Shown here: in pieces, positions 1 through 64,000 of the stretch
Numbering within the stretch: position 1 is the stretch's first letter
Layout: each line of letters opens with the position of its first letter
Assembly: GCF_002723975.1 (NCBI RefSeq)
Contig: NZ_BEWO01000003.1
Coordinates: 124,001 to 188,000 of the forward strand
Source: Gluconobacter japonicus
Lineage (GTDB): Bacteria > Pseudomonadota > Alphaproteobacteria > Acetobacterales > Acetobacteraceae
Length of the DNA stretch: 64,000 bases
Direction: 5' to 3'
Notes under the pieces: generated by a model
Told to the model about the DNA's origin: nothing
The model's input: the letters and a program-made list of their open reading frames with translations, nothing else
The model's database searches: none
Position numbers and translations under genes: made by a program

Positions 1-1284
1 GCCGCTCTTTGCGCGCTCTGGAACCTGCATGGTCTGCTCAAACACGAAACACTGGCACAGGCTCTTTCGCATACCAGCATCTTCTACGTCATTCTTATCG
101 TCATATTTGTTCAGAGCGTACTCCAGCTTCATACGAACAATCAGATCGGCGGCTCACAGGCGCCTTCCATTCCCGGACTGGCCATTGCCGAAGCCCGTGC
201 CGCCAGTATCGTCGCGAGCATAATCATTCTGGGCTTTGCCGGTCTGATGAGACTGCTGCCCATTCCTTTTCATGACGCCCTGTTTTTTATCCTGTTCAAC
301 GCCATTCCCTCAGCCGTGCAGTGGTATGCGCCGCCCCATGAGCAATCCGGGAAAAGGCGGCTTGCCATTGTTCTGTTCGGCGTCGCTCTCATGCTCGCCC
401 AGTTTGCACTGGTGCTCGTTTCGGACGCCACCTTCTGGATGCTGACGCGCCCTGCGGCTCTTACCGTTCCCGCGAGCATCGTTTTATTCATCGGACTGAT
501 CGGCAGTATCCTGTCTCTGCCGAACCGGCTTCATGGCAGCACGCCTCTTACACCAGCCGCACATGAGCATCCCCTCCCGTCAGCAAGTACAGGTTCGAGC
601 GTCGCGCGTTCCGCAAACAAAGCGCTGACACCCTATCAACTCCGTCAGATGCTCCTTGCTCCCATAACCCCCGTTACGCTCAGAACCGACATTCTGATCA
701 GCCTGTTCGTCATTCCCGTGACGCTCTCCGTCTTTGCAACGATAGAGATGTTTCTCAGCCACCGCAGTTTCAGCGCGGCATGGCTTAAATCCGTTGGCAC
801 CGGTTGCATCATGCTGGTGATTGGAGACAAATGGCTTCTGGATCGACAGCACTGGCCGCTCCTGCTGGTCACCGGGCGGTTTGGAAGCAGACTGAAATTC
901 GTGCAGGCTGTTTTCAAAGCCAAACTGTCCCGAATGCTGATCGTCACACCGATCCGTGTCCTCAGCCTTGTTGTGCCTTATGCTCTCCTGAAACCGCTTC
1001 TTCCTACCACTGCTTTTTATGACGCGCTGGACCTGATCGTCCTGGCCGTTGGCATGACCCTCTGCTCTGCCTTGCCATTCCTGTTGTTACGCTCCCCGGC
1101 AAAATCGATTGTTTTCGCCTTTAACCTCGCCCCGGTCCTCCTGATCCAGCTTTGCTCGCCCTTCCTGCTAGGCCTTAAATATGCTGGATACCTGGCCCTG
1201 GCCGCTCTTACCTTAGGCGCCTTCAGCTATCTCGTTGCGCCATATCGGATCAGCCGTTCAGACTGGCCTTACGAAAACGAATGA
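1..1284 (+). CDS. Polytopic membrane protein, 5' end outside window
   Basis: The reading frame is open from base 1 to the TGA at 1282-1284, so at least 427 residues belong to a gene that begins upstream. The visible part is mostly hydrophobic, with roughly nine to ten membrane-spanning stretches (for example YVILIVIFVQSVLQL near residue 30 and IVLFIGLIGSILSL near residue 160). A polar loop rich in Pro, Ser and Ala lies around residues 180-210. I recognise no catalytic or transport motif and no family. It is followed by an AT-rich gap before the porin gene and probably belongs to an upstream unit. An inner-membrane location is inferred; function is unknown. Confidence 0.75.
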   Translation, partial: AALCALWNLHGLLKHETLAQALSHTSIFYVILIVIFVQSVLQLHTNNQIGGSQAPSIPGLAIAEARAASIVASIIILGFAGLMRLLPIPFHDALFFILFNAIPSAVQWYAPPHEQSGKRRLAIVLFGVALMLAQFALVLVSDATFWMLTRPAALTVPASIVLFIGLIGSILSLPNRLHGSTPLTPAAHEHPLPSASTGSSVARSANKALTPYQLRQMLLAPITPVTLRTDILISLFVIPVTLSVFATIEMFLSHRSFSAAWLKSVGTGCIMLVIGDKWLLDRQHWPLLLVTGRFGSRLKFVQAVFKAKLSRMLIVTPIRVLSLVVPYALLKPLLPTTAFYDALDLIVLAVGMTLCSALPFLLLRSPAKSIVFAFNLAPVLLIQLCSPFLLGLKYAGYLALAALTLGAFSYLVAPYRISRSDWPYENE

Positions 1285-1593
1285 TGGATCGCTTAACTGG
1301 ATACACAGAAACAAAATCATCCGTGGTGACCAGCAATTGGGATACCACACAGAACCGTGATAAATATTGATACTGATTATTTTCAAAAATATCTCTCCGC
1401 GCAGAACCGCGAAAAAATAACAACGGATTTATTTCTTAATATTTCCAAATCTCGTTATCTGGATGCCTGTCAAAAACCTCTCAATTTTGTCATTCAACAG
1501 TCATTTTTTATCATGAAATATGTCCCTCCTGGGAAGTGGACTTGACCATTTACCCAAACAGACAATGGGGCACGGTTCACAACCGTTAAAACT
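1285..1593. other. AT-rich intergenic region before the porin
   Basis: About 310 bases separate the membrane-protein gene from the OprB gene. The stretch is clearly more AT-rich than the flanking genes, especially 1355-1515. A 62-codon GTG-started frame lies at 1357-1545, but it has no ribosome binding site and no recognisable product, so I do not call it. The region presumably carries the oprB promoter. A TTGACC at 1542-1547 resembles a -35 box, but no good -10 box is spaced from it. Confidence 0.5.
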
Positions 1594-3150
1594 ATGCAGG
1601 CGTTTGCGAGACAATGGGTGACGTCTCTGGGGCTGGTTTGTGCCATGACCTCTGGGAGCACACTGATATCCGGTGAGGCACATGCCCAGTCCTCATCAAC
1701 CGGTGCAATCGAAGGCCAGACAGACTCGTCGGGGCAAAAGCCGTTTCAGTCGAAAAGCAATGCCAAAAGCCGCGTCCGAACCATTCGGCCCGGACCTAAA
1801 CCTGTAACCCCCACACCTGCGGGACCAGGAACAAATGACCTGTCACAATCTTCGACGACCGACGAAGGCTTTCTGCCAGCCAGTCTGCATGACTGGATGA
1901 AACAGAGCACCATGACGGGCAACTGGGGAGGCTGGCGGCCATGGCTGACGGACAAAGGCGTCAACATCACAGGCCATTACTTTCAGGATTCAGCCGGCAA
2001 CCCGATGGGCGGCAAATCCCAGAACGTGAGGTACGCGCAAGAAATCGGCCTGAATTTTGATTTCGACCTCAAGAAACTAACTGGTTACAGCATTGGTCTT
2101 TTCCACTTCATCGTGACCTCTCGTGCTGGACAGGGTCTTGGCGCCAAACTCCCGGCCCTGAACAGCCCGCAGGAAATTTACGGCTCGCCTACAGTGCGCC
2201 TGTCCCTGCTGTCATGGGAAATGCACTGGAACCGCTACGTCGCAACAACAGCGGGTGAAATCAATTCCGAAACCGACTTCGAAACATGGTCCATGTACTG
2301 GGGCATGAACAACTACTGTCAGTTCCAGACCAACGCGATCTGCGGCATGCCGCAATCCATCGCCTACAACTCCGGCTACGGCTACTATCCGACCGCCCAC
2401 CCCGGCGCGTGGGTGAAATTCTACCCGGCGGGGAACGATCATTATTCCATCCAGTTCGGCGTCTATTCTGCCGACCCGACGATCGGCAACACGCATAATG
2501 GCTGGAAACTGAACCTGCATGGAGCGACCGGAACATTCCTGCCGTTCCAGCTCGTCTGGCATCAAGGCGGCAAGGACGACTACAGCGGGCCTCTCCAGAC
2601 CAACATCAAGGTCGGCGGCTACTGGGATACGTCGCAGGTCAACGATGTGTATTCTCAAGGTGGAATGTTTGAAATTCCAAGTAACTATCTAGTTAGTGCA
2701 CCGACAGCGAAAGTACGTGGTCGCTTCGGTGGTTGGTTCCAGTTTGACCGGATGATCCAGCGAGACGCAGCGGACTCCCATCGCGGCACATCGTTCTTTG
2801 CCTCTTTCACATGGGGTGACCCGAGAACAGCCATTGCTCCCTATTTCGTGGACTGGGGCCTCACCCGCAAAGGCACATTCAAGAACCGCCCGGACGATAC
2901 GGTCAGCCTTGGCATGAAGTTCCTCTGGGTCAACGCCAAAATCAGCAACTGGGTCGCGCAACTTCAGAAGGATGGTGCCACAGGACTTTACCGCCCAAGT
3001 GGGGAACATGCCATCGAGTTGAACTATGGCTGGCGCCCTACACCCTGGCTGCTCATTCGCCCTGGAGCACAGTACATCTGGAGCACAGGCGGAACAAATC
3101 GGTACAAAAATCCATTAATACTGGATTTTGAAACCGGAATTACTTTCTAA
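1594..3150 (+). CDS. oprB: OprB-family carbohydrate-selective porin
   Basis: A 518-residue outer-membrane porin of the OprB family, which forms channels for sugars and polyols in Gram-negative bacteria. The N-terminus is a signal peptide with a likely cleavage after AHA at about residue 32. A Pro/Ser/Thr-rich linker runs to about residue 95, followed by the OprB barrel starting with GNWGGWRPWLTDKGVNI. The product ends in an aromatic residue (GITF), as barrel proteins usually do. It lies 88 bases upstream of sldB on the same strand, so it may supply polyol substrate to the periplasmic dehydrogenase; that link is inference from position. The ATG at 1594 is chosen because it gives the full signal peptide, although no strong ribosome binding site precedes it. 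Confidence 0.88.
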   Translation: MQAFARQWVTSLGLVCAMTSGSTLISGEAHAQSSSTGAIEGQTDSSGQKPFQSKSNAKSRVRTIRPGPKPVTPTPAGPGTNDLSQSSTTDEGFLPASLHDWMKQSTMTGNWGGWRPWLTDKGVNITGHYFQDSAGNPMGGKSQNVRYAQEIGLNFDFDLKKLTGYSIGLFHFIVTSRAGQGLGAKLPALNSPQEIYGSPTVRLSLLSWEMHWNRYVATTAGEINSETDFETWSMYWGMNNYCQFQTNAICGMPQSIAYNSGYGYYPTAHPGAWVKFYPAGNDHYSIQFGVYSADPTIGNTHNGWKLNLHGATGTFLPFQLVWHQGGKDDYSGPLQTNIKVGGYWDTSQVNDVYSQGGMFEIPSNYLVSAPTAKVRGRFGGWFQFDRMIQRDAADSHRGTSFFASFTWGDPRTAIAPYFVDWGLTRKGTFKNRPDDTVSLGMKFLWVNAKISNWVAQLQKDGATGLYRPSGEHAIELNYGWRPTPWLLIRPGAQYIWSTGGTNRYKNPLILDFETGITF

Positions 3151-3238
3151 AAATCTCAATATGGACAAGTCACTATGAAATATATCCAAAATTCATTTCA
3201 CTTTGACAAAACTTCACCTTCTACAGGAGAGACTTTCC

Positions 3239-3619
3239 ATGCCTGTCACTAATGGTAACAGGACTCTGACGGAGTGGCTGACGCTGCTTCTGGGGGTCGT
3301 CATTCTTCTCGTGGGTCTGTTCTTCCTCATTGCGGGCGCTGATCTCGCGATGCTGGGTGGCTCAACCTACTACGCCCTCTGTGGCATCATCCTGGTTGCC
3401 AGCGGCGTCTTCATGCTCATGGGCCGCACGCTTGGCGCTTTCCTGTATCTGGGAGCGCTGGCTTACACATGGGTCTGGTCTCTGTGGGAAGTCGGGTTCA
3501 GCCCCGTTGACCTTCTGCCCCGCGCTTTCGGCCCGACCATCCTCGGTATTCTCGTCGCGCTGACCATTCCGGTCCTGCGTCGCATGGAAAGCCGTCGTAC
3601 CCTCAGAGGAGCCGTCTGA
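3239..3619 (+). CDS. sldB: PQQ-dependent polyol dehydrogenase, membrane subunit SldB
   Basis: A 126-residue hydrophobic protein with about four transmembrane segments. It corresponds to the N-terminal membrane domain of membrane-bound glucose dehydrogenase, split off as its own gene. In Gluconobacter SldB is the small subunit that anchors SldA at the periplasmic face and passes electrons to ubiquinone. The ATG at 3239 is preferred because AGGAGA at 3225-3230 lies 8 bases upstream and the length matches the known subunit; an in-frame TTG at 3203 would add 12 residues without a binding site. The stop overlaps the sldA start in a TGATG arrangement, so the two are probably translationally coupled. 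Confidence 0.93.
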   Translation: MPVTNGNRTLTEWLTLLLGVVILLVGLFFLIAGADLAMLGGSTYYALCGIILVASGVFMLMGRTLGAFLYLGALAYTWVWSLWEVGFSPVDLLPRAFGPTILGILVALTIPVLRRMESRRTLRGAV

Positions 3620-5838
3620 TGCGCCGGTCTCACCTTCTCGCAACAGCCGCTGGCCTCGCTCTCGCCTGTGCGCCACTCGCTGCTCACGCTCAGTTCGCCC
3701 CCGCAGGGTCAGGTGGTCCGCCTTCCGCGACTATTCCTGGCCCCGGCAACGCAGATGAGCCAAAGGAAAATACGCCACCAAACTCAAGCTACTTTGCAGG
3801 ACCTTCGCCTTATGCCCCTCAGGCTCCGGGCGTGAATGCAGCCAATCTGCCAGATATTGAGTCAATCGATGCCTCGCAGGTCCCGGCCATGGCTCCGCAG
3901 CAGAGCGCAAACCCGTCCCGTGAGGACTGGCCTGCTTATGGACGGGACGACAAGGCCACGCGTTATTCTCCACTGACGGAACTGAACCCGGAAACAGTAA
4001 AACGCCTTGAACCAGCATTCGTCTATCATACCGGCAGCTATCCTCGCCCCGGTCAGACCAATAAATGGGCCGCTGAGACCACACCGATCAAGGTGGGGGA
4101 CGGCCTTTACATGTGCTCGGCCCAGAACGACATCATGAAACTCGATCCTGCGACGGGTAAGGAGATCTGGCGTCGCAATCTCGGCGTCAAATATGAATCC
4201 ATTCCCTACACGGCCGCCTGCAAAGGCGTGACGTATTTCACGTCTTCCGTCGTGCCGGAGGGCGAGCCCTGCCATAACCGTATCCTTGAAGGCACGCTGG
4301 ATATGCGCCTCGTCGCCGTCGATGCGGCAACCGGCGCGTTCTGCCCGGCTTTCGGGCATAACGGTCAAGTCAATCTGATGCAGGGCCTTGGTGAATCCGT
4401 TCCGGGCTTTGTAGCCATGACGGCACCTCCGCCCGTTGTGAACGGTGTTGTGGTCGTAAACCACGAAGTGCTGGATGGTCAGCGTCGCTGGGCGCCATCT
4501 GGCGTCGTGCGTGGCTATGACGCGGAAAGTGGAAAATTCGTCTGGGCCTGGGATGTCGGCAACCCGGACGATCACAACCAGCCAACGGGCAACCGCCATT
4601 ACAGCCGTGGAACGCCGAACTCCTGGGCCACCATGACAGGCGATAACGAACAGGGGCTGGTTTACGTCCCGACAGGCAATTCTGCCGGCGATTATTTCAG
4701 TGGTCTGCGCAGCCCGGCGGAAAATGCAGTTTCAACATCCGTTGTAGCGCTGGACGTCAAGACCGGCTCCCCACGCTGGGTCTATCAGACGACCCGCAAG
4801 GACGTCTGGGACTATGACATGGGCTCTCAGGTCACGATGATGGATATGCCTGGTTCGGATGGCACACCCACACCCGCCCTGATTGTGCCGACCAAACGTG
4901 GCCAGACCTTCGTTCTGGACCGCCAGACCGGCAAGCCGATCCTTCCTGTTGAAGAACGCCCGGCTCCCGCAGGAAATGTGCCAGGCGACAGCCGTGCGCC
5001 CACCCAGCCATGGTCCGTCGGAATGCCGGCTCTTCGGATGCCGGAGCTGAAAGAAAAGGACATGTGGGGCATGTCCCCCATTGATCAGCTTTACTGCCGC
5101 ATCAAGTTCCGCAGCGCGCATTATGATGGTGAGTTCACAGCGCCCAGCCTCGACAAACCATGGATCATGTATCCCGGCAATAATGGCGGCAGCGACTGGG
5201 GGTCCATGTCCTATGATCCCAACACCGGCATTCTGGTGGCCAACTGGAACGCCTCGCCCATGTATGCGCAGCTCATTACCCGCAAGAAGGCGGACGCCCT
5301 TGGCCTGATGCCAATCGACGATCCGAACTACAAGCCCGGCGCAGGGGCTGCAGAAGGCAACGGCCCGATGGAAGGCACGCCCTATGCGATCGCCATTGCT
5401 CCCTTCTGGGACCCTGTCACCAAAATGCTGTGCCATCGGCCGCCCTATGGCATGATTACAGCCATCGACATGAAGCATGGCCAGAAGGTGCTGTGGCAGC
5501 ACCCGCTCGGTACGGCTCGCGCCAATGGTCCGTGGGGTCTGCCGACGGGTCTGTCATGGGAAATCGGGACACCGAACAATGGCGGTTCCGTCGTGACAGC
5601 CGGAGGTCTGATCTTCATCGCCGCGGCAACAGACAACTTGATCCGCGCCATTGATGAACACACTGGCAAGGTTGTGTGGAGTGCCGTCCTGCCAGGTGGT
5701 GGTCAGGCCAACCCGATGACCTATGAGGCCAACGGGCATCAGTACGTTGCCATCATGGCCGGCGGACATCATTTCATGATGACGCCGATCACGGACCAGC
5801 TTGTAGTTTACGCCCTACCAGATGCCATCAAGCATTGA
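3619..5838 (+). CDS. sldA: PQQ-dependent polyol (sorbitol/glycerol) dehydrogenase, catalytic subunit SldA
   Basis: A 739-residue quinoprotein of the glucose/quinate membrane-bound dehydrogenase type. It oxidises polyols such as sorbitol, glycerol, mannitol and gluconate in the periplasm, with PQQ as cofactor. The signal peptide ends at about residue 24 (AHA then QF). A Pro-rich linker to about residue 105 precedes the eight-bladed propeller, which opens with WPAYGRDDKATRYSPL. Repeated blade motifs such as LDPATGKEIWRR and IDEHTGKVVWSA are visible. No heme c motif is present, as expected for this type. GAGGAG at about 3605-3610 is its binding site inside the end of sldB. Two hairpins follow the stop. 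Some Gluconobacter strains carry two sldBA copies; which copy this is cannot be told here. Confidence 0.95.
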   Translation: MRRSHLLATAAGLALACAPLAAHAQFAPAGSGGPPSATIPGPGNADEPKENTPPNSSYFAGPSPYAPQAPGVNAANLPDIESIDASQVPAMAPQQSANPSREDWPAYGRDDKATRYSPLTELNPETVKRLEPAFVYHTGSYPRPGQTNKWAAETTPIKVGDGLYMCSAQNDIMKLDPATGKEIWRRNLGVKYESIPYTAACKGVTYFTSSVVPEGEPCHNRILEGTLDMRLVAVDAATGAFCPAFGHNGQVNLMQGLGESVPGFVAMTAPPPVVNGVVVVNHEVLDGQRRWAPSGVVRGYDAESGKFVWAWDVGNPDDHNQPTGNRHYSRGTPNSWATMTGDNEQGLVYVPTGNSAGDYFSGLRSPAENAVSTSVVALDVKTGSPRWVYQTTRKDVWDYDMGSQVTMMDMPGSDGTPTPALIVPTKRGQTFVLDRQTGKPILPVEERPAPAGNVPGDSRAPTQPWSVGMPALRMPELKEKDMWGMSPIDQLYCRIKFRSAHYDGEFTAPSLDKPWIMYPGNNGGSDWGSMSYDPNTGILVANWNASPMYAQLITRKKADALGLMPIDDPNYKPGAGAAEGNGPMEGTPYAIAIAPFWDPVTKMLCHRPPYGMITAIDMKHGQKVLWQHPLGTARANGPWGLPTGLSWEIGTPNNGGSVVTAGGLIFIAAATDNLIRAIDEHTGKVVWSAVLPGGGQANPMTYEANGHQYVAIMAGGHHFMMTPITDQLVVYALPDAIKH

Positions 5839-5843
5839 AGATC

Positions 5844-5871
5844 CCTGCCCGCATTTCTTGATGCGGGCAGG
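5844..5871 (+). terminator. Hairpin after sldA
   Basis: A perfect 11-base inverted repeat, CCTGCCCGCAT and ATGCGGGCAGG, with a 6-base loop, starts 6 bases after the sldA stop. No run of T follows, so it may stabilise the transcript end or act together with the next hairpin rather than terminate alone. Confidence 0.55.
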
Positions 5872-5902
5872 TCAGTCCAGACTGAATACCCGGGCTGAAA
5901 CA

Positions 5903-5934
5903 GGAGAAGCATCCGACAGGATGCTTCTCCCTTT
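5903..5934. terminator. Terminator between convergent sldA and receptor gene
   Basis: A perfect 12-base inverted repeat, GGAGAAGCATCC and GGATGCTTCTCC, with loop GACA, is followed by CTTT on the plus strand and by short T-rich sequence on neither side beyond that. It lies in the gap between the converging sldA and TonB-receptor genes, so it may serve both. Confidence 0.7.
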
Positions 5935-5940
5935 AAAACT

Positions 5941-8730
5941 TCAGAAATCCACTCCGACCTGAGCAAACACATATCGACCCGGGATAAACCCCGAATACTG
6001 TGCAACTGCTGTGTTGGATGCTCCATCCACAACAAAAGGCGGCTGACGGTTGAACAGATTGTTGACACCCGTATTGACCGTCCATCGCCCCGATCGATAG
6101 CCCAGCGTCACATCCTGAAGAAAAACGCCGGGCGACCGCGTACGCCCGGCTGTCTGCGGCGCCAGGTCATTCGTGCCATCATTCCAGTGCATGCCGCCAA
6201 TATACTGCACCATGTAGGTCAGGCTGAACGCACCATGCTGCCAACTGACCGTGGTGTAACTCCGCTCACGCGGCATTCCGCTGCCTGACAGATACAGCAG
6301 TCGCCCCGTGTAATTCCGCCATGCCCCACCGGGTGTGTACTGCTGGAAATAGCCGATCAACTGCTGATAGTTTTCGGACAGGAACAGGCTGTCCTGCCGC
6401 CCCAGACGCATCCGATATGTGAGATCGATATCCAAACCGTTCGTACGCAAGCCGCCAAGGTTCTGCTGAACAGCGGAAATCGCCGTAAGCTGCCCGCTGG
6501 TGGACCGTGGGGACACAAGAGAGCACAGCTGCGGCTCCGTGCCGGTATAGCATCCGTCCAGAATATACTGCGTTCCCGGTGCGGAAATCATGTTCTGCAA
6601 CGTGTAGTGCCAGTATTCGACGGACAGCGAGAGATGCGGCACCCAGTGCGGTGTGACGACTGTTCCGATTGTATAGGTGCGGCCCGTTTCAGGTTTCAAT
6701 GCCGCGTTCCCGCCAGAAAGCGTGGGCAACTGTCCCACGAACGCCGAACTGAACGTCTCGGGATTGATCCCTTCAGACAGACACCTTGCCCGAACCGTTC
6801 CGGCCCGCGTTCCATAGGCCCCGGCCTGACTGCATGGGTCGGACGCAGACGGATAGCTCAGCGTGCGACCACCATAGAGACTGTAAATGCTTGGCTGCCG
6901 ATAGGATGTCCCCAGTGTGGCGCGGAATGCAATGTCCTGCACAGGTGCCCAGTGCAGCCCGACTTTCCAGTTCTTCGTCGTCCCGAAGGTATTATAGGCC
7001 GAGACACGACCCTGAAGATCCACAGTCAGATCCCGCGCCAGAAAAGCATGTTCGAGAAGTGGAATTTTCCCTTCGACATACCCTTCCGTCACATGAAAGC
7101 CGCCACCCGTGTAAGCCGTTGTTGCGCCCGTGGAATCCCCGCGCTCCACAACGGGATCAGGCTTGTAGCTCAGCTGCTCGCTCCGGTGCTCCATCCCTAA
7201 CGCCAGGCCGATCTGGCCGCCATGCCGGTATGGCAAGCTCAGAACATGGTTGTTATGGAAACGCAGATTGACGTCCCGCATCTGGTAATCCGCGTGGTCA
7301 CGTTGCGTGAACCGGACGTAATTCGCGGCCTGTTCCGAATAAGGCGCGAACGGGTTCTGCAGAACGCATCCTGACGCTGCCACGCAGATATCCGGATTAT
7401 ATCGCACCGCACTCGACGAATTGGACGGATCAAGCTGTTCCGTGCTGGTCGTTTCCAGCAGGTGGCGATAATTCACCATGTTCTGCGTCTGTGCCGTTAA
7501 TTGACTGACGCCGTAAGTCATGGATGCATCGTACTGCCAGTCCCCGACAATGCGTCCCTTCGCCCCTCCCATGACGGTCCAGGTATCAACAGCGAAATCA
7601 TTCTGCCGGTATCCGATATCCTCCATCCTCTTCGTCACGGCATAGTCCTTGCCCCACGGATTATCGGGACTATCAGCCGGAATAATCCACGAGGATGGCA
7701 GGCTGGATGGTGGAATACTGCCCTGAACTGGTGCTGGCGAGAGCTGTCGAGAAGCCGCTGTGTGGCTGTACCGGACGTTGGAATAGAGTGTGATGTGTGC
7801 GTTCAGATCATAATGGGCATCACCGGAAAGCGCCGCGTTCTGATGAGAGTTCTGAAGCATCGATCCTTCGGCGAAATTGTACAGATCCGAAGACTGGAAG
7901 GCGCGAAATCCTCCGTTTCCATCAGACACCATTTTCTTTCCCGATATGGGATTAAACGCCACGCCACCGGGAATGATGGAAGAGCCAAAACTCGGCGCAC
8001 CAGATGCGGGATTGTCATTCTGCGGAAGGGCCGCCCACTGGCGATCCCTGGAGGCTATCGGCCCGGTCGTATCGTACTGACCAAACAGCGTGATATTGCC
8101 GCGCCCGTGATCGAAATTGAAGCCCTTGTAGCCGGAAATCAGCCCGGAACGGCTATCGCCATATTGTGTGATACCACCCTTGATCGTCAGGTTGCCGCCC
8201 GTCAGATCATGTTTCAGGCGGATATTGATGACGCCCGAAACGGCATCCGCTCCGTAAAGCTCGGAGCCACCGTCTTTCAGGATCTCAATCCTGTCGATCT
8301 GCTGCACAGGAATGGCATTGAGATCCACACATTCCGAACCTGCATTCATGGCCGTGCGTTTGCCATCAATCAGGATAAGGACACGCCCCTGCCCCAGATT
8401 TCGCAAGTCCGTGCAGGAGACACCTCCGCCACCATTCGTGCGCGTATTCGGCGTTCCCGATGATCCGACGGAGGGTAGTCGTGTCAGATAATCTCCAAGG
8501 GAGATGGCGGATGTTCTCTGAATATCCTTGGATGAAATGATCTGAACCGGATTGGCTGTCCTGTTGCCCGCACCTGCCAGATACGATCCCGTGACAACGA
8601 TATCTTCCGACTTCGAGGACTTTACGCTCTCTGTCCGATCATCGGCAAAAAGAGCTGGGCTCCACATCATGCCGCCAACCAGAGCCGGACAGAATGGGAG
8701 AGCGGCTTTGGAGAAGAAACGGAGACGCAT
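5941..8730 (-). CDS. TonB-dependent outer-membrane receptor
   Basis: About 929 residues with a signal peptide ending near FADDR, a plug domain opening with EDIVVTGSYLAG, and plug motifs GQGRVLILIDGKR and IEILKDGGSELYGADAVSG. A long 22-strand-type barrel follows, ending in VGVDF with the C-terminal Phe typical of these receptors. Such receptors import large or scarce ligands using TonB energy. I see no N-terminal signalling domain, and no transport genes are adjacent, so the ligand is unknown. Its position convergent to sldA is not evidence of shared function. The ATG at 8730 is chosen; a GTG at 8742 would add four residues, and neither start has a clear binding site. Confidence 0.88.
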   Translation of the reverse strand: MRLRFFSKAALPFCPALVGGMMWSPALFADDRTESVKSSKSEDIVVTGSYLAGAGNRTANPVQIISSKDIQRTSAISLGDYLTRLPSVGSSGTPNTRTNGGGGVSCTDLRNLGQGRVLILIDGKRTAMNAGSECVDLNAIPVQQIDRIEILKDGGSELYGADAVSGVINIRLKHDLTGGNLTIKGGITQYGDSRSGLISGYKGFNFDHGRGNITLFGQYDTTGPIASRDRQWAALPQNDNPASGAPSFGSSIIPGGVAFNPISGKKMVSDGNGGFRAFQSSDLYNFAEGSMLQNSHQNAALSGDAHYDLNAHITLYSNVRYSHTAASRQLSPAPVQGSIPPSSLPSSWIIPADSPDNPWGKDYAVTKRMEDIGYRQNDFAVDTWTVMGGAKGRIVGDWQYDASMTYGVSQLTAQTQNMVNYRHLLETTSTEQLDPSNSSSAVRYNPDICVAASGCVLQNPFAPYSEQAANYVRFTQRDHADYQMRDVNLRFHNNHVLSLPYRHGGQIGLALGMEHRSEQLSYKPDPVVERGDSTGATTAYTGGGFHVTEGYVEGKIPLLEHAFLARDLTVDLQGRVSAYNTFGTTKNWKVGLHWAPVQDIAFRATLGTSYRQPSIYSLYGGRTLSYPSASDPCSQAGAYGTRAGTVRARCLSEGINPETFSSAFVGQLPTLSGGNAALKPETGRTYTIGTVVTPHWVPHLSLSVEYWHYTLQNMISAPGTQYILDGCYTGTEPQLCSLVSPRSTSGQLTAISAVQQNLGGLRTNGLDIDLTYRMRLGRQDSLFLSENYQQLIGYFQQYTPGGAWRNYTGRLLYLSGSGMPRERSYTTVSWQHGAFSLTYMVQYIGGMHWNDGTNDLAPQTAGRTRSPGVFLQDVTLGYRSGRWTVNTGVNNLFNRQPPFVVDGASNTAVAQYSGFIPGRYVFAQVGVDF

Positions 8731-8753
8731 GGGCGGACACACATTCAGATATT

Positions 8754-8770
8754 ATGTTACGATATAACAT
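8754..8770. promoter_or_regulatory. Palindrome in the receptor promoter region
   Basis: ATGTTA and TAACAT form a perfect 6-base inverted repeat around a 5-base spacer, about 25 bases upstream of the receptor start, in the divergent gap with tyrS. The position suits a repressor site or the promoter itself. No known consensus is claimed. Confidence 0.3.
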
Positions 8771-8911
8771 ATCCCTAATAGTCTGATGCCTGTTTCCTCA
8801 AGCGACAAACAATGACTGGCTCTCCTCGTCTGCGCGCAGTCGTGCTTTTGCAGATGTTATGATAGACAGGCTGTCCCTTCTCTTCAGACAGTGCAGCAAC
8901 AAGACCGATCC

Positions 8912-10162
8912 ATGCCAAAGAGTCCGTTCCTTCTCGAAGCCCAGGCACGCGGCCTGATCTTCCAGTGCACCGACCTCGATGCCCTCGATGCCGCCATGCA
9001 GGCTGGACCGATCACCGCTTATGTGGGCTTCGATCCAACGGCTGACTCCCTGCATGTCGGAAATGCCATGTCCATCATGGCGCTGCGCCTGCTCCAGAAG
9101 CATGGTCATCGCCCGATCGCTCTCATGGGTGGCGGTACGGCCAAGATCGGTGATCCGTCCTTCCGTGACGAGGCCCGTTCTCTCATGACGAACGAGACCA
9201 TCGCGCACAACATCGCCGGGATCGAACAGTCCCTGCGCCAGTTCATCACCTTCAACGATGAAGACCCATCCAGCGGTGCAATTCTCGCGAACAATGCGGA
9301 ATGGCTGGACAAGCTCTCCTACATCAACCTGCTGCAGGATGTTGGGGTTCATTTCTCCATCAGCCGCATGCTGTCTTTCGAGAGCGTGAAGCAGCGTCTG
9401 GACCGTGAGCAGGGCCTGACATTCCTGGAGTTCAACTACTCCATCCTGCAATCCTACGATTTCCGTGAACTGAACCGCCGCCATGGTGCCGTGCTTCAGA
9501 TGGGCGGATCGGACCAGTGGGGCAACATTGTCGCCGGTATCGACCTGACGCGCCGCACGGATGGCAAGCAGGTATTCGGTCTCACCACACCTCTGGTCAC
9601 TACGTCGTCCGGCGTGAAGATGGGCAAATCCGCGCAGGGAGCCACATGGGTCCGGGCCGAGAAGCGCTCCGTCTTCGAATACTGGCAGTTCTGGCGCAAC
9701 ACGGAAGACGCCGATGTCGGCCGTTTCCTCAAGCTCTTCACGGATCTGTCCGTTGAGGAATGTGAGCGTCTGGGTGCGCTTGAAGGCGCAGACATCAACG
9801 AAGCCAAGAAAATCCTCGCTACGGAAGCGACCGCCATCTGCCATGGCCGCATCGCTGCGGAAGAGGCTGCCGAGACGGCGCGCAAGGTCTTCGAACAGGG
9901 CTCCGCAACGGCTGCCCTGCCGGAAGTCGATCTTCCCGCCAATATGCTGGCAGAGGGCCTTCCGGCCTTCCGGGTGTTTCAGGAAGCCGGCTTGGCCGCC
10001 AGCGGTGGCGAGGCCCGTCGTCTGATCCGTGGCGGTGGCGGACGTGTGAATGACGCTGTCATTTCAGACGAAAATCAGGTCTTCACGCTCGATGACCTGC
10101 GTGAAGGCACGCTGAAGGTATCTTCCGGCAAAAAGAAGCATATTCTCATCCGTCCTGTCTGA
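8912..10162 (+). CDS. tyrS: Tyrosine--tRNA ligase
   Basis: A 416-residue class I aminoacyl-tRNA synthetase of the bacterial TyrRS type, which charges tRNA-Tyr with tyrosine in the cytoplasm. Visible landmarks are YVGFDPTADSLHVGN (the HIGH-equivalent signature), the tyrosine-pocket region QMGGSDQWGNI, the KMSKS-equivalent KMGKS, and a C-terminal S4 RNA-binding domain containing EARRLIRGGGGRVND. The ATG at 8912 gives the usual N-terminus; the frame extends a further 7 codons upstream to an ATG at 8891 without support. It appears to be a single housekeeping gene. Confidence 0.97.
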   Translation: MPKSPFLLEAQARGLIFQCTDLDALDAAMQAGPITAYVGFDPTADSLHVGNAMSIMALRLLQKHGHRPIALMGGGTAKIGDPSFRDEARSLMTNETIAHNIAGIEQSLRQFITFNDEDPSSGAILANNAEWLDKLSYINLLQDVGVHFSISRMLSFESVKQRLDREQGLTFLEFNYSILQSYDFRELNRRHGAVLQMGGSDQWGNIVAGIDLTRRTDGKQVFGLTTPLVTTSSGVKMGKSAQGATWVRAEKRSVFEYWQFWRNTEDADVGRFLKLFTDLSVEECERLGALEGADINEAKKILATEATAICHGRIAAEEAAETARKVFEQGSATAALPEVDLPANMLAEGLPAFRVFQEAGLAASGGEARRLIRGGGGRVNDAVISDENQVFTLDDLREGTLKVSSGKKKHILIRPV

Positions 10163-10187
10163 AGCTGACAGATGTCATGAGGAGTTC

Positions 10188-10802
10188 ATGACCACCTTCA
10201 CTGTTCCGGATCATGGCGCATGTCATACTCTTTCTGGAACAATGGAGTCTCTGGTCATGACACGTCAGAAGAACTGGAAAGCCCTTTTCACCGATGCCGC
10301 CGGTCTGGCTTTCGCGGCGATCTGGGCCACGCGCGGCGCCACTGCCGCCCATCTTCCAAAACCCGTCATGGTAGCGTCGCTTGCCGTTATCAGCCTGATG
10401 CTTCTGGCGGGATTTGCCTATCGTGACCTGATCCAGTGCAGACCGGAAGGTGTGCGGGATGCCGCCCTTCTGAGGCGGGTCAAGATCATGCGCATCGTCG
10501 CGATTACGGTCATGATTACGGCTGTCCGCTCTGCCCATCACGCCGAACTGCTCTACCCGCTCCTCGGCTGCATCATTGGCCTGTCCTACATTCCGATGGG
10601 CCGGGCCATGCAGGAGCCGGTCCATATCATCGTAGGCGGTGTGATCGTCGGCATCTCCGCTCTTTCTTTCCTGCTGCCAGAACCGCTACATCTTGAAGTC
10701 GCAGGGTTCGGAACCGCGCTGGCAATCTGGGTCGGGTCTGTCCTGCGCCTGCGCAATTCCGGAACCTTTTCCGTCCCGCCAAGGAACGCTCTGCCCTCAT
10801 GA
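10188..10802 (+). CDS. Membrane protein paired with a DesK/DesR-type two-component system
   Basis: Up to 204 residues with about five or six hydrophobic segments after a short basic N-terminus (MTRQKNWKALF). I do not recognise the family. Its TGA overlaps the ATG of the following histidine kinase (ATGA), so it is almost certainly co-translated with it. That makes a role as accessory sensor or as target of the system plausible, which is inference. The start is uncertain: GAGGAG sits only 3 bases before the ATG at 10188, while GGAG lies about 8 bases before an in-frame ATG at 10257. Confidence 0.7.
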   Translation: MTTFTVPDHGACHTLSGTMESLVMTRQKNWKALFTDAAGLAFAAIWATRGATAAHLPKPVMVASLAVISLMLLAGFAYRDLIQCRPEGVRDAALLRRVKIMRIVAITVMITAVRSAHHAELLYPLLGCIIGLSYIPMGRAMQEPVHIIVGGVIVGISALSFLLPEPLHLEVAGFGTALAIWVGSVLRLRNSGTFSVPPRNALPS

Positions 10803-11923
10803 TGGCACCAGAGACCTTCATTCCTCTTCCCGGCAACAAGGAAGACAACTGGCCGAGATTCAATCGGTATCGGGTCTCTTATCTCGTCTATTTGCTGATT
10901 TATCCCATTCCCTGGCTGATCCACGGATCAGCCACCATTCCGGCCGTCCTGTTCTCTATCGGCGCCCTCGCCGTCTTTCTGCTGCTCTACTTCGCCCCCT
11001 ACAGGGACGACCGCTACTACGGCCTCCCCGAAATTGTTCTGACGGCACTCCTGGGCTTTGCCACGTCCTGGACAGAGGCGGACTGGCTGGTCTTCAACAT
11101 CTATGCCACGGCCATGTGCGCCTGCTTCCAGCGCCCTCGTCAGGCTATCCTGACGATCCTTGGTCTTCAGGCCGCACTTTTCGGGTTTGTCTGGTTACAG
11201 AACAAATCCATGCTTCACGCAGCCTTTGGCGCTTTTTTCAGCATCATCACCTATATCGGCACATGGATGCAGTGGAAGCTTGGCATGCAGAACCTTCAGC
11301 TCCGCAAGGCCCAGCACGAAATCCGCACACTGGCCGCTACAGCCGAGCGCGAACGCATTGCGCGGGATATGCACGACCTTCTGGGACATTCCCTGACTGT
11401 CATTTCCGTCAAGGCCGAGTTGGCCAACCGCCTGTTTGAAACACAGCCCGACCGTGCCAGACGGGAACTTCAGGATATTACGCAGATTGCCCGAACATCT
11501 CTCAAGGATGTTCGGGATGCCGTCACCGGAATGAATGGCGCCTCCCTCCAGCATGAACTCGAGCATGCCCGCAAAGCCCTCGAAGCTGCGTCCATCACCC
11601 TGACCGTCCATCATGACAACCATCTGGCAGACCACCCGCAAAGCAGCGTTCTCGCCATGGCACTGCGTGAAGCCGTGACGAATGTGATCCGCCATTCGGG
11701 CGCCCGACACTGCATCATCAGTTTTGATTGCGATACCGCTGGCCAGCCCTGTGCCATCCGAATTGAAGATGATGGTGCGCAGCAGTCTGGCAGAGCTCCG
11801 TCCCCCCCGCAGGAAGGCAATGGCCTTCGCGGCATGAGAACGCGCCTTGCCGCTGCGGGCGGCTCCCTCATGCTCAACCACACGCCCCGCGGCCTTCGAC
11901 TGACAGCGAGTATCACCCCATGA
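10799..11923 (+). CDS. DesK/NarX-type sensor histidine kinase
   Basis: A 374-residue sensor kinase with about six membrane segments in residues 20-155 and a short coiled linker. The HisKA_3 dimerisation motif is ERIARDMHDLLGHSLTVI, with the phospho-accepting His near residue 197. The ATPase domain shows ALREAVTNVIRHSG (N box) and GNGLRGMRTRLAAAGG (G box). There is no separate periplasmic sensor domain, so the signal is probably sensed in the membrane, as for DesK, where lipid fluidity is the cue. It overlaps both neighbours by 4 bases. The actual stimulus is unknown. Confidence 0.9.
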   Translation: MMAPETFIPLPGNKEDNWPRFNRYRVSYLVYLLIYPIPWLIHGSATIPAVLFSIGALAVFLLLYFAPYRDDRYYGLPEIVLTALLGFATSWTEADWLVFNIYATAMCACFQRPRQAILTILGLQAALFGFVWLQNKSMLHAAFGAFFSIITYIGTWMQWKLGMQNLQLRKAQHEIRTLAATAERERIARDMHDLLGHSLTVISVKAELANRLFETQPDRARRELQDITQIARTSLKDVRDAVTGMNGASLQHELEHARKALEAASITLTVHHDNHLADHPQSSVLAMALREAVTNVIRHSGARHCIISFDCDTAGQPCAIRIEDDGAQQSGRAPSPPQEGNGLRGMRTRLAAAGGSLMLNHTPRGLRLTASITP

Positions 11924-12525
11924 TCCGTCTTATTCTGGCTGAAGATCAGGCCATGCTTCTGGATGCGTTCGAAGCTCTTCTTGGCCTGGAAGAAGACATG
12001 CAGATCGTCGGGCGGGCCGCAGACGGGCAACAGGCCCTGCAACTGGCCCAAACCCTGCGCCCGGACGTCATCATCACAGATATCGAAATGCCGCACATGA
12101 CCGGCATTGAACTGGCCGAGCAGATCCGTGAACAGGGGCTTCCCAGTCGCGTCATGATCGTGACGACCTTTGGTCGGGCGGGTTATCTGCGCCGCGCCCT
12201 TCAGGCCGGCGTGCGCGGCTACATGCTGAAAGACGCTCCAATCACACAACTGGCGGACGCTATCCGCAAAGTTGCCGCAGGAGGCCGGGCCATTGCGTCC
12301 GATCTGGCAGAAGCCGTCTGGGATGCGCTGCCCGATCCGCTCTCAGACCGGGAACGGTCCATGCTGCGTCTGGCTGAGGCCGGGCGGACCAACAAGGACA
12401 TTGCCGAAGAACTGTCCCTCTCAGCGGGGACCGTCCGCAATTACTTCTCGGAAATTGTGCAAAAGCTGGATGCCCGAAACAGGATCGAAGCCGGACGCAT
12501 CGCAAGGCAGAACGGCTGGCTCTGA
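11920..12525 (+). CDS. NarL/FixJ-family response regulator
   Basis: A 201-residue DNA-binding response regulator. The receiver domain has the acidic pair in LAEDQ, the phospho-acceptor Asp near residue 54 (IITDIEMPHMTG), and the conserved Lys in YMLKDAP. The C-terminal LuxR-type helix-turn-helix includes LSDRERSMLRLAEAGRTNKD and SAGTVRNYFS. It is the cognate partner of the kinase that overlaps it. Similarity in layout to DesR is clear, but its target genes are not visible here; autoregulation of the three-gene unit is possible. Confidence 0.93.
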   Translation: MIRLILAEDQAMLLDAFEALLGLEEDMQIVGRAADGQQALQLAQTLRPDVIITDIEMPHMTGIELAEQIREQGLPSRVMIVTTFGRAGYLRRALQAGVRGYMLKDAPITQLADAIRKVAAGGRAIASDLAEAVWDALPDPLSDRERSMLRLAEAGRTNKDIAEELSLSAGTVRNYFSEIVQKLDARNRIEAGRIARQNGWL

Positions 12526-12545
12526 CGCCAGCCGTATCTCTTTTC
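12512..12545 (+). terminator. Terminator overlapping the response-regulator stop
   Basis: ACGGCTGGC and GCCAGCCGT form a perfect 9-base stem with loop TCTGAC that contains the TGA stop codon. ATCTCTTTT follows. It probably ends the two-component unit against the convergent lactonase gene, only 18 bases away. Confidence 0.65.
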
Positions 12546-13770
12546 AGGACGGCGCAAACCCCTGTACGCCAACCTGAAGCACAAATAATGATCCCGCCGC
12601 ACACATGAAGAGATGATCGCGCTTCGGGCCTCCAAAAGTCAGGTTCGAACAGCCCTGCGGCAACCGGATGCGCCCGATCAGCTTACCAGCCGGATTGAAA
12701 ACAAACACCCCGCACAGGCCAAGCGGACCGGACGCGCCGCACCACAGATTCCCGAACACATCCACACGGATACCATCCGGGTTCAACTGTGCGCCATTGA
12801 GTTTCATATCCGCAAAAATGCGTCCGTTGGACAGGCCGTCACCCTTCACGTCATAGACGTGGATCGCCTGATCTCCCCCAACCTTCTGCCCTGGTCCTTT
12901 GGGCGTCGAGACAATGTAGAGCTTTTTGTAATCCGGGGAAAAACACAGACCATTCGGGTCCAGCAGGTCTTTTTCCTGCAAGACCGCCTGAAGCGTCCCA
13001 TCGGGCGCAATGCGAAAGACATGATCACTCTGGCGTTTCGTTCCGCCAATTTCGCCTGTCAGTTCACGGCCAATGTTCCAGCGGATTTTACCGTCCGGAT
13101 TGGTCGGTCCACCGGGTTCATCCGCATGTCCCTCTGTGATGTTCGTTCCGTATCCGGGATCGGTAAACCACAGACTTCCATCAGGATGTGGCACAATATC
13201 GTTGGGGGAGTTCAGCCCCTTCCCCTCGAACTTGTCAGCAAGAACCTTAACGCTCCCGTCATGTTCCCACCGCACCACGCGCCGGAAAAAATCCTCGCAG
13301 ACAACAAGCCGACCGTCGAAATCAAAGCAGTTGCCATTGGCCGCATAGCCATCAGGCCGAAAATCCGTGATCTCTCCCGTTTCCCAGATATAGCGCAGCG
13401 CACGGGAGCGAATAACGTCGCTCAGAACCAGAAAGCGCCCTTCGCTGCTCCATGCGGGGCCTTCCAGCCAACCGCCCTGATCCCACACGCGGCGGATTGG
13501 CGCAGCAAAATACGTCAGATCACGGAAAGACGGATCAATCGCGATAACGTCCGGGTCCGGCAGGTAACTTGGCCCCGCTTTTGGCCCCCAGGCGCGTGGG
13601 GGCTGACTGATAACACTCGGTGGTTCGACCGTCCCCGGTATGGTGGCGGCCCTGGCTTTGATCGCCCCCAGACAGGCTAATCCGGCAGCACCGGACAGAA
13701 CCTGCCGACGAGCCATAGAAAGAGCAGGCAGTCTTTTATCTTCAGTCTGAACCTTCGTTCCTTCAGACAT
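12544..13770 (-). CDS. SMP-30/gluconolactonase-like hydrolase, exported
   Basis: A 408-residue six-bladed propeller enzyme of the SMP-30/gluconolactonase/LRE family, which hydrolyses sugar lactones with a bound divalent metal. The family motifs are visible in order: GGWLEGPAWSSEGRFLVL with the metal-ligand Glu, NSPNDIVPHPDGSLWFTDPG, DPNGLCFSPDYKKLYI and NPDGIRVDVFGNLWCG. The N-terminus MARRQVLSGAAGLACLG looks like a twin-arginine signal, so the enzyme is probably periplasmic, where quinoprotein dehydrogenases release aldonolactones. Hydrolysing gluconolactone would fit a Gluconobacter, but the substrate is inferred. An upstream stretch before the Tat motif (about 20 residues) may be real or may mean the start lies further in. 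Confidence 0.85.
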   Translation of the reverse strand: MSEGTKVQTEDKRLPALSMARRQVLSGAAGLACLGAIKARAATIPGTVEPPSVISQPPRAWGPKAGPSYLPDPDVIAIDPSFRDLTYFAAPIRRVWDQGGWLEGPAWSSEGRFLVLSDVIRSRALRYIWETGEITDFRPDGYAANGNCFDFDGRLVVCEDFFRRVVRWEHDGSVKVLADKFEGKGLNSPNDIVPHPDGSLWFTDPGYGTNITEGHADEPGGPTNPDGKIRWNIGRELTGEIGGTKRQSDHVFRIAPDGTLQAVLQEKDLLDPNGLCFSPDYKKLYIVSTPKGPGQKVGGDQAIHVYDVKGDGLSNGRIFADMKLNGAQLNPDGIRVDVFGNLWCGASGPLGLCGVFVFNPAGKLIGRIRLPQGCSNLTFGGPKRDHLFMCAAGSLFVLQVGVQGFAPS

Positions 13771-13888
13771 CGTTCCTAACTCCAGAGAGAACGCCTCTAT
13801 TCTGATGCTTTTTCTAAAGAGCGGAAATCAACATTTCGAAAGAACCGAGAAATACCAAAGACTTTTACAAAACAGTGGATGTCGTTTC

Positions 13889-15007
13889 CTACTGCCCTTC
13901 AATTTCGATCAACCGCACAACCCGTTCCATGATCCGCTTTTCACTATAGGATGCGACGGCACGCTGGCGCCCGCGTTCCCCCATCAGGCGAGCCATTGGC
14001 AGATCCTGCGTCAGAGACCTCAGAGCCCGAGCGAGTGGCGCAGACAGACCCGGCGGCACCAGATACCCGGTTTGCCCGTCCACGACCTGCTCCCGCGGGC
14101 CACGTACATCCGTCGCAACAACTGGGAGTTCCGTCAGCATCGCCTCGATGACGGACATGGGCAGGCCTTCGAAATGGCTCGGCAACGCGAACACATCCGC
14201 CGCAGCCAGAAGGTCCGGAACGTCTTCCCGATACCCCAGCATCCGCAAACGGTGTCCCAGGTGCTCTCGGGCTCTTTCAAAAGCCGGGCCTAAATCGTCC
14301 CCATGATCGGACGGAAGGCGCTCACCCACGACCCACAACTCAGCTCCCGGCACATCTTCCATGGCCCGGAGCAGTTCCGGGTGGCCTTTATGACGCACCA
14401 GTCGGGACACTACGATCACGACAGGCCGATCTTCCGGGACACCCAGTTCCTTGCGGATGCGCGCGCGAACCAACGGATCAGCGTGATAGCGCTGCGGGTC
14501 ACGCCCGTTACCAATTGCAAGAGGATGACTGTTCAGATGCAGGCGCCGCGCATCCCGCGCCTCTTCCACAGAGACAGTCATGTAAAGCGTGGTAATGCGC
14601 CCCGCCGCCCATTCCAGAACAATAGACAGCAGACGCCGTGACAATGACCCTGGCTGATTGAACAGAAAGCCATGGCAGGTATAGGCAATAATCGGAACGC
14701 CACAGATCCGTGCGGCAAACCGGGCCAAAATCCCGCTGATTGGCATATGTCCATGCACGACATCGGGCTTTTCCCGCCGGATCAGCCGGACAAGCGCTAT
14801 AAACGCCCGAAGCTGCGCCACTGGGGACAGGGACCGGGCCATCGGAACCGCGTGAACAACGAACCTATCAGCGCGCACCGGAGCCAGATGAGGCCCCTCT
14901 GCACACGCCCCCTGAACGTCATGTCCGGCGTCGCGCAGGGCTTTCATCAACGGAAACAGGAACTGCCGCAGGGAGAAATCAACATTCGTGATTTCGAGGA
15001 TTTTCAC
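13889..15007 (-). CDS. Glycosyltransferase family 4 protein
   Basis: A 372-residue GT-B fold glycosyltransferase. The N-terminal domain opens with MKILEITNVDFSLRQFLFP and has the acceptor-side HGHMPISGILA motif. The nucleotide-sugar domain shows VVSRLVRHKGHPELLRAM and the E-x7-E motif in HFEGLPMSVIEAM. Such enzymes add sugars to lipid-linked or surface polysaccharides at the inner membrane. It is the last gene of a minus-strand run with the heparinase-like gene 10 bases upstream and rpe before that. The sugar and acceptor are unknown. Confidence 0.88.
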   Translation of the reverse strand: MKILEITNVDFSLRQFLFPLMKALRDAGHDVQGACAEGPHLAPVRADRFVVHAVPMARSLSPVAQLRAFIALVRLIRREKPDVVHGHMPISGILARFAARICGVPIIAYTCHGFLFNQPGSLSRRLLSIVLEWAAGRITTLYMTVSVEEARDARRLHLNSHPLAIGNGRDPQRYHADPLVRARIRKELGVPEDRPVVIVVSRLVRHKGHPELLRAMEDVPGAELWVVGERLPSDHGDDLGPAFERAREHLGHRLRMLGYREDVPDLLAAADVFALPSHFEGLPMSVIEAMLTELPVVATDVRGPREQVVDGQTGYLVPPGLSAPLARALRSLTQDLPMARLMGERGRQRAVASYSEKRIMERVVRLIEIEGQ

Positions 15008-15017
15008 AAAGCGACCT

Positions 15018-16703
15018 TTATTCCGGAATGCGTTCCAGCAACCATGTCACTGTCTGCGATACGGTCTGTAGCGGTTTGGTGGGCGGGGTTTCGGGTTTGG
15101 GCGCATCCGACTTCACGTCTTCCTGCTTCTCTGACCCGTGCGTCTCGGATTTTTCTACAACCGGAACCACCTTCCGAAGCGAGGCAATCACAATCTGCTT
15201 CGTCGCTTCACGTCGGCCACGCGCCAGATAGACGTCATCTTCCAGCAGCAGCATTCCGCCCTTCTGACGGAAGCGCCAGATCATGCCACCAACCTGAAGA
15301 ATAATGTCCTCATCATCCCGCGTGACACGCACATCCGGATGAATGTGAAAGCGCAGGGCAAAAGGCGTTTCCCGTTCGCCTTCGAGCACCTCCTGTCCGC
15401 GCAGGTCCTCGCCATCTGCTCCCAGATATAGACGCCGCGTCCATTTTACGCCCAGCGGGGGATGATATCCATCATGGGACAGATCCAGCCAGTGCGCCTC
15501 GCCGCTGGTCTGATGTTCGCAGGTAACATGCGCCGGGCGACGGGTCACATGCCCGTTCGGACCGAAATCTGAAGAGGACAGACCATCCGCGACCAGCACC
15601 GTATGAGAGGCACTGGCCCTCAAAGCCTGCTCCCATGCGCCTGTCTGTGCGCTGCCACAGTTAACGAACAGACGATGACGCTGGTTCGAGAACTCGAAAG
15701 ACAATGTCCCTGCATGCGCTGTGCGATCATATCCGGCAGGGGCTGGTGCACCGTTATCAACAATCAGAAGAGATTTCCCCAACGCCAGCCGGGTGAATTT
15801 CCCCTGCGGCATAGCGGGAGCAATCAGCTTCTGCCGCGATCCCTGCGCCAGAACATCTTCCACCGCCGCGCTGTAGCGCTCGCCAGAACCATTAAAAACG
15901 GCCAGGCCACCATCCCCATGACGCATGGCCCGCAAAACCGGACAGACCCGATCCAGCGCCATATCGAGAACTGGAGGCACGCTGGAATGGGCCGTACGAA
16001 ACATGACGGACATTTCCGCCAGTTCGCGGGCTGTCTGGTACTGCGCTTCCGGTGAACGCTCGATCACGGCTCCATCCGGCAGGATTAGACGCTCGATTTC
16101 GGACGGCAGATACCGCAGAAACCGCGTCATGAAGCCGGAATGATCCGGCATGGCCAGCGCTGCCGCCAAAAGGCCACGCAGAGCCGTCAGAGCCCGCCAG
16201 CCCTGAGGTTCCAGCGGCAGAAGGGCTGCGATGGTCCGCCCTTCCACCAGCATTCGTTCCATAAGCTTCTGCTGAAGTTTCCGATCCGCAGAAGCAAGAC
16301 AGAACTCATGATTGGCAAGCCAGGACGACAGACGTGCCCCGGTCACACACGCGTCTTTTACCAGTGGATCGGTCGGCGCATGAGACAGCCAGTCGGCAAC
16401 CAGCGCACGCGCTGTTAAACGGGCATCGTCACTGCCAAGGGCACGAAGATCACGCAGCCACGAAAAACTGTGCAGCCACTGTTTTGCAGGCTCCGGCCAA
16501 GGGCCGCGTTCCCACTTGCCACGGGGCAGATCGTAGTCCTGACGATCAAACCGGAAACGACCCGCGACAAGGCGAGCGCCCTGCTCGGCATCCCCTTTCC
16601 ACGGGTCACGATAAACATATACCGGCCCCTCAAGAGCGGCCCCACCAACAGGCAAACGTGCGAATGAAAGCTTTGCGTCCTTGATCCAGCGACTAATGGG
16701 CAT
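15018..16703 (-). CDS. Heparinase II/III-family protein
   Basis: A 561-residue protein of the heparinase II/III-like family seen in many alphaproteobacteria next to rpe. It has a helical N-terminal half (for example KWERGPWPEPAKQWLHSFSW) and a C-terminal beta-rich half with FVNCGSAQTGAWEQALRAS, ASHTVLVADG and FALRFHIHPDVRV. Members cleave or bind uronic-acid polysaccharides. There is no signal peptide, so the protein appears cytoplasmic. The last 45 residues are a low-complexity Lys/Glu/Pro tail. Its start codon overlaps the rpe stop (TGATG), indicating coupling. A role in glycan turnover or remodelling with the next gene, a glycosyltransferase, is inference. Confidence 0.85.
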   Translation of the reverse strand: MPISRWIKDAKLSFARLPVGGAALEGPVYVYRDPWKGDAEQGARLVAGRFRFDRQDYDLPRGKWERGPWPEPAKQWLHSFSWLRDLRALGSDDARLTARALVADWLSHAPTDPLVKDACVTGARLSSWLANHEFCLASADRKLQQKLMERMLVEGRTIAALLPLEPQGWRALTALRGLLAAALAMPDHSGFMTRFLRYLPSEIERLILPDGAVIERSPEAQYQTARELAEMSVMFRTAHSSVPPVLDMALDRVCPVLRAMRHGDGGLAVFNGSGERYSAAVEDVLAQGSRQKLIAPAMPQGKFTRLALGKSLLIVDNGAPAPAGYDRTAHAGTLSFEFSNQRHRLFVNCGSAQTGAWEQALRASASHTVLVADGLSSSDFGPNGHVTRRPAHVTCEHQTSGEAHWLDLSHDGYHPPLGVKWTRRLYLGADGEDLRGQEVLEGERETPFALRFHIHPDVRVTRDDEDIILQVGGMIWRFRQKGGMLLLEDDVYLARGRREATKQIVIASLRKVVPVVEKSETHGSEKQEDVKSDAPKPETPPTKPLQTVSQTVTWLLERIPE

Positions 16704-17377
16704 CAGGCGCTGTCTTCCTTGAATGGACCTTCAAGCGCGTGAATGGCGGCATCGCGATCCGCTTTTCCGAAGATCGCAGACCCTGCGACCAGCATCGTCG
16801 CTCCGGCTTCCACCACCCGCGGCGCGGTCGTCGGGTCAATTCCGCCATCAACAGCCAGAACGATATCCCGCCCACTGTCTTCAATCATGCGGGACAGTGT
16901 GCGGATTTTTGGAAGCTGGCTTTCAAGGAAGCTCTGACCGCCAAACCCCGGGTTCACGGTCATGACCAGAATGATGTCCACCAGATCAAGAACCTGAGAC
17001 AGCGCTTCCGGCGGCGTTGCCGGGCAGATCGCGATTCCCGGGCGGCATCCCAGAGCCCGAATGGTCTGGAGCGTCCGATGCACATGGGGAGCATTTTCCA
17101 CATGAACCGTGATGTGATCCGCACCGGCCTTTGCCGTGGCTTCCAGATACGGGTCCACCGGATCAATCATCAGATGCACGTCGAACTTCGCGTCCGTGTG
17201 CTTTCGCAACGCAGCGATAACCGGCGGGCCGAAGGAGATGTTCGGCACGAAATGACCGTCCATCACATCCAGATGCAACCAGGGCGCACGGGAGATGGAT
17301 GCAATCTCATCTCCGAGACGGGCGAAGTCGGCAGCCAGCAGGCTGGGGGCGACAATGATCGGGGATCGTTCTGTCAT
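16703..17377 (-). CDS. rpe: Ribulose-phosphate 3-epimerase
   Basis: A 224-residue TIM-barrel enzyme that interconverts ribulose 5-phosphate and xylulose 5-phosphate. This is a central step for acetic acid bacteria, which rely on the pentose phosphate pathway. Signatures include APSLLAADFARLGDE, HLDVMDGHFVPNISFGPP, DVHLMIDPVDPY, VMTVNPGFGGQSF and VDGGIDPTTAP, which contain the metal-binding His/Asp pairs and the phosphate loop. Length is normal. It heads the rpe - heparinase-like - glycosyltransferase run and is divergent from the AGE isomerase across a 150-base gap. Confidence 0.97.
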   Translation of the reverse strand: MTERSPIIVAPSLLAADFARLGDEIASISRAPWLHLDVMDGHFVPNISFGPPVIAALRKHTDAKFDVHLMIDPVDPYLEATAKAGADHITVHVENAPHVHRTLQTIRALGCRPGIAICPATPPEALSQVLDLVDIILVMTVNPGFGGQSFLESQLPKIRTLSRMIEDSGRDIVLAVDGGIDPTTAPRVVEAGATMLVAGSAIFGKADRDAAIHALEGPFKEDSA

Positions 17378-17527
17378 GATCTATGTATCGGCAAAGCAAA
17401 CTCCAGACGCAAGACAGTTCCGTACGTGCCCGCGTGTTCGTGAGCGACAGTCGCTCCGGAACCCGGCGGCAGCTGATGCGTCCTCACTGACACTGTCTGA
17501 TGATTACAAGCGCAGTGTGGAGTTTTT

Positions 17528-18787
17528 ATGTCCGACCGCCTTTCTCCGATCCTTTTAAGCCGGGACGCCTGGATCCGCCGTCCGTCTCACCGGGCGTGGC
17601 TGGAAATGCAGGGACGCAGACTGCTCGATTTCAGCAAAGAAGGCTGCATCGACGGCGGCTTTGCCGGACTGGATCTGGAAGGGCATCTACCAGAAGGCGC
17701 CAAACCGGAAGCTACCCTTACAGCCCGCTGTGTCCATGCCTATGCCACCGCGGAACTTCAGGGCATTCCGGGCAGTGCGCCTCTGGTCGCGCATGGTGTG
17801 AACGCGCTCATGACGTCCTTCCGGGATCAGAAACACGGCGGCTGGAACCATTTTGCGGACCGGCCCCATGACCGCAAGCAGGCTTATCTCCATGCTTTCG
17901 TTGCGCTGGCCGCCTCGTCTGCCGTTCTGATTGGTGTGGAAGACGCAAACACGCTCCTCAAGGATGCCATTCATCAGATCGAAACACATTTCTGGTCCGA
18001 AGACGAAGGCGTCATGCGCGAGAGTTTCGCAGACGACTGGTCAGACGAAGAAAACTACCGCGGCGCCAACAGCAACATGCATTCCACCGAAGCCTTCATG
18101 GCGCTGGCGGATGTCACGGGAGACGTGAAGTGGCTGCACCGTGCGCTCCGGATCGTCACGCGCTTCGTTCATGAACTGGCGTCCCAGCAGGGCTTTGCCA
18201 TGCCCGAGCATTTCAACCGGAACTGGGATCTTCTGCGTAATTACCATGAGGACAAGCCAACGGACGATCTGCGCCCCTATGGCATGACGCCCGGACATTT
18301 CGTGGAATGGTCTCATCTGACCGTGAAGCTGGAAGCTGCTCTTTTGCGTCGGGGCGAAAAAGCCCCTGGCTGGATGCTCCATGATGCGCAGGCCCTGTTC
18401 GAAACCGGCATGAAAACCGGCTGGAACGTCGATGGCCTGCCCGGCATGGTCTATACGATCGACTGGGAACACAAACCCCACGTCCGATCCCGCGTCCACT
18501 GGGCACATGCCGAAGCTCTGACAGCCGCAATCAATCTGTACAAGCGCACCGGCAATCCGCATTACGAACACTGGTACAGAACAATCTGGGATTACATTGA
18601 TACGACCCTGATCGACCGCGACTTCGGAAGCTGGTTCAACGAAGTCAGCCCTGAAGGCGAACCCACCGAGCATATCTACAAGGGCAAAGGCGATCTGTAT
18701 CACGCCTACCAGTCAACACTGGCCCCCATGATGCCTCTGTCACCGTCTCTCGCAACAGCCATCGAGCAGATCGGCGTTCCTTACTAA
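17528..18787 (+). CDS. AGE-family sugar epimerase/isomerase
   Basis: A 419-residue (alpha/alpha)6-barrel protein of the N-acylglucosamine 2-epimerase superfamily. Motifs RGANSNMHSTEAFMA, HFNRNWD, GHFVEWSHL and the late RVHWAHAEAL supply the active-site His, Arg and Glu residues. The pattern is closer to the aldose-ketose isomerase branch (mannose isomerase/YihS-like) than to renin-binding-protein-type epimerases. Such enzymes interconvert mannose, fructose, glucose or lyxose without phosphorylation, which would suit an organism full of free ketoses. Substrate is inferred. Its 3' end overlaps the convergent YdcF-like gene by 4 bases. Confidence 0.87.
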   Translation: MSDRLSPILLSRDAWIRRPSHRAWLEMQGRRLLDFSKEGCIDGGFAGLDLEGHLPEGAKPEATLTARCVHAYATAELQGIPGSAPLVAHGVNALMTSFRDQKHGGWNHFADRPHDRKQAYLHAFVALAASSAVLIGVEDANTLLKDAIHQIETHFWSEDEGVMRESFADDWSDEENYRGANSNMHSTEAFMALADVTGDVKWLHRALRIVTRFVHELASQQGFAMPEHFNRNWDLLRNYHEDKPTDDLRPYGMTPGHFVEWSHLTVKLEAALLRRGEKAPGWMLHDAQALFETGMKTGWNVDGLPGMVYTIDWEHKPHVRSRVHWAHAEALTAAINLYKRTGNPHYEHWYRTIWDYIDTTLIDRDFGSWFNEVSPEGEPTEHIYKGKGDLYHAYQSTLAPMMPLSPSLATAIEQIGVPY

Positions 18788-19374
18788 GCCCCATCTCTGG
18801 AAGGCGGCGTTTTTGTGAGGACATACACTGGCAGCGCTACAGCCTCCCGAAACAGATACCAGAGTTCCGGGAGGCGAAACTTCGCAGGATACGCGCCAGA
18901 AACGGCTGTCACGCCAGCATGGCGCAACGCCCATTCAGCCCGCATGATATGAAACCACTGCGAAACAACAATTGCGCCATTGGGAGATTCCTCGGCCACA
19001 TGCAACGCTGTCAGCCAGGTATTATTGCCCCGGGAATCAACAATAATATCTGACGCGGGCACGCCATGCGCTTCCAGCCAGTGCGCCATGATTTCAGCTT
19101 CGTCCTGATGGTTTTCAGTCTCGACTGCCCCGCTGACCATCAGTGTCTGCACATGACGGGATTTCCATAGCTCCAACCCGGTCTCAAGCCGATCCCTCAA
19201 AGCCGGTTTTGGCACCCCCTGATCGGTCACAGCCGTTCCGAAAATGACAGCCATCTCGGCAGGGTGCACAGAAGCCCGGACGCCGCCCCACGCGACGACG
19301 GAACACCACCCGACCAGCACAAGACATATCCCGCACAGAACGGCCAGCGCGACTTTACCTGACAAGCGCTTCAC
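18784..19374 (-). CDS. YdcF/SanA-family (DUF218) protein
   Basis: A 196-residue protein with one N-terminal membrane anchor (about residues 8-30) and a periplasmic DUF218 domain. Family motifs are AVIFGTAV, MVSGAVE, IIVDSRGNNTWLTALH and VSQWFHIMRAEWAL. Relatives such as SanA and ElyC affect envelope integrity and peptidoglycan precursor use, but the biochemical role is unclear. Its start overlaps the MFS transporter stop by 4 bases, so the two form an operon; no functional link is known to me. Confidence 0.85.
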   Translation of the reverse strand: MKRLSGKVALAVLCGICLVLVGWCSVVAWGGVRASVHPAEMAVIFGTAVTDQGVPKPALRDRLETGLELWKSRHVQTLMVSGAVETENHQDEAEIMAHWLEAHGVPASDIIVDSRGNNTWLTALHVAEESPNGAIVVSQWFHIMRAEWALRHAGVTAVSGAYPAKFRLPELWYLFREAVALPVYVLTKTPPSRDGA

Positions 19375-20654
19375 GGCTGCGTCTCACCCTGCTGCCGACG
19401 AACATGCATGATATAGAGCAGCGCAACAGCTGCAGCCATAAACCCGGACAGCGCTCCCACGCCCATCGACCATCTCGGCCCAAAATGGTTCGCCACCCAC
19501 CCAACAACAGGCGCGCCGAATGGCGATGCCCCGGCAAAGATGGCAAACCGGATCGCCAGCACACGACCGCGCATTGCAGGCTCACTGGAGAGCTGCATGA
19601 AGCTGTTGCTGGTCGCTGTAAACGTCAGAGACGACATTCCTGTAACAATAAGAGCCAGCGCAAAGATCCAGTAAGTCGGAGCCAGAGCAGCAAACAGACA
19701 GCCCACACCGAAAATCACAGAACCCTTCAGCAGGACATCAAAATCCGCATTCATCCGGCGTGCTGCCAGAAAACCGCCGAGGATTGTTCCGATCGCCATT
19801 GCGGAATTCAGAACACCATAACCATGCGCTCCAACGTGAAAAACACTGACAGCCATTGTTGCAATGAAAATCGGGAAATTCAGCCCGAATGCCCCGATGA
19901 TGAACAGCATCACCAGAATGGTGCGAAGATCTTCCCGCGCCCAGACATAACGTAACCCGCTTGTCAGAGCATTCCGCTCATTCTTCTTTGCGCGTTCAAA
20001 ACGGAACAGCTTGTCCCTGCGAATAAACAGGAGCGAAACCATTACGCCGAAAAATGACAGGCCATTGACCATGAACGACCAGCCGGACCCCACTTCCGCA
20101 ATACAGAACCCCGCAACAGCCGGCCCTACCATTCGCCCTGCATTGTAGGACATGGAGTTGATGCCAACCGCGTTATGGAGGTCTTCTTCGCCGACAAGCT
20201 CTCCAACAAATGTCTGCCGGATCGGACTATCAAACGCCGCAACACACCCGCTGAGAAATGCGAACAAGTCCACCTGCCAGAGTCGGACCGCTCCCGTTAC
20301 AACCAGAAGCCCTAACCCGACGGCGAGCGTTCCCAACGCAGCTTGCGTGAACAAAAGGAATTTATGCTTTTCCACCCGGTCTGCGACGAGACCCGTCCAC
20401 AGGATCAGTAACAGTGGCGGAGCAAGCTGAAGGGCCATGACAATACCGATGGCCATAGCATCATGATTGGTGAGTTCGGTCAGAACCAGCCAGTCCTGAG
20501 TCGTGAGTTGCATCCACGTCCCAATGTTGGAGAACACAGCTCCACAGGCCCAGATACGATAGTTGGGGCGTCCCAGAGACCGGAAAGTACCACCGGTCAC
20601 AGGCGACACTCCAGACTGAAAAAGAGGCAGAGAGACGGACAGACTGGCATTCAC
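19371..20654 (-). CDS. MFS transporter, EntS/MFS_3-like
   Basis: A 427-residue major facilitator protein with about 12 membrane segments. The N-terminal helix carries IWACGAVFSNIGTWMQLTTQ, and loop 2-3 holds the MFS motif GLVADRVEKHK. The layout resembles the MFS_3 branch that includes the enterobactin exporter, so export of a small molecule is more likely than uptake, but no siderophore genes lie nearby. It is the first gene of a two-gene unit with the YdcF-like protein. The substrate cannot be deduced. Confidence 0.88.
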   Translation of the reverse strand: MNASLSVSLPLFQSGVSPVTGGTFRSLGRPNYRIWACGAVFSNIGTWMQLTTQDWLVLTELTNHDAMAIGIVMALQLAPPLLLILWTGLVADRVEKHKFLLFTQAALGTLAVGLGLLVVTGAVRLWQVDLFAFLSGCVAAFDSPIRQTFVGELVGEEDLHNAVGINSMSYNAGRMVGPAVAGFCIAEVGSGWSFMVNGLSFFGVMVSLLFIRRDKLFRFERAKKNERNALTSGLRYVWAREDLRTILVMLFIIGAFGLNFPIFIATMAVSVFHVGAHGYGVLNSAMAIGTILGGFLAARRMNADFDVLLKGSVIFGVGCLFAALAPTYWIFALALIVTGMSSLTFTATSNSFMQLSSEPAMRGRVLAIRFAIFAGASPFGAPVVGWVANHFGPRWSMGVGALSGFMAAAVALLYIMHVRRQQGETQP

Positions 20655-20984
20655 CCACTGTCAGGAATCTTCTGTTGGATGTCGAGGGTTATTCCAGCGA
20701 ATAACGTCTCCAACACGGTTGTAACTCAACAATGATGCGAACTATCCCGATCCTGGAACAAACGTCTGTTTTCTGACAGGCAAAACAATCAACCTTCGAA
20801 TACTCACAATGACGGACAGCCTCGCTATCCACAGTTTTTTGATATGAGGTTTTTTTGTTTTTCTCTAAAATCTGATGCGCGCATTCCACCAAAAACCCCT
20901 CTTCACGCTTTTTCCCGAAGCTTTGATACCCTCTCCAGTACGGAAAATATTGACATTGCCCTGCCTCCCATGAATGGAGTGCTG
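20655..20984. other. Divergent intergenic region upstream of the riboswitch
   Basis: About 330 bases between the start of the MFS gene and the riboswitch. No credible gene is present. A 7-base inverted repeat, GTTATTC and GAATAAC with spacer CAGC, lies at 20688-20705, about 35 bases upstream of the MFS start, and could be an operator. The part around 20830-20875 is T-rich. Promoters for both directions must lie here, but I cannot assign -35/-10 boxes with confidence. Confidence 0.45.
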
Positions 20985-21110
20985 CATCACCTTGGGGTGC
21001 CCTGCCATAAGGGCTGAGAGACTGCTGAGGGTGTGTTCCGTTTCGGGACAGACCGGCGCAGTGACCCATCGAACCTGATCCAGTTCATGCTGGCGGAGGG
21101 ATGGTGGCTC
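20985..21110 (+). ncRNA. TPP (thiamine pyrophosphate) riboswitch
   Basis: The conserved THI-box is present almost base for base. CCTTGGGGTGCCCTG is followed by GGGCTGAGAG. An extended P3 arm then carries an internal hairpin around GTTCCGTTTCGGGAC. Next come GACCC, GAACCTGATCCAG, TGCTGGCGGAGGGA and a closing ATGGTGG that pairs with the 5' CACC. The pyrimidine-sensing and pyrophosphate-sensing halves are both complete. The aptamer lies about 90 bases upstream of the receptor start and should switch the downstream receptor-kinase-permease operon off when TPP is abundant. Confidence 0.94.
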
Positions 21111-21152
21111 CTGACAGATCCATAAACTGGATTTTCGGTGTCTCTCGTCGCC

Positions 21153-21191
21153 CCCACCCTGCACGATGGGATCGCCAGTTTTGCAGGCGGG
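21153..21191 (+). promoter_or_regulatory. Possible expression-platform hairpin masking the receptor ribosome binding site
   Basis: CCTGCA (21158-21163) pairs with TGCAGG (21182-21187), and CCC (21153-21155) can pair with GGG (21189-21191). The 3' arm holds AGGCGGG, the only purine-rich candidate binding site before the ATG at 21203. Its position between aptamer and start suggests translational control, but an alternative anti-sequestering structure was not worked out. Confidence 0.4.
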
Positions 21192-21202
21192 ACACGACAT
21201 TC

Positions 21203-23578
21203 ATGAGCAACCGATTTTCATACAGGCCGCGTCCAGTTCCTGTCGTTCTGCTCGGCCTGACCGTCTGTGCCGGTACGGTGCGCGCGGCTGACACCACAGC
21301 CCTCACCCCACCTGCCTCCAGTGCCCCGAAAACCGAGCACATTACCGTTCACCGCATCTCTGACAGCGCGCCCGGACATCAGCCCGGCGGAGGCCTTATC
21401 CGCCCGGAAAACAGTGTGCGCTCCATCAGTACGGTCAGCCGCGATTACATGGACAAGCAGCCACCGATGGCGACGGCCTATCAGCTCGCCTCCATGCTGC
21501 CCGGCGCCAATGTTGCCACCTCCGATCCGTTCGGCTTTTCGCCCAGCACCAATCTGACCGTGCGCGGCCTGAACAATGATGCCATCGGTTATGTGCTGGA
21601 AGGCACGCCGCTGAACGATGTCGCCTATTATTCCGGCTATCCGAGCCAGTTCGCTGACAGCGAGAATTACAGTCAGGTCGCGCTCGCACAAGGGTCGGCC
21701 GATCTGGACAGTCCGGTGCTGAACGCTGCCGGTGGGCTGATGAGCCTGTCTTTTCTCGATCCGTCACAGAAGGCCGGGGGTTTCGCCAGCGTCTCCTATG
21801 GCTCCTTCGACACCAACCGCGAATTCATTCGCCTTGAAACGGGCAACATCGGCAATTCCGGCATTCGTGGCTTTGTATCCTATTCCCATAGCGCCAGCGA
21901 CAACTGGCGTGGGCCGGGACGGGACAAACGTCAGCATGTCGATTTCAAATTCCTGAAGGACTGGGGGCAAGGCAACCACGCCAGCCTCATTGGCTCCTTC
22001 AACACCACCGTCACCAGTTATTATCCTCAGGTTACGATGGAAAGCTGGAAAGCCGATGGTATCCATGGCGCAAATAATCTTGCTGGCCATTATGACGCGT
22101 CCAACGCAGACAATGCCGTCAATTACTGGCGTCTGTGGCGCGCGCCGGAACGCACTTTCTATGCAGGCGCCCCCGTCCATCTGCACCTGACGCACAAACT
22201 GTCGCTGGACGTCACACCCTACGCACAATTCGCTTATGGCAATGTTCCCGCCGGCTCCACGTTGACGGAAACGGGCCTCTATAACGGCACGCAGCCTCTG
22301 AGTGACACGCTCACGCTGCCCAATGCACAGGATGGAACCGCTGTCGTTCGCGCCAACTACACCCAACGCAGCTATCGGTCTGGCTTCAATTCCACCCTGC
22401 ATTACAAAACCGGCTGGAACGACTTCGTGCTCGGTTACTGGTACGATTACGGAGACGACAACGAGCAACAGCCCTTCACAACCGTTTCTGCGACTGGCGC
22501 TTCAGGTGATATCTGGGCGGAAAACAGCAACAGCCTGATCCATCTTGCGAATGGGCAGAAACTGCTGGGCGGCAGCTTCCACACCATTTCCCAGACCAAC
22601 GCTCTGTATGTGGGCGATCACATCTCGCTCCTGCATGATCGCCTGACCATCGAAGCCGGTTTCAAGGCCGTCATGATGAGCCGGTATGGCACGAACAATG
22701 TTCCCGGCCCTCAGTATCGCGTGGCCTCAAACAGCATGGAGCCTCTGCCGCGTCTTGGCGTCCGCTGGCGCATTGATGAGCAGAACCAGATTTTCTTCAA
22801 CGCCACGACCAATTTCCGCGCCCCGGATCAGACGGCGCTTTACAACACCTACGACCCAACCTCCGGCGCACTCGCCACGACTGGCAGCGCGGATGTCCAC
22901 AACGAATATTCCATTTCAGAAGAACTGGGATATCGCCGCACAGGACAATGGATCATCGGCAGCCTGACGCTGTTCAACTACAACTTTACCAACCGCCAGA
23001 TCTCAACGCTGGCCTCCCAGAACGGCTCCATCATCCAGACGACCATGAACGCCGGAGGCCAGACCTCTCGTGGTGTGGATGTGGAAATCGGTCTCCGTCC
23101 CTGGCACCATTTCAGTCCCTATCTTTCTGGCGAGTATCTACACGCCACCATTGATAACAACATCGCCTCCGGCGGCGACCTTCTGCCGACCAAGGGCAGA
23201 ATCGCCGTTCGCAGCCCGACACTTCAGGCCGCGGCTGGCATCAGCTACGATGACGGGCATATCTTCGGCGTGGCCACCCTGCATTACACCGGCCACCAGT
23301 ATGCAACATTCATGAATGATGAGCGGATGTCAGACCGCACGACGGGCGATATTTCCGTCGGCTATCGCTTCGGCGATGTGTCCCGTCTGCACAAACCAAC
23401 CCTGCGCCTGAACTTCATCAACATCACCAATGAGCGCTCCCTGTCCGGCGTTGCCAGCCCAACCCTGAATGCAAAGGACACGACCGGTATTTACGGCAGC
23501 ACGATCAGTGGGAGCGCCCCGAGTTATTATATCGGCGGCGGTTTCGCAGCGCTGTTCACAGCGTCCACAGGCTTCTGA
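21203..23578 (+). CDS. TonB-dependent receptor, predicted thiamine uptake
   Basis: A 791-residue outer-membrane receptor with a signal peptide (VLLGLTVCAGTVRAAD). The plug domain contains RPENSVRSISTVSRDYMD and LTVRGLNNDAIGYVLEGTPLN, and a long barrel ends in a terminal Phe (ASTGF). It is the first gene after a TPP riboswitch, so the ligand is predicted to be thiamine or a phosphate ester of it; TPP-riboswitch-controlled TonB receptors were predicted earlier from comparative genomics. The ATG at 21203 is chosen since it starts a proper signal peptide; an in-frame ATG at 21101 lies inside the riboswitch. The kinase gene begins 4 bases after its stop. Confidence 0.9.
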   Translation: MSNRFSYRPRPVPVVLLGLTVCAGTVRAADTTALTPPASSAPKTEHITVHRISDSAPGHQPGGGLIRPENSVRSISTVSRDYMDKQPPMATAYQLASMLPGANVATSDPFGFSPSTNLTVRGLNNDAIGYVLEGTPLNDVAYYSGYPSQFADSENYSQVALAQGSADLDSPVLNAAGGLMSLSFLDPSQKAGGFASVSYGSFDTNREFIRLETGNIGNSGIRGFVSYSHSASDNWRGPGRDKRQHVDFKFLKDWGQGNHASLIGSFNTTVTSYYPQVTMESWKADGIHGANNLAGHYDASNADNAVNYWRLWRAPERTFYAGAPVHLHLTHKLSLDVTPYAQFAYGNVPAGSTLTETGLYNGTQPLSDTLTLPNAQDGTAVVRANYTQRSYRSGFNSTLHYKTGWNDFVLGYWYDYGDDNEQQPFTTVSATGASGDIWAENSNSLIHLANGQKLLGGSFHTISQTNALYVGDHISLLHDRLTIEAGFKAVMMSRYGTNNVPGPQYRVASNSMEPLPRLGVRWRIDEQNQIFFNATTNFRAPDQTALYNTYDPTSGALATTGSADVHNEYSISEELGYRRTGQWIIGSLTLFNYNFTNRQISTLASQNGSIIQTTMNAGGQTSRGVDVEIGLRPWHHFSPYLSGEYLHATIDNNIASGGDLLPTKGRIAVRSPTLQAAAGISYDDGHIFGVATLHYTGHQYATFMNDERMSDRTTGDISVGYRFGDVSRLHKPTLRLNFINITNERSLSGVASPTLNAKDTTGIYGSTISGSAPSYYIGGGFAALFTASTGF

Positions 23579-23582
23579 ACTC

Positions 23583-24728
23583 GTGACCGCTCCCGGACAG
23601 TTCGGCGTCAAGGGTGTGCAGGCTGAACGGCACTGGCCCCCTCTAACGCTGGAGGAAGCTGGCCGTGTTCTAGGGCGGTTTGCTCTGGCTTCCGCTCCGG
23701 ATACTCTTTTATGGCACGGCCAGCGCCCCTTCTCCGCAACTGCGCTCGTGAAGCTGGCGGACGGAACCGTGCTGTTCCTCAAGCGGCATGATCCCCGCTT
23801 GCGCGATTACGCCGCCCTCATAGAAGAACACGCGTTCATGGCGCATCTCACTGCGCAGGGTCTGCCGGTACAGGTGCCGGTGAAAGATCGCGCAGGGCGT
23901 TCCGTAACGGAAGAAAATAGGTGGATTTACGAAGTCTTCCGTCCGCTTTCTGGCTTGGACCTGTATCGGGACGTTCAGTCTTGGGAGCCGTTTTTCTGCG
24001 TTGAACAGGCTCGCACTGCTGGACGGGCACTCGCGCGTCTTCATCTCGCTTCAAAGGAATATGAGGCTCCTGCGCGCCCGAATGACCGCCTGCTGCTTTC
24101 AAGTTTTCAGGCCATTACCCAGCCAGACCTTGAGGCAGGTCTTGCACAATGGGGCAAATCTCAACCCGGACTGAACGCACTCTTTCAATCACCGTCATGG
24201 GAACCAGATCTCAAAGTCCTACTCCCATTCCATGACCGTCTCAAACCCCTTCTGCCCGACATCGAACCGCTCTGGGGGCATGGAGACTGGCACCCCTCGA
24301 ACCAGTTCTGGACATCCAGAGATCCCACAGCAGAAATCTGCGGAATTTTCGATTTTGGTATGTCAGACCGGACCTGCGCGGCCTATGATCTTGCCGTCGC
24401 CATCGAGCGCACGGCCATTACGTGGCTTGCTCCAGATTACACAGTGGCATGGGATCAACTGACGGCCCTGCTCGCCGGATATCAGTTCATCCGTCCGCTC
24501 TCACCAACCGAGCGCAAACTGGTCGTCGCGTTTCTCCCCTTGGTGCATGTCGAATTCGCACTTTCGGAAGTCTCGTATTACCGCACCCTCGTGCACGACG
24601 AAGCCTCTGCCACAGGGGCCTATTCGGGCTATCTGCTCGGTCATGCCCATTGGTTTACAGGGTCAGAGGGTCAAGCGCTTCTGAACTGGCTTGAAGCCAC
24701 TCTAGAACAGACCGCTTCATGTCCCTAA
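23583..24728 (+). CDS. APH-fold phosphotransferase, predicted thiamine kinase
   Basis: A 381-residue protein of the aminoglycoside phosphotransferase/choline kinase fold. The N-lobe has LADGTVLFLKRHD with the ATP-binding Lys. The catalytic loop is HGDWHPSN near residue 233 and the metal-binding motif is IFDFGMSDR near residue 262. The family includes kinases for thiamine, choline, ethanolamine and homoserine. Its place between a riboswitch-controlled receptor and a PnuC-type permease argues for thiamine as substrate: phosphorylation inside the cell would trap it. The GTG at 23583 is chosen, 4 bases after the receptor stop; upstream in-frame starts overlap the receptor gene. It overlaps the permease start by 10 bases. 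Confidence 0.82.
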   Translation: MTAPGQFGVKGVQAERHWPPLTLEEAGRVLGRFALASAPDTLLWHGQRPFSATALVKLADGTVLFLKRHDPRLRDYAALIEEHAFMAHLTAQGLPVQVPVKDRAGRSVTEENRWIYEVFRPLSGLDLYRDVQSWEPFFCVEQARTAGRALARLHLASKEYEAPARPNDRLLLSSFQAITQPDLEAGLAQWGKSQPGLNALFQSPSWEPDLKVLLPFHDRLKPLLPDIEPLWGHGDWHPSNQFWTSRDPTAEICGIFDFGMSDRTCAAYDLAVAIERTAITWLAPDYTVAWDQLTALLAGYQFIRPLSPTERKLVVAFLPLVHVEFALSEVSYYRTLVHDEASATGAYSGYLLGHAHWFTGSEGQALLNWLEATLEQTASCP

Positions 24729-25294
24729 CCGAGCTTCTCGCCGCTCTTCTCAGCGCCGCAGGTGTCTGGCTGACAGCAAAGCGCCAGATGGCCTGCTGGC
24801 CAGTCTCACTGGTGGCCGCTCTGCTTTATGGATGGGTGTTCTTCACAGCACGACTTTACGCTGACGCCGCCCTGCAAGTCGTATTCTGCGGCTGCCTGTT
24901 TTACGGCTGGTGGCAGTGGAAAACAGATGGCGCCCAAGGGGATACCGCGCTCCATATCCGCTCGCTTTCTGCCTATACAGCCAGTACGGGTCTGTTGGCG
25001 GGTCTTGTCGGCGGTGGCCTCTGGGCGTTCTGCCTCGCCCGATTTACGGACGATCCCACGCCTCTGGCTGATGCCATGCTGAGCAGTTACAGCATCGTCG
25101 CACAACTCTGGGCAGCCCGACGCCACACCGCAAGCTGGCTGATGTGGATCGTGATCGACACAGCCTATGTGCTACTCTTCCTCACGCGCGGCCTGTATCC
25201 AACGGCCGTGCTGTATGCGGTTTTCATAGGGCTCGCTCTACAGGGCTTCCTGCGCTGGCGAGCCGCTGAACAGACGGATCAACGTCTGGGCTGA
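24719..25294 (+). CDS. pnuT: PnuC/PnuT-family permease, predicted thiamine transporter
   Basis: A 191-residue inner-membrane protein with about seven helices. It has PnuC-family marks: YGWVFFTARLYADAALQ, the FYGWWQW motif and WLMWIVIDTAYV. PnuC takes up nicotinamide riboside, while the PnuT branch takes up thiamine and is typically under TPP-riboswitch control. The riboswitch and the kinase upstream support PnuT, since these facilitators depend on kinase trapping. Its 3' end overlaps the convergent aminotransferase gene by 16 bases. The substrate is inferred from context, not from binding residues. Confidence 0.83.
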   Translation: MSLTELLAALLSAAGVWLTAKRQMACWPVSLVAALLYGWVFFTARLYADAALQVVFCGCLFYGWWQWKTDGAQGDTALHIRSLSAYTASTGLLAGLVGGGLWAFCLARFTDDPTPLADAMLSSYSIVAQLWAARRHTASWLMWIVIDTAYVLLFLTRGLYPTAVLYAVFIGLALQGFLRWRAAEQTDQRLG

Positions 25295-26418
25295 GCCGCA
25301 AACCAGGGCACCATACGGCGCACAGCCTCTTCAATCCGGTCCGTGGAGACCGCAAAACTGAAACGCATGAAACGGTTCCCATTTACCGGGTCAAAATCCA
25401 CGCCCGGCGCAGTCGCAACGCCTGTTTCCAGCAACAGCCGACGGCAAAAAGCAAGACTGTCATCCGTGAGGTAGCTGATATCCGCGTAGATATAAAACGC
25501 ACCATCAGGCGGCGCGATATGCGTTAGCCCCATCTCTGGCATGGCCTCGAGCAACAGATCACGGTTACGACGATAGGTGTCGAGATGCCTTTCCAACTCA
25601 TCCACGCAATCAAATGCCACAAGTCCGGCATGTTGGCTCAGGGCAGACGGGGTCAGGAACAGATTGCCCATCCGCGCGCGGGCTGCATCAATCCGATCCG
25701 TAGGAACCACCAGCCACCCGAGACGCCACGGCGCCATGCTGAAATATTTGGAGAAGCTGTTCACCACCATGGCAGACGGCTCGTACTCCAGAACCGAATG
25801 AGCCGGATCACCATAGCTCAGGCCGTGATAGATCTCGTCTGACACCACGCGGATACCACGATCGCGGCAGACCTTTAGAATAGCCTTGAGTTCTTCATCC
25901 CCAAGAATAGTGCCCGTCGGATTAGCCGGACTGGCAATAATGAGACCGTCTGGCACGGGTTCAATCGCAGCGACTGCATCTGCCGTAAGCTGGAAACGCT
26001 CAGCCTCTCCGCACTCAATTTCGATCGCCTCCATGTGAAGCGCCCGAAGCGTATTGCGGTACGCCACATACCCTGGACGGGCGAGCGCCACCCTCTGTCC
26101 CGGGACAAAGCTGCTCGTCAGTGCCAGAACCAGAGCGGGTGAAGCACCGCATGTCAGGATGACCTGATCCGCCTGAACCGTCGCCCCGTACATGTCCTGA
26201 TAGTGGCGCGCGATCCGTTCCTTCAGAGGCTGGCTTTCCCAGTAGCCCATTGGGTCAGTCGCGAGGATATGCTGTGCCCGCTCGATGGCTTTCTGTGGCG
26301 CCCCTGTCGAAGGCTGGCCGAATTCCATGTGAATGATGCTGCGCCCTTCGGCGGCCAGTTTGTGCGCCAGGCTGCTGATGGCAATGGCATGAAACTGGTC
26401 AATGTCAGGAACGGTCAT
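25279..26418 (-). CDS. Class I/II pyridoxal-phosphate aminotransferase
   Basis: A 379-residue fold-type I aminotransferase resembling the aspartate/aromatic class. Landmarks are IIHMEFGQPSTGAP at the N-terminus, YWESQPLKERIARHY, the substrate-loop IIASPANPTGTI, VVSDEIYHGLSY with the cofactor-binding Asp and Tyr, and the Schiff-base Lys in SFSKYFSMAPWRLGW. The conserved late Arg lies in RFSFAV. The ATG at 26418 is preferred because the longer frame adds about 77 Cys-rich, non-homologous-looking residues. The amino donor and pathway are not deducible, and it seems to stand alone. Confidence 0.88.
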   Translation of the reverse strand: MTVPDIDQFHAIAISSLAHKLAAEGRSIIHMEFGQPSTGAPQKAIERAQHILATDPMGYWESQPLKERIARHYQDMYGATVQADQVILTCGASPALVLALTSSFVPGQRVALARPGYVAYRNTLRALHMEAIEIECGEAERFQLTADAVAAIEPVPDGLIIASPANPTGTILGDEELKAILKVCRDRGIRVVSDEIYHGLSYGDPAHSVLEYEPSAMVVNSFSKYFSMAPWRLGWLVVPTDRIDAARARMGNLFLTPSALSQHAGLVAFDCVDELERHLDTYRRNRDLLLEAMPEMGLTHIAPPDGAFYIYADISYLTDDSLAFCRRLLLETGVATAPGVDFDPVNGNRFMRFSFAVSTDRIEEAVRRMVPWFAAQPRR

Positions 26419-26516
26419 CGGAAGCTCAAGAAAAACGCCAGCTTTGCCAGCAGGAAACAGGGAAAATGCATGATGGCCTGAACACTGCACACAGGCAAAC
26501 CCACTACAAACACAAA

Positions 26517-26551
26517 CGGCGGGAAACAGGCTGCACGCCCATTTCCCGCCG
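26517..26551 (-). terminator. Terminator of the RND efflux operon
   Basis: CGGCGGGAAA and TTTCCCGCCG form a perfect 10-base stem with a 15-base loop. Read on the minus strand it is followed by TTTGTGTTTGT. It lies 34 bases past the stop of the small exported protein, the last gene of the efflux operon. Confidence 0.75.
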
Positions 26552-26584
26552 CGGATCAAATCCGAATGAACGAATAGTCCAGCC

Positions 26585-26926
26585 TCAGTTGGAGGCTGTA
26601 TCGTCTTCCGGCAGAGGCTGAACATGCGTGACCTTGCCGTAGCGATCATAATAGATCACCGCATTGCCACGACGTTCCGCATACCCATCCGGCTGACCAT
26701 CACGGGTACGGAAAAGCAGACGGAACGCATCCGGCTGCTCAATGACCTTGTCCCCCGGTGGCCGGTACGTGAAACGGCTGAAATCGGCGTGACTCCGGGG
26801 AAGAGAGGAGTTGCGATACAACTCGTGCATGTCCGGCTTCTTCGGGCCATCTCCATCCGCATCCTGCGCGACAGCGGTGCCCGTCAGGGCGAGAACTGCC
26901 AGTGTGGAAGTCAGGATCCTGCGCAT
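26585..26926 (-). CDS. Small exported protein, RND operon
   Basis: A 113-residue protein with a clear signal peptide (MRRILTSTLAVLALTGTAVA, cut before QDADG). The mature part of about 90 residues is hydrophilic and has no Cys and no membrane segment; a C-terminal piece VIYYDRYGKVTHVQPLP is the most structured-looking part. I do not recognise the family. GGAGAG sits about 6 bases before its start, and the gene begins 12 bases after the outer-membrane efflux gene, ahead of the shared terminator. It is therefore probably a periplasmic accessory of unknown role. Confidence 0.72.
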   Translation of the reverse strand: MRRILTSTLAVLALTGTAVAQDADGDGPKKPDMHELYRNSSLPRSHADFSRFTYRPPGDKVIEQPDAFRLLFRTRDGQPDGYAERRGNAVIYYDRYGKVTHVQPLPEDDTASN

Positions 26927-26938
26927 GATGCTCTCCGG

Positions 26939-28393
26939 TCAGTACGTTGCGGCGGGCACTGTAGGCGAAACCGTCTTCTGGCTCCACCCACCACCGAGCG
27001 CACGATACAATGTGACAAGATTCTGGAATCGTGCCCCCTGAACCAGAATAGCGTTCTGCTGGGCTTGATACAGGCTCCGCTGCTGTTCCAGCGTTGTCAG
27101 GTAACTATCAATGCCAGCATCGTACCGCATCTTCGCCAGGTCATAAGCTTTCTGGGACTGTTCCACGAGAGACTGCATGTGACGATCCTGCGTCGTATAA
27201 GTCTCGCGCGCCGTCAGCGCATCCGAAACTTCGCGGAACGCCGTCTGCATCGTCTTCTCATACTGGGCAATATACTGAAGCTTACGCGCCTTGGAGATAT
27301 GCAGATTTCCTTCATTCTGCCCCCAGGTGAAGATTGGCAGCGTGATGGACGGAGAAACCGTCCAGGTCTGCGCGCCCGGTGTAAACAGTTTGCGGAATTC
27401 CAGAGAACTGGTGCCCTCTGATGCTGTCAGAGTGACTTTCGGGAAGAACGCCGCTCTTGCCGCCCCAATATTCGCGTTTGCACCTTCAAGCGTATGCTCT
27501 GCCGCCAGAACATCCGGACGCTGCAACAAAAGATCAGACGGCAGACCCGCTGGCAGGTCGGCAATCATGGTCTGATGACCCAGCGGTGCAGGCTCGGGCA
27601 AAGTTGCGGGCAACGGTACACCGACCAGAAGCTGCAGCGCATGTTCATCATCTGCAACAGCCCGGGTATACTGCGCCTCGTTGGCGGAAGCCTGCTCAAC
27701 CTGCGTCTTGACCTGAGCCAGTGTCAGCGCGTCCGTTTCGCCATTGTCATAGGAAAGCTGTGTAAGACGCAACGTATTGCTCTGGGATTTCAGCGTATCC
27801 CGCGTCACACGCAGTTGCTCACGATCGGCCAACCACTGGATGTAGGTTTCCGCAAGCTGCGAAACAGTCGTGATCAGGACGTTTCGTGAATTTTCCATGC
27901 TATTCAGCACGGTTTCAGACTGCTGCCGCGACAGGTTGCGGATACGGCCCCAGAGATCAATCTCGTAGGATGAAAACCCGATGGAGGTCTGATACAGCCG
28001 AAGTGTTGACACGTTCGTTCCAAGGCCTGGAGCAAACGAGAAACCCGCCGTGTCGGATGGAGCCAGGAACATACCCTGCCCTGTCACCCCAATCGGCGGG
28101 AACAGGGAAGCATGCTGAACTTCATACTGTCCGCGGGCTTCAGCAATCGTGGCCGCCTGTACGGCCAGATCACGATTGTTCTTCAAAGCCAGCTGGATCA
28201 GCGCCTTCAGGCGCGGGTCCGTGAAGAAATCCTCCCAGCCCAGATTTCCGGCCTTCTGCAAGGCCGGGACGTTCTGCGCCCCGGTATCAGCAGGAAAGCT
28301 GTTCTGCACAGGCTGAGCCGGCCGATGATAAGTCGGAGCAAGATTACAGGCTGACAGCATCAGCAGCGCGGCAAATCCAAGACGGGCCTTCAT
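26939..28393 (-). CDS. OprM/NodT-family outer-membrane efflux lipoprotein
   Basis: A 484-residue TolC-fold channel protein, the outer-membrane part of a tripartite efflux pump. The signal ends in a lipobox (LMLSAC), followed by NLAPTYHRPAQP, the usual start of NodT-family proteins. Two TolC repeats are visible, with LGWEDFFTDPRLKALIQLAL early and LLLQRPDVLAAEHTLEGANANIGAARAAFFP in the middle. Its start overlaps the stop of the inner-membrane pump gene by 4 bases. Confidence 0.95.
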   Translation of the reverse strand: MKARLGFAALLMLSACNLAPTYHRPAQPVQNSFPADTGAQNVPALQKAGNLGWEDFFTDPRLKALIQLALKNNRDLAVQAATIAEARGQYEVQHASLFPPIGVTGQGMFLAPSDTAGFSFAPGLGTNVSTLRLYQTSIGFSSYEIDLWGRIRNLSRQQSETVLNSMENSRNVLITTVSQLAETYIQWLADREQLRVTRDTLKSQSNTLRLTQLSYDNGETDALTLAQVKTQVEQASANEAQYTRAVADDEHALQLLVGVPLPATLPEPAPLGHQTMIADLPAGLPSDLLLQRPDVLAAEHTLEGANANIGAARAAFFPKVTLTASEGTSSLEFRKLFTPGAQTWTVSPSITLPIFTWGQNEGNLHISKARKLQYIAQYEKTMQTAFREVSDALTARETYTTQDRHMQSLVEQSQKAYDLAKMRYDAGIDSYLTTLEQQRSLYQAQQNAILVQGARFQNLVTLYRALGGGWSQKTVSPTVPAATY

Positions 28394-31300
28394 GCGCCGT
28401 GCTCCCCTTCAACAGCCGGTTGGGACTGTTCATTCAGATGATCATACGGGTCCTTCCGGTCCTTGATGCGGGTCACCCGGAAGAGACGCAGAACAACGAC
28501 GAAGAACACAGGCACAAAATAGATCGCCAGCAACGTCGCAGACAGCATACCGCCCACCACGCAGGTTCCGATCGCCACACGGGCAGCAGAGCCGGCACCC
28601 GTCGCAATTGCCAGCGGGAACACACCACATACGAAGGCAATGGAGGTCATCAGGATCGGACGCAGACGTTCCTTGCCCGCTTCCAGAACGGACTCTTCAA
28701 GGGATTGTCCCTGCTCAAAGAAGGCTTTGGCGAACTCCACGATCAGGATCGCATTCTTCACCGAAAGACCAACCGTCGTGAGCAGGCCCACCTGGAAGTA
28801 AACGTCGTTGGAGAGACCACGCCCCAGCGTTGCAGCAATTGCCCCCAACACACCGAGTGGCAGCACAAGCAGCACCGCAAACGGAATGGCCCAGCTTTCA
28901 TAGAGCGCTGCAAGACAGAACAGAATGACGATCGCAGCCAATGCATAGAGAGGCCCGGTCGCACCACTGGAAGCAAGCTGCTCGTAGGATAGACCCGTCC
29001 ACTCATACCCAATGCCACGTGGCAGCTTGGCAAGGATCTTTTCCATTTCCGCCATGGCCTGCCCGGAACTGGACCCCACAGCCGGCTGCCCCTGGATTTC
29101 GTAGGAGTTCATGCCGTTATAGTCTTCGACCTTCTGCGGCCCACTCTCCCACGTTCCGGATGCAAACGCATTGAACGGAACCATCGTGCCTGTCGCATTG
29201 CGGACATACCAGCGGTTCAGATCTTCAGGCGTCATACGGGCCCAGGGTTCACCCTGAATGTAAACCTGCTTCACACGATCATCCCGCATGAACTGGTTGA
29301 CGTAAATTGACCCCAGAGCGCCTTCCAGCGTCGTGTTGATGTCCGCATTGGTCAGACCAAGGGCATTCGCACGCTCACGGTTGATGTCCAGCTTGAACTG
29401 CGGGGCATCTTCCATACCCAGCGGACGCACAGCCTGAAGAAGCGGATTCTTGGCCGCTGCCATCAGAACCTGATTACGCGCCGCCAGCAGCGCCGCATGA
29501 CCCAGATGTCCCGTGTCTTCCAGTTCCAGATCAAAACCCGTCGCGTTACCCAGTTCCATCACGGCAGGCGGGTTCACAGCAAAGATCTGTGCATCCGGAT
29601 CCATCCAGAAATGCATCATGATCTCACGGGACACCGTCATCGTCGTATGGGCAGAACCCGGACGCTGATCCCATGGCTTCATACGAATGAAGAACGCACC
29701 CGCAGACTGTCCCTGCCCGGCAAAACTGAAGCCGTTCATGGCAAAGACGGACTGCACGTAGTCGCCATAATGCTTGAGAACGTAGTCTGTGATCTTCTGG
29801 TTGACAGCAGCGGTCTGGGCCTGTGTGGCGTTGTTCCGCATGGTCACCTGGCCGAAGATGATGCCCTGATCCTCATCTGGGAGGAACCCACCCGGAACGC
29901 GCAGGAACAGGAACACCACACCCGCCGTCAGCAGCACAAAAATGAGCATGCTGACCACCGGAACCCGGATCAGCCATTTTACGCCGCCCAGATATCCATT
30001 GGTCAAACGATCAAACGTGCGGTTGAACCAGGCAATGGGGCCCTTCTCATGGCCCGTATGCGTCGGCTTGAGCATGGAACCGCACAGGGCAGGCGTCATG
30101 ACCATGGCCACGAGAACGGACAGCCACATGGCGGCAACAATGGTGATGGAGAACTGGCGGTAAATTACGCCCGTCGATCCGCCAAAAGCAGCCATCGGGA
30201 GGAACACCGCGGTCAGAACCAGCACGATACCGATCAGCGCGCCAGAAATTTCGTCCATGGATTGACGGGCGGCTTCCTTGGGAGAAAGCCCCTGATCCGT
30301 CATCACACGTTCGACGTTTTCAACCACGACAATGGCATCGTCCACCAGCAGACCAACAGCCAGAACCATGGCCAGCATGGTCAGAGTGTTGATGCTGTAT
30401 CCCAGCACAGACAGCAGCCCGAACGTCCCAAGAAGAACAACCGGAACGGCAATCGTTGGGATCAGCGTTGCACGGAAGTTCTGTAGGAAGATCAGCATCA
30501 CGAAGAACACGAGCACAATGGCTTCCACCAACGTCTCGATTACTTCCTTGATGGACAACGTAATGAACGGCTCGGTATCCAGCGGATAAACCAGCTTCAG
30601 CCCACCCGGGAAGTACCGCTGCAAATCGGCCATTTTGGCGCGCACTGCGGCTTCCGTGTTAAGCTGGTTGGCACCCGGAGCAAGCTTCAGAGCCATGGCG
30701 GCAGCCGGATGTCCGTTATAAACAGACCCCAGCGCATAACTCTGTGCCCCCAGTTCAACACGCGCCACATCTTTCAGGCGGACCTGGCTGCCATCCTGCT
30801 GAACCTTGAGCAGGATCTTTTCGAACTCTTCCGGAGAACTCAGGCGCGTCGGCCCGATCACCGTCGCATCAAATCCAATTCCCTTCTTGGCGGGCAAACC
30901 ACCAAGTTCACCAGACGAAACCTGAATGTTCTGTGCCTGAATGGCAGACTGAACGTCTCCCACCGTCAGGCCGTAATTATAAAGCTTGGACGGGTCGAGC
31001 CAGATACGCATGGCATATTCGGAACCGAACAGCGTGTGATCACCCACACCCGAAACGCGCGACAGCGGATCAGAAATATTGGAGGCCACGTAGTCCGAAA
31101 TATCCTGCCCGGACATGCTGCCGTCTTCGGAAATAAAGGCCAGAACCATCATGAAGTTCTTGGTGGCCTTCGTGACACTCAGCCCCTGAGCAGTCACTTC
31201 CGACGGCAGACGCGGCTGTGCCAACTGTAGCTTGTTCTGAACCTGGACCTGAGCAATGTCCGGATTGGTTCCCTGTTCAAAGGTCAGGTCGATTTCCATC

Positions 31301-31566
31301 TGCCCACTCGCATAAGACGAGGCGGACAGATATTCGAGATGATCCAAACCATACATCTGCTGCAAAATCGGGCGCACAACCGTGTTGTTCACCGTCTCGG
31401 CAGATGCGCCGGGATACATGACGGAAATAGCGATCTGTGGCGGCGCGATGCTCGGATACTGAGCAATCGGCATACGGGTGATGGCAACGCCACCCACCAG
31501 CATGATGATCAGCCCGATGACCCAGGCAAAGATCGGCCGATCAATGAAAAAGCGTGAAAGCGTCAT
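28390..31566 (-). CDS. RND multidrug efflux pump, HAE1 (AcrB-type)
   Basis: A 1058-residue proton-driven transporter of the hydrophobe/amphiphile efflux family, normal in length. It opens with MTLSRFFIDRPIFAWVIGL. The proton relay lies in TM4 (AVGLLVDDAIVVVENVER with the paired Asp), and the repeated second half has VGLLTTVGLSVKNAILIVEFAK. Porter-domain motifs such as PSEVTAQGLSVTKA are present. It pumps toxic organic compounds from the inner membrane and periplasm to the channel. It is encoded between the adaptor (6 bases upstream) and the channel protein. Natural substrates are unknown. Confidence 0.96.
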   Translation of the reverse strand: MTLSRFFIDRPIFAWVIGLIIMLVGGVAITRMPIAQYPSIAPPQIAISVMYPGASAETVNNTVVRPILQQMYGLDHLEYLSASSYASGQMEIDLTFEQGTNPDIAQVQVQNKLQLAQPRLPSEVTAQGLSVTKATKNFMMVLAFISEDGSMSGQDISDYVASNISDPLSRVSGVGDHTLFGSEYAMRIWLDPSKLYNYGLTVGDVQSAIQAQNIQVSSGELGGLPAKKGIGFDATVIGPTRLSSPEEFEKILLKVQQDGSQVRLKDVARVELGAQSYALGSVYNGHPAAAMALKLAPGANQLNTEAAVRAKMADLQRYFPGGLKLVYPLDTEPFITLSIKEVIETLVEAIVLVFFVMLIFLQNFRATLIPTIAVPVVLLGTFGLLSVLGYSINTLTMLAMVLAVGLLVDDAIVVVENVERVMTDQGLSPKEAARQSMDEISGALIGIVLVLTAVFLPMAAFGGSTGVIYRQFSITIVAAMWLSVLVAMVMTPALCGSMLKPTHTGHEKGPIAWFNRTFDRLTNGYLGGVKWLIRVPVVSMLIFVLLTAGVVFLFLRVPGGFLPDEDQGIIFGQVTMRNNATQAQTAAVNQKITDYVLKHYGDYVQSVFAMNGFSFAGQGQSAGAFFIRMKPWDQRPGSAHTTMTVSREIMMHFWMDPDAQIFAVNPPAVMELGNATGFDLELEDTGHLGHAALLAARNQVLMAAAKNPLLQAVRPLGMEDAPQFKLDINRERANALGLTNADINTTLEGALGSIYVNQFMRDDRVKQVYIQGEPWARMTPEDLNRWYVRNATGTMVPFNAFASGTWESGPQKVEDYNGMNSYEIQGQPAVGSSSGQAMAEMEKILAKLPRGIGYEWTGLSYEQLASSGATGPLYALAAIVILFCLAALYESWAIPFAVLLVLPLGVLGAIAATLGRGLSNDVYFQVGLLTTVGLSVKNAILIVEFAKAFFEQGQSLEESVLEAGKERLRPILMTSIAFVCGVFPLAIATGAGSAARVAIGTCVVGGMLSATLLAIYFVPVFFVVVLRLFRVTRIKDRKDPYDHLNEQSQPAVEGEHGA

Positions 31567-31572
31567 GGGAGA

Positions 31573-32787
31573 TTACCCGGCCTTTCCAGCAGGAGCAGGC
31601 GCTTCCTGAGGTGCCACCTTGGCACCCGGCTGAACCTTCTGAAGACCATTCACGATCACCCGGTCTCCTGCCTTGACGCCATCCGTCACAAGCCAGTCTG
31701 TCCCGATCGTACGGCTCGTCTGAATCGCGCGCTGCTGCACCTTGTTGTCAGCATCGACAAGCATGACATACGGCTCACCCTTGGAGTTCCGCTGGACGGC
31801 CACCTGCGGAACAAGCAGACCGTTCGGATCAATACCTTCCCGAACATGGGCATGGACGAACATACCCGGCAGGAGCAGATGGTCCGGATTGGGAAATACA
31901 GCTCGCATGACGAGAGTTCCTGTTGCCGGATCAACCGTAACTTCCGACAACTGCAGCTTGCCGCGCTGCGGATATTCGGAGTTGTCCTCAAGCTTCAGTC
32001 CAACAGCCGCTGCATCATCCCCCTTACGCTCAACCTGACCCGTCGCCAGTTCATGCTTCAGGCGCAGCATATCCGCCGCCGCAAGATTGACGTCCACGTA
32101 AATCGGATCAAGCCGCGTTACGACAGCAATCGGTTGTGTCTGACCCGCTGTCAGCAGAGCGCCCGGCGTGTAAAGCGTACGGCCAATACGTCCATCAATC
32201 GGCGCACGAACATGGGTGTAGTTCAGATTGACGGCAGCCGCTTCAACATTGGCTTTTGCCTGTGCAACCTGTGCTTCGGCTTCACGGGCCGTAGCCAGCG
32301 TATTGTCATAGTCCTGCGAACTGACAGCATGCGCTTTGACCAGCGGCCCATAACGACGCAACTGACCTGCCGCACGGCTTGCAGCAGCCTGTGCATTCAG
32401 AAGCTGTGCTTTGGCCTGATCGTAAGCTGCCTGATAGGGCGCGATATAGACCTGAAAGAGCTGCTGCCCTGCCTTGACGTCTGCACCCTGCTCAAAGTCA
32501 CGCGAAACGATCACACCATTAACCTGTGGTCGGATCTGAGCCTGCTCATAGGCTTCCGTACGACCCGGCAGGGATGTTTCCAGCGTGACAGGCTGAGCCT
32601 GTAGCGTAAGAATGCCGACAGATTGCGGTGGCATCTGGGGCGGAGCCTGCTTCTTGTGACAGCCCGCCAGCACGAGCGGTGCAACGAACAAAGGCAACAG
32701 CAAGCCAGATTTCAGCCGCCGGTGCTGGTCTTTCTCCGAGACGGCTGCTGCTGAGGACATCAAAAATGTTTTCTGAAAAGAAGGCAT
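31573..32787 (-). CDS. RND efflux periplasmic adaptor (AcrA-type) lipoprotein
   Basis: About 404 residues. The signal carries a lipobox (PLVLAGC) at roughly residue 40. The lipoyl halves, alpha hairpin (QAKAQLLNAQAAASRAAGQL), beta-barrel and membrane-proximal domains follow in the usual AcrA order, with LNYTHVRAPIDGRIGRT closing the lipoyl domain. It bridges pump and channel in the periplasm. The ATG at 32787 is used; another ATG at 32760 is possible. The much longer in-frame extension upstream would run through the promoter palindromes and into the TetR gene and is rejected. Confidence 0.93.
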   Translation of the reverse strand: MPSFQKTFLMSSAAAVSEKDQHRRLKSGLLLPLFVAPLVLAGCHKKQAPPQMPPQSVGILTLQAQPVTLETSLPGRTEAYEQAQIRPQVNGVIVSRDFEQGADVKAGQQLFQVYIAPYQAAYDQAKAQLLNAQAAASRAAGQLRRYGPLVKAHAVSSQDYDNTLATAREAEAQVAQAKANVEAAAVNLNYTHVRAPIDGRIGRTLYTPGALLTAGQTQPIAVVTRLDPIYVDVNLAAADMLRLKHELATGQVERKGDDAAAVGLKLEDNSEYPQRGKLQLSEVTVDPATGTLVMRAVFPNPDHLLLPGMFVHAHVREGIDPNGLLVPQVAVQRNSKGEPYVMLVDADNKVQQRAIQTSRTIGTDWLVTDGVKAGDRVIVNGLQKVQPGAKVAPQEAPAPAGKAG

Positions 32788-32822
32788 GATACAGCCGCTA
32801 TCCTGTGATACAGAAACCACGC

Positions 32823-32845
32823 AGTTTCCAGTTGAGCTGGAAACT
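32823..32845. promoter_or_regulatory. Operator-like palindrome between adaptor gene and tetR
   Basis: AGTTTCCAG and CTGGAAACT form a perfect 9-base inverted repeat around TTGAG, about 35 bases upstream of the efflux operon. This is the classic place and size for a TetR-family operator that would control both divergent units. Confidence 0.6.
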
Positions 32846-32869
32846 AGCCGGTTTCTTTGATGAACGTCA

Positions 32870-32886
32870 ATTCGGTTTGGCCGAAT
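32870..32886. promoter_or_regulatory. Second palindrome just upstream of tetR
   Basis: ATTCGG and CCGAAT flank a 5-base spacer, about 17 bases before the TetR start codon and beside a -10-like AATAAT. It differs in sequence from the first palindrome, so it may bind a different protein. Confidence 0.4.
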
Positions 32887-32903
32887 AATACCCGGAGTTG
32901 ACC

Positions 32904-33560
32904 TTGAGCAGTTCTGACGCCCTGTCCGATGCCCGCAAGCTACGCTGCTGCGACCACACCGGTACGCTGGACGACGTGGAGCGCAGAACACGAATCCTGA
33001 ATGCTGCCAGTTCGATGCTGACAACATATGGATATCATGCGGCTTCAATGGACAGCATTGCAGCCTGCTCCGGCATGTCCAAAAAGACGCTCTATCAGTT
33101 TTTCGAGTCGAAAAAATCTCTGTTTGAAACGCTGATCATTGAACGGCTTTTCGCCCCTATTCCTTATGCACCCGTCGAAACAGATCCACTCTCCACCCAG
33201 CTTCAAGGCATGATGCTGCTCATTGCAGAACAGCTTCTGGATGAAGAACGTCTCAGTCTGCTCAAGTCCCTCGTCACGGAGACCACACGCAACCCTGCCA
33301 TCCGTCAGATCGTAGCAGACTTGTTCCACCTGTCAGGCCGCGCCCTCCCCGTCCAGGACTGGCTGACCAAACAGGTGACTACGGGCACTCTCGACATTGA
33401 CGACGTCGAAGAAGCCGCGGACCTGCTGTTCAGCATGACACTCGGTGGCCCCCTTCTTGCTCATCTGACGCATTGCAAACCCCCAAAAGAGGGTGAAAAT
33501 CTCACTCACTTCATCGAATATGGCGTTCAGACGTTCCTAAAAGCTCATACTGTCAAATAG
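32904..33560 (+). CDS. TetR/AcrR-family transcriptional regulator
   Basis: A 218-residue TetR-family protein, divergent from the RND operon and its likely local repressor. The N-terminal helix-turn-helix is ILNAASSMLTTYGYHAASMDSIAACSGMSKKTLYQFFESK (residues about 32-71), the usual TetR DNA-binding block. The C-terminal ligand-binding domain is variable, as expected. A TTG at 32904 is chosen because GGAG lies 7 bases before it; a TTG at 32898 is too close to that site. It ends 9 bases before the convergent 815-residue gene. Confidence 0.9.
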   Translation: MSSSDALSDARKLRCCDHTGTLDDVERRTRILNAASSMLTTYGYHAASMDSIAACSGMSKKTLYQFFESKKSLFETLIIERLFAPIPYAPVETDPLSTQLQGMMLLIAEQLLDEERLSLLKSLVTETTRNPAIRQIVADLFHLSGRALPVQDWLTKQVTTGTLDIDDVEEAADLLFSMTLGGPLLAHLTHCKPPKEGENLTHFIEYGVQTFLKAHTVK

Positions 33561-33569
33561 GCGAAATCT

Positions 33570-36017
33570 TTAGCCACCTGCTGGCACAGACGAATCCTTG
33601 CCTTCTGTTAACAACTGGAACATAGCCGCCGACGGCTGGCCGCTCATTCTGGCGGAAAACTGCTTTGCCAGACTGGAAAGCATTGCGCTGTCATGGGCCC
33701 GGGACGCATCCGCCCCAATTCTCAACACAAGCTGGCTCTGCTCCGATGTCAAAGGATTTGCCGTCTCGTTTTGACCTGACAACAAGGGCTGAAGCAGGTT
33801 TTTCAGCACCTTAACTGCTCCATTCCAATCTTTTTGCTGTTCCAGAACACTCGCCTGCATTTCAAGAGCCTCCGGTTCCGAACGGTTTTTCAAATATCCC
33901 AAAGCCTTTTGCGGATCATGCTGCGCCAAGGCAATTTTTGCCCGAAGAAGCACGACCTCCGACGACTCAACATGTCCACCAGGCAAGACGTTAATACTTG
34001 CAGGCTCTTCAGGGGGAAGAGCCTGCAGAGCAGCATCCAGAGCGCCCGTTTCAAGGTTTAGACGCGCAATCTGAAGCTTCGTCTTTTGCGCGTCATCCCC
34101 TTCTTGAAGCTGCGCTAGCGCCTGAAGCGTATCCCGCTGCACCAAAGGCAAACCCAGAACAGCATAACGGTCAGAAAGCGCTTTCAGAAAATTGAGCTGG
34201 ATTCTGCTCTGTCCTGTCGCTGCAAGCACTGCTTTCTTCAGGAGGTCGGCTTCTGCCAATGCGGTGTCTGGCTTGTCAGGAGCATGAGAAGCCATTCCCA
34301 TAGCCACCCAAGAAAGCCGCTCCGCTCCAGGAAACTGCTCTGTTCCATAGAGTTGCTGACCATCCTGAATGGCTTGCAACGCTTTCGGCCACTCTCCCGC
34401 TTTTGCAAACGCATCTACGGTTAACAACCTCGCTTCCGGCTCTCGTCCCGCCATTCGGAAGGCGGGCATCAGTGCATCAAGACGCGCACCGACAACTCCG
34501 GGCGGTATCTGACCCGTCTCTAGCCCAAGCCTTAACGCAGCTTCCCGTGCGACCGGCCAGATCATGGGCGACGATGAACCCGCCAGCATTTCCAGTTTTT
34601 TCGAGGCACCCGGATCATGGTCCTGCGCAGCCAACAGCGCATGAGCCAGAGCCGTGTCCGAATTTTCTGGCATTTTTCGAACAACCGCACGATCTGTCTC
34701 ATCGCCGTACCGCACGACCCACTCGGCAGCAGATGGCACCAGACGATGCCGCAAGGGTTGCGCATAGGACGTGATGGAAGGCAGCCCTGACGCGATCAGT
34801 TTTGCCGCCTGTCCCCGCTCAGAACCCGAAACAGAGTTTTCTTTTTCCGAAGACAATGTTTGAACCATCCCACGCCAGAACTGGTCTTCCGGCGTGGAGC
34901 CTTCTTCCTCATCTCGCAAATCTGACGAAGGGCGGTGATTCAAAACTGCCGCAATCTGCTGCAACCGTTTTACATCAGAGCGGGCAACACCTTCAGGCTG
35001 ATCTTCCAGAGCCGTTTGAAGAACCTGAGCAAGTTCAGGCCCATTTCCCAGACGTGCCAGTTCCTGAGCCAGGCGAATCCTCGCGTCGAACCTCTGCCCG
35101 GCAATCGCCATCGCCGCTGATATCCATGCATGATACGCTGCAGAGTGAAGCGCTTCCGGAGAGGTCTCCCCCAGCCGAACGCCCGCCATTGAGGCACCAT
35201 AGGTGGCCATCTTCCCCTGAGACAAAAGGGGCAGACTGCCCGGCCCTATCCGATCCAGAAAGAATTTTCCTGATGATTGCCGCAATTCCAACACGTCAGA
35301 ATCGGCCGCAATGACAACACCCATCAGGCTTGGGCGCACTTCAAATCCGTCCCCTCTCCTGGCCATCGTCTCAGAAACCACACCTGACTGAGCCAGACCA
35401 AGCAAAAGACGACGTCCTGAATCAGGGTCCTGGACCGTAAGCACCTGCATGGCATCACTTGCCTGCGGAGGCGTAAAGGTCAGCGCCTGACCTTCCTGCC
35501 CAAGCTTCATTGCGCTGTTGGCCCGGGAAGGCACGAGGGACACTGTCCACCCTCCCGCAACTGGCTTGAGGTCCAGTGCAGCATCTACAGGGCAACTGAT
35601 ACGCACCACTGTGCTGTTGCCCAAAATCTGGCTCTGTACGGTTCCAAAGGGAGCAATTCCACCTAGGGCGGCTGTATCGAGAGGGTGCCGCCCTGCCGCC
35701 ACAAGAACAAAACTCCCCCCTCTCCGAAACGCTGCAATCGGCGTCCGCTCGCCCAGAGGCAACCATAGTCCTGTTGCGTCCGAGACGGACGACACAGAGA
35801 AGGCAGGCCCAACGCCTACGCCCTTCATGCCTTCCTCTTTCAAGGCGGCGTTTTTTTGCTTCATCGTCTTGGGGAAAAGAGGGGACGGATCATTCAGAAA
35901 CGACCATCCCTGCGGAAGAGCAGGCCCCTTGGCGGACGATACCGACGGCCCTGCAAACGCTGTTGCAGCGAAAACCATCAGCATCATTGCCGAAGCAGAA
36001 ATCCGCCATCCGGTCAT
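33570..36017 (-). CDS. Large exported protein of the flagellar operon, function unknown
   Basis: An 815-residue protein with a signal peptide (MMLMVFAATAFAGPS). Residues about 80-270 look beta-rich (TPIAAFRRGGSFVLVAAG, GTVQSQILGNSTVVRISCP). The remaining two thirds are helical with a TPR-like look (for example QDHDPGASKKLEMLAG, AGEWPKALQAIQDGQQLYG, KNWNG-like spacing in VLEQQKDWNGAVKVLKNLL). I recognise no named family. It overlaps the MotE-like gene by 4 bases and ends the fliL-fliM-DUF6468-motE run, so it is probably made with the motor parts. A periplasmic scaffold around the motor is a guess. Length and composition are even, with no sign of frameshift. Confidence 0.8.
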   Translation of the reverse strand: MTGWRISASAMMLMVFAATAFAGPSVSSAKGPALPQGWSFLNDPSPLFPKTMKQKNAALKEEGMKGVGVGPAFSVSSVSDATGLWLPLGERTPIAAFRRGGSFVLVAAGRHPLDTAALGGIAPFGTVQSQILGNSTVVRISCPVDAALDLKPVAGGWTVSLVPSRANSAMKLGQEGQALTFTPPQASDAMQVLTVQDPDSGRRLLLGLAQSGVVSETMARRGDGFEVRPSLMGVVIAADSDVLELRQSSGKFFLDRIGPGSLPLLSQGKMATYGASMAGVRLGETSPEALHSAAYHAWISAAMAIAGQRFDARIRLAQELARLGNGPELAQVLQTALEDQPEGVARSDVKRLQQIAAVLNHRPSSDLRDEEEGSTPEDQFWRGMVQTLSSEKENSVSGSERGQAAKLIASGLPSITSYAQPLRHRLVPSAAEWVVRYGDETDRAVVRKMPENSDTALAHALLAAQDHDPGASKKLEMLAGSSSPMIWPVAREAALRLGLETGQIPPGVVGARLDALMPAFRMAGREPEARLLTVDAFAKAGEWPKALQAIQDGQQLYGTEQFPGAERLSWVAMGMASHAPDKPDTALAEADLLKKAVLAATGQSRIQLNFLKALSDRYAVLGLPLVQRDTLQALAQLQEGDDAQKTKLQIARLNLETGALDAALQALPPEEPASINVLPGGHVESSEVVLLRAKIALAQHDPQKALGYLKNRSEPEALEMQASVLEQQKDWNGAVKVLKNLLQPLLSGQNETANPLTSEQSQLVLRIGADASRAHDSAMLSSLAKQFSARMSGQPSAAMFQLLTEGKDSSVPAGG

Positions 36018-36745
36018 CCGTTGATACCGCGCGAGCCAGCATGCGCATGAATATTGGCCAGTAGTTGCGTCGCAAGAATGGCCCGTTGTGGCGACATGGC
36101 TTCCATGATTGCAGAAGCCTTGCGGGAACTCATGCGGTTCAGAAGACCTACGCCCACCCTGAGATCCAGAATATTGAAAATAACAGCCGCATCAGCAGGC
36201 TTCATGGCTTCGTAAATCTTGACGAGCCGATCCGTATCCTGATTGAGAAGTTCATCGGAATGACGTTCACTGTCTTCAATCTGGGACCGTGACGCCTGCA
36301 AGGCCGTCATCCGGCGCTGAAGTTCTTCTTCCCCTGCATCAACGAGACGCTGCCTCTCATCCAACGCCTTGGACCGCCGGTCCAGTTCCTGCTGCCGCTC
36401 ATTCAGATCGGCCTTCAAAGCCGGGTCAACGGTTTCTGCTGCCACCACTCCCGAAGGTGCCTGAGGTGCGCCTTGACAGCCGCCCGCCTTGCATAGATCG
36501 GCAGTAGCAGGGACCGGCGACGCTGCGGAAGATGCGGGTTTTTTCTCCATGGGAGCGGCCGCATCGGCCTTATGTGTAGACGCTTCAGCAGAAGCCGGTG
36601 TCACAGACGGTTGAGCAACAGCAGAAGCAACCAGAGACGAGCCCGCAGGGACTTCGGCACCTACATATTCAACCAGATCGTAAACCTTGACGCCCAGAAG
36701 AACGATCATCAAACCACATGTGATGTGAAGAAGACGGAAAAACAT
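36014..36745 (-). CDS. motE: MotE-like flagellar motility protein (MgtE_N-like domain)
   Basis: A 243-residue protein with an N-terminal membrane segment (about residues 5-22) and a Pro/Ala-rich linker. A coiled coil lies around residues 120-165 (LNERQQELDRRSKALDERQR). The C-terminal domain resembles MgtE_N, with RLVKIYEAMKPADAAVIFN and LLNRMSSRKASAIMEAMSP. This is the layout of MotE, the periplasmic chaperone for MotC in alphaproteobacterial flagella. It sits 5 bases after the DUF6468-like gene and overlaps the next gene by 4. The symbol is assigned from architecture and context rather than direct identity. Confidence 0.8.
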   Translation of the reverse strand: MFFRLLHITCGLMIVLLGVKVYDLVEYVGAEVPAGSSLVASAVAQPSVTPASAEASTHKADAAAPMEKKPASSAASPVPATADLCKAGGCQGAPQAPSGVVAAETVDPALKADLNERQQELDRRSKALDERQRLVDAGEEELQRRMTALQASRSQIEDSERHSDELLNQDTDRLVKIYEAMKPADAAVIFNILDLRVGVGLLNRMSSRKASAIMEAMSPQRAILATQLLANIHAHAGSRGING

Positions 36746-36750
36746 CAGTT

Positions 36751-37254
36751 TTATCCCTGTCTCTGGCGAAGTGCGCGCAGAAGTTCACGTTCAGCCGCGC
36801 TTTTACCCACCGGCGTTTTGACCGTCCCCACGCTCCCCATCCGCCCCTCATCCATTCGGGGCCGAAGAGGCATGCGCGCGCCCGGAACATCCTCCTCCTC
36901 TGGCCGAATTATGGGTTTCTGGGAGGAGGCTTTCTGTGCGGAAACGCCTCCTTCAAGCACCTGCGCTACTGCTTCCGAGCGTTCACACAAAATCGTCAGT
37001 TCATTCTTGAGGGTTTTGCCGGTCTCAACAGTTTTGCCCAGTGCACGCCCAACCATTTCAGTTGTCTGACGAAGATGATCGATTCCGGATTGTGCCTGTG
37101 CGCTGCTGCTCTCCAAGCTCATGATCAATGCATCAAGCTGCCCACGGTCACGCCGGATGACAACGAGGGCTCGGCCGAGATAAAGACTGTAGAAAATCGT
37201 CACCAGCAGCAGAACTGACAGGGCAATTTCAAGCCCAAGCTGGAACCTGTCCAT
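36751..37254 (-). CDS. DUF6468-like flagellar-locus membrane protein
   Basis: A 167-residue protein with one N-terminal membrane helix (LEIALSVLLLVTIFYSLYLGRAL). A helical region of about 75 residues follows (MSLESSSAQAQSGIDHLRQT and onward), then a basic, Pro-rich tail. Proteins of this shape lie beside fliM in many alphaproteobacteria and are annotated as DUF6468; the Caulobacter flagellar-positioning protein PflI may be a relative, which I state from memory and with caution. It lies between fliM (18 bases) and motE (5 bases). Confidence 0.75.
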   Translation of the reverse strand: MDRFQLGLEIALSVLLLVTIFYSLYLGRALVVIRRDRGQLDALIMSLESSSAQAQSGIDHLRQTTEMVGRALGKTVETGKTLKNELTILCERSEAVAQVLEGGVSAQKASSQKPIIRPEEEDVPGARMPLRPRMDEGRMGSVGTVKTPVGKSAAERELLRALRQRQG

Positions 37255-37272
37255 GAAAAATGCTCCGTCTTT

Positions 37273-38403
37273 TCAGCTATAGGCGGAGGGCCGTTCCGTA
37301 GCCTCTCCTCCAATAAGATTTTCTTCAATCCGGACAGCCACCTGCCCCTGTTTTTTCCCCACACGGCCTCGAAAAACAGTCTTCCCACCACATCGCATCT
37401 GCACCAGAGCGTCCGGGTCCCGACGCAGCACCAGCCGATCACCGGGAGAAAGGGTGAGAATGTCCTGAAGGTTCATGGTCTGCTCCTCCAGAACGGCATC
37501 CAGTGTGACGTCTGTGTTCCAGAGTTCCTGAGCCAGATGACTTTCCCAGATCCCGTCATGTCCGAACTTCTCACCCATGAACTGCTGGAGCAGAATTTCA
37601 CGAACCGGTTCAAGCGTCGCATGAGGGAGGATCAGATCCACGTCACCGCCGCGGCTATCCATATCGATCCCGAACCGGGCCATGACCACACCATTGGTGG
37701 CCCGTGAAATGGTCGCAAAGCGGGAATTCAGCTCCAGACGATCCAGCCGGAAATTCACGGCGCAAAGCGGACTGAAACTCATAGAGAGATCGCTCAAAAT
37801 CACACGAATCAGCGGCTCAATCAGTGCACGCTCAATCGCCGTATGATGCCGACCAGCAGGTCGGTCCTCGCCACTCAGGGACGCCCGAACACGGTCATGC
37901 CCACCGAGCAGGGCATCAATAATGCTGTAGATCAGGGACGAGCTGAGGATCAAAATCCCGTAATTGTCCCACTCTTCCGCCTTGAAGACCGCAAACATCG
38001 ACTGCCCGGAAACATTTTCCAGATAATCACCAAAGCGCAGGGAATTGAGGCGGTCTATCGAGACTTCAACATTATCATTGGTGAAGTTCCGAAGACTGGT
38101 CGTCAAAATACGGACGAGACGGTCAAAGACCACCTCCAGCATGGGCAAACGCTCATAGGAAACGGAAGACGTCGTGATCAGTCTTTCGAGCCCATTTCCT
38201 TCGCCTCCCCCCTTCAGCGTGGCATCACTTCCAAACAGACTGTCAATTTCAGCCTGATTGAGAATACGGCCAGTACCGTCCTCATCTTCCGGGAATCCGA
38301 AATCGTCCATGGAGAGAGCAAACTTGGGAGTCGGCATGCCGCCGTCTTCTTCCAGAGCCTGATCCGGTTGTCTGCCATCCATGTTTGCCGCGTCTGCAGT
38401 CAC
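37273..38403 (-). CDS. fliM: Flagellar motor switch protein FliM
   Basis: A 376-residue C-ring protein that binds phospho-CheY and sets rotation direction. The N-terminal CheY-binding motif is ILNQAEIDSLFG at about residues 47-58, set behind a longer acidic N-terminus than in enterobacteria. The middle CheC-like domain includes LPMLEVVFDRLVRILTTSLRN, and the C-terminal SpoA domain has DILTLSPGDRLVLRRDPDA. The GTG start overlaps the fliL stop (GTGA), marking coupling. If that GTG is not used, ATG codons lie at residues 8 and 23. Confidence 0.94.
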   Translation of the reverse strand: MTADAANMDGRQPDQALEEDGGMPTPKFALSMDDFGFPEDEDGTGRILNQAEIDSLFGSDATLKGGGEGNGLERLITTSSVSYERLPMLEVVFDRLVRILTTSLRNFTNDNVEVSIDRLNSLRFGDYLENVSGQSMFAVFKAEEWDNYGILILSSSLIYSIIDALLGGHDRVRASLSGEDRPAGRHHTAIERALIEPLIRVILSDLSMSFSPLCAVNFRLDRLELNSRFATISRATNGVVMARFGIDMDSRGGDVDLILPHATLEPVREILLQQFMGEKFGHDGIWESHLAQELWNTDVTLDAVLEEQTMNLQDILTLSPGDRLVLRRDPDALVQMRCGGKTVFRGRVGKKQGQVAVRIEENLIGGEATERPSAYS

Positions 38404-38873
38404 TGCACCAGCAACTCCACGAAGAATAGATCCCGCACCGGCAGAGGCGCCAGAATATTGGAAACCTGCGCCAGCAGCGTCTCTCTGAGGCGATAGATTC
38501 CCGCACCAGAAAGCTCTTCCGGACGCATGCCATGAAGACAGGTCTGGAAAGCATCCTGGATCTGCGGCATGAGCGGCCCGATTTTTGCCGTATCTTTGCT
38601 GTCTTCAACCTGAAGGCGCGCACTGATCCGGATATAACGCGCCCTACCCTCCCCAGTATCCAGATTGGATACCATCGTGGGAATGGTAATAATCGTCAGC
38701 TTTTCGGGTTGTGGGGTAGGTTTTTCAGGATGGGACGCAGGGTGATGGAAGTGCTGCCAGGCGAATGCGCCTCCTCCAGCCAGCAGGACGCAGAGGATTG
38801 CTACAATCATGATAATCCTGCGCTTCCCGCCCCCTTTTGCAGGGGTTTCAAGTTCCGGAGTCTCCGTCGTCAC
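38400..38873 (-). CDS. fliL: Flagellar basal body-associated protein FliL
   Basis: A 157-residue protein with a Lys/Arg-flanked membrane helix (IIMIVAILCVLLAGGGAFAW, about residues 20-39). The periplasmic FliL domain contains YIRISARLQVEDSK and RLRETLLAQVSNIL. FliL surrounds stator units and helps torque. It is the first gene of this minus-strand flagellar run and is divergent from the lytic transglycosylase across 63 bases. Confidence 0.92.
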   Translation of the reverse strand: MTTETPELETPAKGGGKRRIIMIVAILCVLLAGGGAFAWQHFHHPASHPEKPTPQPEKLTIITIPTMVSNLDTGEGRARYIRISARLQVEDSKDTAKIGPLMPQIQDAFQTCLHGMRPEELSGAGIYRLRETLLAQVSNILAPLPVRDLFFVELLVQ

Positions 38874-38936
38874 CGTGTCTCTGCCTTTTCTTTCGGACAG
38901 CCCCCATCATCTGTTCAAAAGATTAACATTGGGTTT

Positions 38937-40172
38937 ATGACGCCCCGGAAAAGGCTCCTTTTCCTCTATGCCGGAACCCTTTGTATGACCGGTTTTCTCC
39001 TTTCCGGCTGCGCCTCTCAGACATCCCCTTACAATCGGTACTATGCTGCGAACGGAGCCTATAAGGCGCCTGGAACCCCAAGTGATCCCTGGGGGCCATA
39101 CATTCAGCAGGCTGCCAATCGCTTCTCGATTCCCGAAGCATGGATTCGGGCCGTGGTCCATCAGGAATCGGGGGGCCACCAGTATCTGAACGGGCAACCC
39201 ATCACATCCAGCGCAGGCGCCATGGGACTGATGCAGTTGATGCCCCAGACCTATGCGGAAATGCAGAGTCGCTTCGGACTGGGATCCGACCCCTACGAAC
39301 CTCACGACAATATCATGGCTGGGACAGGCTATATTCAGATCCTGTCCCGCAAATATGGCGCTCCCGCATTTCTGGCAGCTTACAATGCAGGTCCGCAGCG
39401 TCTTGAGGACTATCTTTATGAAGGGCGGTCTCTTCCCAATGAAACCGTCAATTATGTCGCCAGCATTACCCCTCATCTGGGAACACAGGTGGCTATGACG
39501 GGCCCTCTCGCGGCTTATGCGTCAACAGCCCAACTGAATGCGTCTCCAATGGAGGTAGCGGAAGCGCCCGACACGTCTCCTCAACTTGCCATGACCCAGA
39601 CATCAGGCAGATACGCTGCTCCACAGCAGAGTGTGCAGCAGGCCTGGGCGGGACGACGGATCACGTCCGTTCCATCTGACACAATGCCGCCAGATCTTCC
39701 TCCTGCAGTCCCCTGCGATCCAAACAGCGCCTATGATCCAAACACAACCTGCATCCAGACACCGGCGCCATCCAGTCAACTCGCTCCGCCCTCAGCAACG
39801 CCGCAATATGCTTCTAGCACTTCCTTGCCTCCACCACCCGTCATTCCCACGCCTCCCAGAACGTCCAGAGCCTCATCTGGTCTGACATCTATGAGCGTGA
39901 GTTACCGTACGCCGGGAAGCTACGGTGACTGGGGCATTCAGGTGGGCGCATTCGCCAATCCCGGACAAGCTCGCTTTGCCGCAACAATGGCCAGACAGAG
40001 CGCCTTCTCGCCTCTTCAGGCCTCTCGCATCGAGATCCAGCCTACTGTCGCACACGGGACACGCTTCTGGCGGGCAAGGCTAGCAGGAATCAGCCGTTCT
40101 GGAGCTGCTCAGGCCTGCAATACTTTGTCAGGGCAGGGTATGGCCTGTATAGCCGTCCCTCCAGGGCATTAA
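38937..40172 (+). CDS. Lytic transglycosylase lipoprotein with SPOR domain
   Basis: A 411-residue predicted lipoprotein (lipobox FLLSGC near residue 23). A family 1 SLT domain covers about residues 60-175, with catalytic Glu in VVHQESGGHQY and family motifs SAGAMGLMQLMPQTY and AAYNAGPQRLEDYL. A long Pro/Ser/Thr-rich linker follows, and a C-terminal SPOR domain (GDWGIQVGAFANPGQARF) binds denuded peptidoglycan at septa. It cleaves glycan strands to form 1,6-anhydro-muropeptides. Its place divergent to fliL could suggest opening the wall for flagella, but a division role is as likely given SPOR. The ATG at 38937 gives the proper signal; the frame extends upstream without support. Confidence 0.92.
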   Translation: MTPRKRLLFLYAGTLCMTGFLLSGCASQTSPYNRYYAANGAYKAPGTPSDPWGPYIQQAANRFSIPEAWIRAVVHQESGGHQYLNGQPITSSAGAMGLMQLMPQTYAEMQSRFGLGSDPYEPHDNIMAGTGYIQILSRKYGAPAFLAAYNAGPQRLEDYLYEGRSLPNETVNYVASITPHLGTQVAMTGPLAAYASTAQLNASPMEVAEAPDTSPQLAMTQTSGRYAAPQQSVQQAWAGRRITSVPSDTMPPDLPPAVPCDPNSAYDPNTTCIQTPAPSSQLAPPSATPQYASSTSLPPPPVIPTPPRTSRASSGLTSMSVSYRTPGSYGDWGIQVGAFANPGQARFAATMARQSAFSPLQASRIEIQPTVAHGTRFWRARLAGISRSGAAQACNTLSGQGMACIAVPPGH

Positions 40173-40341
40173 GTTACTTATAAAGCAGGATTTTCGTAAG
40201 AAAACTCAATGCGCGTTGGCAACGGGCGCAGTTTGCCGTATGTTCCCATGCAGATTGGACATACCTGCCACGCATGAAGTGTAGGTGATCCCTGTCCAGA
40301 CATTGTTTCACCACGCCGATCCCGGCTCTCAGGATGCGCAG

Positions 40342-41760
40342 ATGACGACCAGCCCTGCTCACGATTACACTCCCCCATCGGAAGATGTCATCAGCGAGGA
40401 AGGGTATCACAAGGACCTCGGTCGTCGACATATCCAGATGATCGCCATTGGCGGTGCCATCGGGACTGGACTGTTCCTTGGTGCTGGCTCCCGCCTTCAG
40501 GTTGCCGGCCCTTCCCTTGCTTTGATTTATGCCGTCTGCGGTGTTTTTTCCTTTCTGATCCTTCGCGCGCTGGGTGAGTTGGTCATGTACCGCCCCACAA
40601 GCGGAAGCTTTGTGACCTATGCCCGTGAATTTCTGGGCGAAAAGGCCGCCTATGCGGCTGGCTGGCTCTCCTTCCTGAACTGGGCCATGACGGGTATCGT
40701 CGATATCACCGCCGTGGCGCTTTATATGCATTACTGGTCCGTTTTCGTGGACGTGCCACAATGGGTTTTCGCCTTGGGCGCGTTGACCATTGTTGGTGCC
40801 ATGAACATGATCGGCGTTCGCTATTTTGGCGAAATGGAGTTCTGGTTTTCGCTCATTAAAGTTGTGGCGCTAGCAGCGTTCCTTATCGCAGGAACCCTTA
40901 TCCTCGGCAGTCGTATGCCTGTGGGCGGACATACGACTGGGCTGCATCTGATTACCGAAAATGGCGGATTTTTCCCGCATGGCATTCTTCCGGCGTTCCT
41001 TCTGTTACAGGGCGTAGTCTTCGCGTACTCGGCTATCGAACTGATCGGGACAGCTGCTGGCGAATGTCATGATGCCCGTGAAGTTCTTCCCAAAGCCGTC
41101 AACAGTGTGATCTGGCGTATTGCCCTGTTTTATGTTGGGTCTGTTGTGCTGCTGGTTTGCCTTCTGCCATGGACTGCCTATCACGCAGGTGTCAGCCCGT
41201 TTGTGACGTTCTTCCAGGCCTTGGGGATTCCCGGCATCGGAACAATCATGAACATTGTCGTACTCACGGCAGCTCTTTCCAGCCTCAACTCCGGTCTGTA
41301 CTCCACTGGCCGTGTACTCAGAGCTCTATCTCTTGGTGGCTCTGGCCCAAAAATGCTTTCCAAGATGAACAGAAGTTCTGTTCCTTATGTTGGCATCCTG
41401 ACCACACTAGCCGTTTATCTTGTTGGTGTTGGCCTGAATTATCTGATCCCAGCGCGTGTCTTTGAAATTGTTCTAAATTTCTCTGCCATTGGAATTATCA
41501 GTACCTGGGGTTTCATTCTTCTCTGCCAGCAGCGTCTGCGCGCAGCCATCAACCGCGGTGAAATCGCCCCGACCACGTTTGCCATGCCGGGTGCTCCTGT
41601 CACCAACTGGTTGACCCTTGGTTTTCTGGGGTTCGTGCTGGTCATGATGGCTTTTGATTATCCGGATGGCACAATTACGATCGCAGCCATTCCCTTGATC
41701 GGATTAATCCTCGTTGGCGGTTGGATCCTTTTAGGAAAAACCCGCGCTGAAATCCGTTAA
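40342..41760 (+). CDS. ansP: AnsP-like amino acid permease (APC family)
   Basis: A 472-residue amino acid transporter with 12 membrane helices. The start EEGYHKDLGRRHIQMIAIGG and GTGLFLGAGSRLQVAGPSL closely match the AnsP asparagine permease branch, as do RALGELVMYRPTSGSFVTYA and NWAMTGIVDITAVALYMHYW. It would import asparagine or a related amino acid by proton symport. The ATG at 40342 has AGGA 7 bases upstream; an in-frame ATG 19 codons earlier is less likely. It stands alone, with a terminator behind it. The exact substrate is inferred from resemblance. Confidence 0.85.
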   Translation: MTTSPAHDYTPPSEDVISEEGYHKDLGRRHIQMIAIGGAIGTGLFLGAGSRLQVAGPSLALIYAVCGVFSFLILRALGELVMYRPTSGSFVTYAREFLGEKAAYAAGWLSFLNWAMTGIVDITAVALYMHYWSVFVDVPQWVFALGALTIVGAMNMIGVRYFGEMEFWFSLIKVVALAAFLIAGTLILGSRMPVGGHTTGLHLITENGGFFPHGILPAFLLLQGVVFAYSAIELIGTAAGECHDAREVLPKAVNSVIWRIALFYVGSVVLLVCLLPWTAYHAGVSPFVTFFQALGIPGIGTIMNIVVLTAALSSLNSGLYSTGRVLRALSLGGSGPKMLSKMNRSSVPYVGILTTLAVYLVGVGLNYLIPARVFEIVLNFSAIGIISTWGFILLCQQRLRAAINRGEIAPTTFAMPGAPVTNWLTLGFLGFVLVMMAFDYPDGTITIAAIPLIGLILVGGWILLGKTRAEIR

Positions 41761-41774
41761 ACATGCCTCTTTAA

Positions 41775-41797
41775 AACGCTCCTTCGGGGGCGTTTTT
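41775..41797 (+). terminator. Rho-independent terminator after the permease
   Basis: AACGCTCC and GGGGCGTT form an 8-base stem with one G-T pair around a C(TTCG)G tetraloop, ending in TTTTT. It lies 15 bases after the permease stop and faces the convergent phoR end. Confidence 0.9.
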
Positions 41798-41823
41798 CAG
41801 TTTTCAGAGACAAACCAAAAGCC

Positions 41824-43083
41824 TCATACCATTTCAGGCTGAACAACACTCACTGGCGGCAACCAGACCAGGCATGTTGTTCCTCGCCCTGGTGCGCTTG
41901 CGACCCGCAATCGACCACCATGGCGATCCAGAATATGCCGCACAATGGAAAGACCCAAACCCGTTCCCTGCTGGGCTGGCTCAACATTATCCACAACCCG
42001 ATAGAAACGCTCGGTCAAGCGTGGAAGGTGATACGCTTCCATACCGCGCCCGTTATCCTCAACGCCCAGGAGGATGCCTCCGTCCTCCGGCCAGCGATCA
42101 TCCCGTTCCGGTGCCCTGCGGGCAAACAGGGTCACGGAAAAATCCCGCCCCCGCTCCCGTCCATATTTCAGGGCATTTTCGATCAGGTTCAGGAGCACCT
42201 GCACCATCTCGTCTTCATCTGCCTTGATGATCAGATCATCTTCAAGAGCCAGATTCAGCGTACACCCATCCTCATCAAACCGGGGAGCAACCTCGCCCAG
42301 AACAATGGCCATCAGATCAGCCACGTCCACAACGTCCCGCGGGCGTTGATGCTCATGAGCCTGCACACGGGATAAATAGAGCAGCCGGTCAATCAGCCGC
42401 TTCAACCGCGCTGACTGCTGTCCCATAATGTCGAGAAACTGCTGCCGCGTTCCCTCATCCATCGTGCTGCCACCCGTTCTGAGCGCGTCAATAAAACCGC
42501 TCAGCGATGCGAGCGGCGTCCGAAGCTCATGGCTGGCATGAGCAACGAAATCCAGCCGCATCCTGTCCAGAACCTGCGCCTCGCTACGATCCGACAACAC
42601 CACAAGAACCCGCTTGTGACGCTCCTGCGGAGCGGGAATTCCCCTCAACGACAGATGCAGTGTCCGGGGAACAGGAACATCAAGAGTAAAAGTGGTGGAG
42701 CAGACAGGCGGAAGGTCATCTGCCCCTTCTGGTTCAGCCCTTAAGGCCGCGGAAAGCGCAGAACGGGCGGCAGGATGCCGCAGAATGGCTCCCACACTGT
42801 CTCCAAACTGCGTCACAGCCTCTTCATTAGCCTGGAGCACCGCACCAAGCCGATCCAGTAGCAGCACGCTTCCCGGAAAGAACTCGATTGGAAGAGGGGC
42901 ATCCGGCAGAGAAAGCGAAAGACCCGAAGCAGGATATTCGGGTATGACAAGCTGGGGAATGGACCGACGGCGAAACGCCAAAGCCGCAGACGCCCATCCA
43001 GCAACAGCAATGCCTGCGAAAGTAAGGCCAACCCAGAGAGGCAGCCCATCATGGGGAAGAACTGCCAGACTCTCGGCCCTCAC
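41824..43083 (-). CDS. phoR: Phosphate regulon sensor histidine kinase PhoR
   Basis: A 419-residue sensor kinase with one N-terminal membrane helix (about residues 15-36) and a PAS-like region (SVLLLDRLGAVLQANEEAV). The HisKA domain shows FVAHASHELRTPLASLSGF, with the phospho-His near residue 190. The ATPase domain has the N box VLLNLIENALKYG and the G boxes GVEDNGRGM and GTGLGLSIVRHIL. In the Pho system it reads the state of the Pst transporter through PhoU and phosphorylates PhoB. It is the last gene of the run, 3 bases after phoB. It is shorter at the N-terminus than the two-helix enterobacterial form. Confidence 0.92.
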   Translation of the reverse strand: MRAESLAVLPHDGLPLWVGLTFAGIAVAGWASAALAFRRRSIPQLVIPEYPASGLSLSLPDAPLPIEFFPGSVLLLDRLGAVLQANEEAVTQFGDSVGAILRHPAARSALSAALRAEPEGADDLPPVCSTTFTLDVPVPRTLHLSLRGIPAPQERHKRVLVVLSDRSEAQVLDRMRLDFVAHASHELRTPLASLSGFIDALRTGGSTMDEGTRQQFLDIMGQQSARLKRLIDRLLYLSRVQAHEHQRPRDVVDVADLMAIVLGEVAPRFDEDGCTLNLALEDDLIIKADEDEMVQVLLNLIENALKYGRERGRDFSVTLFARRAPERDDRWPEDGGILLGVEDNGRGMEAYHLPRLTERFYRVVDNVEPAQQGTGLGLSIVRHILDRHGGRLRVASAPGRGTTCLVWLPPVSVVQPEMV

Positions 43084-43086
43084 TCG

Positions 43087-43809
43087 TTACAGTCCGTCCG
43101 TGATTGGGCCATCATCCAGAGCATAACCAGCCGCCCGAACGGTACGGACAAGATCCGGCTCGTTCGGACCATTGATAGCCTTGCGGAGACGGCGGATGTG
43201 AACGTCGATTGTCCGAATCTCTACGTGGATGTTCTGCCCCCAGATCCGACGCAGCAGATCTTCGCGGGAAAACACCTTGCGCGGATTACGGATCAGAAGG
43301 TCCAACAAACGATACTCGGTTGGCCCCAAAGACAACAGACGCCCCGCACGCTCCACACGATGCGTTTCAGGGTCGAGGGTAATATCCGCAAACGACAACA
43401 CATCGTAGGACGACTGGTGACGGCGAAGGAGCGCTCTGAGACGTGCATCCAGTGTATCGACACTGCAAGGCTTGACCAGATAGTCGTCAGCGCCAGTATC
43501 CAGTCCGCGGATCGCATCCTGCTCTCCGGAACGGGCCGTCAGCAGAAGAACGGGTAAATCCCGGAGCGCCGGATTGCTCCGGATACGTCGGCAAAGATCC
43601 AGACCGGAAAGGCCCGGCAGCATCCAGTCCAGAACGGCTGCATCGGGGCGAGCCGTTTCCAGAAACTGGAGGGCTGTTTCCGCATCAGGAGCGGATTCAA
43701 CACGATAACCTCGCTGTTCGAGGTTATATCGCATCATGAGCAACAGGGCGGGATCATCCTCGACGACGAGGATGAGGCCCTTTGCTCGTACCTGCGTCGT
43801 CCCGCTCAC
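43087..43809 (-). CDS. phoB: Phosphate regulon response regulator PhoB
   Basis: A 240-residue OmpR/PhoB-type regulator. The receiver has the acidic pair in VVEDDPALLLMM, the phospho-acceptor in AAVLDWMLPGLSG and the Lys in DYLVKPCS. The winged-helix domain shows LGPTEYRLLDLLIRNPRKVFSREDLL and IDVHIRRLRKAI. It overlaps phoU by 4 bases. Its own promoter presumably lies far upstream at pstC, where a candidate Pho box is found. Confidence 0.95.
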   Translation of the reverse strand: MSGTTQVRAKGLILVVEDDPALLLMMRYNLEQRGYRVESAPDAETALQFLETARPDAAVLDWMLPGLSGLDLCRRIRSNPALRDLPVLLLTARSGEQDAIRGLDTGADDYLVKPCSVDTLDARLRALLRRHQSSYDVLSFADITLDPETHRVERAGRLLSLGPTEYRLLDLLIRNPRKVFSREDLLRRIWGQNIHVEIRTIDVHIRRLRKAINGPNEPDLVRTVRAAGYALDDGPITDGL

Positions 43810-44528
43810 CGGTCTGCTGGCTCGGCTGCGTTTTCAGCAGCTGCCGGACCACCGCGCGGACGCACAGCCGGCAGATTATCGCCCGTCACAGCATAAAAGA
43901 CACGCTCGGCAATATTGGTCGCATGATCGCCGATCCGTTCAAGATTCTTGGCGATGAACAGCAGTTCCGTGCAGGCCCGGATATTACGGGGGTCTTCCAT
44001 CATATACGTCACGAGTTCACGGAACAGCGCCGTATAATACTCGTCCACGGCACGATCCGCATGCCAGACTTCCATAGCCCGGTTGGAATCCTGCTGCGTG
44101 ATGGCATCAATGGATCGTCGCAGATTGTCCTGCACCAGGCGCCCCATGCTGCGTAGCCCCGACAGGGAAATCTGGCCGTCAGAACCACGAATACGCAGAG
44201 AACGACGCGCGATGGACGACGCGTAATCGCCAATTCGCTCGAGATCACCCGTGATCTTCAGGGCCGCGACGATTTCACGAAGATCACTCGCCATCGGGCT
44301 GCGCAGAGCCAGAAGACGGATGGCGAGGCTTTCGACATCACGCTCCAGTCCATCCACATCCGGGTCCTGACGGGCGGCAGCATCCGCCGCTTCCTCATTC
44401 CGGTCCGCGATAGCCGAGAGCGCGAGAGCGACCTGGTTTTCCACGATACCGCCCATCTGGGACATCATGGACCGGAGCTGACCCAGCTCCTGCTCGTAGC
44501 TTTTGACGATATGAGATCTGTCAGCCAT
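43806..44528 (-). CDS. phoU: Phosphate signalling protein PhoU
   Basis: A 240-residue all-helical protein made of two PhoU repeats. It opens with HIVKSYEQELGQLRSMMSQMG; metal-binding-type motifs include GDLERIGDYASSI and NLERIGDHATNIAE. It links Pst transporter activity to PhoR and limits phosphate uptake. It sits between pstB (6 bases) and phoB (4-base overlap). The C-terminus is Pro/Ala-rich. Confidence 0.96.
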   Translation of the reverse strand: MADRSHIVKSYEQELGQLRSMMSQMGGIVENQVALALSAIADRNEEAADAAARQDPDVDGLERDVESLAIRLLALRSPMASDLREIVAALKITGDLERIGDYASSIARRSLRIRGSDGQISLSGLRSMGRLVQDNLRRSIDAITQQDSNRAMEVWHADRAVDEYYTALFRELVTYMMEDPRNIRACTELLFIAKNLERIGDHATNIAERVFYAVTGDNLPAVRPRGGPAAAENAAEPADR

Positions 44529-44534
44529 GGCGGA

Positions 44535-45305
44535 TTATCCAAATCTTCCGGTGATGTAGTCCTGGGTCTGCTGCTGGCGCGGATTCGTAAAGATACGATC
44601 CGCGGTATCCACTTCAATCAGACGGCCCATGTAGAAAAATGCAACCTGATCCGCACATCGTGCAGCCTGCTGCATGTTGTGAGTTACAATCGCGATTGTG
44701 AACTCTTCCTTGAGTTCGTCCAGAAGCTCCTCGATACGCGCGGTCGAAATCGGGTCCAGAGCGGATGTCGGTTCGTCGAGCAGAAGAACTTCCGGGCGCG
44801 TAGCAATCGAGCGTGCGATACACAGGCGTTGTTGCTGACCACCAGACAGACCGGCAGCCGGGGCGTTCAGACGATCCCGAACTTCGTTCCACAGCGCCAC
44901 GCGTGTCAGAACATCCTGCACGCGCGCATCCATGTCAGCCTTGTTCAGACGTTCATGCAGACGCACGCCGAATGCGATATTGTCATAGATCGACATGGGA
45001 AACGGTGTTGGCTTCTGAAAAACCATACCGATCCGGGCCCGCAGGATATTCAGATCAAGGCCGGTCTCAAGGATATTCCGCCCGTCGAACAGGACTTCTC
45101 CCGTCGCCCGCTGCCCTGGGTAAAGGTCGTACATGCGGTTGAAGATCCGCAGCAGCGTGGACTTACCACAACCGCTGGGGCCAATCATCGCCGTGACCTT
45201 CCGGGCGGGAAAGTCGATGCTGATATCATGCAGGGCGTGATTCTGTCCGTAGTAGAAATTAAGGTTGCGAACAGCGAGGGCCACCTGCGGCTTGGTCTCG
45301 GTCAT
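44535..45305 (-). CDS. pstB: Phosphate ABC transporter ATPase PstB
   Basis: A 256-residue ABC ATPase that powers phosphate import. Walker A is GPSGCGKST, the signature [16 protein letters not shown], and Walker [16 protein letters not shown], followed by the switch His in [13 protein letters not shown]. The ATG at 45305 is preferred, with AGGA 7 bases upstream; an ATG 7 codons earlier would overlap pstA. Length matches the family. Confidence 0.97.
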
Positions 45306-45322
45306 GTTGAAATCCTGTAAAA

Positions 45323-46195
45323 TCATCCGCGACGGGCCGAAAGACGGACGGCAATATTGATGGCCAGAACACCCATGGTCACAAGCAGGGCACCCGCCCA
45401 GGCAAGTTGCACCCAGTCCTCATAAGAGGCTCCTGCATACTGGTAAATTGTCACCGGCAGGCTGGCCATGGGGCGGTTCAGACTGAAAGACCAGTTCTGG
45501 TTCCCCAGAGACGTAAAGAGCAGCGGCGCCGTTTCACCGCTAACACGGGCCAGCGCCAGAAGAATACCGGTGAGAACACCCGTCTTGGCAGAACGCAGGC
45601 ACAGAAACAGCGTTACACGCCAGCGCGTCGCACCAAGAGCCGCACCGGCTTCCCGCATAGCAATCGGCACAAGCCTGAGCATGTCCTCAGTTGTCCGAAC
45701 AATGATGGGAACCGCCAAAATGGCAAGGGCAACCGATCCAGCAAATGCCGAAAAGTGCCCAAACGGAGCAACAAGGATCTGATAGACGAACAACCCCACC
45801 AGAATGGAAGGAACCGACATCAGAACGTCTGAAACGAAGCGGACGCAGGATGCAAAACGGTTCTGGCGATTGCCATATTCCGAAAGATAGATCCCGCAAC
45901 CCAGCCCCAGAGGCGTTGCAATCAGAAGCGCCAGAAACGTCTGGATGAGACTACCGATAATGGCATTTGCCAGACCGCCACCAGAACCGGGCGGTCCCAT
46001 GGGCTTCATAAGGGCTGCGGCAGAAAGACCTGTTACGCCCCGGGAGAGCAGCGTCCACAGAATGGACGTCAGAACCAGGACCAGAATACCGGCCGCAATC
46101 ATTCCCAACAGGGTCGCCAGCTTATCCGTTCGACGGCGGCGCGCGCCGTTGGCGTTTGGTGCCCAGCCGCTGGAGGACGTCGTCATGTCGCTCAT
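45323..46195 (-). CDS. pstA: Phosphate ABC transporter permease PstA
   Basis: A 290-residue inner-membrane permease with about six helices. The inner-loop EAA motif that contacts PstB is seen in [20 protein letters not shown]. The N-terminal 25 residues are polar and basic ([12 protein letters not shown]). The ATG at 46195 overlaps the pstC stop (ATGA) and is chosen over a much longer frame running back into pstC. Confidence 0.94.
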
Positions 46196-47160
46196 TTCCG
46201 GTCCTTCCGCAGCATACGCGCCAGAGACAGACTGGCGAACGACAGCAACATGAGAATGAACCCAAGAGCCAGAAGGGAAGAGAGTCTCAGAGACCCGGCC
46301 GGACTTTCCGGAAACTGAAGCGCTATCAGGGACGCTACTGTGCTGCGAGGCGCAAACAGCGACCATCCTACAGACGTTACGTTTCCGATCACGAACGTGA
46401 CGGCCATGGTCTCACCCAGTGCACGCCCCATTCCCAGCACGGTCGCTCCAATCATGCCGGTCCGTGACCAGGGCACGACGACTTTCCACATGACGTCCCA
46501 GCGTGTGGCCCCCAGTCCGTAAGCGCTCTCGCGCAGCATTCCAGGCATAGCGCTGAATACATCACGCATCACGGCCGTCATGAACGGGGCGATCATCATG
46601 GCAAGGACGATGCCTGCAGTCATCAGGCCTGTTCCGAAGGGGGCACCATGGATCAGCAGGTTAATTCCCGGCACATGACGGAAATTGTGCATCATGAAGG
46701 GCTGAACATGCCGCGCCATGAATGGCACGATTGTGAAAAAGCCCCACATACCGAAAATAATAGATGGCACGGCAGCCAGCAGCTGAACCGCTGTACCAAC
46801 AACCGCCGCAACTTTGGGAGGCGCAATGGCCGTGAGCCAGAAAGCCGTACCGAATGCGAGTGGCATGGCGATCAACACGCCGATCAGGGTGCTGACGATC
46901 GTGCCAAAAAGAGGTGCCCAGGCACCGTAATCATTCGCAACCGGGTTCCATACATTCCGAAACGTGAAGCCAAGCCCGAATGTTCTGAAAGCTTCCTGTC
47001 CCCCAACGCCCATCAGAAGGACCAGACCGCCCAGGGCGATAAGCACGATCAGAGAGCACCCTCCGACGATGGCCTGAAATGCGGTATCCGCACGGCTCCG
47101 CTTCTCCCTGGTTTCAGGAACGGAGACCTTGTCGGGCTGCCTGGCTGGGGCAAGTGTCAT
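46192..47160 (-). CDS. pstC: Phosphate ABC transporter permease PstC
   Basis: A 322-residue permease partner of PstA, with about six helices and the EAA loop RESAYGLGATRWDVMWKVVVP. The basic N-terminus (ETREKRSRADTAFQ) precedes the first helix. It is the first gene of the pstCAB-phoU-phoB-phoR run. The periplasmic phosphate-binding protein PstS, usually just upstream, is absent: the next gene upstream is a divergent glycosyltransferase. Confidence 0.95.
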   Translation of the reverse strand: MTLAPARQPDKVSVPETREKRSRADTAFQAIVGGCSLIVLIALGGLVLLMGVGGQEAFRTFGLGFTFRNVWNPVANDYGAWAPLFGTIVSTLIGVLIAMPLAFGTAFWLTAIAPPKVAAVVGTAVQLLAAVPSIIFGMWGFFTIVPFMARHVQPFMMHNFRHVPGINLLIHGAPFGTGLMTAGIVLAMMIAPFMTAVMRDVFSAMPGMLRESAYGLGATRWDVMWKVVVPWSRTGMIGATVLGMGRALGETMAVTFVIGNVTSVGWSLFAPRSTVASLIALQFPESPAGSLRLSSLLALGFILMLLSFASLSLARMLRKDRK

Positions 47161-47271
47161 GCGTCAAAGGCTCTGGCTGTGATAACGGGTGCAAACTGGC
47201 GGCAGATGCCGCCACTTCCGTGCATTAGCCTTCTGGAACGGGAAGAACAACCGGCGCGGGCATCAGGGGGC

Positions 47272-47289
47272 ATGAAAGATTTATGTCAC
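47272..47289 (-). promoter_or_regulatory. Candidate Pho box upstream of pstC
   Basis: Read on the minus strand the site is GTGACATAAATCTTTCAT. This agrees at 15 of 18 positions with the direct-repeat Pho box CTGTCATAAATCTGTCAT as I recall it. It lies about 110 bases upstream of pstC in the right orientation. The expected -10 box after it is poor, so the call is tentative. The same gap also serves the divergent glycosyltransferase. Confidence 0.45.
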
Positions 47290-47420
47290 GAGCGACACAT
47301 TTTTTTCGATTCTTGATTTTGAGACACCCAAGACAGAGCAGAATAACTCATTTAAGGTTAATAAAAATTATCGCGCCGCCCCTATAGACTGAAACCGGCG
47401 CTGCTCGGGAGACAGAGTAA

Positions 47421-49952
47421 ATGACGACAAAAGCCACTCCTCCTTCTCCACTTGCTGCTGCCAGCGTTTTCATTGGTCATTTCGACCAATTTGTTGAAGG
47501 ACAAGCGCGAGGCTGGGTGATCGATACAAGGGGTGTTGGCGCAGCTCGCCTGCATGTTCTGATAGATCAGCAGGAAGTCATGCAGATTCTCTGTGACCAG
47601 GAACGCCCGGATGTGCAGGCTGCCCTGGGACTACCCATTTCAAATGTGGGTTTTGAATTTACCATTCCCGAGAAATTTATTGACGGAAAGCCGCACGAAC
47701 TTTCCGTTCGTCTTCCGGATCGCTCTGTTCTTCCTCTGACACATCCGACAGACCCGGAAGCAGACCCTGTTCCAGTCATCAAATTTACACAGAAGTTCCA
47801 GCCCCAGTATCAAAGCTTTGTCGATGGTGTGAAACAGGGCGCCTTGCGCGGCTGGCTTTTGAAAGCGGAACGCCCCGGAGCGGAAATGCATGGCGGATGC
47901 ATGATTTCCGTCATGGTCGATGGAGTTCGCATCGCTCAGGCACGCGCTGACCGGTATCGTGGCGACGTCGCGGCCGTTCTGGGCTGTGACCCGAACTGCG
48001 GTTTCGAAATTCCCATTCCGCAGCGCCTTCGCGGCAGTACACCCCGCCAGTTCAAGATTGTTACCCTGCCAGACAATACCGAACTCAACGGCAGCCCCTT
48101 CGTCACCTCGCTGGCGGATGACGCGCTTGAGACGCGTCTGGTCGATCTGCTTGGCGTGATTGATGGACTACACCGCCAGCTTTCTGCGCTTCGACAGGAA
48201 GTCCGTGATCTGGTGCCGCGTCGTGGCTATAATCTCGGCGACTACAATCGCTGGGCCCAGAAATATTACCCCCTTCTGCGTGAACGGACGGCTCGTCAGC
48301 GTCAACTGGAAGAAGGCAAGGGCTACGAGGAACCTCTGGTCTCCATTCTGTGCCCGACCTATCGCCCTCTGAAGAGCGATTTCGAGGCTGCCATCAATTC
48401 CGTTCTTTCCCAGACCTATCAGAACTGGGAACTGATTATTGTTGATGATGCTGGAAAATGTGCGCAGACAACGGCAATCATTAATGCGTTCTGCAAGGCG
48501 GATAAGCGGATCCGTGCTGTTCCCCTGAAAAAGAATGCCGGCATTTCAGGCGCAACCAATGCGGGTATGGACGCAGCACGCGGTCAATATGTCGTGTTCT
48601 TCGATCATGACGACTTGATGGTCGATGTTGCCGTGGAAGTCATGGTCCGCGCTGCCCGCGAAACGGGTGCACGCCTGCTGTATTCCGACGAAGACAAAAT
48701 CGATCAGGCCGGGTACTTCCTGGAACCAAACCTCAAGCCCGATTTCAATTACCGCTATCTGCTCGGCTGTAACTACGTTTGCCATCTGACCATGGTGGAA
48801 GCCGACACCATGCGGGCTATCGGACACCTGAAGTCTGATTACGACGGCGCACAGGATCATGACTTCATTCTGCGGGCCACAGAAATCCTGAAGCCCTCCG
48901 AAATTCATCATGTTCCGGAAATCCTTTATCACTGGCGCAAGACACCCAATTCCACTGCCGTAAACGTCGCAAACAAGACCTACGCCATTGAAGCAGGTGT
49001 GCGTTGTGTTCACGACCATCTCAAACGGCGAGGTGTGAAGGCAAAGGTCTCGTCCATCCGTGGTCTGACGCTGTATGGCGTTCAGTGGCTCACACGAAAG
49101 ACCCCCAAGGTCACGATCATCATCCCTTTCAAGGATCAGGTGGAAACCACACGCCAGTGCGTGGAGGCTCTGCTAACCAAGACGGCCTACAAGGCGTTCG
49201 ACATCATCCTCGTCAACAACTGGTCCGTTGAAGACGAAACGGCTGCTTTCATTGAGGAAATGCAGGCTCATCCGAAGGTGTCCGTGCTGACGGTTGAGGA
49301 GCCCTTCAACTACTCCCGCCTCAACAATCTGGCCGTAGAACAGACCAAGGCCGACTATCTGATGTTCATGAACAATGACGTGTTCGTGGAACATGAGGAC
49401 TGGCTGCATATCGCCATCGGGGAAGCGCTTTCCGCTCCGGATGTTGGGGCTGTGGGCGCAAAACTGCTTTATCCGAACGATACCATCCAGCATGCTGGCG
49501 TGATCGTTGGGCCCGCGGGCATTGGCGCGCATGTCCATCGTGGTGACCCGGTCTCTGAATATGGCTTTATCGGACGCACCATGCTCTCCCACGAAGTCAC
49601 AGCCGTCACGGCAGCAGCAATGCTTGTTCGTGCCGACGTCTTCCGGGAAATCGGGGGCTTCGATGAGAAGGAACTGACCGTCGCCTACAACGACGTCGAT
49701 CTGTGCCTGAAGATCCGTGATGCGGGATACCGAATCATTTTCTGTGCGGAAATCGTTGCGTACCATCATGAAAGCCTGTCACGCGGCAGCGATGACCGTC
49801 CGGAACACGAAGCCCGGTTCTTCCATGAAACCCAGACGATGCTGGCCCGTTGGAGCAACAATCCACTTTTCGAACGCGACCCGGCTTACCCACGCTACTT
49901 CACAGTAGACCACCAGCCGTTCTTCGATCTCGTGGATCCGGAAACACTGTGA
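47421..49952 (+). CDS. Large glycosyltransferase with two GT2 domains and tandem N-terminal beta-type domains
   Basis: An 843-residue cytoplasmic-looking protein. Residues about 18-115 and 130-240 are two copies of one module sharing GW, a (I/V)D pair, A-x-x-(E)R-x-DV-x-A-x-LG, GFE-x-x-IP and a closing LPD. GT2 domain one begins near residue 304 (VSILCPTYRPLKSDFEAAI), with the DXD-like FFDHDDLMV near 394. Domain two begins near 562 (PKVTIIIPFKDQVETTRQC), with MFMNNDVFVE near 648 and YNDVDLCLKIRDAGYRI later. Two active sites suggest addition of two sugars or polymerisation of a surface glycan. It has no membrane helices. The repeated module may bind glycan. Acceptor and sugars are unknown. Confidence 0.88.
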   Translation: MTTKATPPSPLAAASVFIGHFDQFVEGQARGWVIDTRGVGAARLHVLIDQQEVMQILCDQERPDVQAALGLPISNVGFEFTIPEKFIDGKPHELSVRLPDRSVLPLTHPTDPEADPVPVIKFTQKFQPQYQSFVDGVKQGALRGWLLKAERPGAEMHGGCMISVMVDGVRIAQARADRYRGDVAAVLGCDPNCGFEIPIPQRLRGSTPRQFKIVTLPDNTELNGSPFVTSLADDALETRLVDLLGVIDGLHRQLSALRQEVRDLVPRRGYNLGDYNRWAQKYYPLLRERTARQRQLEEGKGYEEPLVSILCPTYRPLKSDFEAAINSVLSQTYQNWELIIVDDAGKCAQTTAIINAFCKADKRIRAVPLKKNAGISGATNAGMDAARGQYVVFFDHDDLMVDVAVEVMVRAARETGARLLYSDEDKIDQAGYFLEPNLKPDFNYRYLLGCNYVCHLTMVEADTMRAIGHLKSDYDGAQDHDFILRATEILKPSEIHHVPEILYHWRKTPNSTAVNVANKTYAIEAGVRCVHDHLKRRGVKAKVSSIRGLTLYGVQWLTRKTPKVTIIIPFKDQVETTRQCVEALLTKTAYKAFDIILVNNWSVEDETAAFIEEMQAHPKVSVLTVEEPFNYSRLNNLAVEQTKADYLMFMNNDVFVEHEDWLHIAIGEALSAPDVGAVGAKLLYPNDTIQHAGVIVGPAGIGAHVHRGDPVSEYGFIGRTMLSHEVTAVTAAAMLVRADVFREIGGFDEKELTVAYNDVDLCLKIRDAGYRIIFCAEIVAYHHESLSRGSDDRPEHEARFFHETQTMLARWSNNPLFERDPAYPRYFTVDHQPFFDLVDPETL

Positions 49953-50008
49953 AACCCATTTGGGAGTTCTGCGTTTCTGGATAACGAACCTGTTACAGGA
50001 GACTTATC

Positions 50009-50548
50009 GTGGCTACCAAGTCCAACCGTCATGTCACGCAGAACAACACGGCAGACAACACCAAGAGCGTCTCAATCGAGACGCTCAATGCCCGTCTGGC
50101 AGACCTGATTGATCTCGCCTTGATCACGAAGCAGGCTCATTGGAATCTTAAGGGTCCACAGTTCATCGGTGTTCATGAAATGCTGGATGGTTTCCGCGCC
50201 AGCATTGATGACTTTGTCGATACGACAGCAGAGCGCGCCACCCAACTTGGCGGTACAGCCTATGGCACAGTGCAGGCTGTTGCGAAGAACAGCAACTGCA
50301 CCCCTTATCCGACCGATATCTACCGCGTTGCAGACCATATTGCCGCTCTGATTGACCGCTACGCAACCGTTGCCAACAACGTCCGTGAAGCCATCAAGAT
50401 TACGGATGAAGCAGGTGACGACGATACTGCTGATCTGTTCACGGAAGTGTCCCGTGGTCTCGACAAGCACCTCTGGTTCCTTGAAGCCCATGTTCAGGAG
50501 CCAACAGGTCAGATGCGCGACGGAGACCACGACGGCAAACGTAGCTGA
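50009..50548 (+). CDS. dps: Dps-family DNA-protection ferritin
   Basis: A 179-residue Dps protein that stores iron and shields DNA under starvation and peroxide stress. The ferroxidase residues are seen in ITKQAHWNLKGPQFIGVHEM and RASIDDFVDTTAERA. A Lys/Asn-rich N-terminal tail of about 20 residues could touch DNA. The start is GTG at 50009 with AGGAGA 6 bases upstream. It lies 56 bases after the double GT2 gene but likely has its own control. A strong terminator follows. Confidence 0.94.
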   Translation: MATKSNRHVTQNNTADNTKSVSIETLNARLADLIDLALITKQAHWNLKGPQFIGVHEMLDGFRASIDDFVDTTAERATQLGGTAYGTVQAVAKNSNCTPYPTDIYRVADHIAALIDRYATVANNVREAIKITDEAGDDDTADLFTEVSRGLDKHLWFLEAHVQEPTGQMRDGDHDGKRS

Positions 50549-50572
50549 TTAGCTACTACCGGCCAGAAACAG

Positions 50573-50603
50573 AAAAACGGGGCAGTTATCTGCCCCGTTT
50601 TTT
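50573..50603. terminator. Strong bidirectional terminator after dps
   Basis: AAAAACGGGGCAG and CTGCCCCGTTTTT form a perfect 13-base stem with loop TTAT, flanked by A on one side and T on the other. It can terminate both dps and the convergent 175-residue gene. Confidence 0.93.
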
Positions 50604-50636
50604 ATATGCATTCCAAGTGAAAGTTTCTTCGCTTCT

Positions 50637-51164
50637 TCAAAGGCAGCGCGCCAGATGCTCTCGCGCAAACCGGAAAGCGTCTTCATCCAGAAGCACGGAG
50701 TCCTGAGGCATTCCATCTGAAATTTCAGCCGGATTCTGAGACGCCTCTATCACTCTCACTGGTGTCAGAAGCCCTTTAAGAGCCAGCTCCACAAACATCC
50801 GATACTCTTCGAACCTGAGGGGAAAGGGTATCTGACCTCTTTGGCGCTGAACAATCCATGAAGCCGTCAGGGTCTGGAGGCTGCCCCATTCTAAGACCAG
50901 CTCTCCAACGGCACGTTGCTTCAGCGTTTCAATACTCGCCTTCGCAAGGACTTCGATATCTTCGTCCGTCAAGCGCCGTGGCGGTAAGGAAACCTCTTTC
51001 TTCACTACCCAGGACTGTACGATGTCACGCAAGCCGGGAAGTATTTCGAAAGACATTCGGACCGCTCCTGTCACATCCGCCTGCGTAGCGCAGATGTTTC
51101 TGTAACTCTCTATGGCAGGAAGGTTATCATACCTGCCAGTGTCATGGAACGTGACTTTATCCAT
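50637..51164 (-). CDS. Hypothetical protein, 175 residues
   Basis: A soluble protein of 175 residues with no signal peptide or membrane segment; it looks mostly helical. The start MDKVTFHDTGRYDNLPAIES is followed by LPPRRLTDEDIEVLAKASIE. I recognise no family. It is the last gene on the minus strand in this region, 52 bases after the GT4 gene, so it may be co-transcribed with it. Even codon use and a clean flanking terminator support a real gene. Confidence 0.65.
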   Translation of the reverse strand: MDKVTFHDTGRYDNLPAIESYRNICATQADVTGAVRMSFEILPGLRDIVQSWVVKKEVSLPPRRLTDEDIEVLAKASIETLKQRAVGELVLEWGSLQTLTASWIVQRQRGQIPFPLRFEEYRMFVELALKGLLTPVRVIEASQNPAEISDGMPQDSVLLDEDAFRFAREHLARCL

Positions 51165-51216
51165 GCCTCTGCCACAACTTCAGAGTCACGGCAGAAGGTA
51201 TATTAAATACAAACCG

Positions 51217-52452
51217 TCAGAGCCTGTTCTGACTCACAACATCCCGGACCAAGGCATCATATCGTTGCAGATAATCCTGCAAGGACAGTTCGGCTTCTGC
51301 ATATCCTCTGGCTCCCTGCCCCAGACGACGTGCCTGTTTGCGATCTTCAAGCAGTTCAAGAACGGTCTCAGCAATCCGATCCGGTTCAAGAAATGGCACC
51401 AGACGGCCCGTAACTCCATCTGTAATAAATTCACTGACCGGGGCCGTATCGCTGCCAATAATCGGGCATCCCGTCGCCATGGCTTCCCGCAGAGACCAGG
51501 AAGCCACGAAAGGATAAGTCAGGTACAGATGAGCATCTGATCTTTTGAGCAGATTACGGAAATCATCATAGGCAACCTTACCGACGAAATGAATCCGACT
51601 GAGATCCAACTTGCCTTCCAGTTCCTTGAGCATGATGTCTTTCCAGCTTCCGCGATCCGGAGGCGGCGCACCGTAACTGACCTGATCACCCCCGACCAGA
51701 ATGACCTGCGCGTCCTTTCGCTCATCCAGAATACGCGGCAAGGCGCGCATGACGCTATGAAAACCACGATAAGGTTCAAGGTTACGTGCGACATACGTCA
51801 CAAGCGCATCACGTGGTGAAATCTTTACACCATTGATCACGAGGTTCCGTCGACGCGCCTGACCATCAGGCTGACACAGCTCGAGATTTACGCCTTCCCG
51901 GAGCAGAGAGATTCTGTCCTGCGCCCAGCCGGGATAGGTAGATTTCTGAAACTGCGTTGGGGTCTGTCCATAACCATTTGGCAAGGAAAGCGCCTGAAGA
52001 TTTATGGCATTTTTCACCCGGACAGCCGCCGCCAAATCCGGACTGGGAGGAAATTCCGGGTCGAACCCTACGTCATTCCGATCAGTATGATAGAAAAATT
52101 CAAAATATCCCAAAATAGGACAGCCAGGGAAAACATCCACAAGATTCAGCAGCTCACCCCAGCCATGATGACCGATGATAATATCCGGCACATAGCCAAG
52201 CCCCTTGAGCGTCTTGGCAGCCGTCGCAACGGCCTCCGCCCTCAGGAGCCCATATTCAAATTCGCGCAGATGCGGGTGCGTGGCGGATGAGGGCAGACGC
52301 GGGACACGATAAACAGCGCGCCTGACGCCAGGAATTTCGCCTGCATTTGCCTCAGAAATGAAGACAATTTCATGCCCACCCTGCTCATGAAGATGGCGCA
52401 CGAAATGCAGAAACTGACCGGGAAAATTCTGATGGACAAAAAGATACCGCAC
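51217..52452 (-). CDS. Glycosyltransferase family 4 protein (Glyco_trans_4_3-type N-terminus)
   Basis: A 411-residue GT-B glycosyltransferase. The N-terminus MRYLFVHQNFPGQFLHFVRH is typical of the Glyco_trans_4_3 group. The C-terminal nucleotide-sugar domain shows VTYVARNLEPYRGFHSVMRA, RIHFVGKVAYDDFRNLL and ASWSLREAMATGCPIIGSDT with the conserved Glu. It probably adds a sugar in the same surface-glycan pathway as the neighbouring GTs. It begins 118 bases after the ChW-like gene, past a terminator-like hairpin, so it may have its own promoter. Confidence 0.88.
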   Translation of the reverse strand: MRYLFVHQNFPGQFLHFVRHLHEQGGHEIVFISEANAGEIPGVRRAVYRVPRLPSSATHPHLREFEYGLLRAEAVATAAKTLKGLGYVPDIIIGHHGWGELLNLVDVFPGCPILGYFEFFYHTDRNDVGFDPEFPPSPDLAAAVRVKNAINLQALSLPNGYGQTPTQFQKSTYPGWAQDRISLLREGVNLELCQPDGQARRRNLVINGVKISPRDALVTYVARNLEPYRGFHSVMRALPRILDERKDAQVILVGGDQVSYGAPPPDRGSWKDIMLKELEGKLDLSRIHFVGKVAYDDFRNLLKRSDAHLYLTYPFVASWSLREAMATGCPIIGSDTAPVSEFITDGVTGRLVPFLEPDRIAETVLELLEDRKQARRLGQGARGYAEAELSLQDYLQRYDALVRDVVSQNRL

Positions 52453-52528
52453 ACCAAATCCCGGTCATTCAAAAAGGGCGGAAGGCAGAGTTGAAACATA
52501 ACGGCGCTTCAACTCCGATTTGATATTT

Positions 52529-52562
52529 GAAAGCTGGCTTCCCGCTCAGGCAGCCAGCTTTC
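52529..52562 (-). terminator. Hairpin after the ChW-like gene
   Basis: GAAAGCTGGCT and AGCCAGCTTTC form a perfect 11-base stem with a 12-base loop, 9 bases past the stop of the 300-residue gene. On the minus strand only a weak T-rich tail follows (CAAATATC), so termination may be partial. Confidence 0.6.
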
Positions 52563-52570
52563 ATTCGTCA

Positions 52571-53473
52571 TCAGTCTGCAGCGTCAGCCTTAGACTTCGC
52601 AGCGGCTTTTACAGACTTCCCACGAGAGCGTTTGGCGGCCGGTGCTTCAGCGCCTGCATTCGGAATGATTTCCAGAAGGAAAGCCTCAAGCGGAGCAAGG
52701 CTCTCTGCTTCCAGAGCATCCGTCCCATCAAGCGGGCCAAGGCGTGAGCCGTCCGTAAAGGTGGAGGAAAGACGGATATGATGTGTTTCTGCCGATGCTC
52801 CCTTCAGACGAACCCGCAGACCGAGAATGGGAAGCGCCATACCGCGCGAGCCACAATACTGGCCGCCCTCAGACCAGGGCGAGAGCCACCCCTTCCCCAG
52901 AACAGCCTGATATTCGATATCGGAAGCCGGAATGCTGTTTTTCGGAGCGATGGCAAAACCTTCGATCCAGGACTGGCTGCCCGGTGTTCCCATCCATTCG
53001 CCGATAGGAGCCGCAACATCGCCGACCCGCTGGACATGGGCAGAAATTTCAGCCGCTTCGATGGGCAGAGGCGCTGCTTTCTGCGCAGGCTGCGCGACAG
53101 CGACCGAAGCCGGACTGACTGAGGTTGGACCTGCAAGCTGTGCGACCTGAAGCTTGGGAGCGTCGTGGGGGCTACCAGGCTCCTGATAGGTGGTTACCAG
53201 AACAGCTGCCGGCCCGCGGGTAACACGCACCAGAGCAGCGCCATTGGCACCACCAATCCAGCCATCTTCCTCGAATGTACTAACGGTCACAATGCCCGGA
53301 GGCGTCCCGGGAGCACGGGAAATCCGAATACCTGGAAGCCCGGAGGGCCCTGGGTCCTGCTGTCCCGCGGCATGAAAAATGCAGAAAATTCCCGCATCGA
53401 GAACCATCATGTGAGCGCCAGACTTGAGGTCAATCACCCGGTTCTGCGTTGGTGCTTCAGCCGTCTTTGACAT
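52571..53473 (-). CDS. Protein with ChW-like repeats and basic tail, function unknown
   Basis: A 300-residue protein with no signal peptide. Residues about 1-100 form a beta-rich unit (RVIDLKSGAHMMVLDAGIFC) and 100-140 a Pro/Ala linker. Residues about 145-230 look like two degenerate ChW (hydrophobic-Trp) repeats: EISAHVQRVGD then EWMGTPGSQSWIEGFAIAP, and IEYQAVLGKGWLSPW then EGGQYCGSRGMALPILGLRV. The last 30 residues are Lys/Ala-rich. ChW repeats are known mainly from surface proteins of Gram-positive bacteria. It lies 134 bases after the GT2-GT4 fusion gene on the same strand. The ChW assignment is by eye. A carbohydrate-related role is inference. Confidence 0.7.
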   Translation of the reverse strand: MSKTAEAPTQNRVIDLKSGAHMMVLDAGIFCIFHAAGQQDPGPSGLPGIRISRAPGTPPGIVTVSTFEEDGWIGGANGAALVRVTRGPAAVLVTTYQEPGSPHDAPKLQVAQLAGPTSVSPASVAVAQPAQKAAPLPIEAAEISAHVQRVGDVAAPIGEWMGTPGSQSWIEGFAIAPKNSIPASDIEYQAVLGKGWLSPWSEGGQYCGSRGMALPILGLRVRLKGASAETHHIRLSSTFTDGSRLGPLDGTDALEAESLAPLEAFLLEIIPNAGAEAPAAKRSRGKSVKAAAKSKADAAD

Positions 53474-53607
53474 TCCCTACTCCACTTGTTCCCGCATAAC
53501 GGGAGGAAAAACTTTTCAAGCCCAGCGGCTATAGCAGCCAGTTCAAGACAGGCATTGTTTGCGGGTTATATTTACCCGTTCCAGTCGAAGCGTAAACCCC
53601 GTTCACT

Positions 53608-56568
53608 TCAACTTACCGGCCCCCAGCGACGCAAAATAAATCGAACAAGAAATTCAACAGGCATTCCCAGTGGAACAACTGCGCCCCAATCACTACAACG
53701 CACCCGCTCCGATTGCGCTCCAATGTCAAAGCACAAAACTTCGAGCCCGCTTTTCCACAATATTCCAAGAGCATAACACCAGGTTTCCGGTGCAACGGAA
53801 GGAATAAATCCAATATCGGCGTTCTGTTCGCGAATCAGGCCCAGAACTTCGCCTTCCTGATATTCTCCTGTGACCTTAACTCCAGCGGCAATCAGGGTTT
53901 CATCATCGGGCGTATGTCCTACCAACACAAGCTCGACTGGAAGAGACATGGCCCTGATGCATTGCGCCATAGACAGGAGAACGTCATATCCCTTCCAACG
54001 GCTCAGCCCTCCAACAACACAAATCCGCAAGGCACGGCCCGAAATAACGCCTGTTCGTCCTGAAACATTTGACAAAAGAACGGCATCATCTTCCAGCGGA
54101 ACAGGCCGAAAATGAGTTTGTGGAAAATGCCGCGCCATTCTCTGTGCGGTATCACGAGAAGGCACCATCACCGTATCGGCCTGCCTGAATTCGCGTTGGG
54201 AGCGACTGATAAGATCCGGGACCGCCAGATCCTCTCCCAGATAACCGCCCCACGTCGCGATACAGGCCTCACAGCCTGCCACATCCGGCTCACCACAATA
54301 GCGGCCATTTCCATCCAGAAGAGAAATACGAGGGCAAAACCAGATATAGTCGTGCACAAACACATCATAGGGGACACAAAGATCTTCATGGAGTGTTCGA
54401 ACACAGGGCGCATGGCCTACGAGATGATGCCACTCGATGCGACAAATTTTCAGCCGTAACAGTGCTGCGACCAGAAGAGGCAATTCCTCGGGAAGGGTAA
54501 ACTTCAGGTTCGGGGCGAAGTTTTTCTCCCCCATTGGCCATTCAAGTTTACATCCCAGAGATGTTGGCCGAAGCGTCAGGGCCAAAAAACCCTGCTGCTC
54601 AAAAGACTGGGCACGCTCCAGCACGACACGCCCTACACCCCCGCCTGCATCATGCTGAACCAACAGCATGGAAGAACGTCCTTGGCGTTGTTCGTCTATC
54701 CGGGACATATCCAGTTGCCGCCGGAACTGCCCGAGGGGATCCCTCTCTATAAACGCTGCGACTTCTGCATCGTACCCGGGATGCAAGGCATTCAGGATTT
54801 CCAGATTTCGCCCCATCAGGGCCTTACGGCTGCTTCCAAACGACGTTGACCCTGTATGCGCCACATACACATCCGGTGCAGGAAAGTGACGATATCCCTG
54901 CGCAGAGGCCCGAAGACAGAAATCATTCTCCTCGCCATAGCCCTGTGCAAACAGGTCTTCCCTGAAAAAACCCGTCTCAGCCAGACATTCGGCGGTTATC
55001 GCCATGCAGAAACCATTTCCGGTTGGCAAATCGATACACGCGTCTTCCTGTGAAAACAGAGCCTGGCACAGAACATCCAGTTCTCGTGTGCCCGATCCAT
55101 CAGGCACCATGTTTTCAGTGTCCACCGAAGGATAGGACAGGATGCTCGCATCATTGGAAAAAGGCGTTACGGTTCCCACATCTGTAAAAGCCAGTCGTGT
55201 CCGTAACCGCTCAATCCACCCTGAACACACAAGTGTATCACTGTTCAGAAGAATAACGTCCCGCCCTGCCGCAAGGCGCATACCGTCATTCGCAGACGCC
55301 GGGAATCCCTGATTGGACTCATGTCGGACAAGCGTAATTTTGCCGTCCTGCGCCAGCATATCCAGAAAGTTTGCCAGCTTTGGCTCTGGCGTTGCATCAT
55401 CCACAACGATGATTTCGATACCCGGCGGGACCGTTGCCAACACACTGCGCAAACAGGCCTTGCTTCCTGCCAGATCACGATACACCGGAATAACAACAAC
55501 ACACCCGGAACTGCCTCTGGGCCTTCTCGGTCTATGAGGCCATGCTTCCACATGAACAGGGCGCAGACGTTCTGGCAGCCTGCCACGCTTAGAAACCAGT
55601 CGGCCGACCATGGGATCAATCGGCGCACCCACAAGAGGCCGCCCGTGCTCATCCCTTAAAAGTAGCGCCCCACAATCGCCTTTCGGCAAACAGTTTTTCT
55701 CAAAACGAAAAGAACGCGGCCGCGACAAAGGGACATCACTGTCTACATCAACCGCAAACGCCGAAACTGACAGAGTGCGATCGTCCCATAACGTCACGGA
55801 GGGAACATGGTCTGGTTCTGCAGGGTACCAGAGCCATCCCTCAAGTCCCTTGCCCGTCGCACGCACAAGCGATTCACAGCGTATGAGCGCCTGCACATTA
55901 ATCGGGCTTCCAAGTACATGCTGGCGGCCTGCCCGAACCTCAAGACGTGCGGCCTTCTGCCAACCGTCCGGAAGCTTATAGCGTCCGCAGAGACCTCGTC
56001 CCGCTTCGACACCATCCAGTAGCACCCGGATGCTGCCAGTCGCCTCCACTTCCACCCAGCCGGCATTGGACGCCGTACACCATCCTGGCTTCCCTGCACT
56101 TTTGGAGAGCTGGCTCGCCAACTGCCGAAGTTCAGGCAGAATATGAAATTTCGATAATGCAGTCCCCAGCCTCGAAGAAGCCTGCGTCGTCTCATTCAAC
56201 CGAACAAGACAGACAACGGAAAGAAACGCCGCTTCCCGCAAACCATATGTCTGGTAAAGCCGCTCCATCCGTTCCAGACAACTCTGAACACGACCAATAT
56301 TCAGAAACGCGATGGCCAGCGCCCAGATAACATTCGGGCTCTGACGCGCCATTCTTTCGGCACGCTCCAGCCAGAAAATACCGTCCTGCAGGCGCCCAGC
56401 CTGTATGGCCTCCTGTCCGCGCTGAAAAGCTACCTGCGCGCGAGCGTTCATCACCTCCCGCCATGCCGCTCGATCTTCCGGAGTTACGACATGACCGTAT
56501 CCTCCGAAGGCAGCTCTGGACGTTGTTCCCGTAAGATCAGGATTGCTATCGGACGTCACGCCGATCAA
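53608..56568 (-). CDS. TPR - beta module - GT2 - GT4 fusion glycosyltransferase
   Basis: A 986-residue multidomain enzyme. Residues about 35-160 are TPR-like helices (AIQAGRLQDGIFWLERAERM). Residues 165-345 are beta-rich and include GLEGWLWYPAEPDHVPSVTL, which recalls the N-terminal modules of the 843-residue GT. GT2 starts near 356 (VVVIPVYRDLAGSKACLRSV) with ILLNSDTLVC near 441 and GYGEENDFCLRASAQGY. A GT4 part starts near 639 (SMLLVQHDAGGGVGRVVLERA) and ends with RICVVGGLSRWKGYDVLLSM and SVAPETWCYALGILWKSGLE. Two different glycosyltransferase folds in one chain suggest sequential sugar addition. Its start overlaps the Sel1 gene stop by 4 bases. Confidence 0.87.
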   Translation of the reverse strand: MIGVTSDSNPDLTGTTSRAAFGGYGHVVTPEDRAAWREVMNARAQVAFQRGQEAIQAGRLQDGIFWLERAERMARQSPNVIWALAIAFLNIGRVQSCLERMERLYQTYGLREAAFLSVVCLVRLNETTQASSRLGTALSKFHILPELRQLASQLSKSAGKPGWCTASNAGWVEVEATGSIRVLLDGVEAGRGLCGRYKLPDGWQKAARLEVRAGRQHVLGSPINVQALIRCESLVRATGKGLEGWLWYPAEPDHVPSVTLWDDRTLSVSAFAVDVDSDVPLSRPRSFRFEKNCLPKGDCGALLLRDEHGRPLVGAPIDPMVGRLVSKRGRLPERLRPVHVEAWPHRPRRPRGSSGCVVVIPVYRDLAGSKACLRSVLATVPPGIEIIVVDDATPEPKLANFLDMLAQDGKITLVRHESNQGFPASANDGMRLAAGRDVILLNSDTLVCSGWIERLRTRLAFTDVGTVTPFSNDASILSYPSVDTENMVPDGSGTRELDVLCQALFSQEDACIDLPTGNGFCMAITAECLAETGFFREDLFAQGYGEENDFCLRASAQGYRHFPAPDVYVAHTGSTSFGSSRKALMGRNLEILNALHPGYDAEVAAFIERDPLGQFRRQLDMSRIDEQRQGRSSMLLVQHDAGGGVGRVVLERAQSFEQQGFLALTLRPTSLGCKLEWPMGEKNFAPNLKFTLPEELPLLVAALLRLKICRIEWHHLVGHAPCVRTLHEDLCVPYDVFVHDYIWFCPRISLLDGNGRYCGEPDVAGCEACIATWGGYLGEDLAVPDLISRSQREFRQADTVMVPSRDTAQRMARHFPQTHFRPVPLEDDAVLLSNVSGRTGVISGRALRICVVGGLSRWKGYDVLLSMAQCIRAMSLPVELVLVGHTPDDETLIAAGVKVTGEYQEGEVLGLIREQNADIGFIPSVAPETWCYALGILWKSGLEVLCFDIGAQSERVRCSDWGAVVPLGMPVEFLVRFILRRWGPVS

Positions 56569-58337
56569 TCGTCCTCGTCAGGCTGGGCCGCATCAAGATT
56601 GATGAGTTCGGCCTCAGCATCCGCAATCCCCTGGGCTTTCGCATGCTCCAGCCATTTCCGGCCTTCCTGCAGATCCGTCACCCCTGCCAGACCGCGGATC
56701 AGATACCGCCCCAACATAAGTTGGGCCAGACCATTCCCAAGTTGGGCCGCCTTCATGAACCACTTCTGAGCTTCAACGCGATTTTCCGGCACATCATGTC
56801 CGCCGCCATACATGGCTGCGAGCGAGAACATCGCATCCACGTTTCCGCTTTCTGCGGCGGCACGATAAAGCTCCATTGCACGACCATGATCTTTGCGGCC
56901 ATTGATCTGCCCCGTGACGAGAAGCTGCCCGACGGCAACCTGTGCCTCTCCCATTCCGGCCTCTGCCGCCTTCTCCATCCAGTGCATGGCCTGGGTTGGA
57001 TCGGCCTGTACGCCGCGCCCCTCCAGTAGCATTTTACCGTACCAGAACTGGGCGTTCACAACGCCATCTGCGGCCTTCTGCATCCAGCGGGCTGCTTCCC
57101 GACTGTCGACCGTACCGCCGACACCCTGATCGAAGCACACACCAAGATTGAAAGCCCCAACCAAATCCCCACGTTCGGCAGCACGCTCGAAACGCTCTTT
57201 CAGGGCCTGCTTTTCATCATCCGTTGCAGAAGCTCCTGTCAGAATCAGATTGCCGAAATCGGCATCCGCATGACGGTCTCCGGCTTCTGACGCTACCTGG
57301 AACCAATGGGTCGCCACCTCCGGATCACGGTGGACGCCATTTCCAGTCAGGTAAAGCAGACCCAGTGCTCGCGCTGCACCACCATGTTTCTGCTCTGCAG
57401 CCAGGCGATACCAGTTTGCCGCTTCCATCAGATTGGGGGGAAGCTCACCACCCTGGGCATAAAGATCCCCTAGCAGCGCAGCTGATTCCGCATCCCCGTT
57501 CAGGGCAGCCCGTCGCAGCCAGGTTTCGGCACGACCATAATGCTGCTCAATCCCGACGCCTTCCAGCAGGAAAAGGCCATAGCGGGCCTGTGCACCCACA
57601 ATATTCCGTTCTGCCGCCTGCTGATAATATCGTGCGGCAGCTCCCATGTCCCGAGGAACACCAGCACCGGCCTCGCTCATGCGCCCAAGAATATCGAAGG
57701 CTGTCCCCAGCCCACCCTTGGTCGCTTCTTTCAGATGATGAGCCGCAAGGGTTCTAGCCTCATCTGTTTCGGCCTGATGGAGAATGGCCAACGCCAGACC
57801 AAGATGCCCCTGTGAACATCCCGCAGCAGCAGATCGTTCGTACCAGGCTCGCGCCTGAACAGCATCCCGCAGATCCTCGGGGCCATTGGTCAGAATATAG
57901 CCAAGAAGGGCCTGCGCATCGGCAGATCCTGCATTGGCGGCAATCTGTCCCCAATGAAACCCTTTGTGGAAATCAGGGTGTCGCGTTCCCAAAGTCGGGG
58001 GAGCTGCAAGATCAAACGTTGCCGCCGTTTTGCGGATTTCAAAACCTTCAGGAAATCCGATCGTATAGAGCGTTGCCAGAACAAAGGCAGCTTCAACATG
58101 GCCTGCTTCTGCAGCACCAAGCATCCAGTATGCGCCTTCCTCGAGGCTGGGCGGAACTCCTGTCCCATCAAGATAGGCCCGCCCGATGCGGAAAGACGCT
58201 TCCGTATCGCCCGCGATAGCCAGACGGCTGAGAAGCGCAAACCCCCGAACGGAATCGCCTGCTTCCATCAGCCGAACGCCTTCCTCCACTTTCCCTTTTG
58301 AAGAAAGAAGAGACGCAATGCGACGCTTGAATGTCAT
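56565..58337 (-). CDS. Sel1-repeat protein
   Basis: A 590-residue protein made almost wholly of about 14 Sel1-like (TPR-related) repeats of 36-40 residues, such as EASFRIGRAYLDGTGVPPSL and AQFWYGKMLLEGRGVQADPT. It has no signal peptide, so it is probably a cytoplasmic scaffold. The tail is acidic (AQPDEDD). It is translationally coupled to the fused glycosyltransferase downstream, which itself has a TPR-like N-terminus, so the two may form a complex (inference). It lies after the terminator of the secretion operon. An alternative reading is a regulator of glycan or secretion through protein contacts. Confidence 0.87.
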   Translation of the reverse strand: MTFKRRIASLLSSKGKVEEGVRLMEAGDSVRGFALLSRLAIAGDTEASFRIGRAYLDGTGVPPSLEEGAYWMLGAAEAGHVEAAFVLATLYTIGFPEGFEIRKTAATFDLAAPPTLGTRHPDFHKGFHWGQIAANAGSADAQALLGYILTNGPEDLRDAVQARAWYERSAAAGCSQGHLGLALAILHQAETDEARTLAAHHLKEATKGGLGTAFDILGRMSEAGAGVPRDMGAAARYYQQAAERNIVGAQARYGLFLLEGVGIEQHYGRAETWLRRAALNGDAESAALLGDLYAQGGELPPNLMEAANWYRLAAEQKHGGAARALGLLYLTGNGVHRDPEVATHWFQVASEAGDRHADADFGNLILTGASATDDEKQALKERFERAAERGDLVGAFNLGVCFDQGVGGTVDSREAARWMQKAADGVVNAQFWYGKMLLEGRGVQADPTQAMHWMEKAAEAGMGEAQVAVGQLLVTGQINGRKDHGRAMELYRAAAESGNVDAMFSLAAMYGGGHDVPENRVEAQKWFMKAAQLGNGLAQLMLGRYLIRGLAGVTDLQEGRKWLEHAKAQGIADAEAELINLDAAQPDEDD

Positions 58338-58367
58338 GGTTTCAATCCCGGTCCGATAGAAGTGAAA

Positions 58368-58395
58368 AACGCCCGGAGAGCCCGGGCGTTCTCTG
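58368..58395 (-). terminator. Terminator of the type I secretion operon
   Basis: AACGCCCGG and CCGGGCGTT form a perfect 9-base stem with a 5-base loop. On the minus strand it is followed by TTTTTCAC, a normal rho-independent tail. It separates the hlyD-like gene from the Sel1 gene. Confidence 0.9.
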
Positions 58396-58398
58396 GCC

Positions 58399-59856
58399 TT
58401 ACGGCTCTCTCATACCGTTCGTCAGGGCCGGAGCAACCCGCCCGAAGAGATACTTCAGGATTGTCCGCTGGCCAACGTCAATATCTGCTGTTGCCGGCAT
58501 ACCGGGCGTAGGATGGAAGAAGTCCGGCTGTCCGTGGAGTGTGTAACGATCAATCCTTAGGCGGACACGATAGTACACTGATCCGTCTGGGCCTCCTGCT
58601 ACCGCACTATTGTCTCCAGGATTGCTCCCATCAGATTTTTCAAAAGAGTCTGCGCTGATAACATGCACTGTTGCTTCAGCACCGCCGTACTGATTGTACT
58701 GAAACGCTGCAAATTTCACGATCGCATGATCTCCAATTTTCACGAAAGCCGCATCGCTGGCTTTCATGACAGCTTCCATCTCCACACCGGAACCTGTCGG
58801 AACCAGTGTCATGAACTGACCGGCTGACTGCAGGACAGAACCGATTGAAGCCTTGGCAATCGTGAGAACAATACCGTCTTCCGGAGCCTTGAGCAGAATA
58901 AGATCCTGACGCAGACGCGCCTTCTCATATGAACTGCGATATTCATCCAGATGATGCTGGGTTTCCGTCAGGTTCGTGTAAACCTGAGCTTTCCAGTTCT
59001 CGATATAGCTGTCGCGTTCAGCTTTCATGGCCGCTATCTTGCTTTCAGCAGAGTTTGCACTCTGCTGCGCAGAGATTTCTGCACGCTCAGCTTCCATCAT
59101 ATCATTCTGGGCTGCGAGCGTAGAGAGACGTGATCCGACCTGATCAGCCTGTTCATGCTGGCGCATTTTCAGAATTTCAGAAGCAACACGCATCTTGCTG
59201 GCATACATGGCCGCATTGGCCCGATACCCTTGCAGATCGCTTTCCAGACCAGCCAACTGCTGATTATAATTCTGGACCCGCGCACGATATTCACTCCGCC
59301 GCCGCAGGAAAGCAGCTCCCTGCTGAACAGATGCGGGATTGGATGTATCAGGCACATAGTCCTTGTCGTCAGCTTCCGCTTTCAGACGATCAAGTTCAGC
59401 CTGATAGGCATCCCGCTGCAGACCCATGTTCGTGATGTCGGCTTCTGTGATGGTCGGATCAAGATGCGCCAGCACCTGTCCCTTCTTCACGAAGTCGCCC
59501 ACATGCACATCGATGGAACGAACAATCGATGTTTCCAGTGGCTGCACGACAATGGTGGGCTGCGTAGACGTCAGACGTCCTGTCGTGCTGACAACACGAT
59601 TGATTGGGAAAAATGCCATTCCTGCCAGACAGGCTAGAAACAGACATCCAATCAGCCAGACCACGTAACGCGCAGAAGGCGTGGCAGGCAGATTAACCAG
59701 CCCTGCTGTCGGGGAATGGAATTCCAGCAGGGCAATGGGCATATCCTGCGGCGCAAACGGATCTGTCGCGGCACGCGGTACATGGCTGTTGAAGTTCTCG
59801 TGACCATTCTCTTCTGGAGCCTGACCATTCTGCGGAATCATGTCGGAGGAGCTCAT
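58399..59856 (-). CDS. HlyD-family type I secretion periplasmic adaptor
   Basis: A 485-residue membrane fusion protein. A Pro-rich cytoplasmic N-terminus of about 62 residues leads to one membrane helix (YVVWLIGCLFLACLAGMAFF). The biotinyl-lipoyl half is IVVQPLETSIVRSIDVHVGD. A long coiled-coil hairpin covers about residues 130-300, and a beta-barrel with GDHAIVKFAAFQYNQYGGAE lies near the C-terminus. It links the ABC ATPase, encoded 3 bases upstream, with an outer-membrane TolC-like channel. The channel gene is not adjacent. The substrate is unknown. Confidence 0.92.
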   Translation of the reverse strand: MSSSDMIPQNGQAPEENGHENFNSHVPRAATDPFAPQDMPIALLEFHSPTAGLVNLPATPSARYVVWLIGCLFLACLAGMAFFPINRVVSTTGRLTSTQPTIVVQPLETSIVRSIDVHVGDFVKKGQVLAHLDPTITEADITNMGLQRDAYQAELDRLKAEADDKDYVPDTSNPASVQQGAAFLRRRSEYRARVQNYNQQLAGLESDLQGYRANAAMYASKMRVASEILKMRQHEQADQVGSRLSTLAAQNDMMEAERAEISAQQSANSAESKIAAMKAERDSYIENWKAQVYTNLTETQHHLDEYRSSYEKARLRQDLILLKAPEDGIVLTIAKASIGSVLQSAGQFMTLVPTGSGVEMEAVMKASDAAFVKIGDHAIVKFAAFQYNQYGGAEATVHVISADSFEKSDGSNPGDNSAVAGGPDGSVYYRVRLRIDRYTLHGQPDFFHPTPGMPATADIDVGQRTILKYLFGRVAPALTNGMREP

Positions 59857-59859
59857 GTC

Positions 59860-62082
59860 TTATTCTCCTTCGGTCAGTTGGCTGGACTCGCCAGAGGCGC
59901 CCGCAGAATTGAGATGGCGATTCTGCTGTAGCCACAACGTCCGGTAGATCTCACAGCGTTCCAGCAGAACATGATGCGGTGCGATATCCACAAGCTTACC
60001 CTGGTCCATCACGGCAATCTGATGACAATCCACCAGCGAAGACAGACGGTGAGAAACGATCACCATCGTTCTTCCCTTGCCGATCCGCTGAAGATTGGCG
60101 TTCACCAAAGCTTCGGATTCAGGATCAAGAGCGGACGTTGCTTCATCAAGAATCATCAGCTTCGGATCACTGATGACGGCACGCGCAATGGCCAGACGCT
60201 GACGCTGACCACCCGAAATGTTGGTCGACCCTTCCTCAATAAAAGTATCGTATCCGGCAGGCATCCGTTCGATGAATTCTTCAGCCCCCGCCAACCTTGC
60301 AGCGCGAATGGCGTCATCAATGGTTAGTCCAGGACGTCCCGCGGTAATATTGTCCTTGACTGTACCACGGAACAGGAAGTTGTCCTGCAACACCACACCA
60401 AAAGAGCGACGCAAATGAGTCAGGTTGATCTCACGCAGATCCACCCCGTCCAGACGAAGATAACCCGTATAGTTGCGGCTGACACCCTGAAGAAGGCGTG
60501 TAACAGTCGACTTACCGGAACCAGACCGCCCCACCAATCCCAGCATCGTTCCTGCCGGCACTTCAAAACTGACGTTATTCAGAGCTTTCGTGGAAGAACC
60601 CGGGTAAGAGAAGTTTACATCCCTGAAAGACAGAGCCCCCTTGATGGGAGGCCGCATCCCGGTCGTAAGCGCTTTTGTCTCGGTCGGCTGGTTCAGCACA
60701 GCGCCTGCCTCACTCAGTGACACCGTCACTTCATTCACAGCCTCCATCAGCCTTGCCAACCCAACCAGCGGCTGGGCCACACGACCACCTAGCATCATGA
60801 AGCCCGCCAGCGCGCCAGCCTGCATATTGCTGGCGTTCGTCAGCACCAGATAAGCGCCGACAAGAATGACGCCACGACTGATGAAGGCATCGAAAGGCAT
60901 CACGAGGGTCTGAGGCCAGTTGGACATGCGCCCAGCAGCCAGTTTCCACCGAACCACTTCCGCCGTTTTCTCATCCCATTCTTCACGACGGGTTGGCTCA
61001 AGCGCCAGTGTCTTGACGGTTCGAATACCAGCGACTGTTTCGTAAAGGGTTGAGCCGCGGTTCATTTCCGCCCGAACCTGACGTCCCATGATACGGGTCA
61101 GAATAGGCAGGAAGATAACGACGACCAACCCGATACAGCCAGCCCCGGCAATCGTTATCCAGGCAAGTGTCGGACTGAGTACGAAAAGAATTGGCAGCAC
61201 GACAACAAGTGTAAACAGATCCAGAAGGGTACTCATCAACTGGCCAGTGAGAAAGTCACGGACCTTGAAGATCGCCATAAAGCGACCCAGAATTTCGCCT
61301 GTCTGTTGCCGCTCATAGAATTCGAGTGGAAGGGCAAGCAGGCGGTTAAAGGCATGCAACGAAATTCTCGCGTCCAACCGGGTCGACAAGACCAGCGAAA
61401 GCTCTCGTCGGGCGTAACTCAGGAGAACTTCATAGAACGTCAGAATAACAACGAAAGCCGTTAGAGAAACCAGTGTCGCCATCGAGTGGTAGTTCACCAC
61501 CCTGTCCAGCACCTGCATCACGATCAGGGCGGGAAAAACCTGAAGAATACTGAGTACCATGGAAGAAAAAGCAATATCCCGGAGAATATACTTCTCCCGC
61601 ATGGTCATCTTGGCAAACCAAAGCAGGTCAAACCGCGCATCAGCTTCAGACTCGTTGATGCGCCTCTTCACCAGAAGCACATCCCCAGTCCAGACCTGGG
61701 AAAGACGCAGTTCATCAACGGGAACAGGCGCATCCCCTTCGCCACCCATCGGATCCCGGAGCCAGACAATGCCCTTGTCCGCATTCGCCGAGACCATAAG
61801 TCCCGCAGAGCCGTCTTTGAACATCAGAACAACAGGCGGGGTATTCCGAAGACGGATCAGGTAGCGCCACCGGAGACGCATTCCCTTGGCCACAACACCC
61901 TGCGATGTCAGCCAACGTGCCAGAGACGCAGGAGAAGGCGAGGATTCACCCGGCTCGGCCGCAAAGTCGCGGATATCAAGCTCAACCCCGTGGAAACGGG
62001 CAGCAGCCATGGTTGCATATAGTCGGATGACTGCCGGGCTTACGTCCCTTCCGGGGCCAGACACGCGCTGGGTTTGCTCCAC
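59860..62082 (-). CDS. Type I secretion ABC transporter, LapB/HlyB-type, with degenerate C39-like domain
   Basis: A 740-residue exporter half with three parts. Residues about 10-150 are a C39-peptidase-like domain that lacks the catalytic Cys and His, as in HlyB and LapB, so it would dock rather than cut the substrate. Residues 160-450 form a six-helix ABC exporter membrane domain. The ATPase has Walker A GLVGRSGSGKSTV, signature NISGGQRQRLAIARAV, Walker B LMILDEATSALDPES and the switch His in VIVSHRLSSL. It should export an unfolded protein with a C-terminal signal in one step. No RTX or adhesin gene is visible in this window. It is the first gene of a two-gene unit and divergent from selO. 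Confidence 0.92.
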   Translation of the reverse strand: MEQTQRVSGPGRDVSPAVIRLYATMAAARFHGVELDIRDFAAEPGESSPSPASLARWLTSQGVVAKGMRLRWRYLIRLRNTPPVVLMFKDGSAGLMVSANADKGIVWLRDPMGGEGDAPVPVDELRLSQVWTGDVLLVKRRINESEADARFDLLWFAKMTMREKYILRDIAFSSMVLSILQVFPALIVMQVLDRVVNYHSMATLVSLTAFVVILTFYEVLLSYARRELSLVLSTRLDARISLHAFNRLLALPLEFYERQQTGEILGRFMAIFKVRDFLTGQLMSTLLDLFTLVVVLPILFVLSPTLAWITIAGAGCIGLVVVIFLPILTRIMGRQVRAEMNRGSTLYETVAGIRTVKTLALEPTRREEWDEKTAEVVRWKLAAGRMSNWPQTLVMPFDAFISRGVILVGAYLVLTNASNMQAGALAGFMMLGGRVAQPLVGLARLMEAVNEVTVSLSEAGAVLNQPTETKALTTGMRPPIKGALSFRDVNFSYPGSSTKALNNVSFEVPAGTMLGLVGRSGSGKSTVTRLLQGVSRNYTGYLRLDGVDLREINLTHLRRSFGVVLQDNFLFRGTVKDNITAGRPGLTIDDAIRAARLAGAEEFIERMPAGYDTFIEEGSTNISGGQRQRLAIARAVISDPKLMILDEATSALDPESEALVNANLQRIGKGRTMVIVSHRLSSLVDCHQIAVMDQGKLVDIAPHHVLLERCEIYRTLWLQQNRHLNSAGASGESSQLTEGE

Positions 62083-62422
62083 GAAATGTCCTCTATGCTG
62101 TGGTCCCGCACAGGCGGCATCAAAGGCAGAAACGCCCGTTCATATTTCATGAATAGAGAATACTATCTTTTCCGTCACCTCCCCCTTTCTCCCTGAAGAA
62201 AAAATCTTTTCAAAAAGAAGAGTCACTTCCTTCCAAAACTTGTTTCTTTTCGAAGAAACACCAACACGAAACTCTGTGCGGAAATGTCTTTTTATGACTG
62301 TGCTTCACTGGCGTTTGGAATTCCATGGTAAAAACCTCCATAAAAATCCTGTGAGTTCTTTCATGATCTTCCGCGGTGTCCCATGTGAGAAGGCACCAGC
62401 ATCCATTTGACAGAGACGTTTC
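62083..62422. other. Divergent intergenic region between secretion operon and selO
   Basis: About 340 bases with no credible gene. The centre is AT-rich (62160-62300). A perfect 8-base hairpin, TGTTTCTT and AAGAAACA around a TTCG loop, lies at 62241-62260; it lacks a T tail and could be a protein site or part of a small RNA. Promoters for both directions are expected here but not assigned. Confidence 0.45.
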
Positions 62423-63877
62423 ATGCAGCTTCTTCGCCAGTACGCCACCCTGCCGGAACGGTTCTCTACCCCCCTGCAAAGCCGTCCTTTTCAGGCGCCT
62501 CTCCTGATCGCGCTGAATGAGCCGCTTGCCATAGCTCTTGGACTCTCACCCGAGTGGCTGAAAAGCCCTGCCGGAATGTCCCTGCTCTCTCACGGCCTGC
62601 GTCCGGACGGCCTTCCCTCTGTCGCCATGGCCTATGCGGGCCACCAGTTCGGGCATTTCGTTCCTTCTTTAGGAGATGGGCGAGCCATGCTGGTAGGAGA
62701 ACTTCAGGACTTGCACGGACAGGTCTGGGATCTACACCTCAAAGGCTCCGGCCCAACCCCTTTTTCACGTCGCGGAGACGGACACGCAGCATTGGGGCCA
62801 GTCCTGCGCGAATATATTGTCAGTGAAGCAATGGCCGCTCTGGGTATTCCGACAACCCGCGCTCTCGCCGCCCTTGCAACCGGAGAAAATGTTCTTCGGG
62901 AAACGCTGGTGCCCGGCGGCGTCATTGCACGCATTGCCACAAGCCATATTCGCGTTGGCACGTTCCAGTACTTTGCAGCACGCGGAGATCTGGAAGCCCT
63001 GCACATTCTCATCGATCATATGATTGAGCGCGTCTATCCAGAACTGGCGACCAGCCCCAATCGTGCTCTGGCGCTGCTGGAAACTGTCGTACGCCGCCAG
63101 GCCCGGCTGGTCGCCCAATGGATGCTTGTCGGCTTCATCCATGGCGTCATGAACACGGACAATATGTCCATCGCCGGAGAAACCATTGATTTCGGTCCCT
63201 GCGCGTTCCTTGACGCCTATGATCCGGGGCAAGTTTTCAGCTTCATTGACCAGAATGGCCGCTACGCCTACGGCCAACAGCCAGACATGGCACTATGGAA
63301 TCTGGGCCGCTTAGCAGAAGCTCTTCTGCCGTGCATTGATCCAGATACGGACAGTGCCGTCAAAATGGCAACAGAAGCCCTGACAGGTTTCGACGATATC
63401 TTTGGAGAAGCCTATCTCGCAGGCTGGCGTCAAAAACTGGGGCTAGCGACAGAGCAGAAATCTGACACTACGCTGATTTCCAGACTTCTGACCCTGATGC
63501 ATCGCAGTGAAGCAGACTTCACTTTGACGTTTCGTGAACTTTGCAATGTTGCCCAGACCGGCAAGGCATTGAGCTTCCTCAATATCTTCAAGGATCAGGC
63601 GCCAGCGACTGTCTGGCTACAGGATTGGCAACACCGCCTTGCCCCGGAGACGATAAGCGCGGAAGAGCGTGCGTTGGCGATGAAAGCCGTCAACCCGCGG
63701 ATCATTCCTCGCAATCATCATATTGAGGCCGTCATTACAGCCGCTGTGGCAGGCAACTACGCGCCTTTCCATCGTCTGAGAGAAGCTCTGTCGCATCCTT
63801 TTGACGATGCAGACGATGGTTTGGATCAGCCCCCCGCCCAGCATGAGCAGGTTCGAAACACGTTCTGTGGAACCTGA
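62423..63877 (+). CDS. selO: Protein adenylyltransferase SelO (YdiU family)
   Basis: A 484-residue protein of the SelO/YdiU pseudokinase family, which transfers AMP from ATP to hydroxyl side chains of proteins and takes part in redox stress responses. Family motifs are GDGRAMLVGELQD, LHLKGSGPTPFSRRGDGHA, REYIVSEAMAALGIPTTRAL, FIHGVMNTDNMSIAGETIDF with the active-site Asn and Asp, and YDPGQVFSFIDQNGRYAYG. The product ends in TFCGT; this Cys may match the C-terminal Cys/selenocysteine of the family. Length is normal. It is a single gene, divergent from the secretion operon. Confidence 0.95.
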   Translation: MQLLRQYATLPERFSTPLQSRPFQAPLLIALNEPLAIALGLSPEWLKSPAGMSLLSHGLRPDGLPSVAMAYAGHQFGHFVPSLGDGRAMLVGELQDLHGQVWDLHLKGSGPTPFSRRGDGHAALGPVLREYIVSEAMAALGIPTTRALAALATGENVLRETLVPGGVIARIATSHIRVGTFQYFAARGDLEALHILIDHMIERVYPELATSPNRALALLETVVRRQARLVAQWMLVGFIHGVMNTDNMSIAGETIDFGPCAFLDAYDPGQVFSFIDQNGRYAYGQQPDMALWNLGRLAEALLPCIDPDTDSAVKMATEALTGFDDIFGEAYLAGWRQKLGLATEQKSDTTLISRLLTLMHRSEADFTLTFRELCNVAQTGKALSFLNIFKDQAPATVWLQDWQHRLAPETISAEERALAMKAVNPRIIPRNHHIEAVITAAVAGNYAPFHRLREALSHPFDDADDGLDQPPAQHEQVRNTFCGT

Positions 63878-63881
63878 CGGA

Positions 63882-64000
63882 TCAGGCGCCCTGCAAGGTC
63901 AAACGGCTGTTGTTGAAAAGACGTCTGACCTGACAATAGAGCGCCAGAAGATCTGGCATGCACGCATTATGCAATGCCCGAACACTCTCATGCGTCGCAT
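63882..64000 (-). CDS. C-terminal end of an unidentified gene, cut by the window edge
   Basis: A minus-strand frame is open from the window edge to a TGA at 63882-63884, giving about 39 residues ending in LTLQGA. It contains ESVRALHNACMPDLLALYCQ, which reads like normal protein with codon use similar to the neighbours. It lies 5 bases from the convergent selO stop. Too little is visible to assign a family. Confidence 0.45.
   Translation of the reverse strand, partial: ATHESVRALHNACMPDLLALYCQVRRLFNNSRLTLQGA

Follow-up and report, generated by a model that had tools for sequence, protein, structure and literature searches.

A putative TPP riboswitch-controlled thiamine salvage operon with an APH-fold kinase in Gluconobacter japonicus

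PnuT-type permeases operate by facilitated diffusion across the inner membrane. Organisms that possess ThiL and lack TPK can use imported thiamine only with the help of a thiamine kinase, an enzyme that to our knowledge is usually unassigned outside the ThiK-bearing enterics. In gut Bacteroidetes, a TPP riboswitch, a TonB-dependent receptor (OMthi) and PnuT form one operon in most genomes surveyed, with trapping by Tnr3, as described in the accessible part of that report (PMC5613172). A TPP-regulated operon with a permease and a TonB receptor is described for Variovorax in the available sections of another study (PMC10409787). For Gluconobacter oxydans 621H, a TPP leader has RNA-seq support, the thiC leader being the only one listed in the available text (PMC5756330).

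We analyzed a 64-kb window, the whole stretch of DNA examined, from Gluconobacter japonicus, in which three forward-strand genes follow a TPP aptamer: one for a TonB-dependent receptor, one for an APH-fold kinase and one for a PnuC/PnuT-family permease. With a probability of roughly 0.8, this locus can be interpreted as a TPP-repressed thiamine salvage operon composed of the receptor, a PnuT-type permease and an APH-fold kinase for trapping. The same combination of outer-membrane uptake, permease and kinase had been proposed in a sequence-only reading of the window, and genome comparison supports it as the best reading. The salvage role is suggested by the operon aptamer, the co-occurrence of the kinase and PnuT, substitution by an ABC importer, the presence of ThiL without TPK or ThiK, and the occurrence in biosynthesis-poor hosts. 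Counted against it are the NCBIfam label of the permease (nicotinamide riboside transporter), the kinase profile, which resembles homoserine kinase and not ThiK, and the patchy aptamer.

Operon layout and the TPP aptamer

The aptamer (20983-21118, forward strand) matches RF00059 with 65.9 bits by cmscan (gathering score 54.3, E 1.1e-10), covers model positions 1-105 of 105 and has an enlarged P3 arm; it is the sole Rfam match at the gathering score within the window. Under a purpose-built model made from 10 aptamers, this one among them, it scores 84.5 bits. On the same strand follow the leader (21119-21202) and the genes for the receptor (21203-23578, ATG start, 791 aa), the kinase (23583-24728, GTG start, 381 aa) and the permease (24719-25294, 191 aa). 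The receptor-kinase gap is +4 bases, and the kinase and permease genes overlap by 10 bases, so that the earlier description of a full aptamer ahead of three tightly packed genes was accurate. An alternative longer receptor frame from 21101 would begin within the aptamer. The candidate thiamine receptor contains plug (PF07715, 35.7 bits) and barrel (PF00593, 90.7 bits) domains, both over the curated Pfam cut-offs, and its N terminus, judged by eye, is signal-peptide-like. PADLOC gave no match, and a promoter scan returned 2 sites versus 1.6 expected.

In a predicted leader hairpin, the GC-rich sequence ahead of the ATG is paired (fold of 21101-21225, with a weak z of -1.64). This sequence is largely kept in four close Gluconobacter loci, and comparable hairpins fold in two loci (L067 and L069). 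Other Gluconobacter leaders differ. Since no terminator-like site was found in this leader, control may act by ribosome access; the hairpin as the expression platform is a guess.

The distribution of the operon aptamer is patchy. Of 19 named Gluconobacter loci, 18 carry it according to the purpose-built model, as do all six loci from Bombella, Parasaccharibacter, Saccharibacter and uncultured Acetobacteraceae. By this model it was not found in G. wancherniae (L081). The operon aptamer of G. oxydans NBRC 14819 scores 68.8 bits in a separate search. None was found at the operon in the three genomes assigned to the same genus (G054, G131 and G180). At E≤1 the purpose-built model detected none in 17/17 Acetobacter-type, 35/35 Burkholderiaceae and 2/2 Zymomonas loci or in the one Pseudomonas locus, P. 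turukhanskensis, and Rfam at the gathering score likewise gave none in 10 loci tried from these groups. The view that every such operon carries the riboswitch was thus rejected.

Genomic context and the thiamine pathway

Within a family sample of 200 genomes, the kinase is present in 30 and PF04973 over its cut-off in 29, with both in 26 (Fisher p 3e-25, uncorrected for kinship). The gene order is kept in 24 of the 30 kinase-bearing genomes (22 loci, together with G000 and with G180, whose operon lies on two contigs), so a search across Acetobacteraceae, suggested together with the sequence-only reading, found it to be widespread. A PnuT homologue lies near the kinase in 80/80 named kinase loci kept. 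The same neighbors recur in Acetobacteraceae and Zymomonas, and the kinase and PnuT accompany another receptor in Burkholderiaceae, which argues for an arrangement beyond chance. Four kinase genomes lack PnuT (G001, G049, G080 and G128); in these, ABC importer genes adjoin the kinase and a receptor lies behind a TPP aptamer. The kinase stays with uptake genes where the receptor or permease type differs. NMT1/THI5-like proteins adjoin the receptor or the kinase in some relatives. The receptor is spread over three frames in G136, and G126 has both its receptor and its kinase split among several frames; these two operons may thus be decaying.

The window genome retains ThiC, preceded by its own weak TPP aptamer (39.4 bits), as well as ThiG, a ThiE-family protein and ThiL. 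Thiamine auxotrophy of this genome was accordingly rejected, and the suggested check for missing de novo thiamine genes found such losses in some relatives only; as the host also keeps ThiC, ThiG and the ThiE-family protein, the operon would serve salvage. ThiL is over the cut-off in 40/40 genomes examined, including all 30 kinase genomes. TPK (PF04263) was found in 0/40 genomes (7/14 controls positive), and ThiK over the cut-off in 0/43, with weak partial matches in 11/43, by a narrow model that exceeds its cut-off in only 1/14 controls. No ThiB-type match at E≤0.001 occurs in the 30 kinase genomes.

Six kinase genomes are without ThiC and without strong ThiG. In three of them (G032, which is nearest to Bombella/Parasaccharibacter, G070 and G136; 99-100% complete), the best PF02581 (ThiE-family) match is below 35 bits, compared with at least 121 bits in 26 of the 27 other kinase genomes. 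The absence of ThiE and ThiG is our judgement, as with cut-offs of 27 bits for PF02581 and 23 bits for ThiG, 43/43 and 38/40 genomes respectively pass, tallies that are near full because weak partial matches are let through. All three genomes retain receptor, kinase and PnuT behind a TPP aptamer, plus ThiL. With ThiC, strong ThiG and a strong ThiE-family match missing, a thiamine kinase followed by ThiL would be the only route to TPP seen in them.

The same genomes bear on an alternative in which the substrate of the kinase is not thiamine but hydroxymethylpyrimidine, hydroxyethylthiazole or some breakdown product (aminopyrimidine, for example), and the two halves are joined by ThiE. A TPP aptamer suits any substrate of the thiamine pathway, a ThiE-family protein is kept in the window genome as well as in G049 and G128, and the NMT1/THI5-like proteins linked to the operon, a group known for pyrimidine precursors, are compatible with such a substrate. 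However, the precursors could hardly be joined in G032, G070 and G136, and the usual partner of the kinase is a PnuT-family permease; we regard precursor salvage as improbable.

The kinase and permease families

The candidate thiamine kinase matches PF01636 (APH; 83.9 bits versus a cut-off of 23.2) and carries the catalytic elements K67, E82, HGDWHPSN (233-240) and DFG (257-259), of which K67, E82, D235, N240 and D257 are invariant among 29 aligned kinases. All 80 named relatives have an HxDxHxxN-type motif, and 77 of the 80 have a [FIVL][DN]F[GSA] motif; a single species-level scan confirmed 433 relatives among 588 pattern matches. The proposal of an APH-fold kinase instead of a Tnr3-like enzyme was borne out, as PF01636 was matched and PF04263 (thiamine pyrophosphokinase/Tnr3 catalytic domain) was not. 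PF01633 (choline kinase) is absent from its Pfam matches at E≤1; choline kinases share the APH fold. The AlphaFold model (mean pLDDT 91.3) has N-acetylhexosamine kinase (Z 26.6), ThrB (2ppq, 26.1) and AmiN (24.4) as its nearest folds, followed by aminopropanol kinase (22.9) and choline kinase LicA (20.6); with several APH-fold families at near Z, the substrate cannot be read from structure comparison.

The ThiK models TIGR02721 and PRK10271, which give E. coli ThiK 338.1 and 554.5 bits, do not match the kinase at E≤1. Profile comparison gave a probability of 96.8% for homoserine kinase and 0.2% for ThiK. The comparison with ThiK thus revealed no sequence relation by models, alignment or profiles, and the candidate kinase would serve the same function as ThiK while apparently sharing with it only the APH fold.

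By profile, ThrB is still the nearest named family. The kinase could then be a homoserine-kinase-like or antibiotic-kinase-like enzyme placed in a thiamine uptake operon by chance, as its best NCBIfam match, PRK05231, and its fold similarity to ThrB might suggest; 23/23 members of kinase alignment A1 match PRK05231 at E≤0.001. Yet the kinase scores only 57.5 bits on this model (cut-off 271) and 41 bits on TIGR00938 (cut-off 255.9), and it remains by uptake genes despite changes of receptor or permease type. Separate APH proteins, a clear ThrB (380 bits) and the methylthioribose (MTR) kinase MTRK (355 bits), are encoded elsewhere in the window genome and fill these roles, so the kinase was rejected as its homoserine or MTR kinase. 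In a tree of 41 operon kinases and four outgroups (homoserine, MTR, SrkA and ThiK kinases), the operon family is separate (SH-aLRT 94), although the outgroup branches are so long (5.8-10 changes per column) that the tree says nothing on the nearest outside relative. Firm placement with homoserine kinase, considered beforehand as evidence to the contrary, did not occur, the kinase being kept apart from only four long-branched outgroups. Chance placement seems very unlikely.

The permease matches PF04973 with 160 bits (cut-off 27.3) and the PnuC model TIGR01528 with 89.8 bits (cut-off 42.45). A profile of 21 such permeases, among which W140 and W143 are invariant, hits 4qtn (E 1.5e-19), a structure of the nicotinamide riboside transporter PnuC and the only solved relative found. 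NAD salvage, with PnuC as a nicotinamide riboside transporter and the kinase as a nucleoside kinase, agrees with these two matches but is highly improbable against the TPP aptamer, behind which a receptor lies in 13 of 30 kinase genomes, and the gap in the thiamine pathway that the kinase would fill. The best reading is a PnuT-type candidate thiamine facilitator, its specificity being read from the aptamer and this gap.

Proposed pathway and comparison with known systems

For the thiamine salvage operon we suggest the following scheme. At low TPP the aptamer would be empty and the operon expressed. The receptor, judged by homology, would move thiamine over the outer membrane at the expense of the proton-motive force, and the permease, as its family suggests, would pass it through the inner membrane by facilitated diffusion. 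The kinase would convert thiamine to thiamine monophosphate, in line with the pathway gap, and this phosphorylation would hold the thiamine gradient inward. ThiL would add the second phosphate, and the resulting TPP would feed back on the riboswitch.

The kinase probably founds a thiamine kinase family of its own, which cannot be aligned with ThiK and is closer to homoserine kinase. This family would be the standard means of trapping imported thiamine across hundreds of proteobacteria that have ThiL and no TPK, and a portable part, combined with two unlike receptors in the outer membrane and with importers of two types, PnuT and ABC, in the inner membrane. If so, this family, tied to importers and partly to TPP riboswitches, supplies the missing thiamine kinase of acetic acid bacteria, Zymomonas and Burkholderiaceae, labels such as 'nicotinamide riboside transporter' and 'homoserine kinase-like' need correction, and dependence on outside thiamine becomes predictable for small-genome acetic acid bacteria such as G032. 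Among the literature matches listed, mostly outside subscription journals, none reported such a kinase with PnuT for Acetobacteraceae.

By profile, homoserine kinase ThrB_alt (TIGR00938/PRK05231) is the closest APH family that has a name, and it also ranks among the nearest folds, whereas the Gluconobacter kinase is far under both cut-offs and the window genome has its own ThrB. The TPP riboswitch of G. oxydans 621H is from the same genus, but the leader listed in the available text is that of thiC alone (PMC5756330). The Variovorax genes differ in being part of a biosynthetic operon, and the term 'thiamine kinase' is absent from the text (PMC10409787). In the E. coli ThiBPQ-ThiK-ThiL system, as outlined in the available part of its description, an APH-fold kinase likewise converts thiamine to thiamine monophosphate ahead of ThiL, a role for which the Gluconobacter kinase is a candidate, and import is by an ABC transporter instead of a TonB receptor and PnuT (PMC4112796). 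E. coli ThiK is unalignable with the Gluconobacter kinase, and its gene lies in K-12 between lpoB and nagZ and not with an importer. The Bacteroides OMthi-PnuT-Tnr3 operon shares the TPP riboswitch, the TonB-dependent receptor and PnuT, and with them the succession of outer step, inner permease and trapping enzyme; according to the accessible text, Tnr3 traps there (PMC5613172), in contrast to the putative APH-fold kinase plus ThiL here, with the TPK family in 0/40 genomes. The layout of the predicted salvage operon thus follows this known type, and the part that differs is the candidate kinase, which is unlike the known thiamine kinase ThiK.

Operon architecture and its conservation in Acetobacteraceae

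The TPP aptamer at 20983-21118 on the plus strand (65.9 bits, E 1.1e-10) is the sole Rfam match at gathering score within the 64-kb window. Three genes lie behind it on the same strand: one for a TonB-dependent receptor of 791 aa (21203-23578), one for an APH-fold kinase of 381 aa (23583-24728), which starts with GTG 4 bases past the receptor stop, and one for a PnuC/PnuT-family permease of 191 aa (24719-25294), which overlaps the kinase gene by 10 bases. The sequence-only reading of a TPP aptamer preceding three packed genes with gaps of +4 and -10 was thus borne out. The kinase carries the catalytic-type residues K67, E82, HGDWHPSN and DFG. Its closest named relative, from Gluconobacter frateurii, is 88% identical, and the receptor is 98% identical to its G. 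frateurii counterpart. Flanking the operon on the minus strand are two long frames that look like an MFS-type gene (19371-20654) and an aminotransferase (25279-26649). Two more long minus-strand frames (26939-31566) look in sequence like parts of an efflux system, namely an RND transporter and an outer-membrane factor.

Using the window kinase as a query (E<=1e-20), we found matches in 30 of 200 family genomes. The PnuC/PnuT profile (PF04973) scored above its cut-off in 29 of the 200 (31 at E<=0.001), and the two proteins occur together in 26 genomes (Fisher p 3e-25, kinship ignored). The permease is present without the kinase in three genomes (G029, G048, G116). Of the 30 kinase genomes, 24 show the receptor-kinase-permease order that the sequence-only reading had proposed to look for across Acetobacteraceae (22 fetched loci, G000, and G180 on two contigs); kinase and permease of G037 and G117 have no window-type receptor beside them. 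Either decay or assembly error may lie behind irregularities at three loci: the receptor match is spread across three frames in G136 (locus L041), both receptor and kinase are fragmented into several pieces in G126 (L063), and G169 (L059) has an extra, apparently broken kinase-permease copy.

Four kinase genomes (G001, G049, G080, G128) gave no PF04973 match in the profile search. The kinase is adjoined by an ABC permease (BPD_transp_1) in G049, G080 and G128, and G128 as well as G001 have an ABC ATPase gene beside it; in G001 a frame resembling a membrane protein by eye separates the ATPase from the kinase. In G049 and G080 the kinase is followed by a receptor preceded by a TPP aptamer, and in G128 and G001 a receptor, recognised by eye in G001, stands behind a TPP aptamer on another contig than the kinase. 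These aptamers score 51.1 (G049), 43 (G080) and 50.5 bits (G128), all below Rfam gathering, and 67.7 bits (G001), above it. NMT1/THI5-like proteins are encoded 3' of the receptor in G049, G080 and G128. The kinase is retained where the permease type differs.

A pattern scan of named contigs confirmed 433 relatives among 588 matches, of which the best 80 were used: by title 19 Gluconobacter, 6 Bombella, Parasaccharibacter, Saccharibacter or uncultured, 17 Acetobacter, Acidomonas or Brytella, 2 Zymomonas, 35 Burkholderiaceae and 1 Pseudomonas. All of these best 80 of 433 loci have a PnuT homologue. Outside Burkholderiaceae and Pseudomonas, the gene order is kept in 42 of 44 loci (exceptions L087, L132), with a kinase-permease spacing of -10 to +31 bases in 39 of 44, start codons being assigned mechanically. 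All 35 Burkholderiaceae loci have, ahead of the kinase and in its orientation, PnuT and a different TonB-dependent receptor (query, the Paraburkholderia eburnea receptor of L090); by BLASTP the L090 receptor has no significant match to that of the window. P. eburnea encodes an NMT1/THI5-like protein between the receptor and PnuT genes; at this site 6 of the 35 Burkholderiaceae loci give a full THI5-like match and 2 give a short one (L105 and L108, both at 4943-5104, ~55 bits; perhaps remnants). The Pseudomonas turukhanskensis locus (L142) comprises THI5-like, kinase, rhodanese, receptor, acid phosphatase and PnuT genes. Its HAD class IIIB acid phosphatase (10088-11113), between receptor and PnuT, could dephosphorylate thiamine phosphates in the periplasm ahead of PnuT. 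Six of the 35 Burkholderiaceae loci (L090, L091, L092, L102, L103, L106) also have a rhodanese gene downstream of the kinase, and it is only a guess that this gene is tied to sulfur supply for thiazole. The parts of the operon, their order and their conservation are established.

Riboswitch distribution

A search model built from ten aptamers detected one 5' of the operon at all Gluconobacter loci but L081 of G. wancherniae (18 of 19) and at all 6 Bombella-type loci, and at none of the 17 Acetobacter-type, 35 Burkholderiaceae, 2 Zymomonas and 1 Pseudomonas loci. One of these aptamers, in Gluconobacter oxydans NBRC 14819 (L075, 3284-3413), scores 68.8 bits; thiC is the one TPP riboswitch listed for G. 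oxydans 621H in the accessible part of an RNA-seq study (PMC5756330). Thirteen of the 30 kinase genomes, nine with PnuT and four without, have a TPP aptamer ahead of the receptor gene; the G030 locus (L038) begins 106 bases 5' of the receptor match, placing its upstream region outside the aptamer test. The TPP riboswitch at the operon is clear in the window and patchy elsewhere.

No TPP aptamer was found at the operons of G054 (L056), G131 (L055) and G180 (L062), genomes assigned to the window's genus. Their kinases are just 37-39% identical to that of the window, their receptors 67-69%, and the G131 kinase clusters with other lineages in the tree. The missing aptamer and low kinase identity suggest that the kinase-permease part has perhaps been replaced. 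Since the 80 named loci were chosen by kinase likeness, such cases would be invisible there.

Kinase identity

The comparison with ThiK envisaged in the sequence-only reading gave no detectable sequence relation. The window kinase matches neither NCBIfam ThiK model at E<=1 (E. coli ThiK, as control, scores 554.5 and 338.1 bits), and it is not linked to E. coli ThiK by BLASTP (E 0.57) or profile comparison (probability 0.2%). The closest named family is homoserine kinase, at 57.5 bits against a cut-off of 271; that model is matched at E<=0.001 by 23 of 23 kinases of one alignment, and a profile of operon kinases matches the host's own ThrB with a probability of 96.8%. Firm placement with the homoserine kinases is not what the tree gives: the 41 operon kinases are set apart (SH-aLRT 94) from four outgroups on very long branches, yet homoserine kinase stays the nearest family by profile. 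The AlphaFold model (mean pLDDT 91.3) has an APH fold near N-acetylhexosamine kinase, ThrB, AmiN, aminopropanol kinase and LicA; with several APH families structurally near, the fold does not tell the substrate. The window kinase is neither the host's ThrB nor its methylthioribose kinase (MTRK), as the other two APH proteins of the genome clearly fill these roles (380 and 355 bits).

Thiamine pathway gaps and the proposed salvage route

The host assembly (3,156,896 bases, 75 contigs, completeness 99.99%) encodes ThiC, preceded by another TPP aptamer, a weak one that stays below gathering at 39.4 bits, as well as ThiG, ThiL and a PF02581 (ThiE/TenI) protein scoring 158.6 bits. On the proposed check for missing de novo genes, synthesis looks intact among the steps searched, so the operon would serve salvage; absences occur in some relatives.

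We surveyed ThiL, TPK, ThiK, ThiB type, ThiC, ThiG and PF02581, examining for ThiL and TPK all 30 kinase genomes and 10 of the 170 without kinase. ThiL is above cut-off in all 40, and TPK (PF04263) in none (7 of 14 controls positive). ThiK (TIGR02721), a narrow model above cut-off in just 1 of 14 controls, is above it in none of 43 genomes; 11 of the 43 show weak partial matches, the one in G000 falling within its MTRK gene. A ThiB-type protein (TIGR01254, E<=0.001) was found in none of the 30 kinase genomes and in 7 of 40 overall. ThiC is absent in 7 of 30 kinase genomes (G001, G032, G049, G070, G080, G128, G136) and 2 of 10 others; all of these seven except G001 also lack a strong ThiG match (>250 bits). 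PF02581 scores at least 121 bits in 26 of 30 kinase genomes and weakly in G080 (63.4), G070 (34.6), G032 (32.1) and G136 (26, or 30.7 with neighbours). Low Pfam cut-offs admit weak matches (tallies by cut-off are 38/40 for ThiG and 43/43 for PF02581), and the absences are our reading of the scores; weak matches were discounted because several genomes with a strong match carry a weak second one (e.g. G000, 25.1 bits, PF02581). A second strong TPP aptamer lies ~1.2 kb before the ThiG match, apart from thiC, in G046 (C1:837991-838119) and G126 (C1:749902-750030).

On this reading the pathway gap is established, and G032, G070 and G136 appear to lack hydroxymethylpyrimidine synthesis, thiazole synthesis and their coupling. 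These three genomes are 99-100% complete (G128, 85%) and keep ThiL and the receptor-kinase-PnuT genes behind a TPP aptamer; receptor and kinase frames are intact in G032 and G070, and in G136 the kinase is whole and the receptor is not. A TMP-forming kinase acting on thiamine would be the simplest missing link in all three.

In the proposed route, thiamine would be the substrate of receptor, permease and kinase, the receptor would be TonB-coupled, and the permease would act by facilitated diffusion, as PnuT does. TPP would repress the operon. No terminator-like site was found between aptamer and receptor in the window, and a weakly supported hairpin is predicted over the region before the receptor ATG, for which reasons we lean, as a guess, towards translational control. 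For the thiC leader of G. oxydans 621H, the accessible part of the RNA-seq study suggests termination (PMC5756330).

Among the literature matches listed, with subscription papers mostly outside reach, none described an operon of this kind carrying a thiamine kinase that has the APH fold but is not ThiK. That TonB receptors and PnuT under TPP riboswitches were already known holds for gut Bacteroidetes, where the accessible part of one study (PMC5613172) describes thiamine salvage via PnuT, Tnr3 and a TonB receptor under TPP control. TPP control, TonB receptor and PnuT are common to both systems, whereas trapping, assigned to Tnr3 there, would fall to an APH-fold kinase here. The architecture is known, and the new element, judged from sequence, is the different kinase in the putative trapping step.
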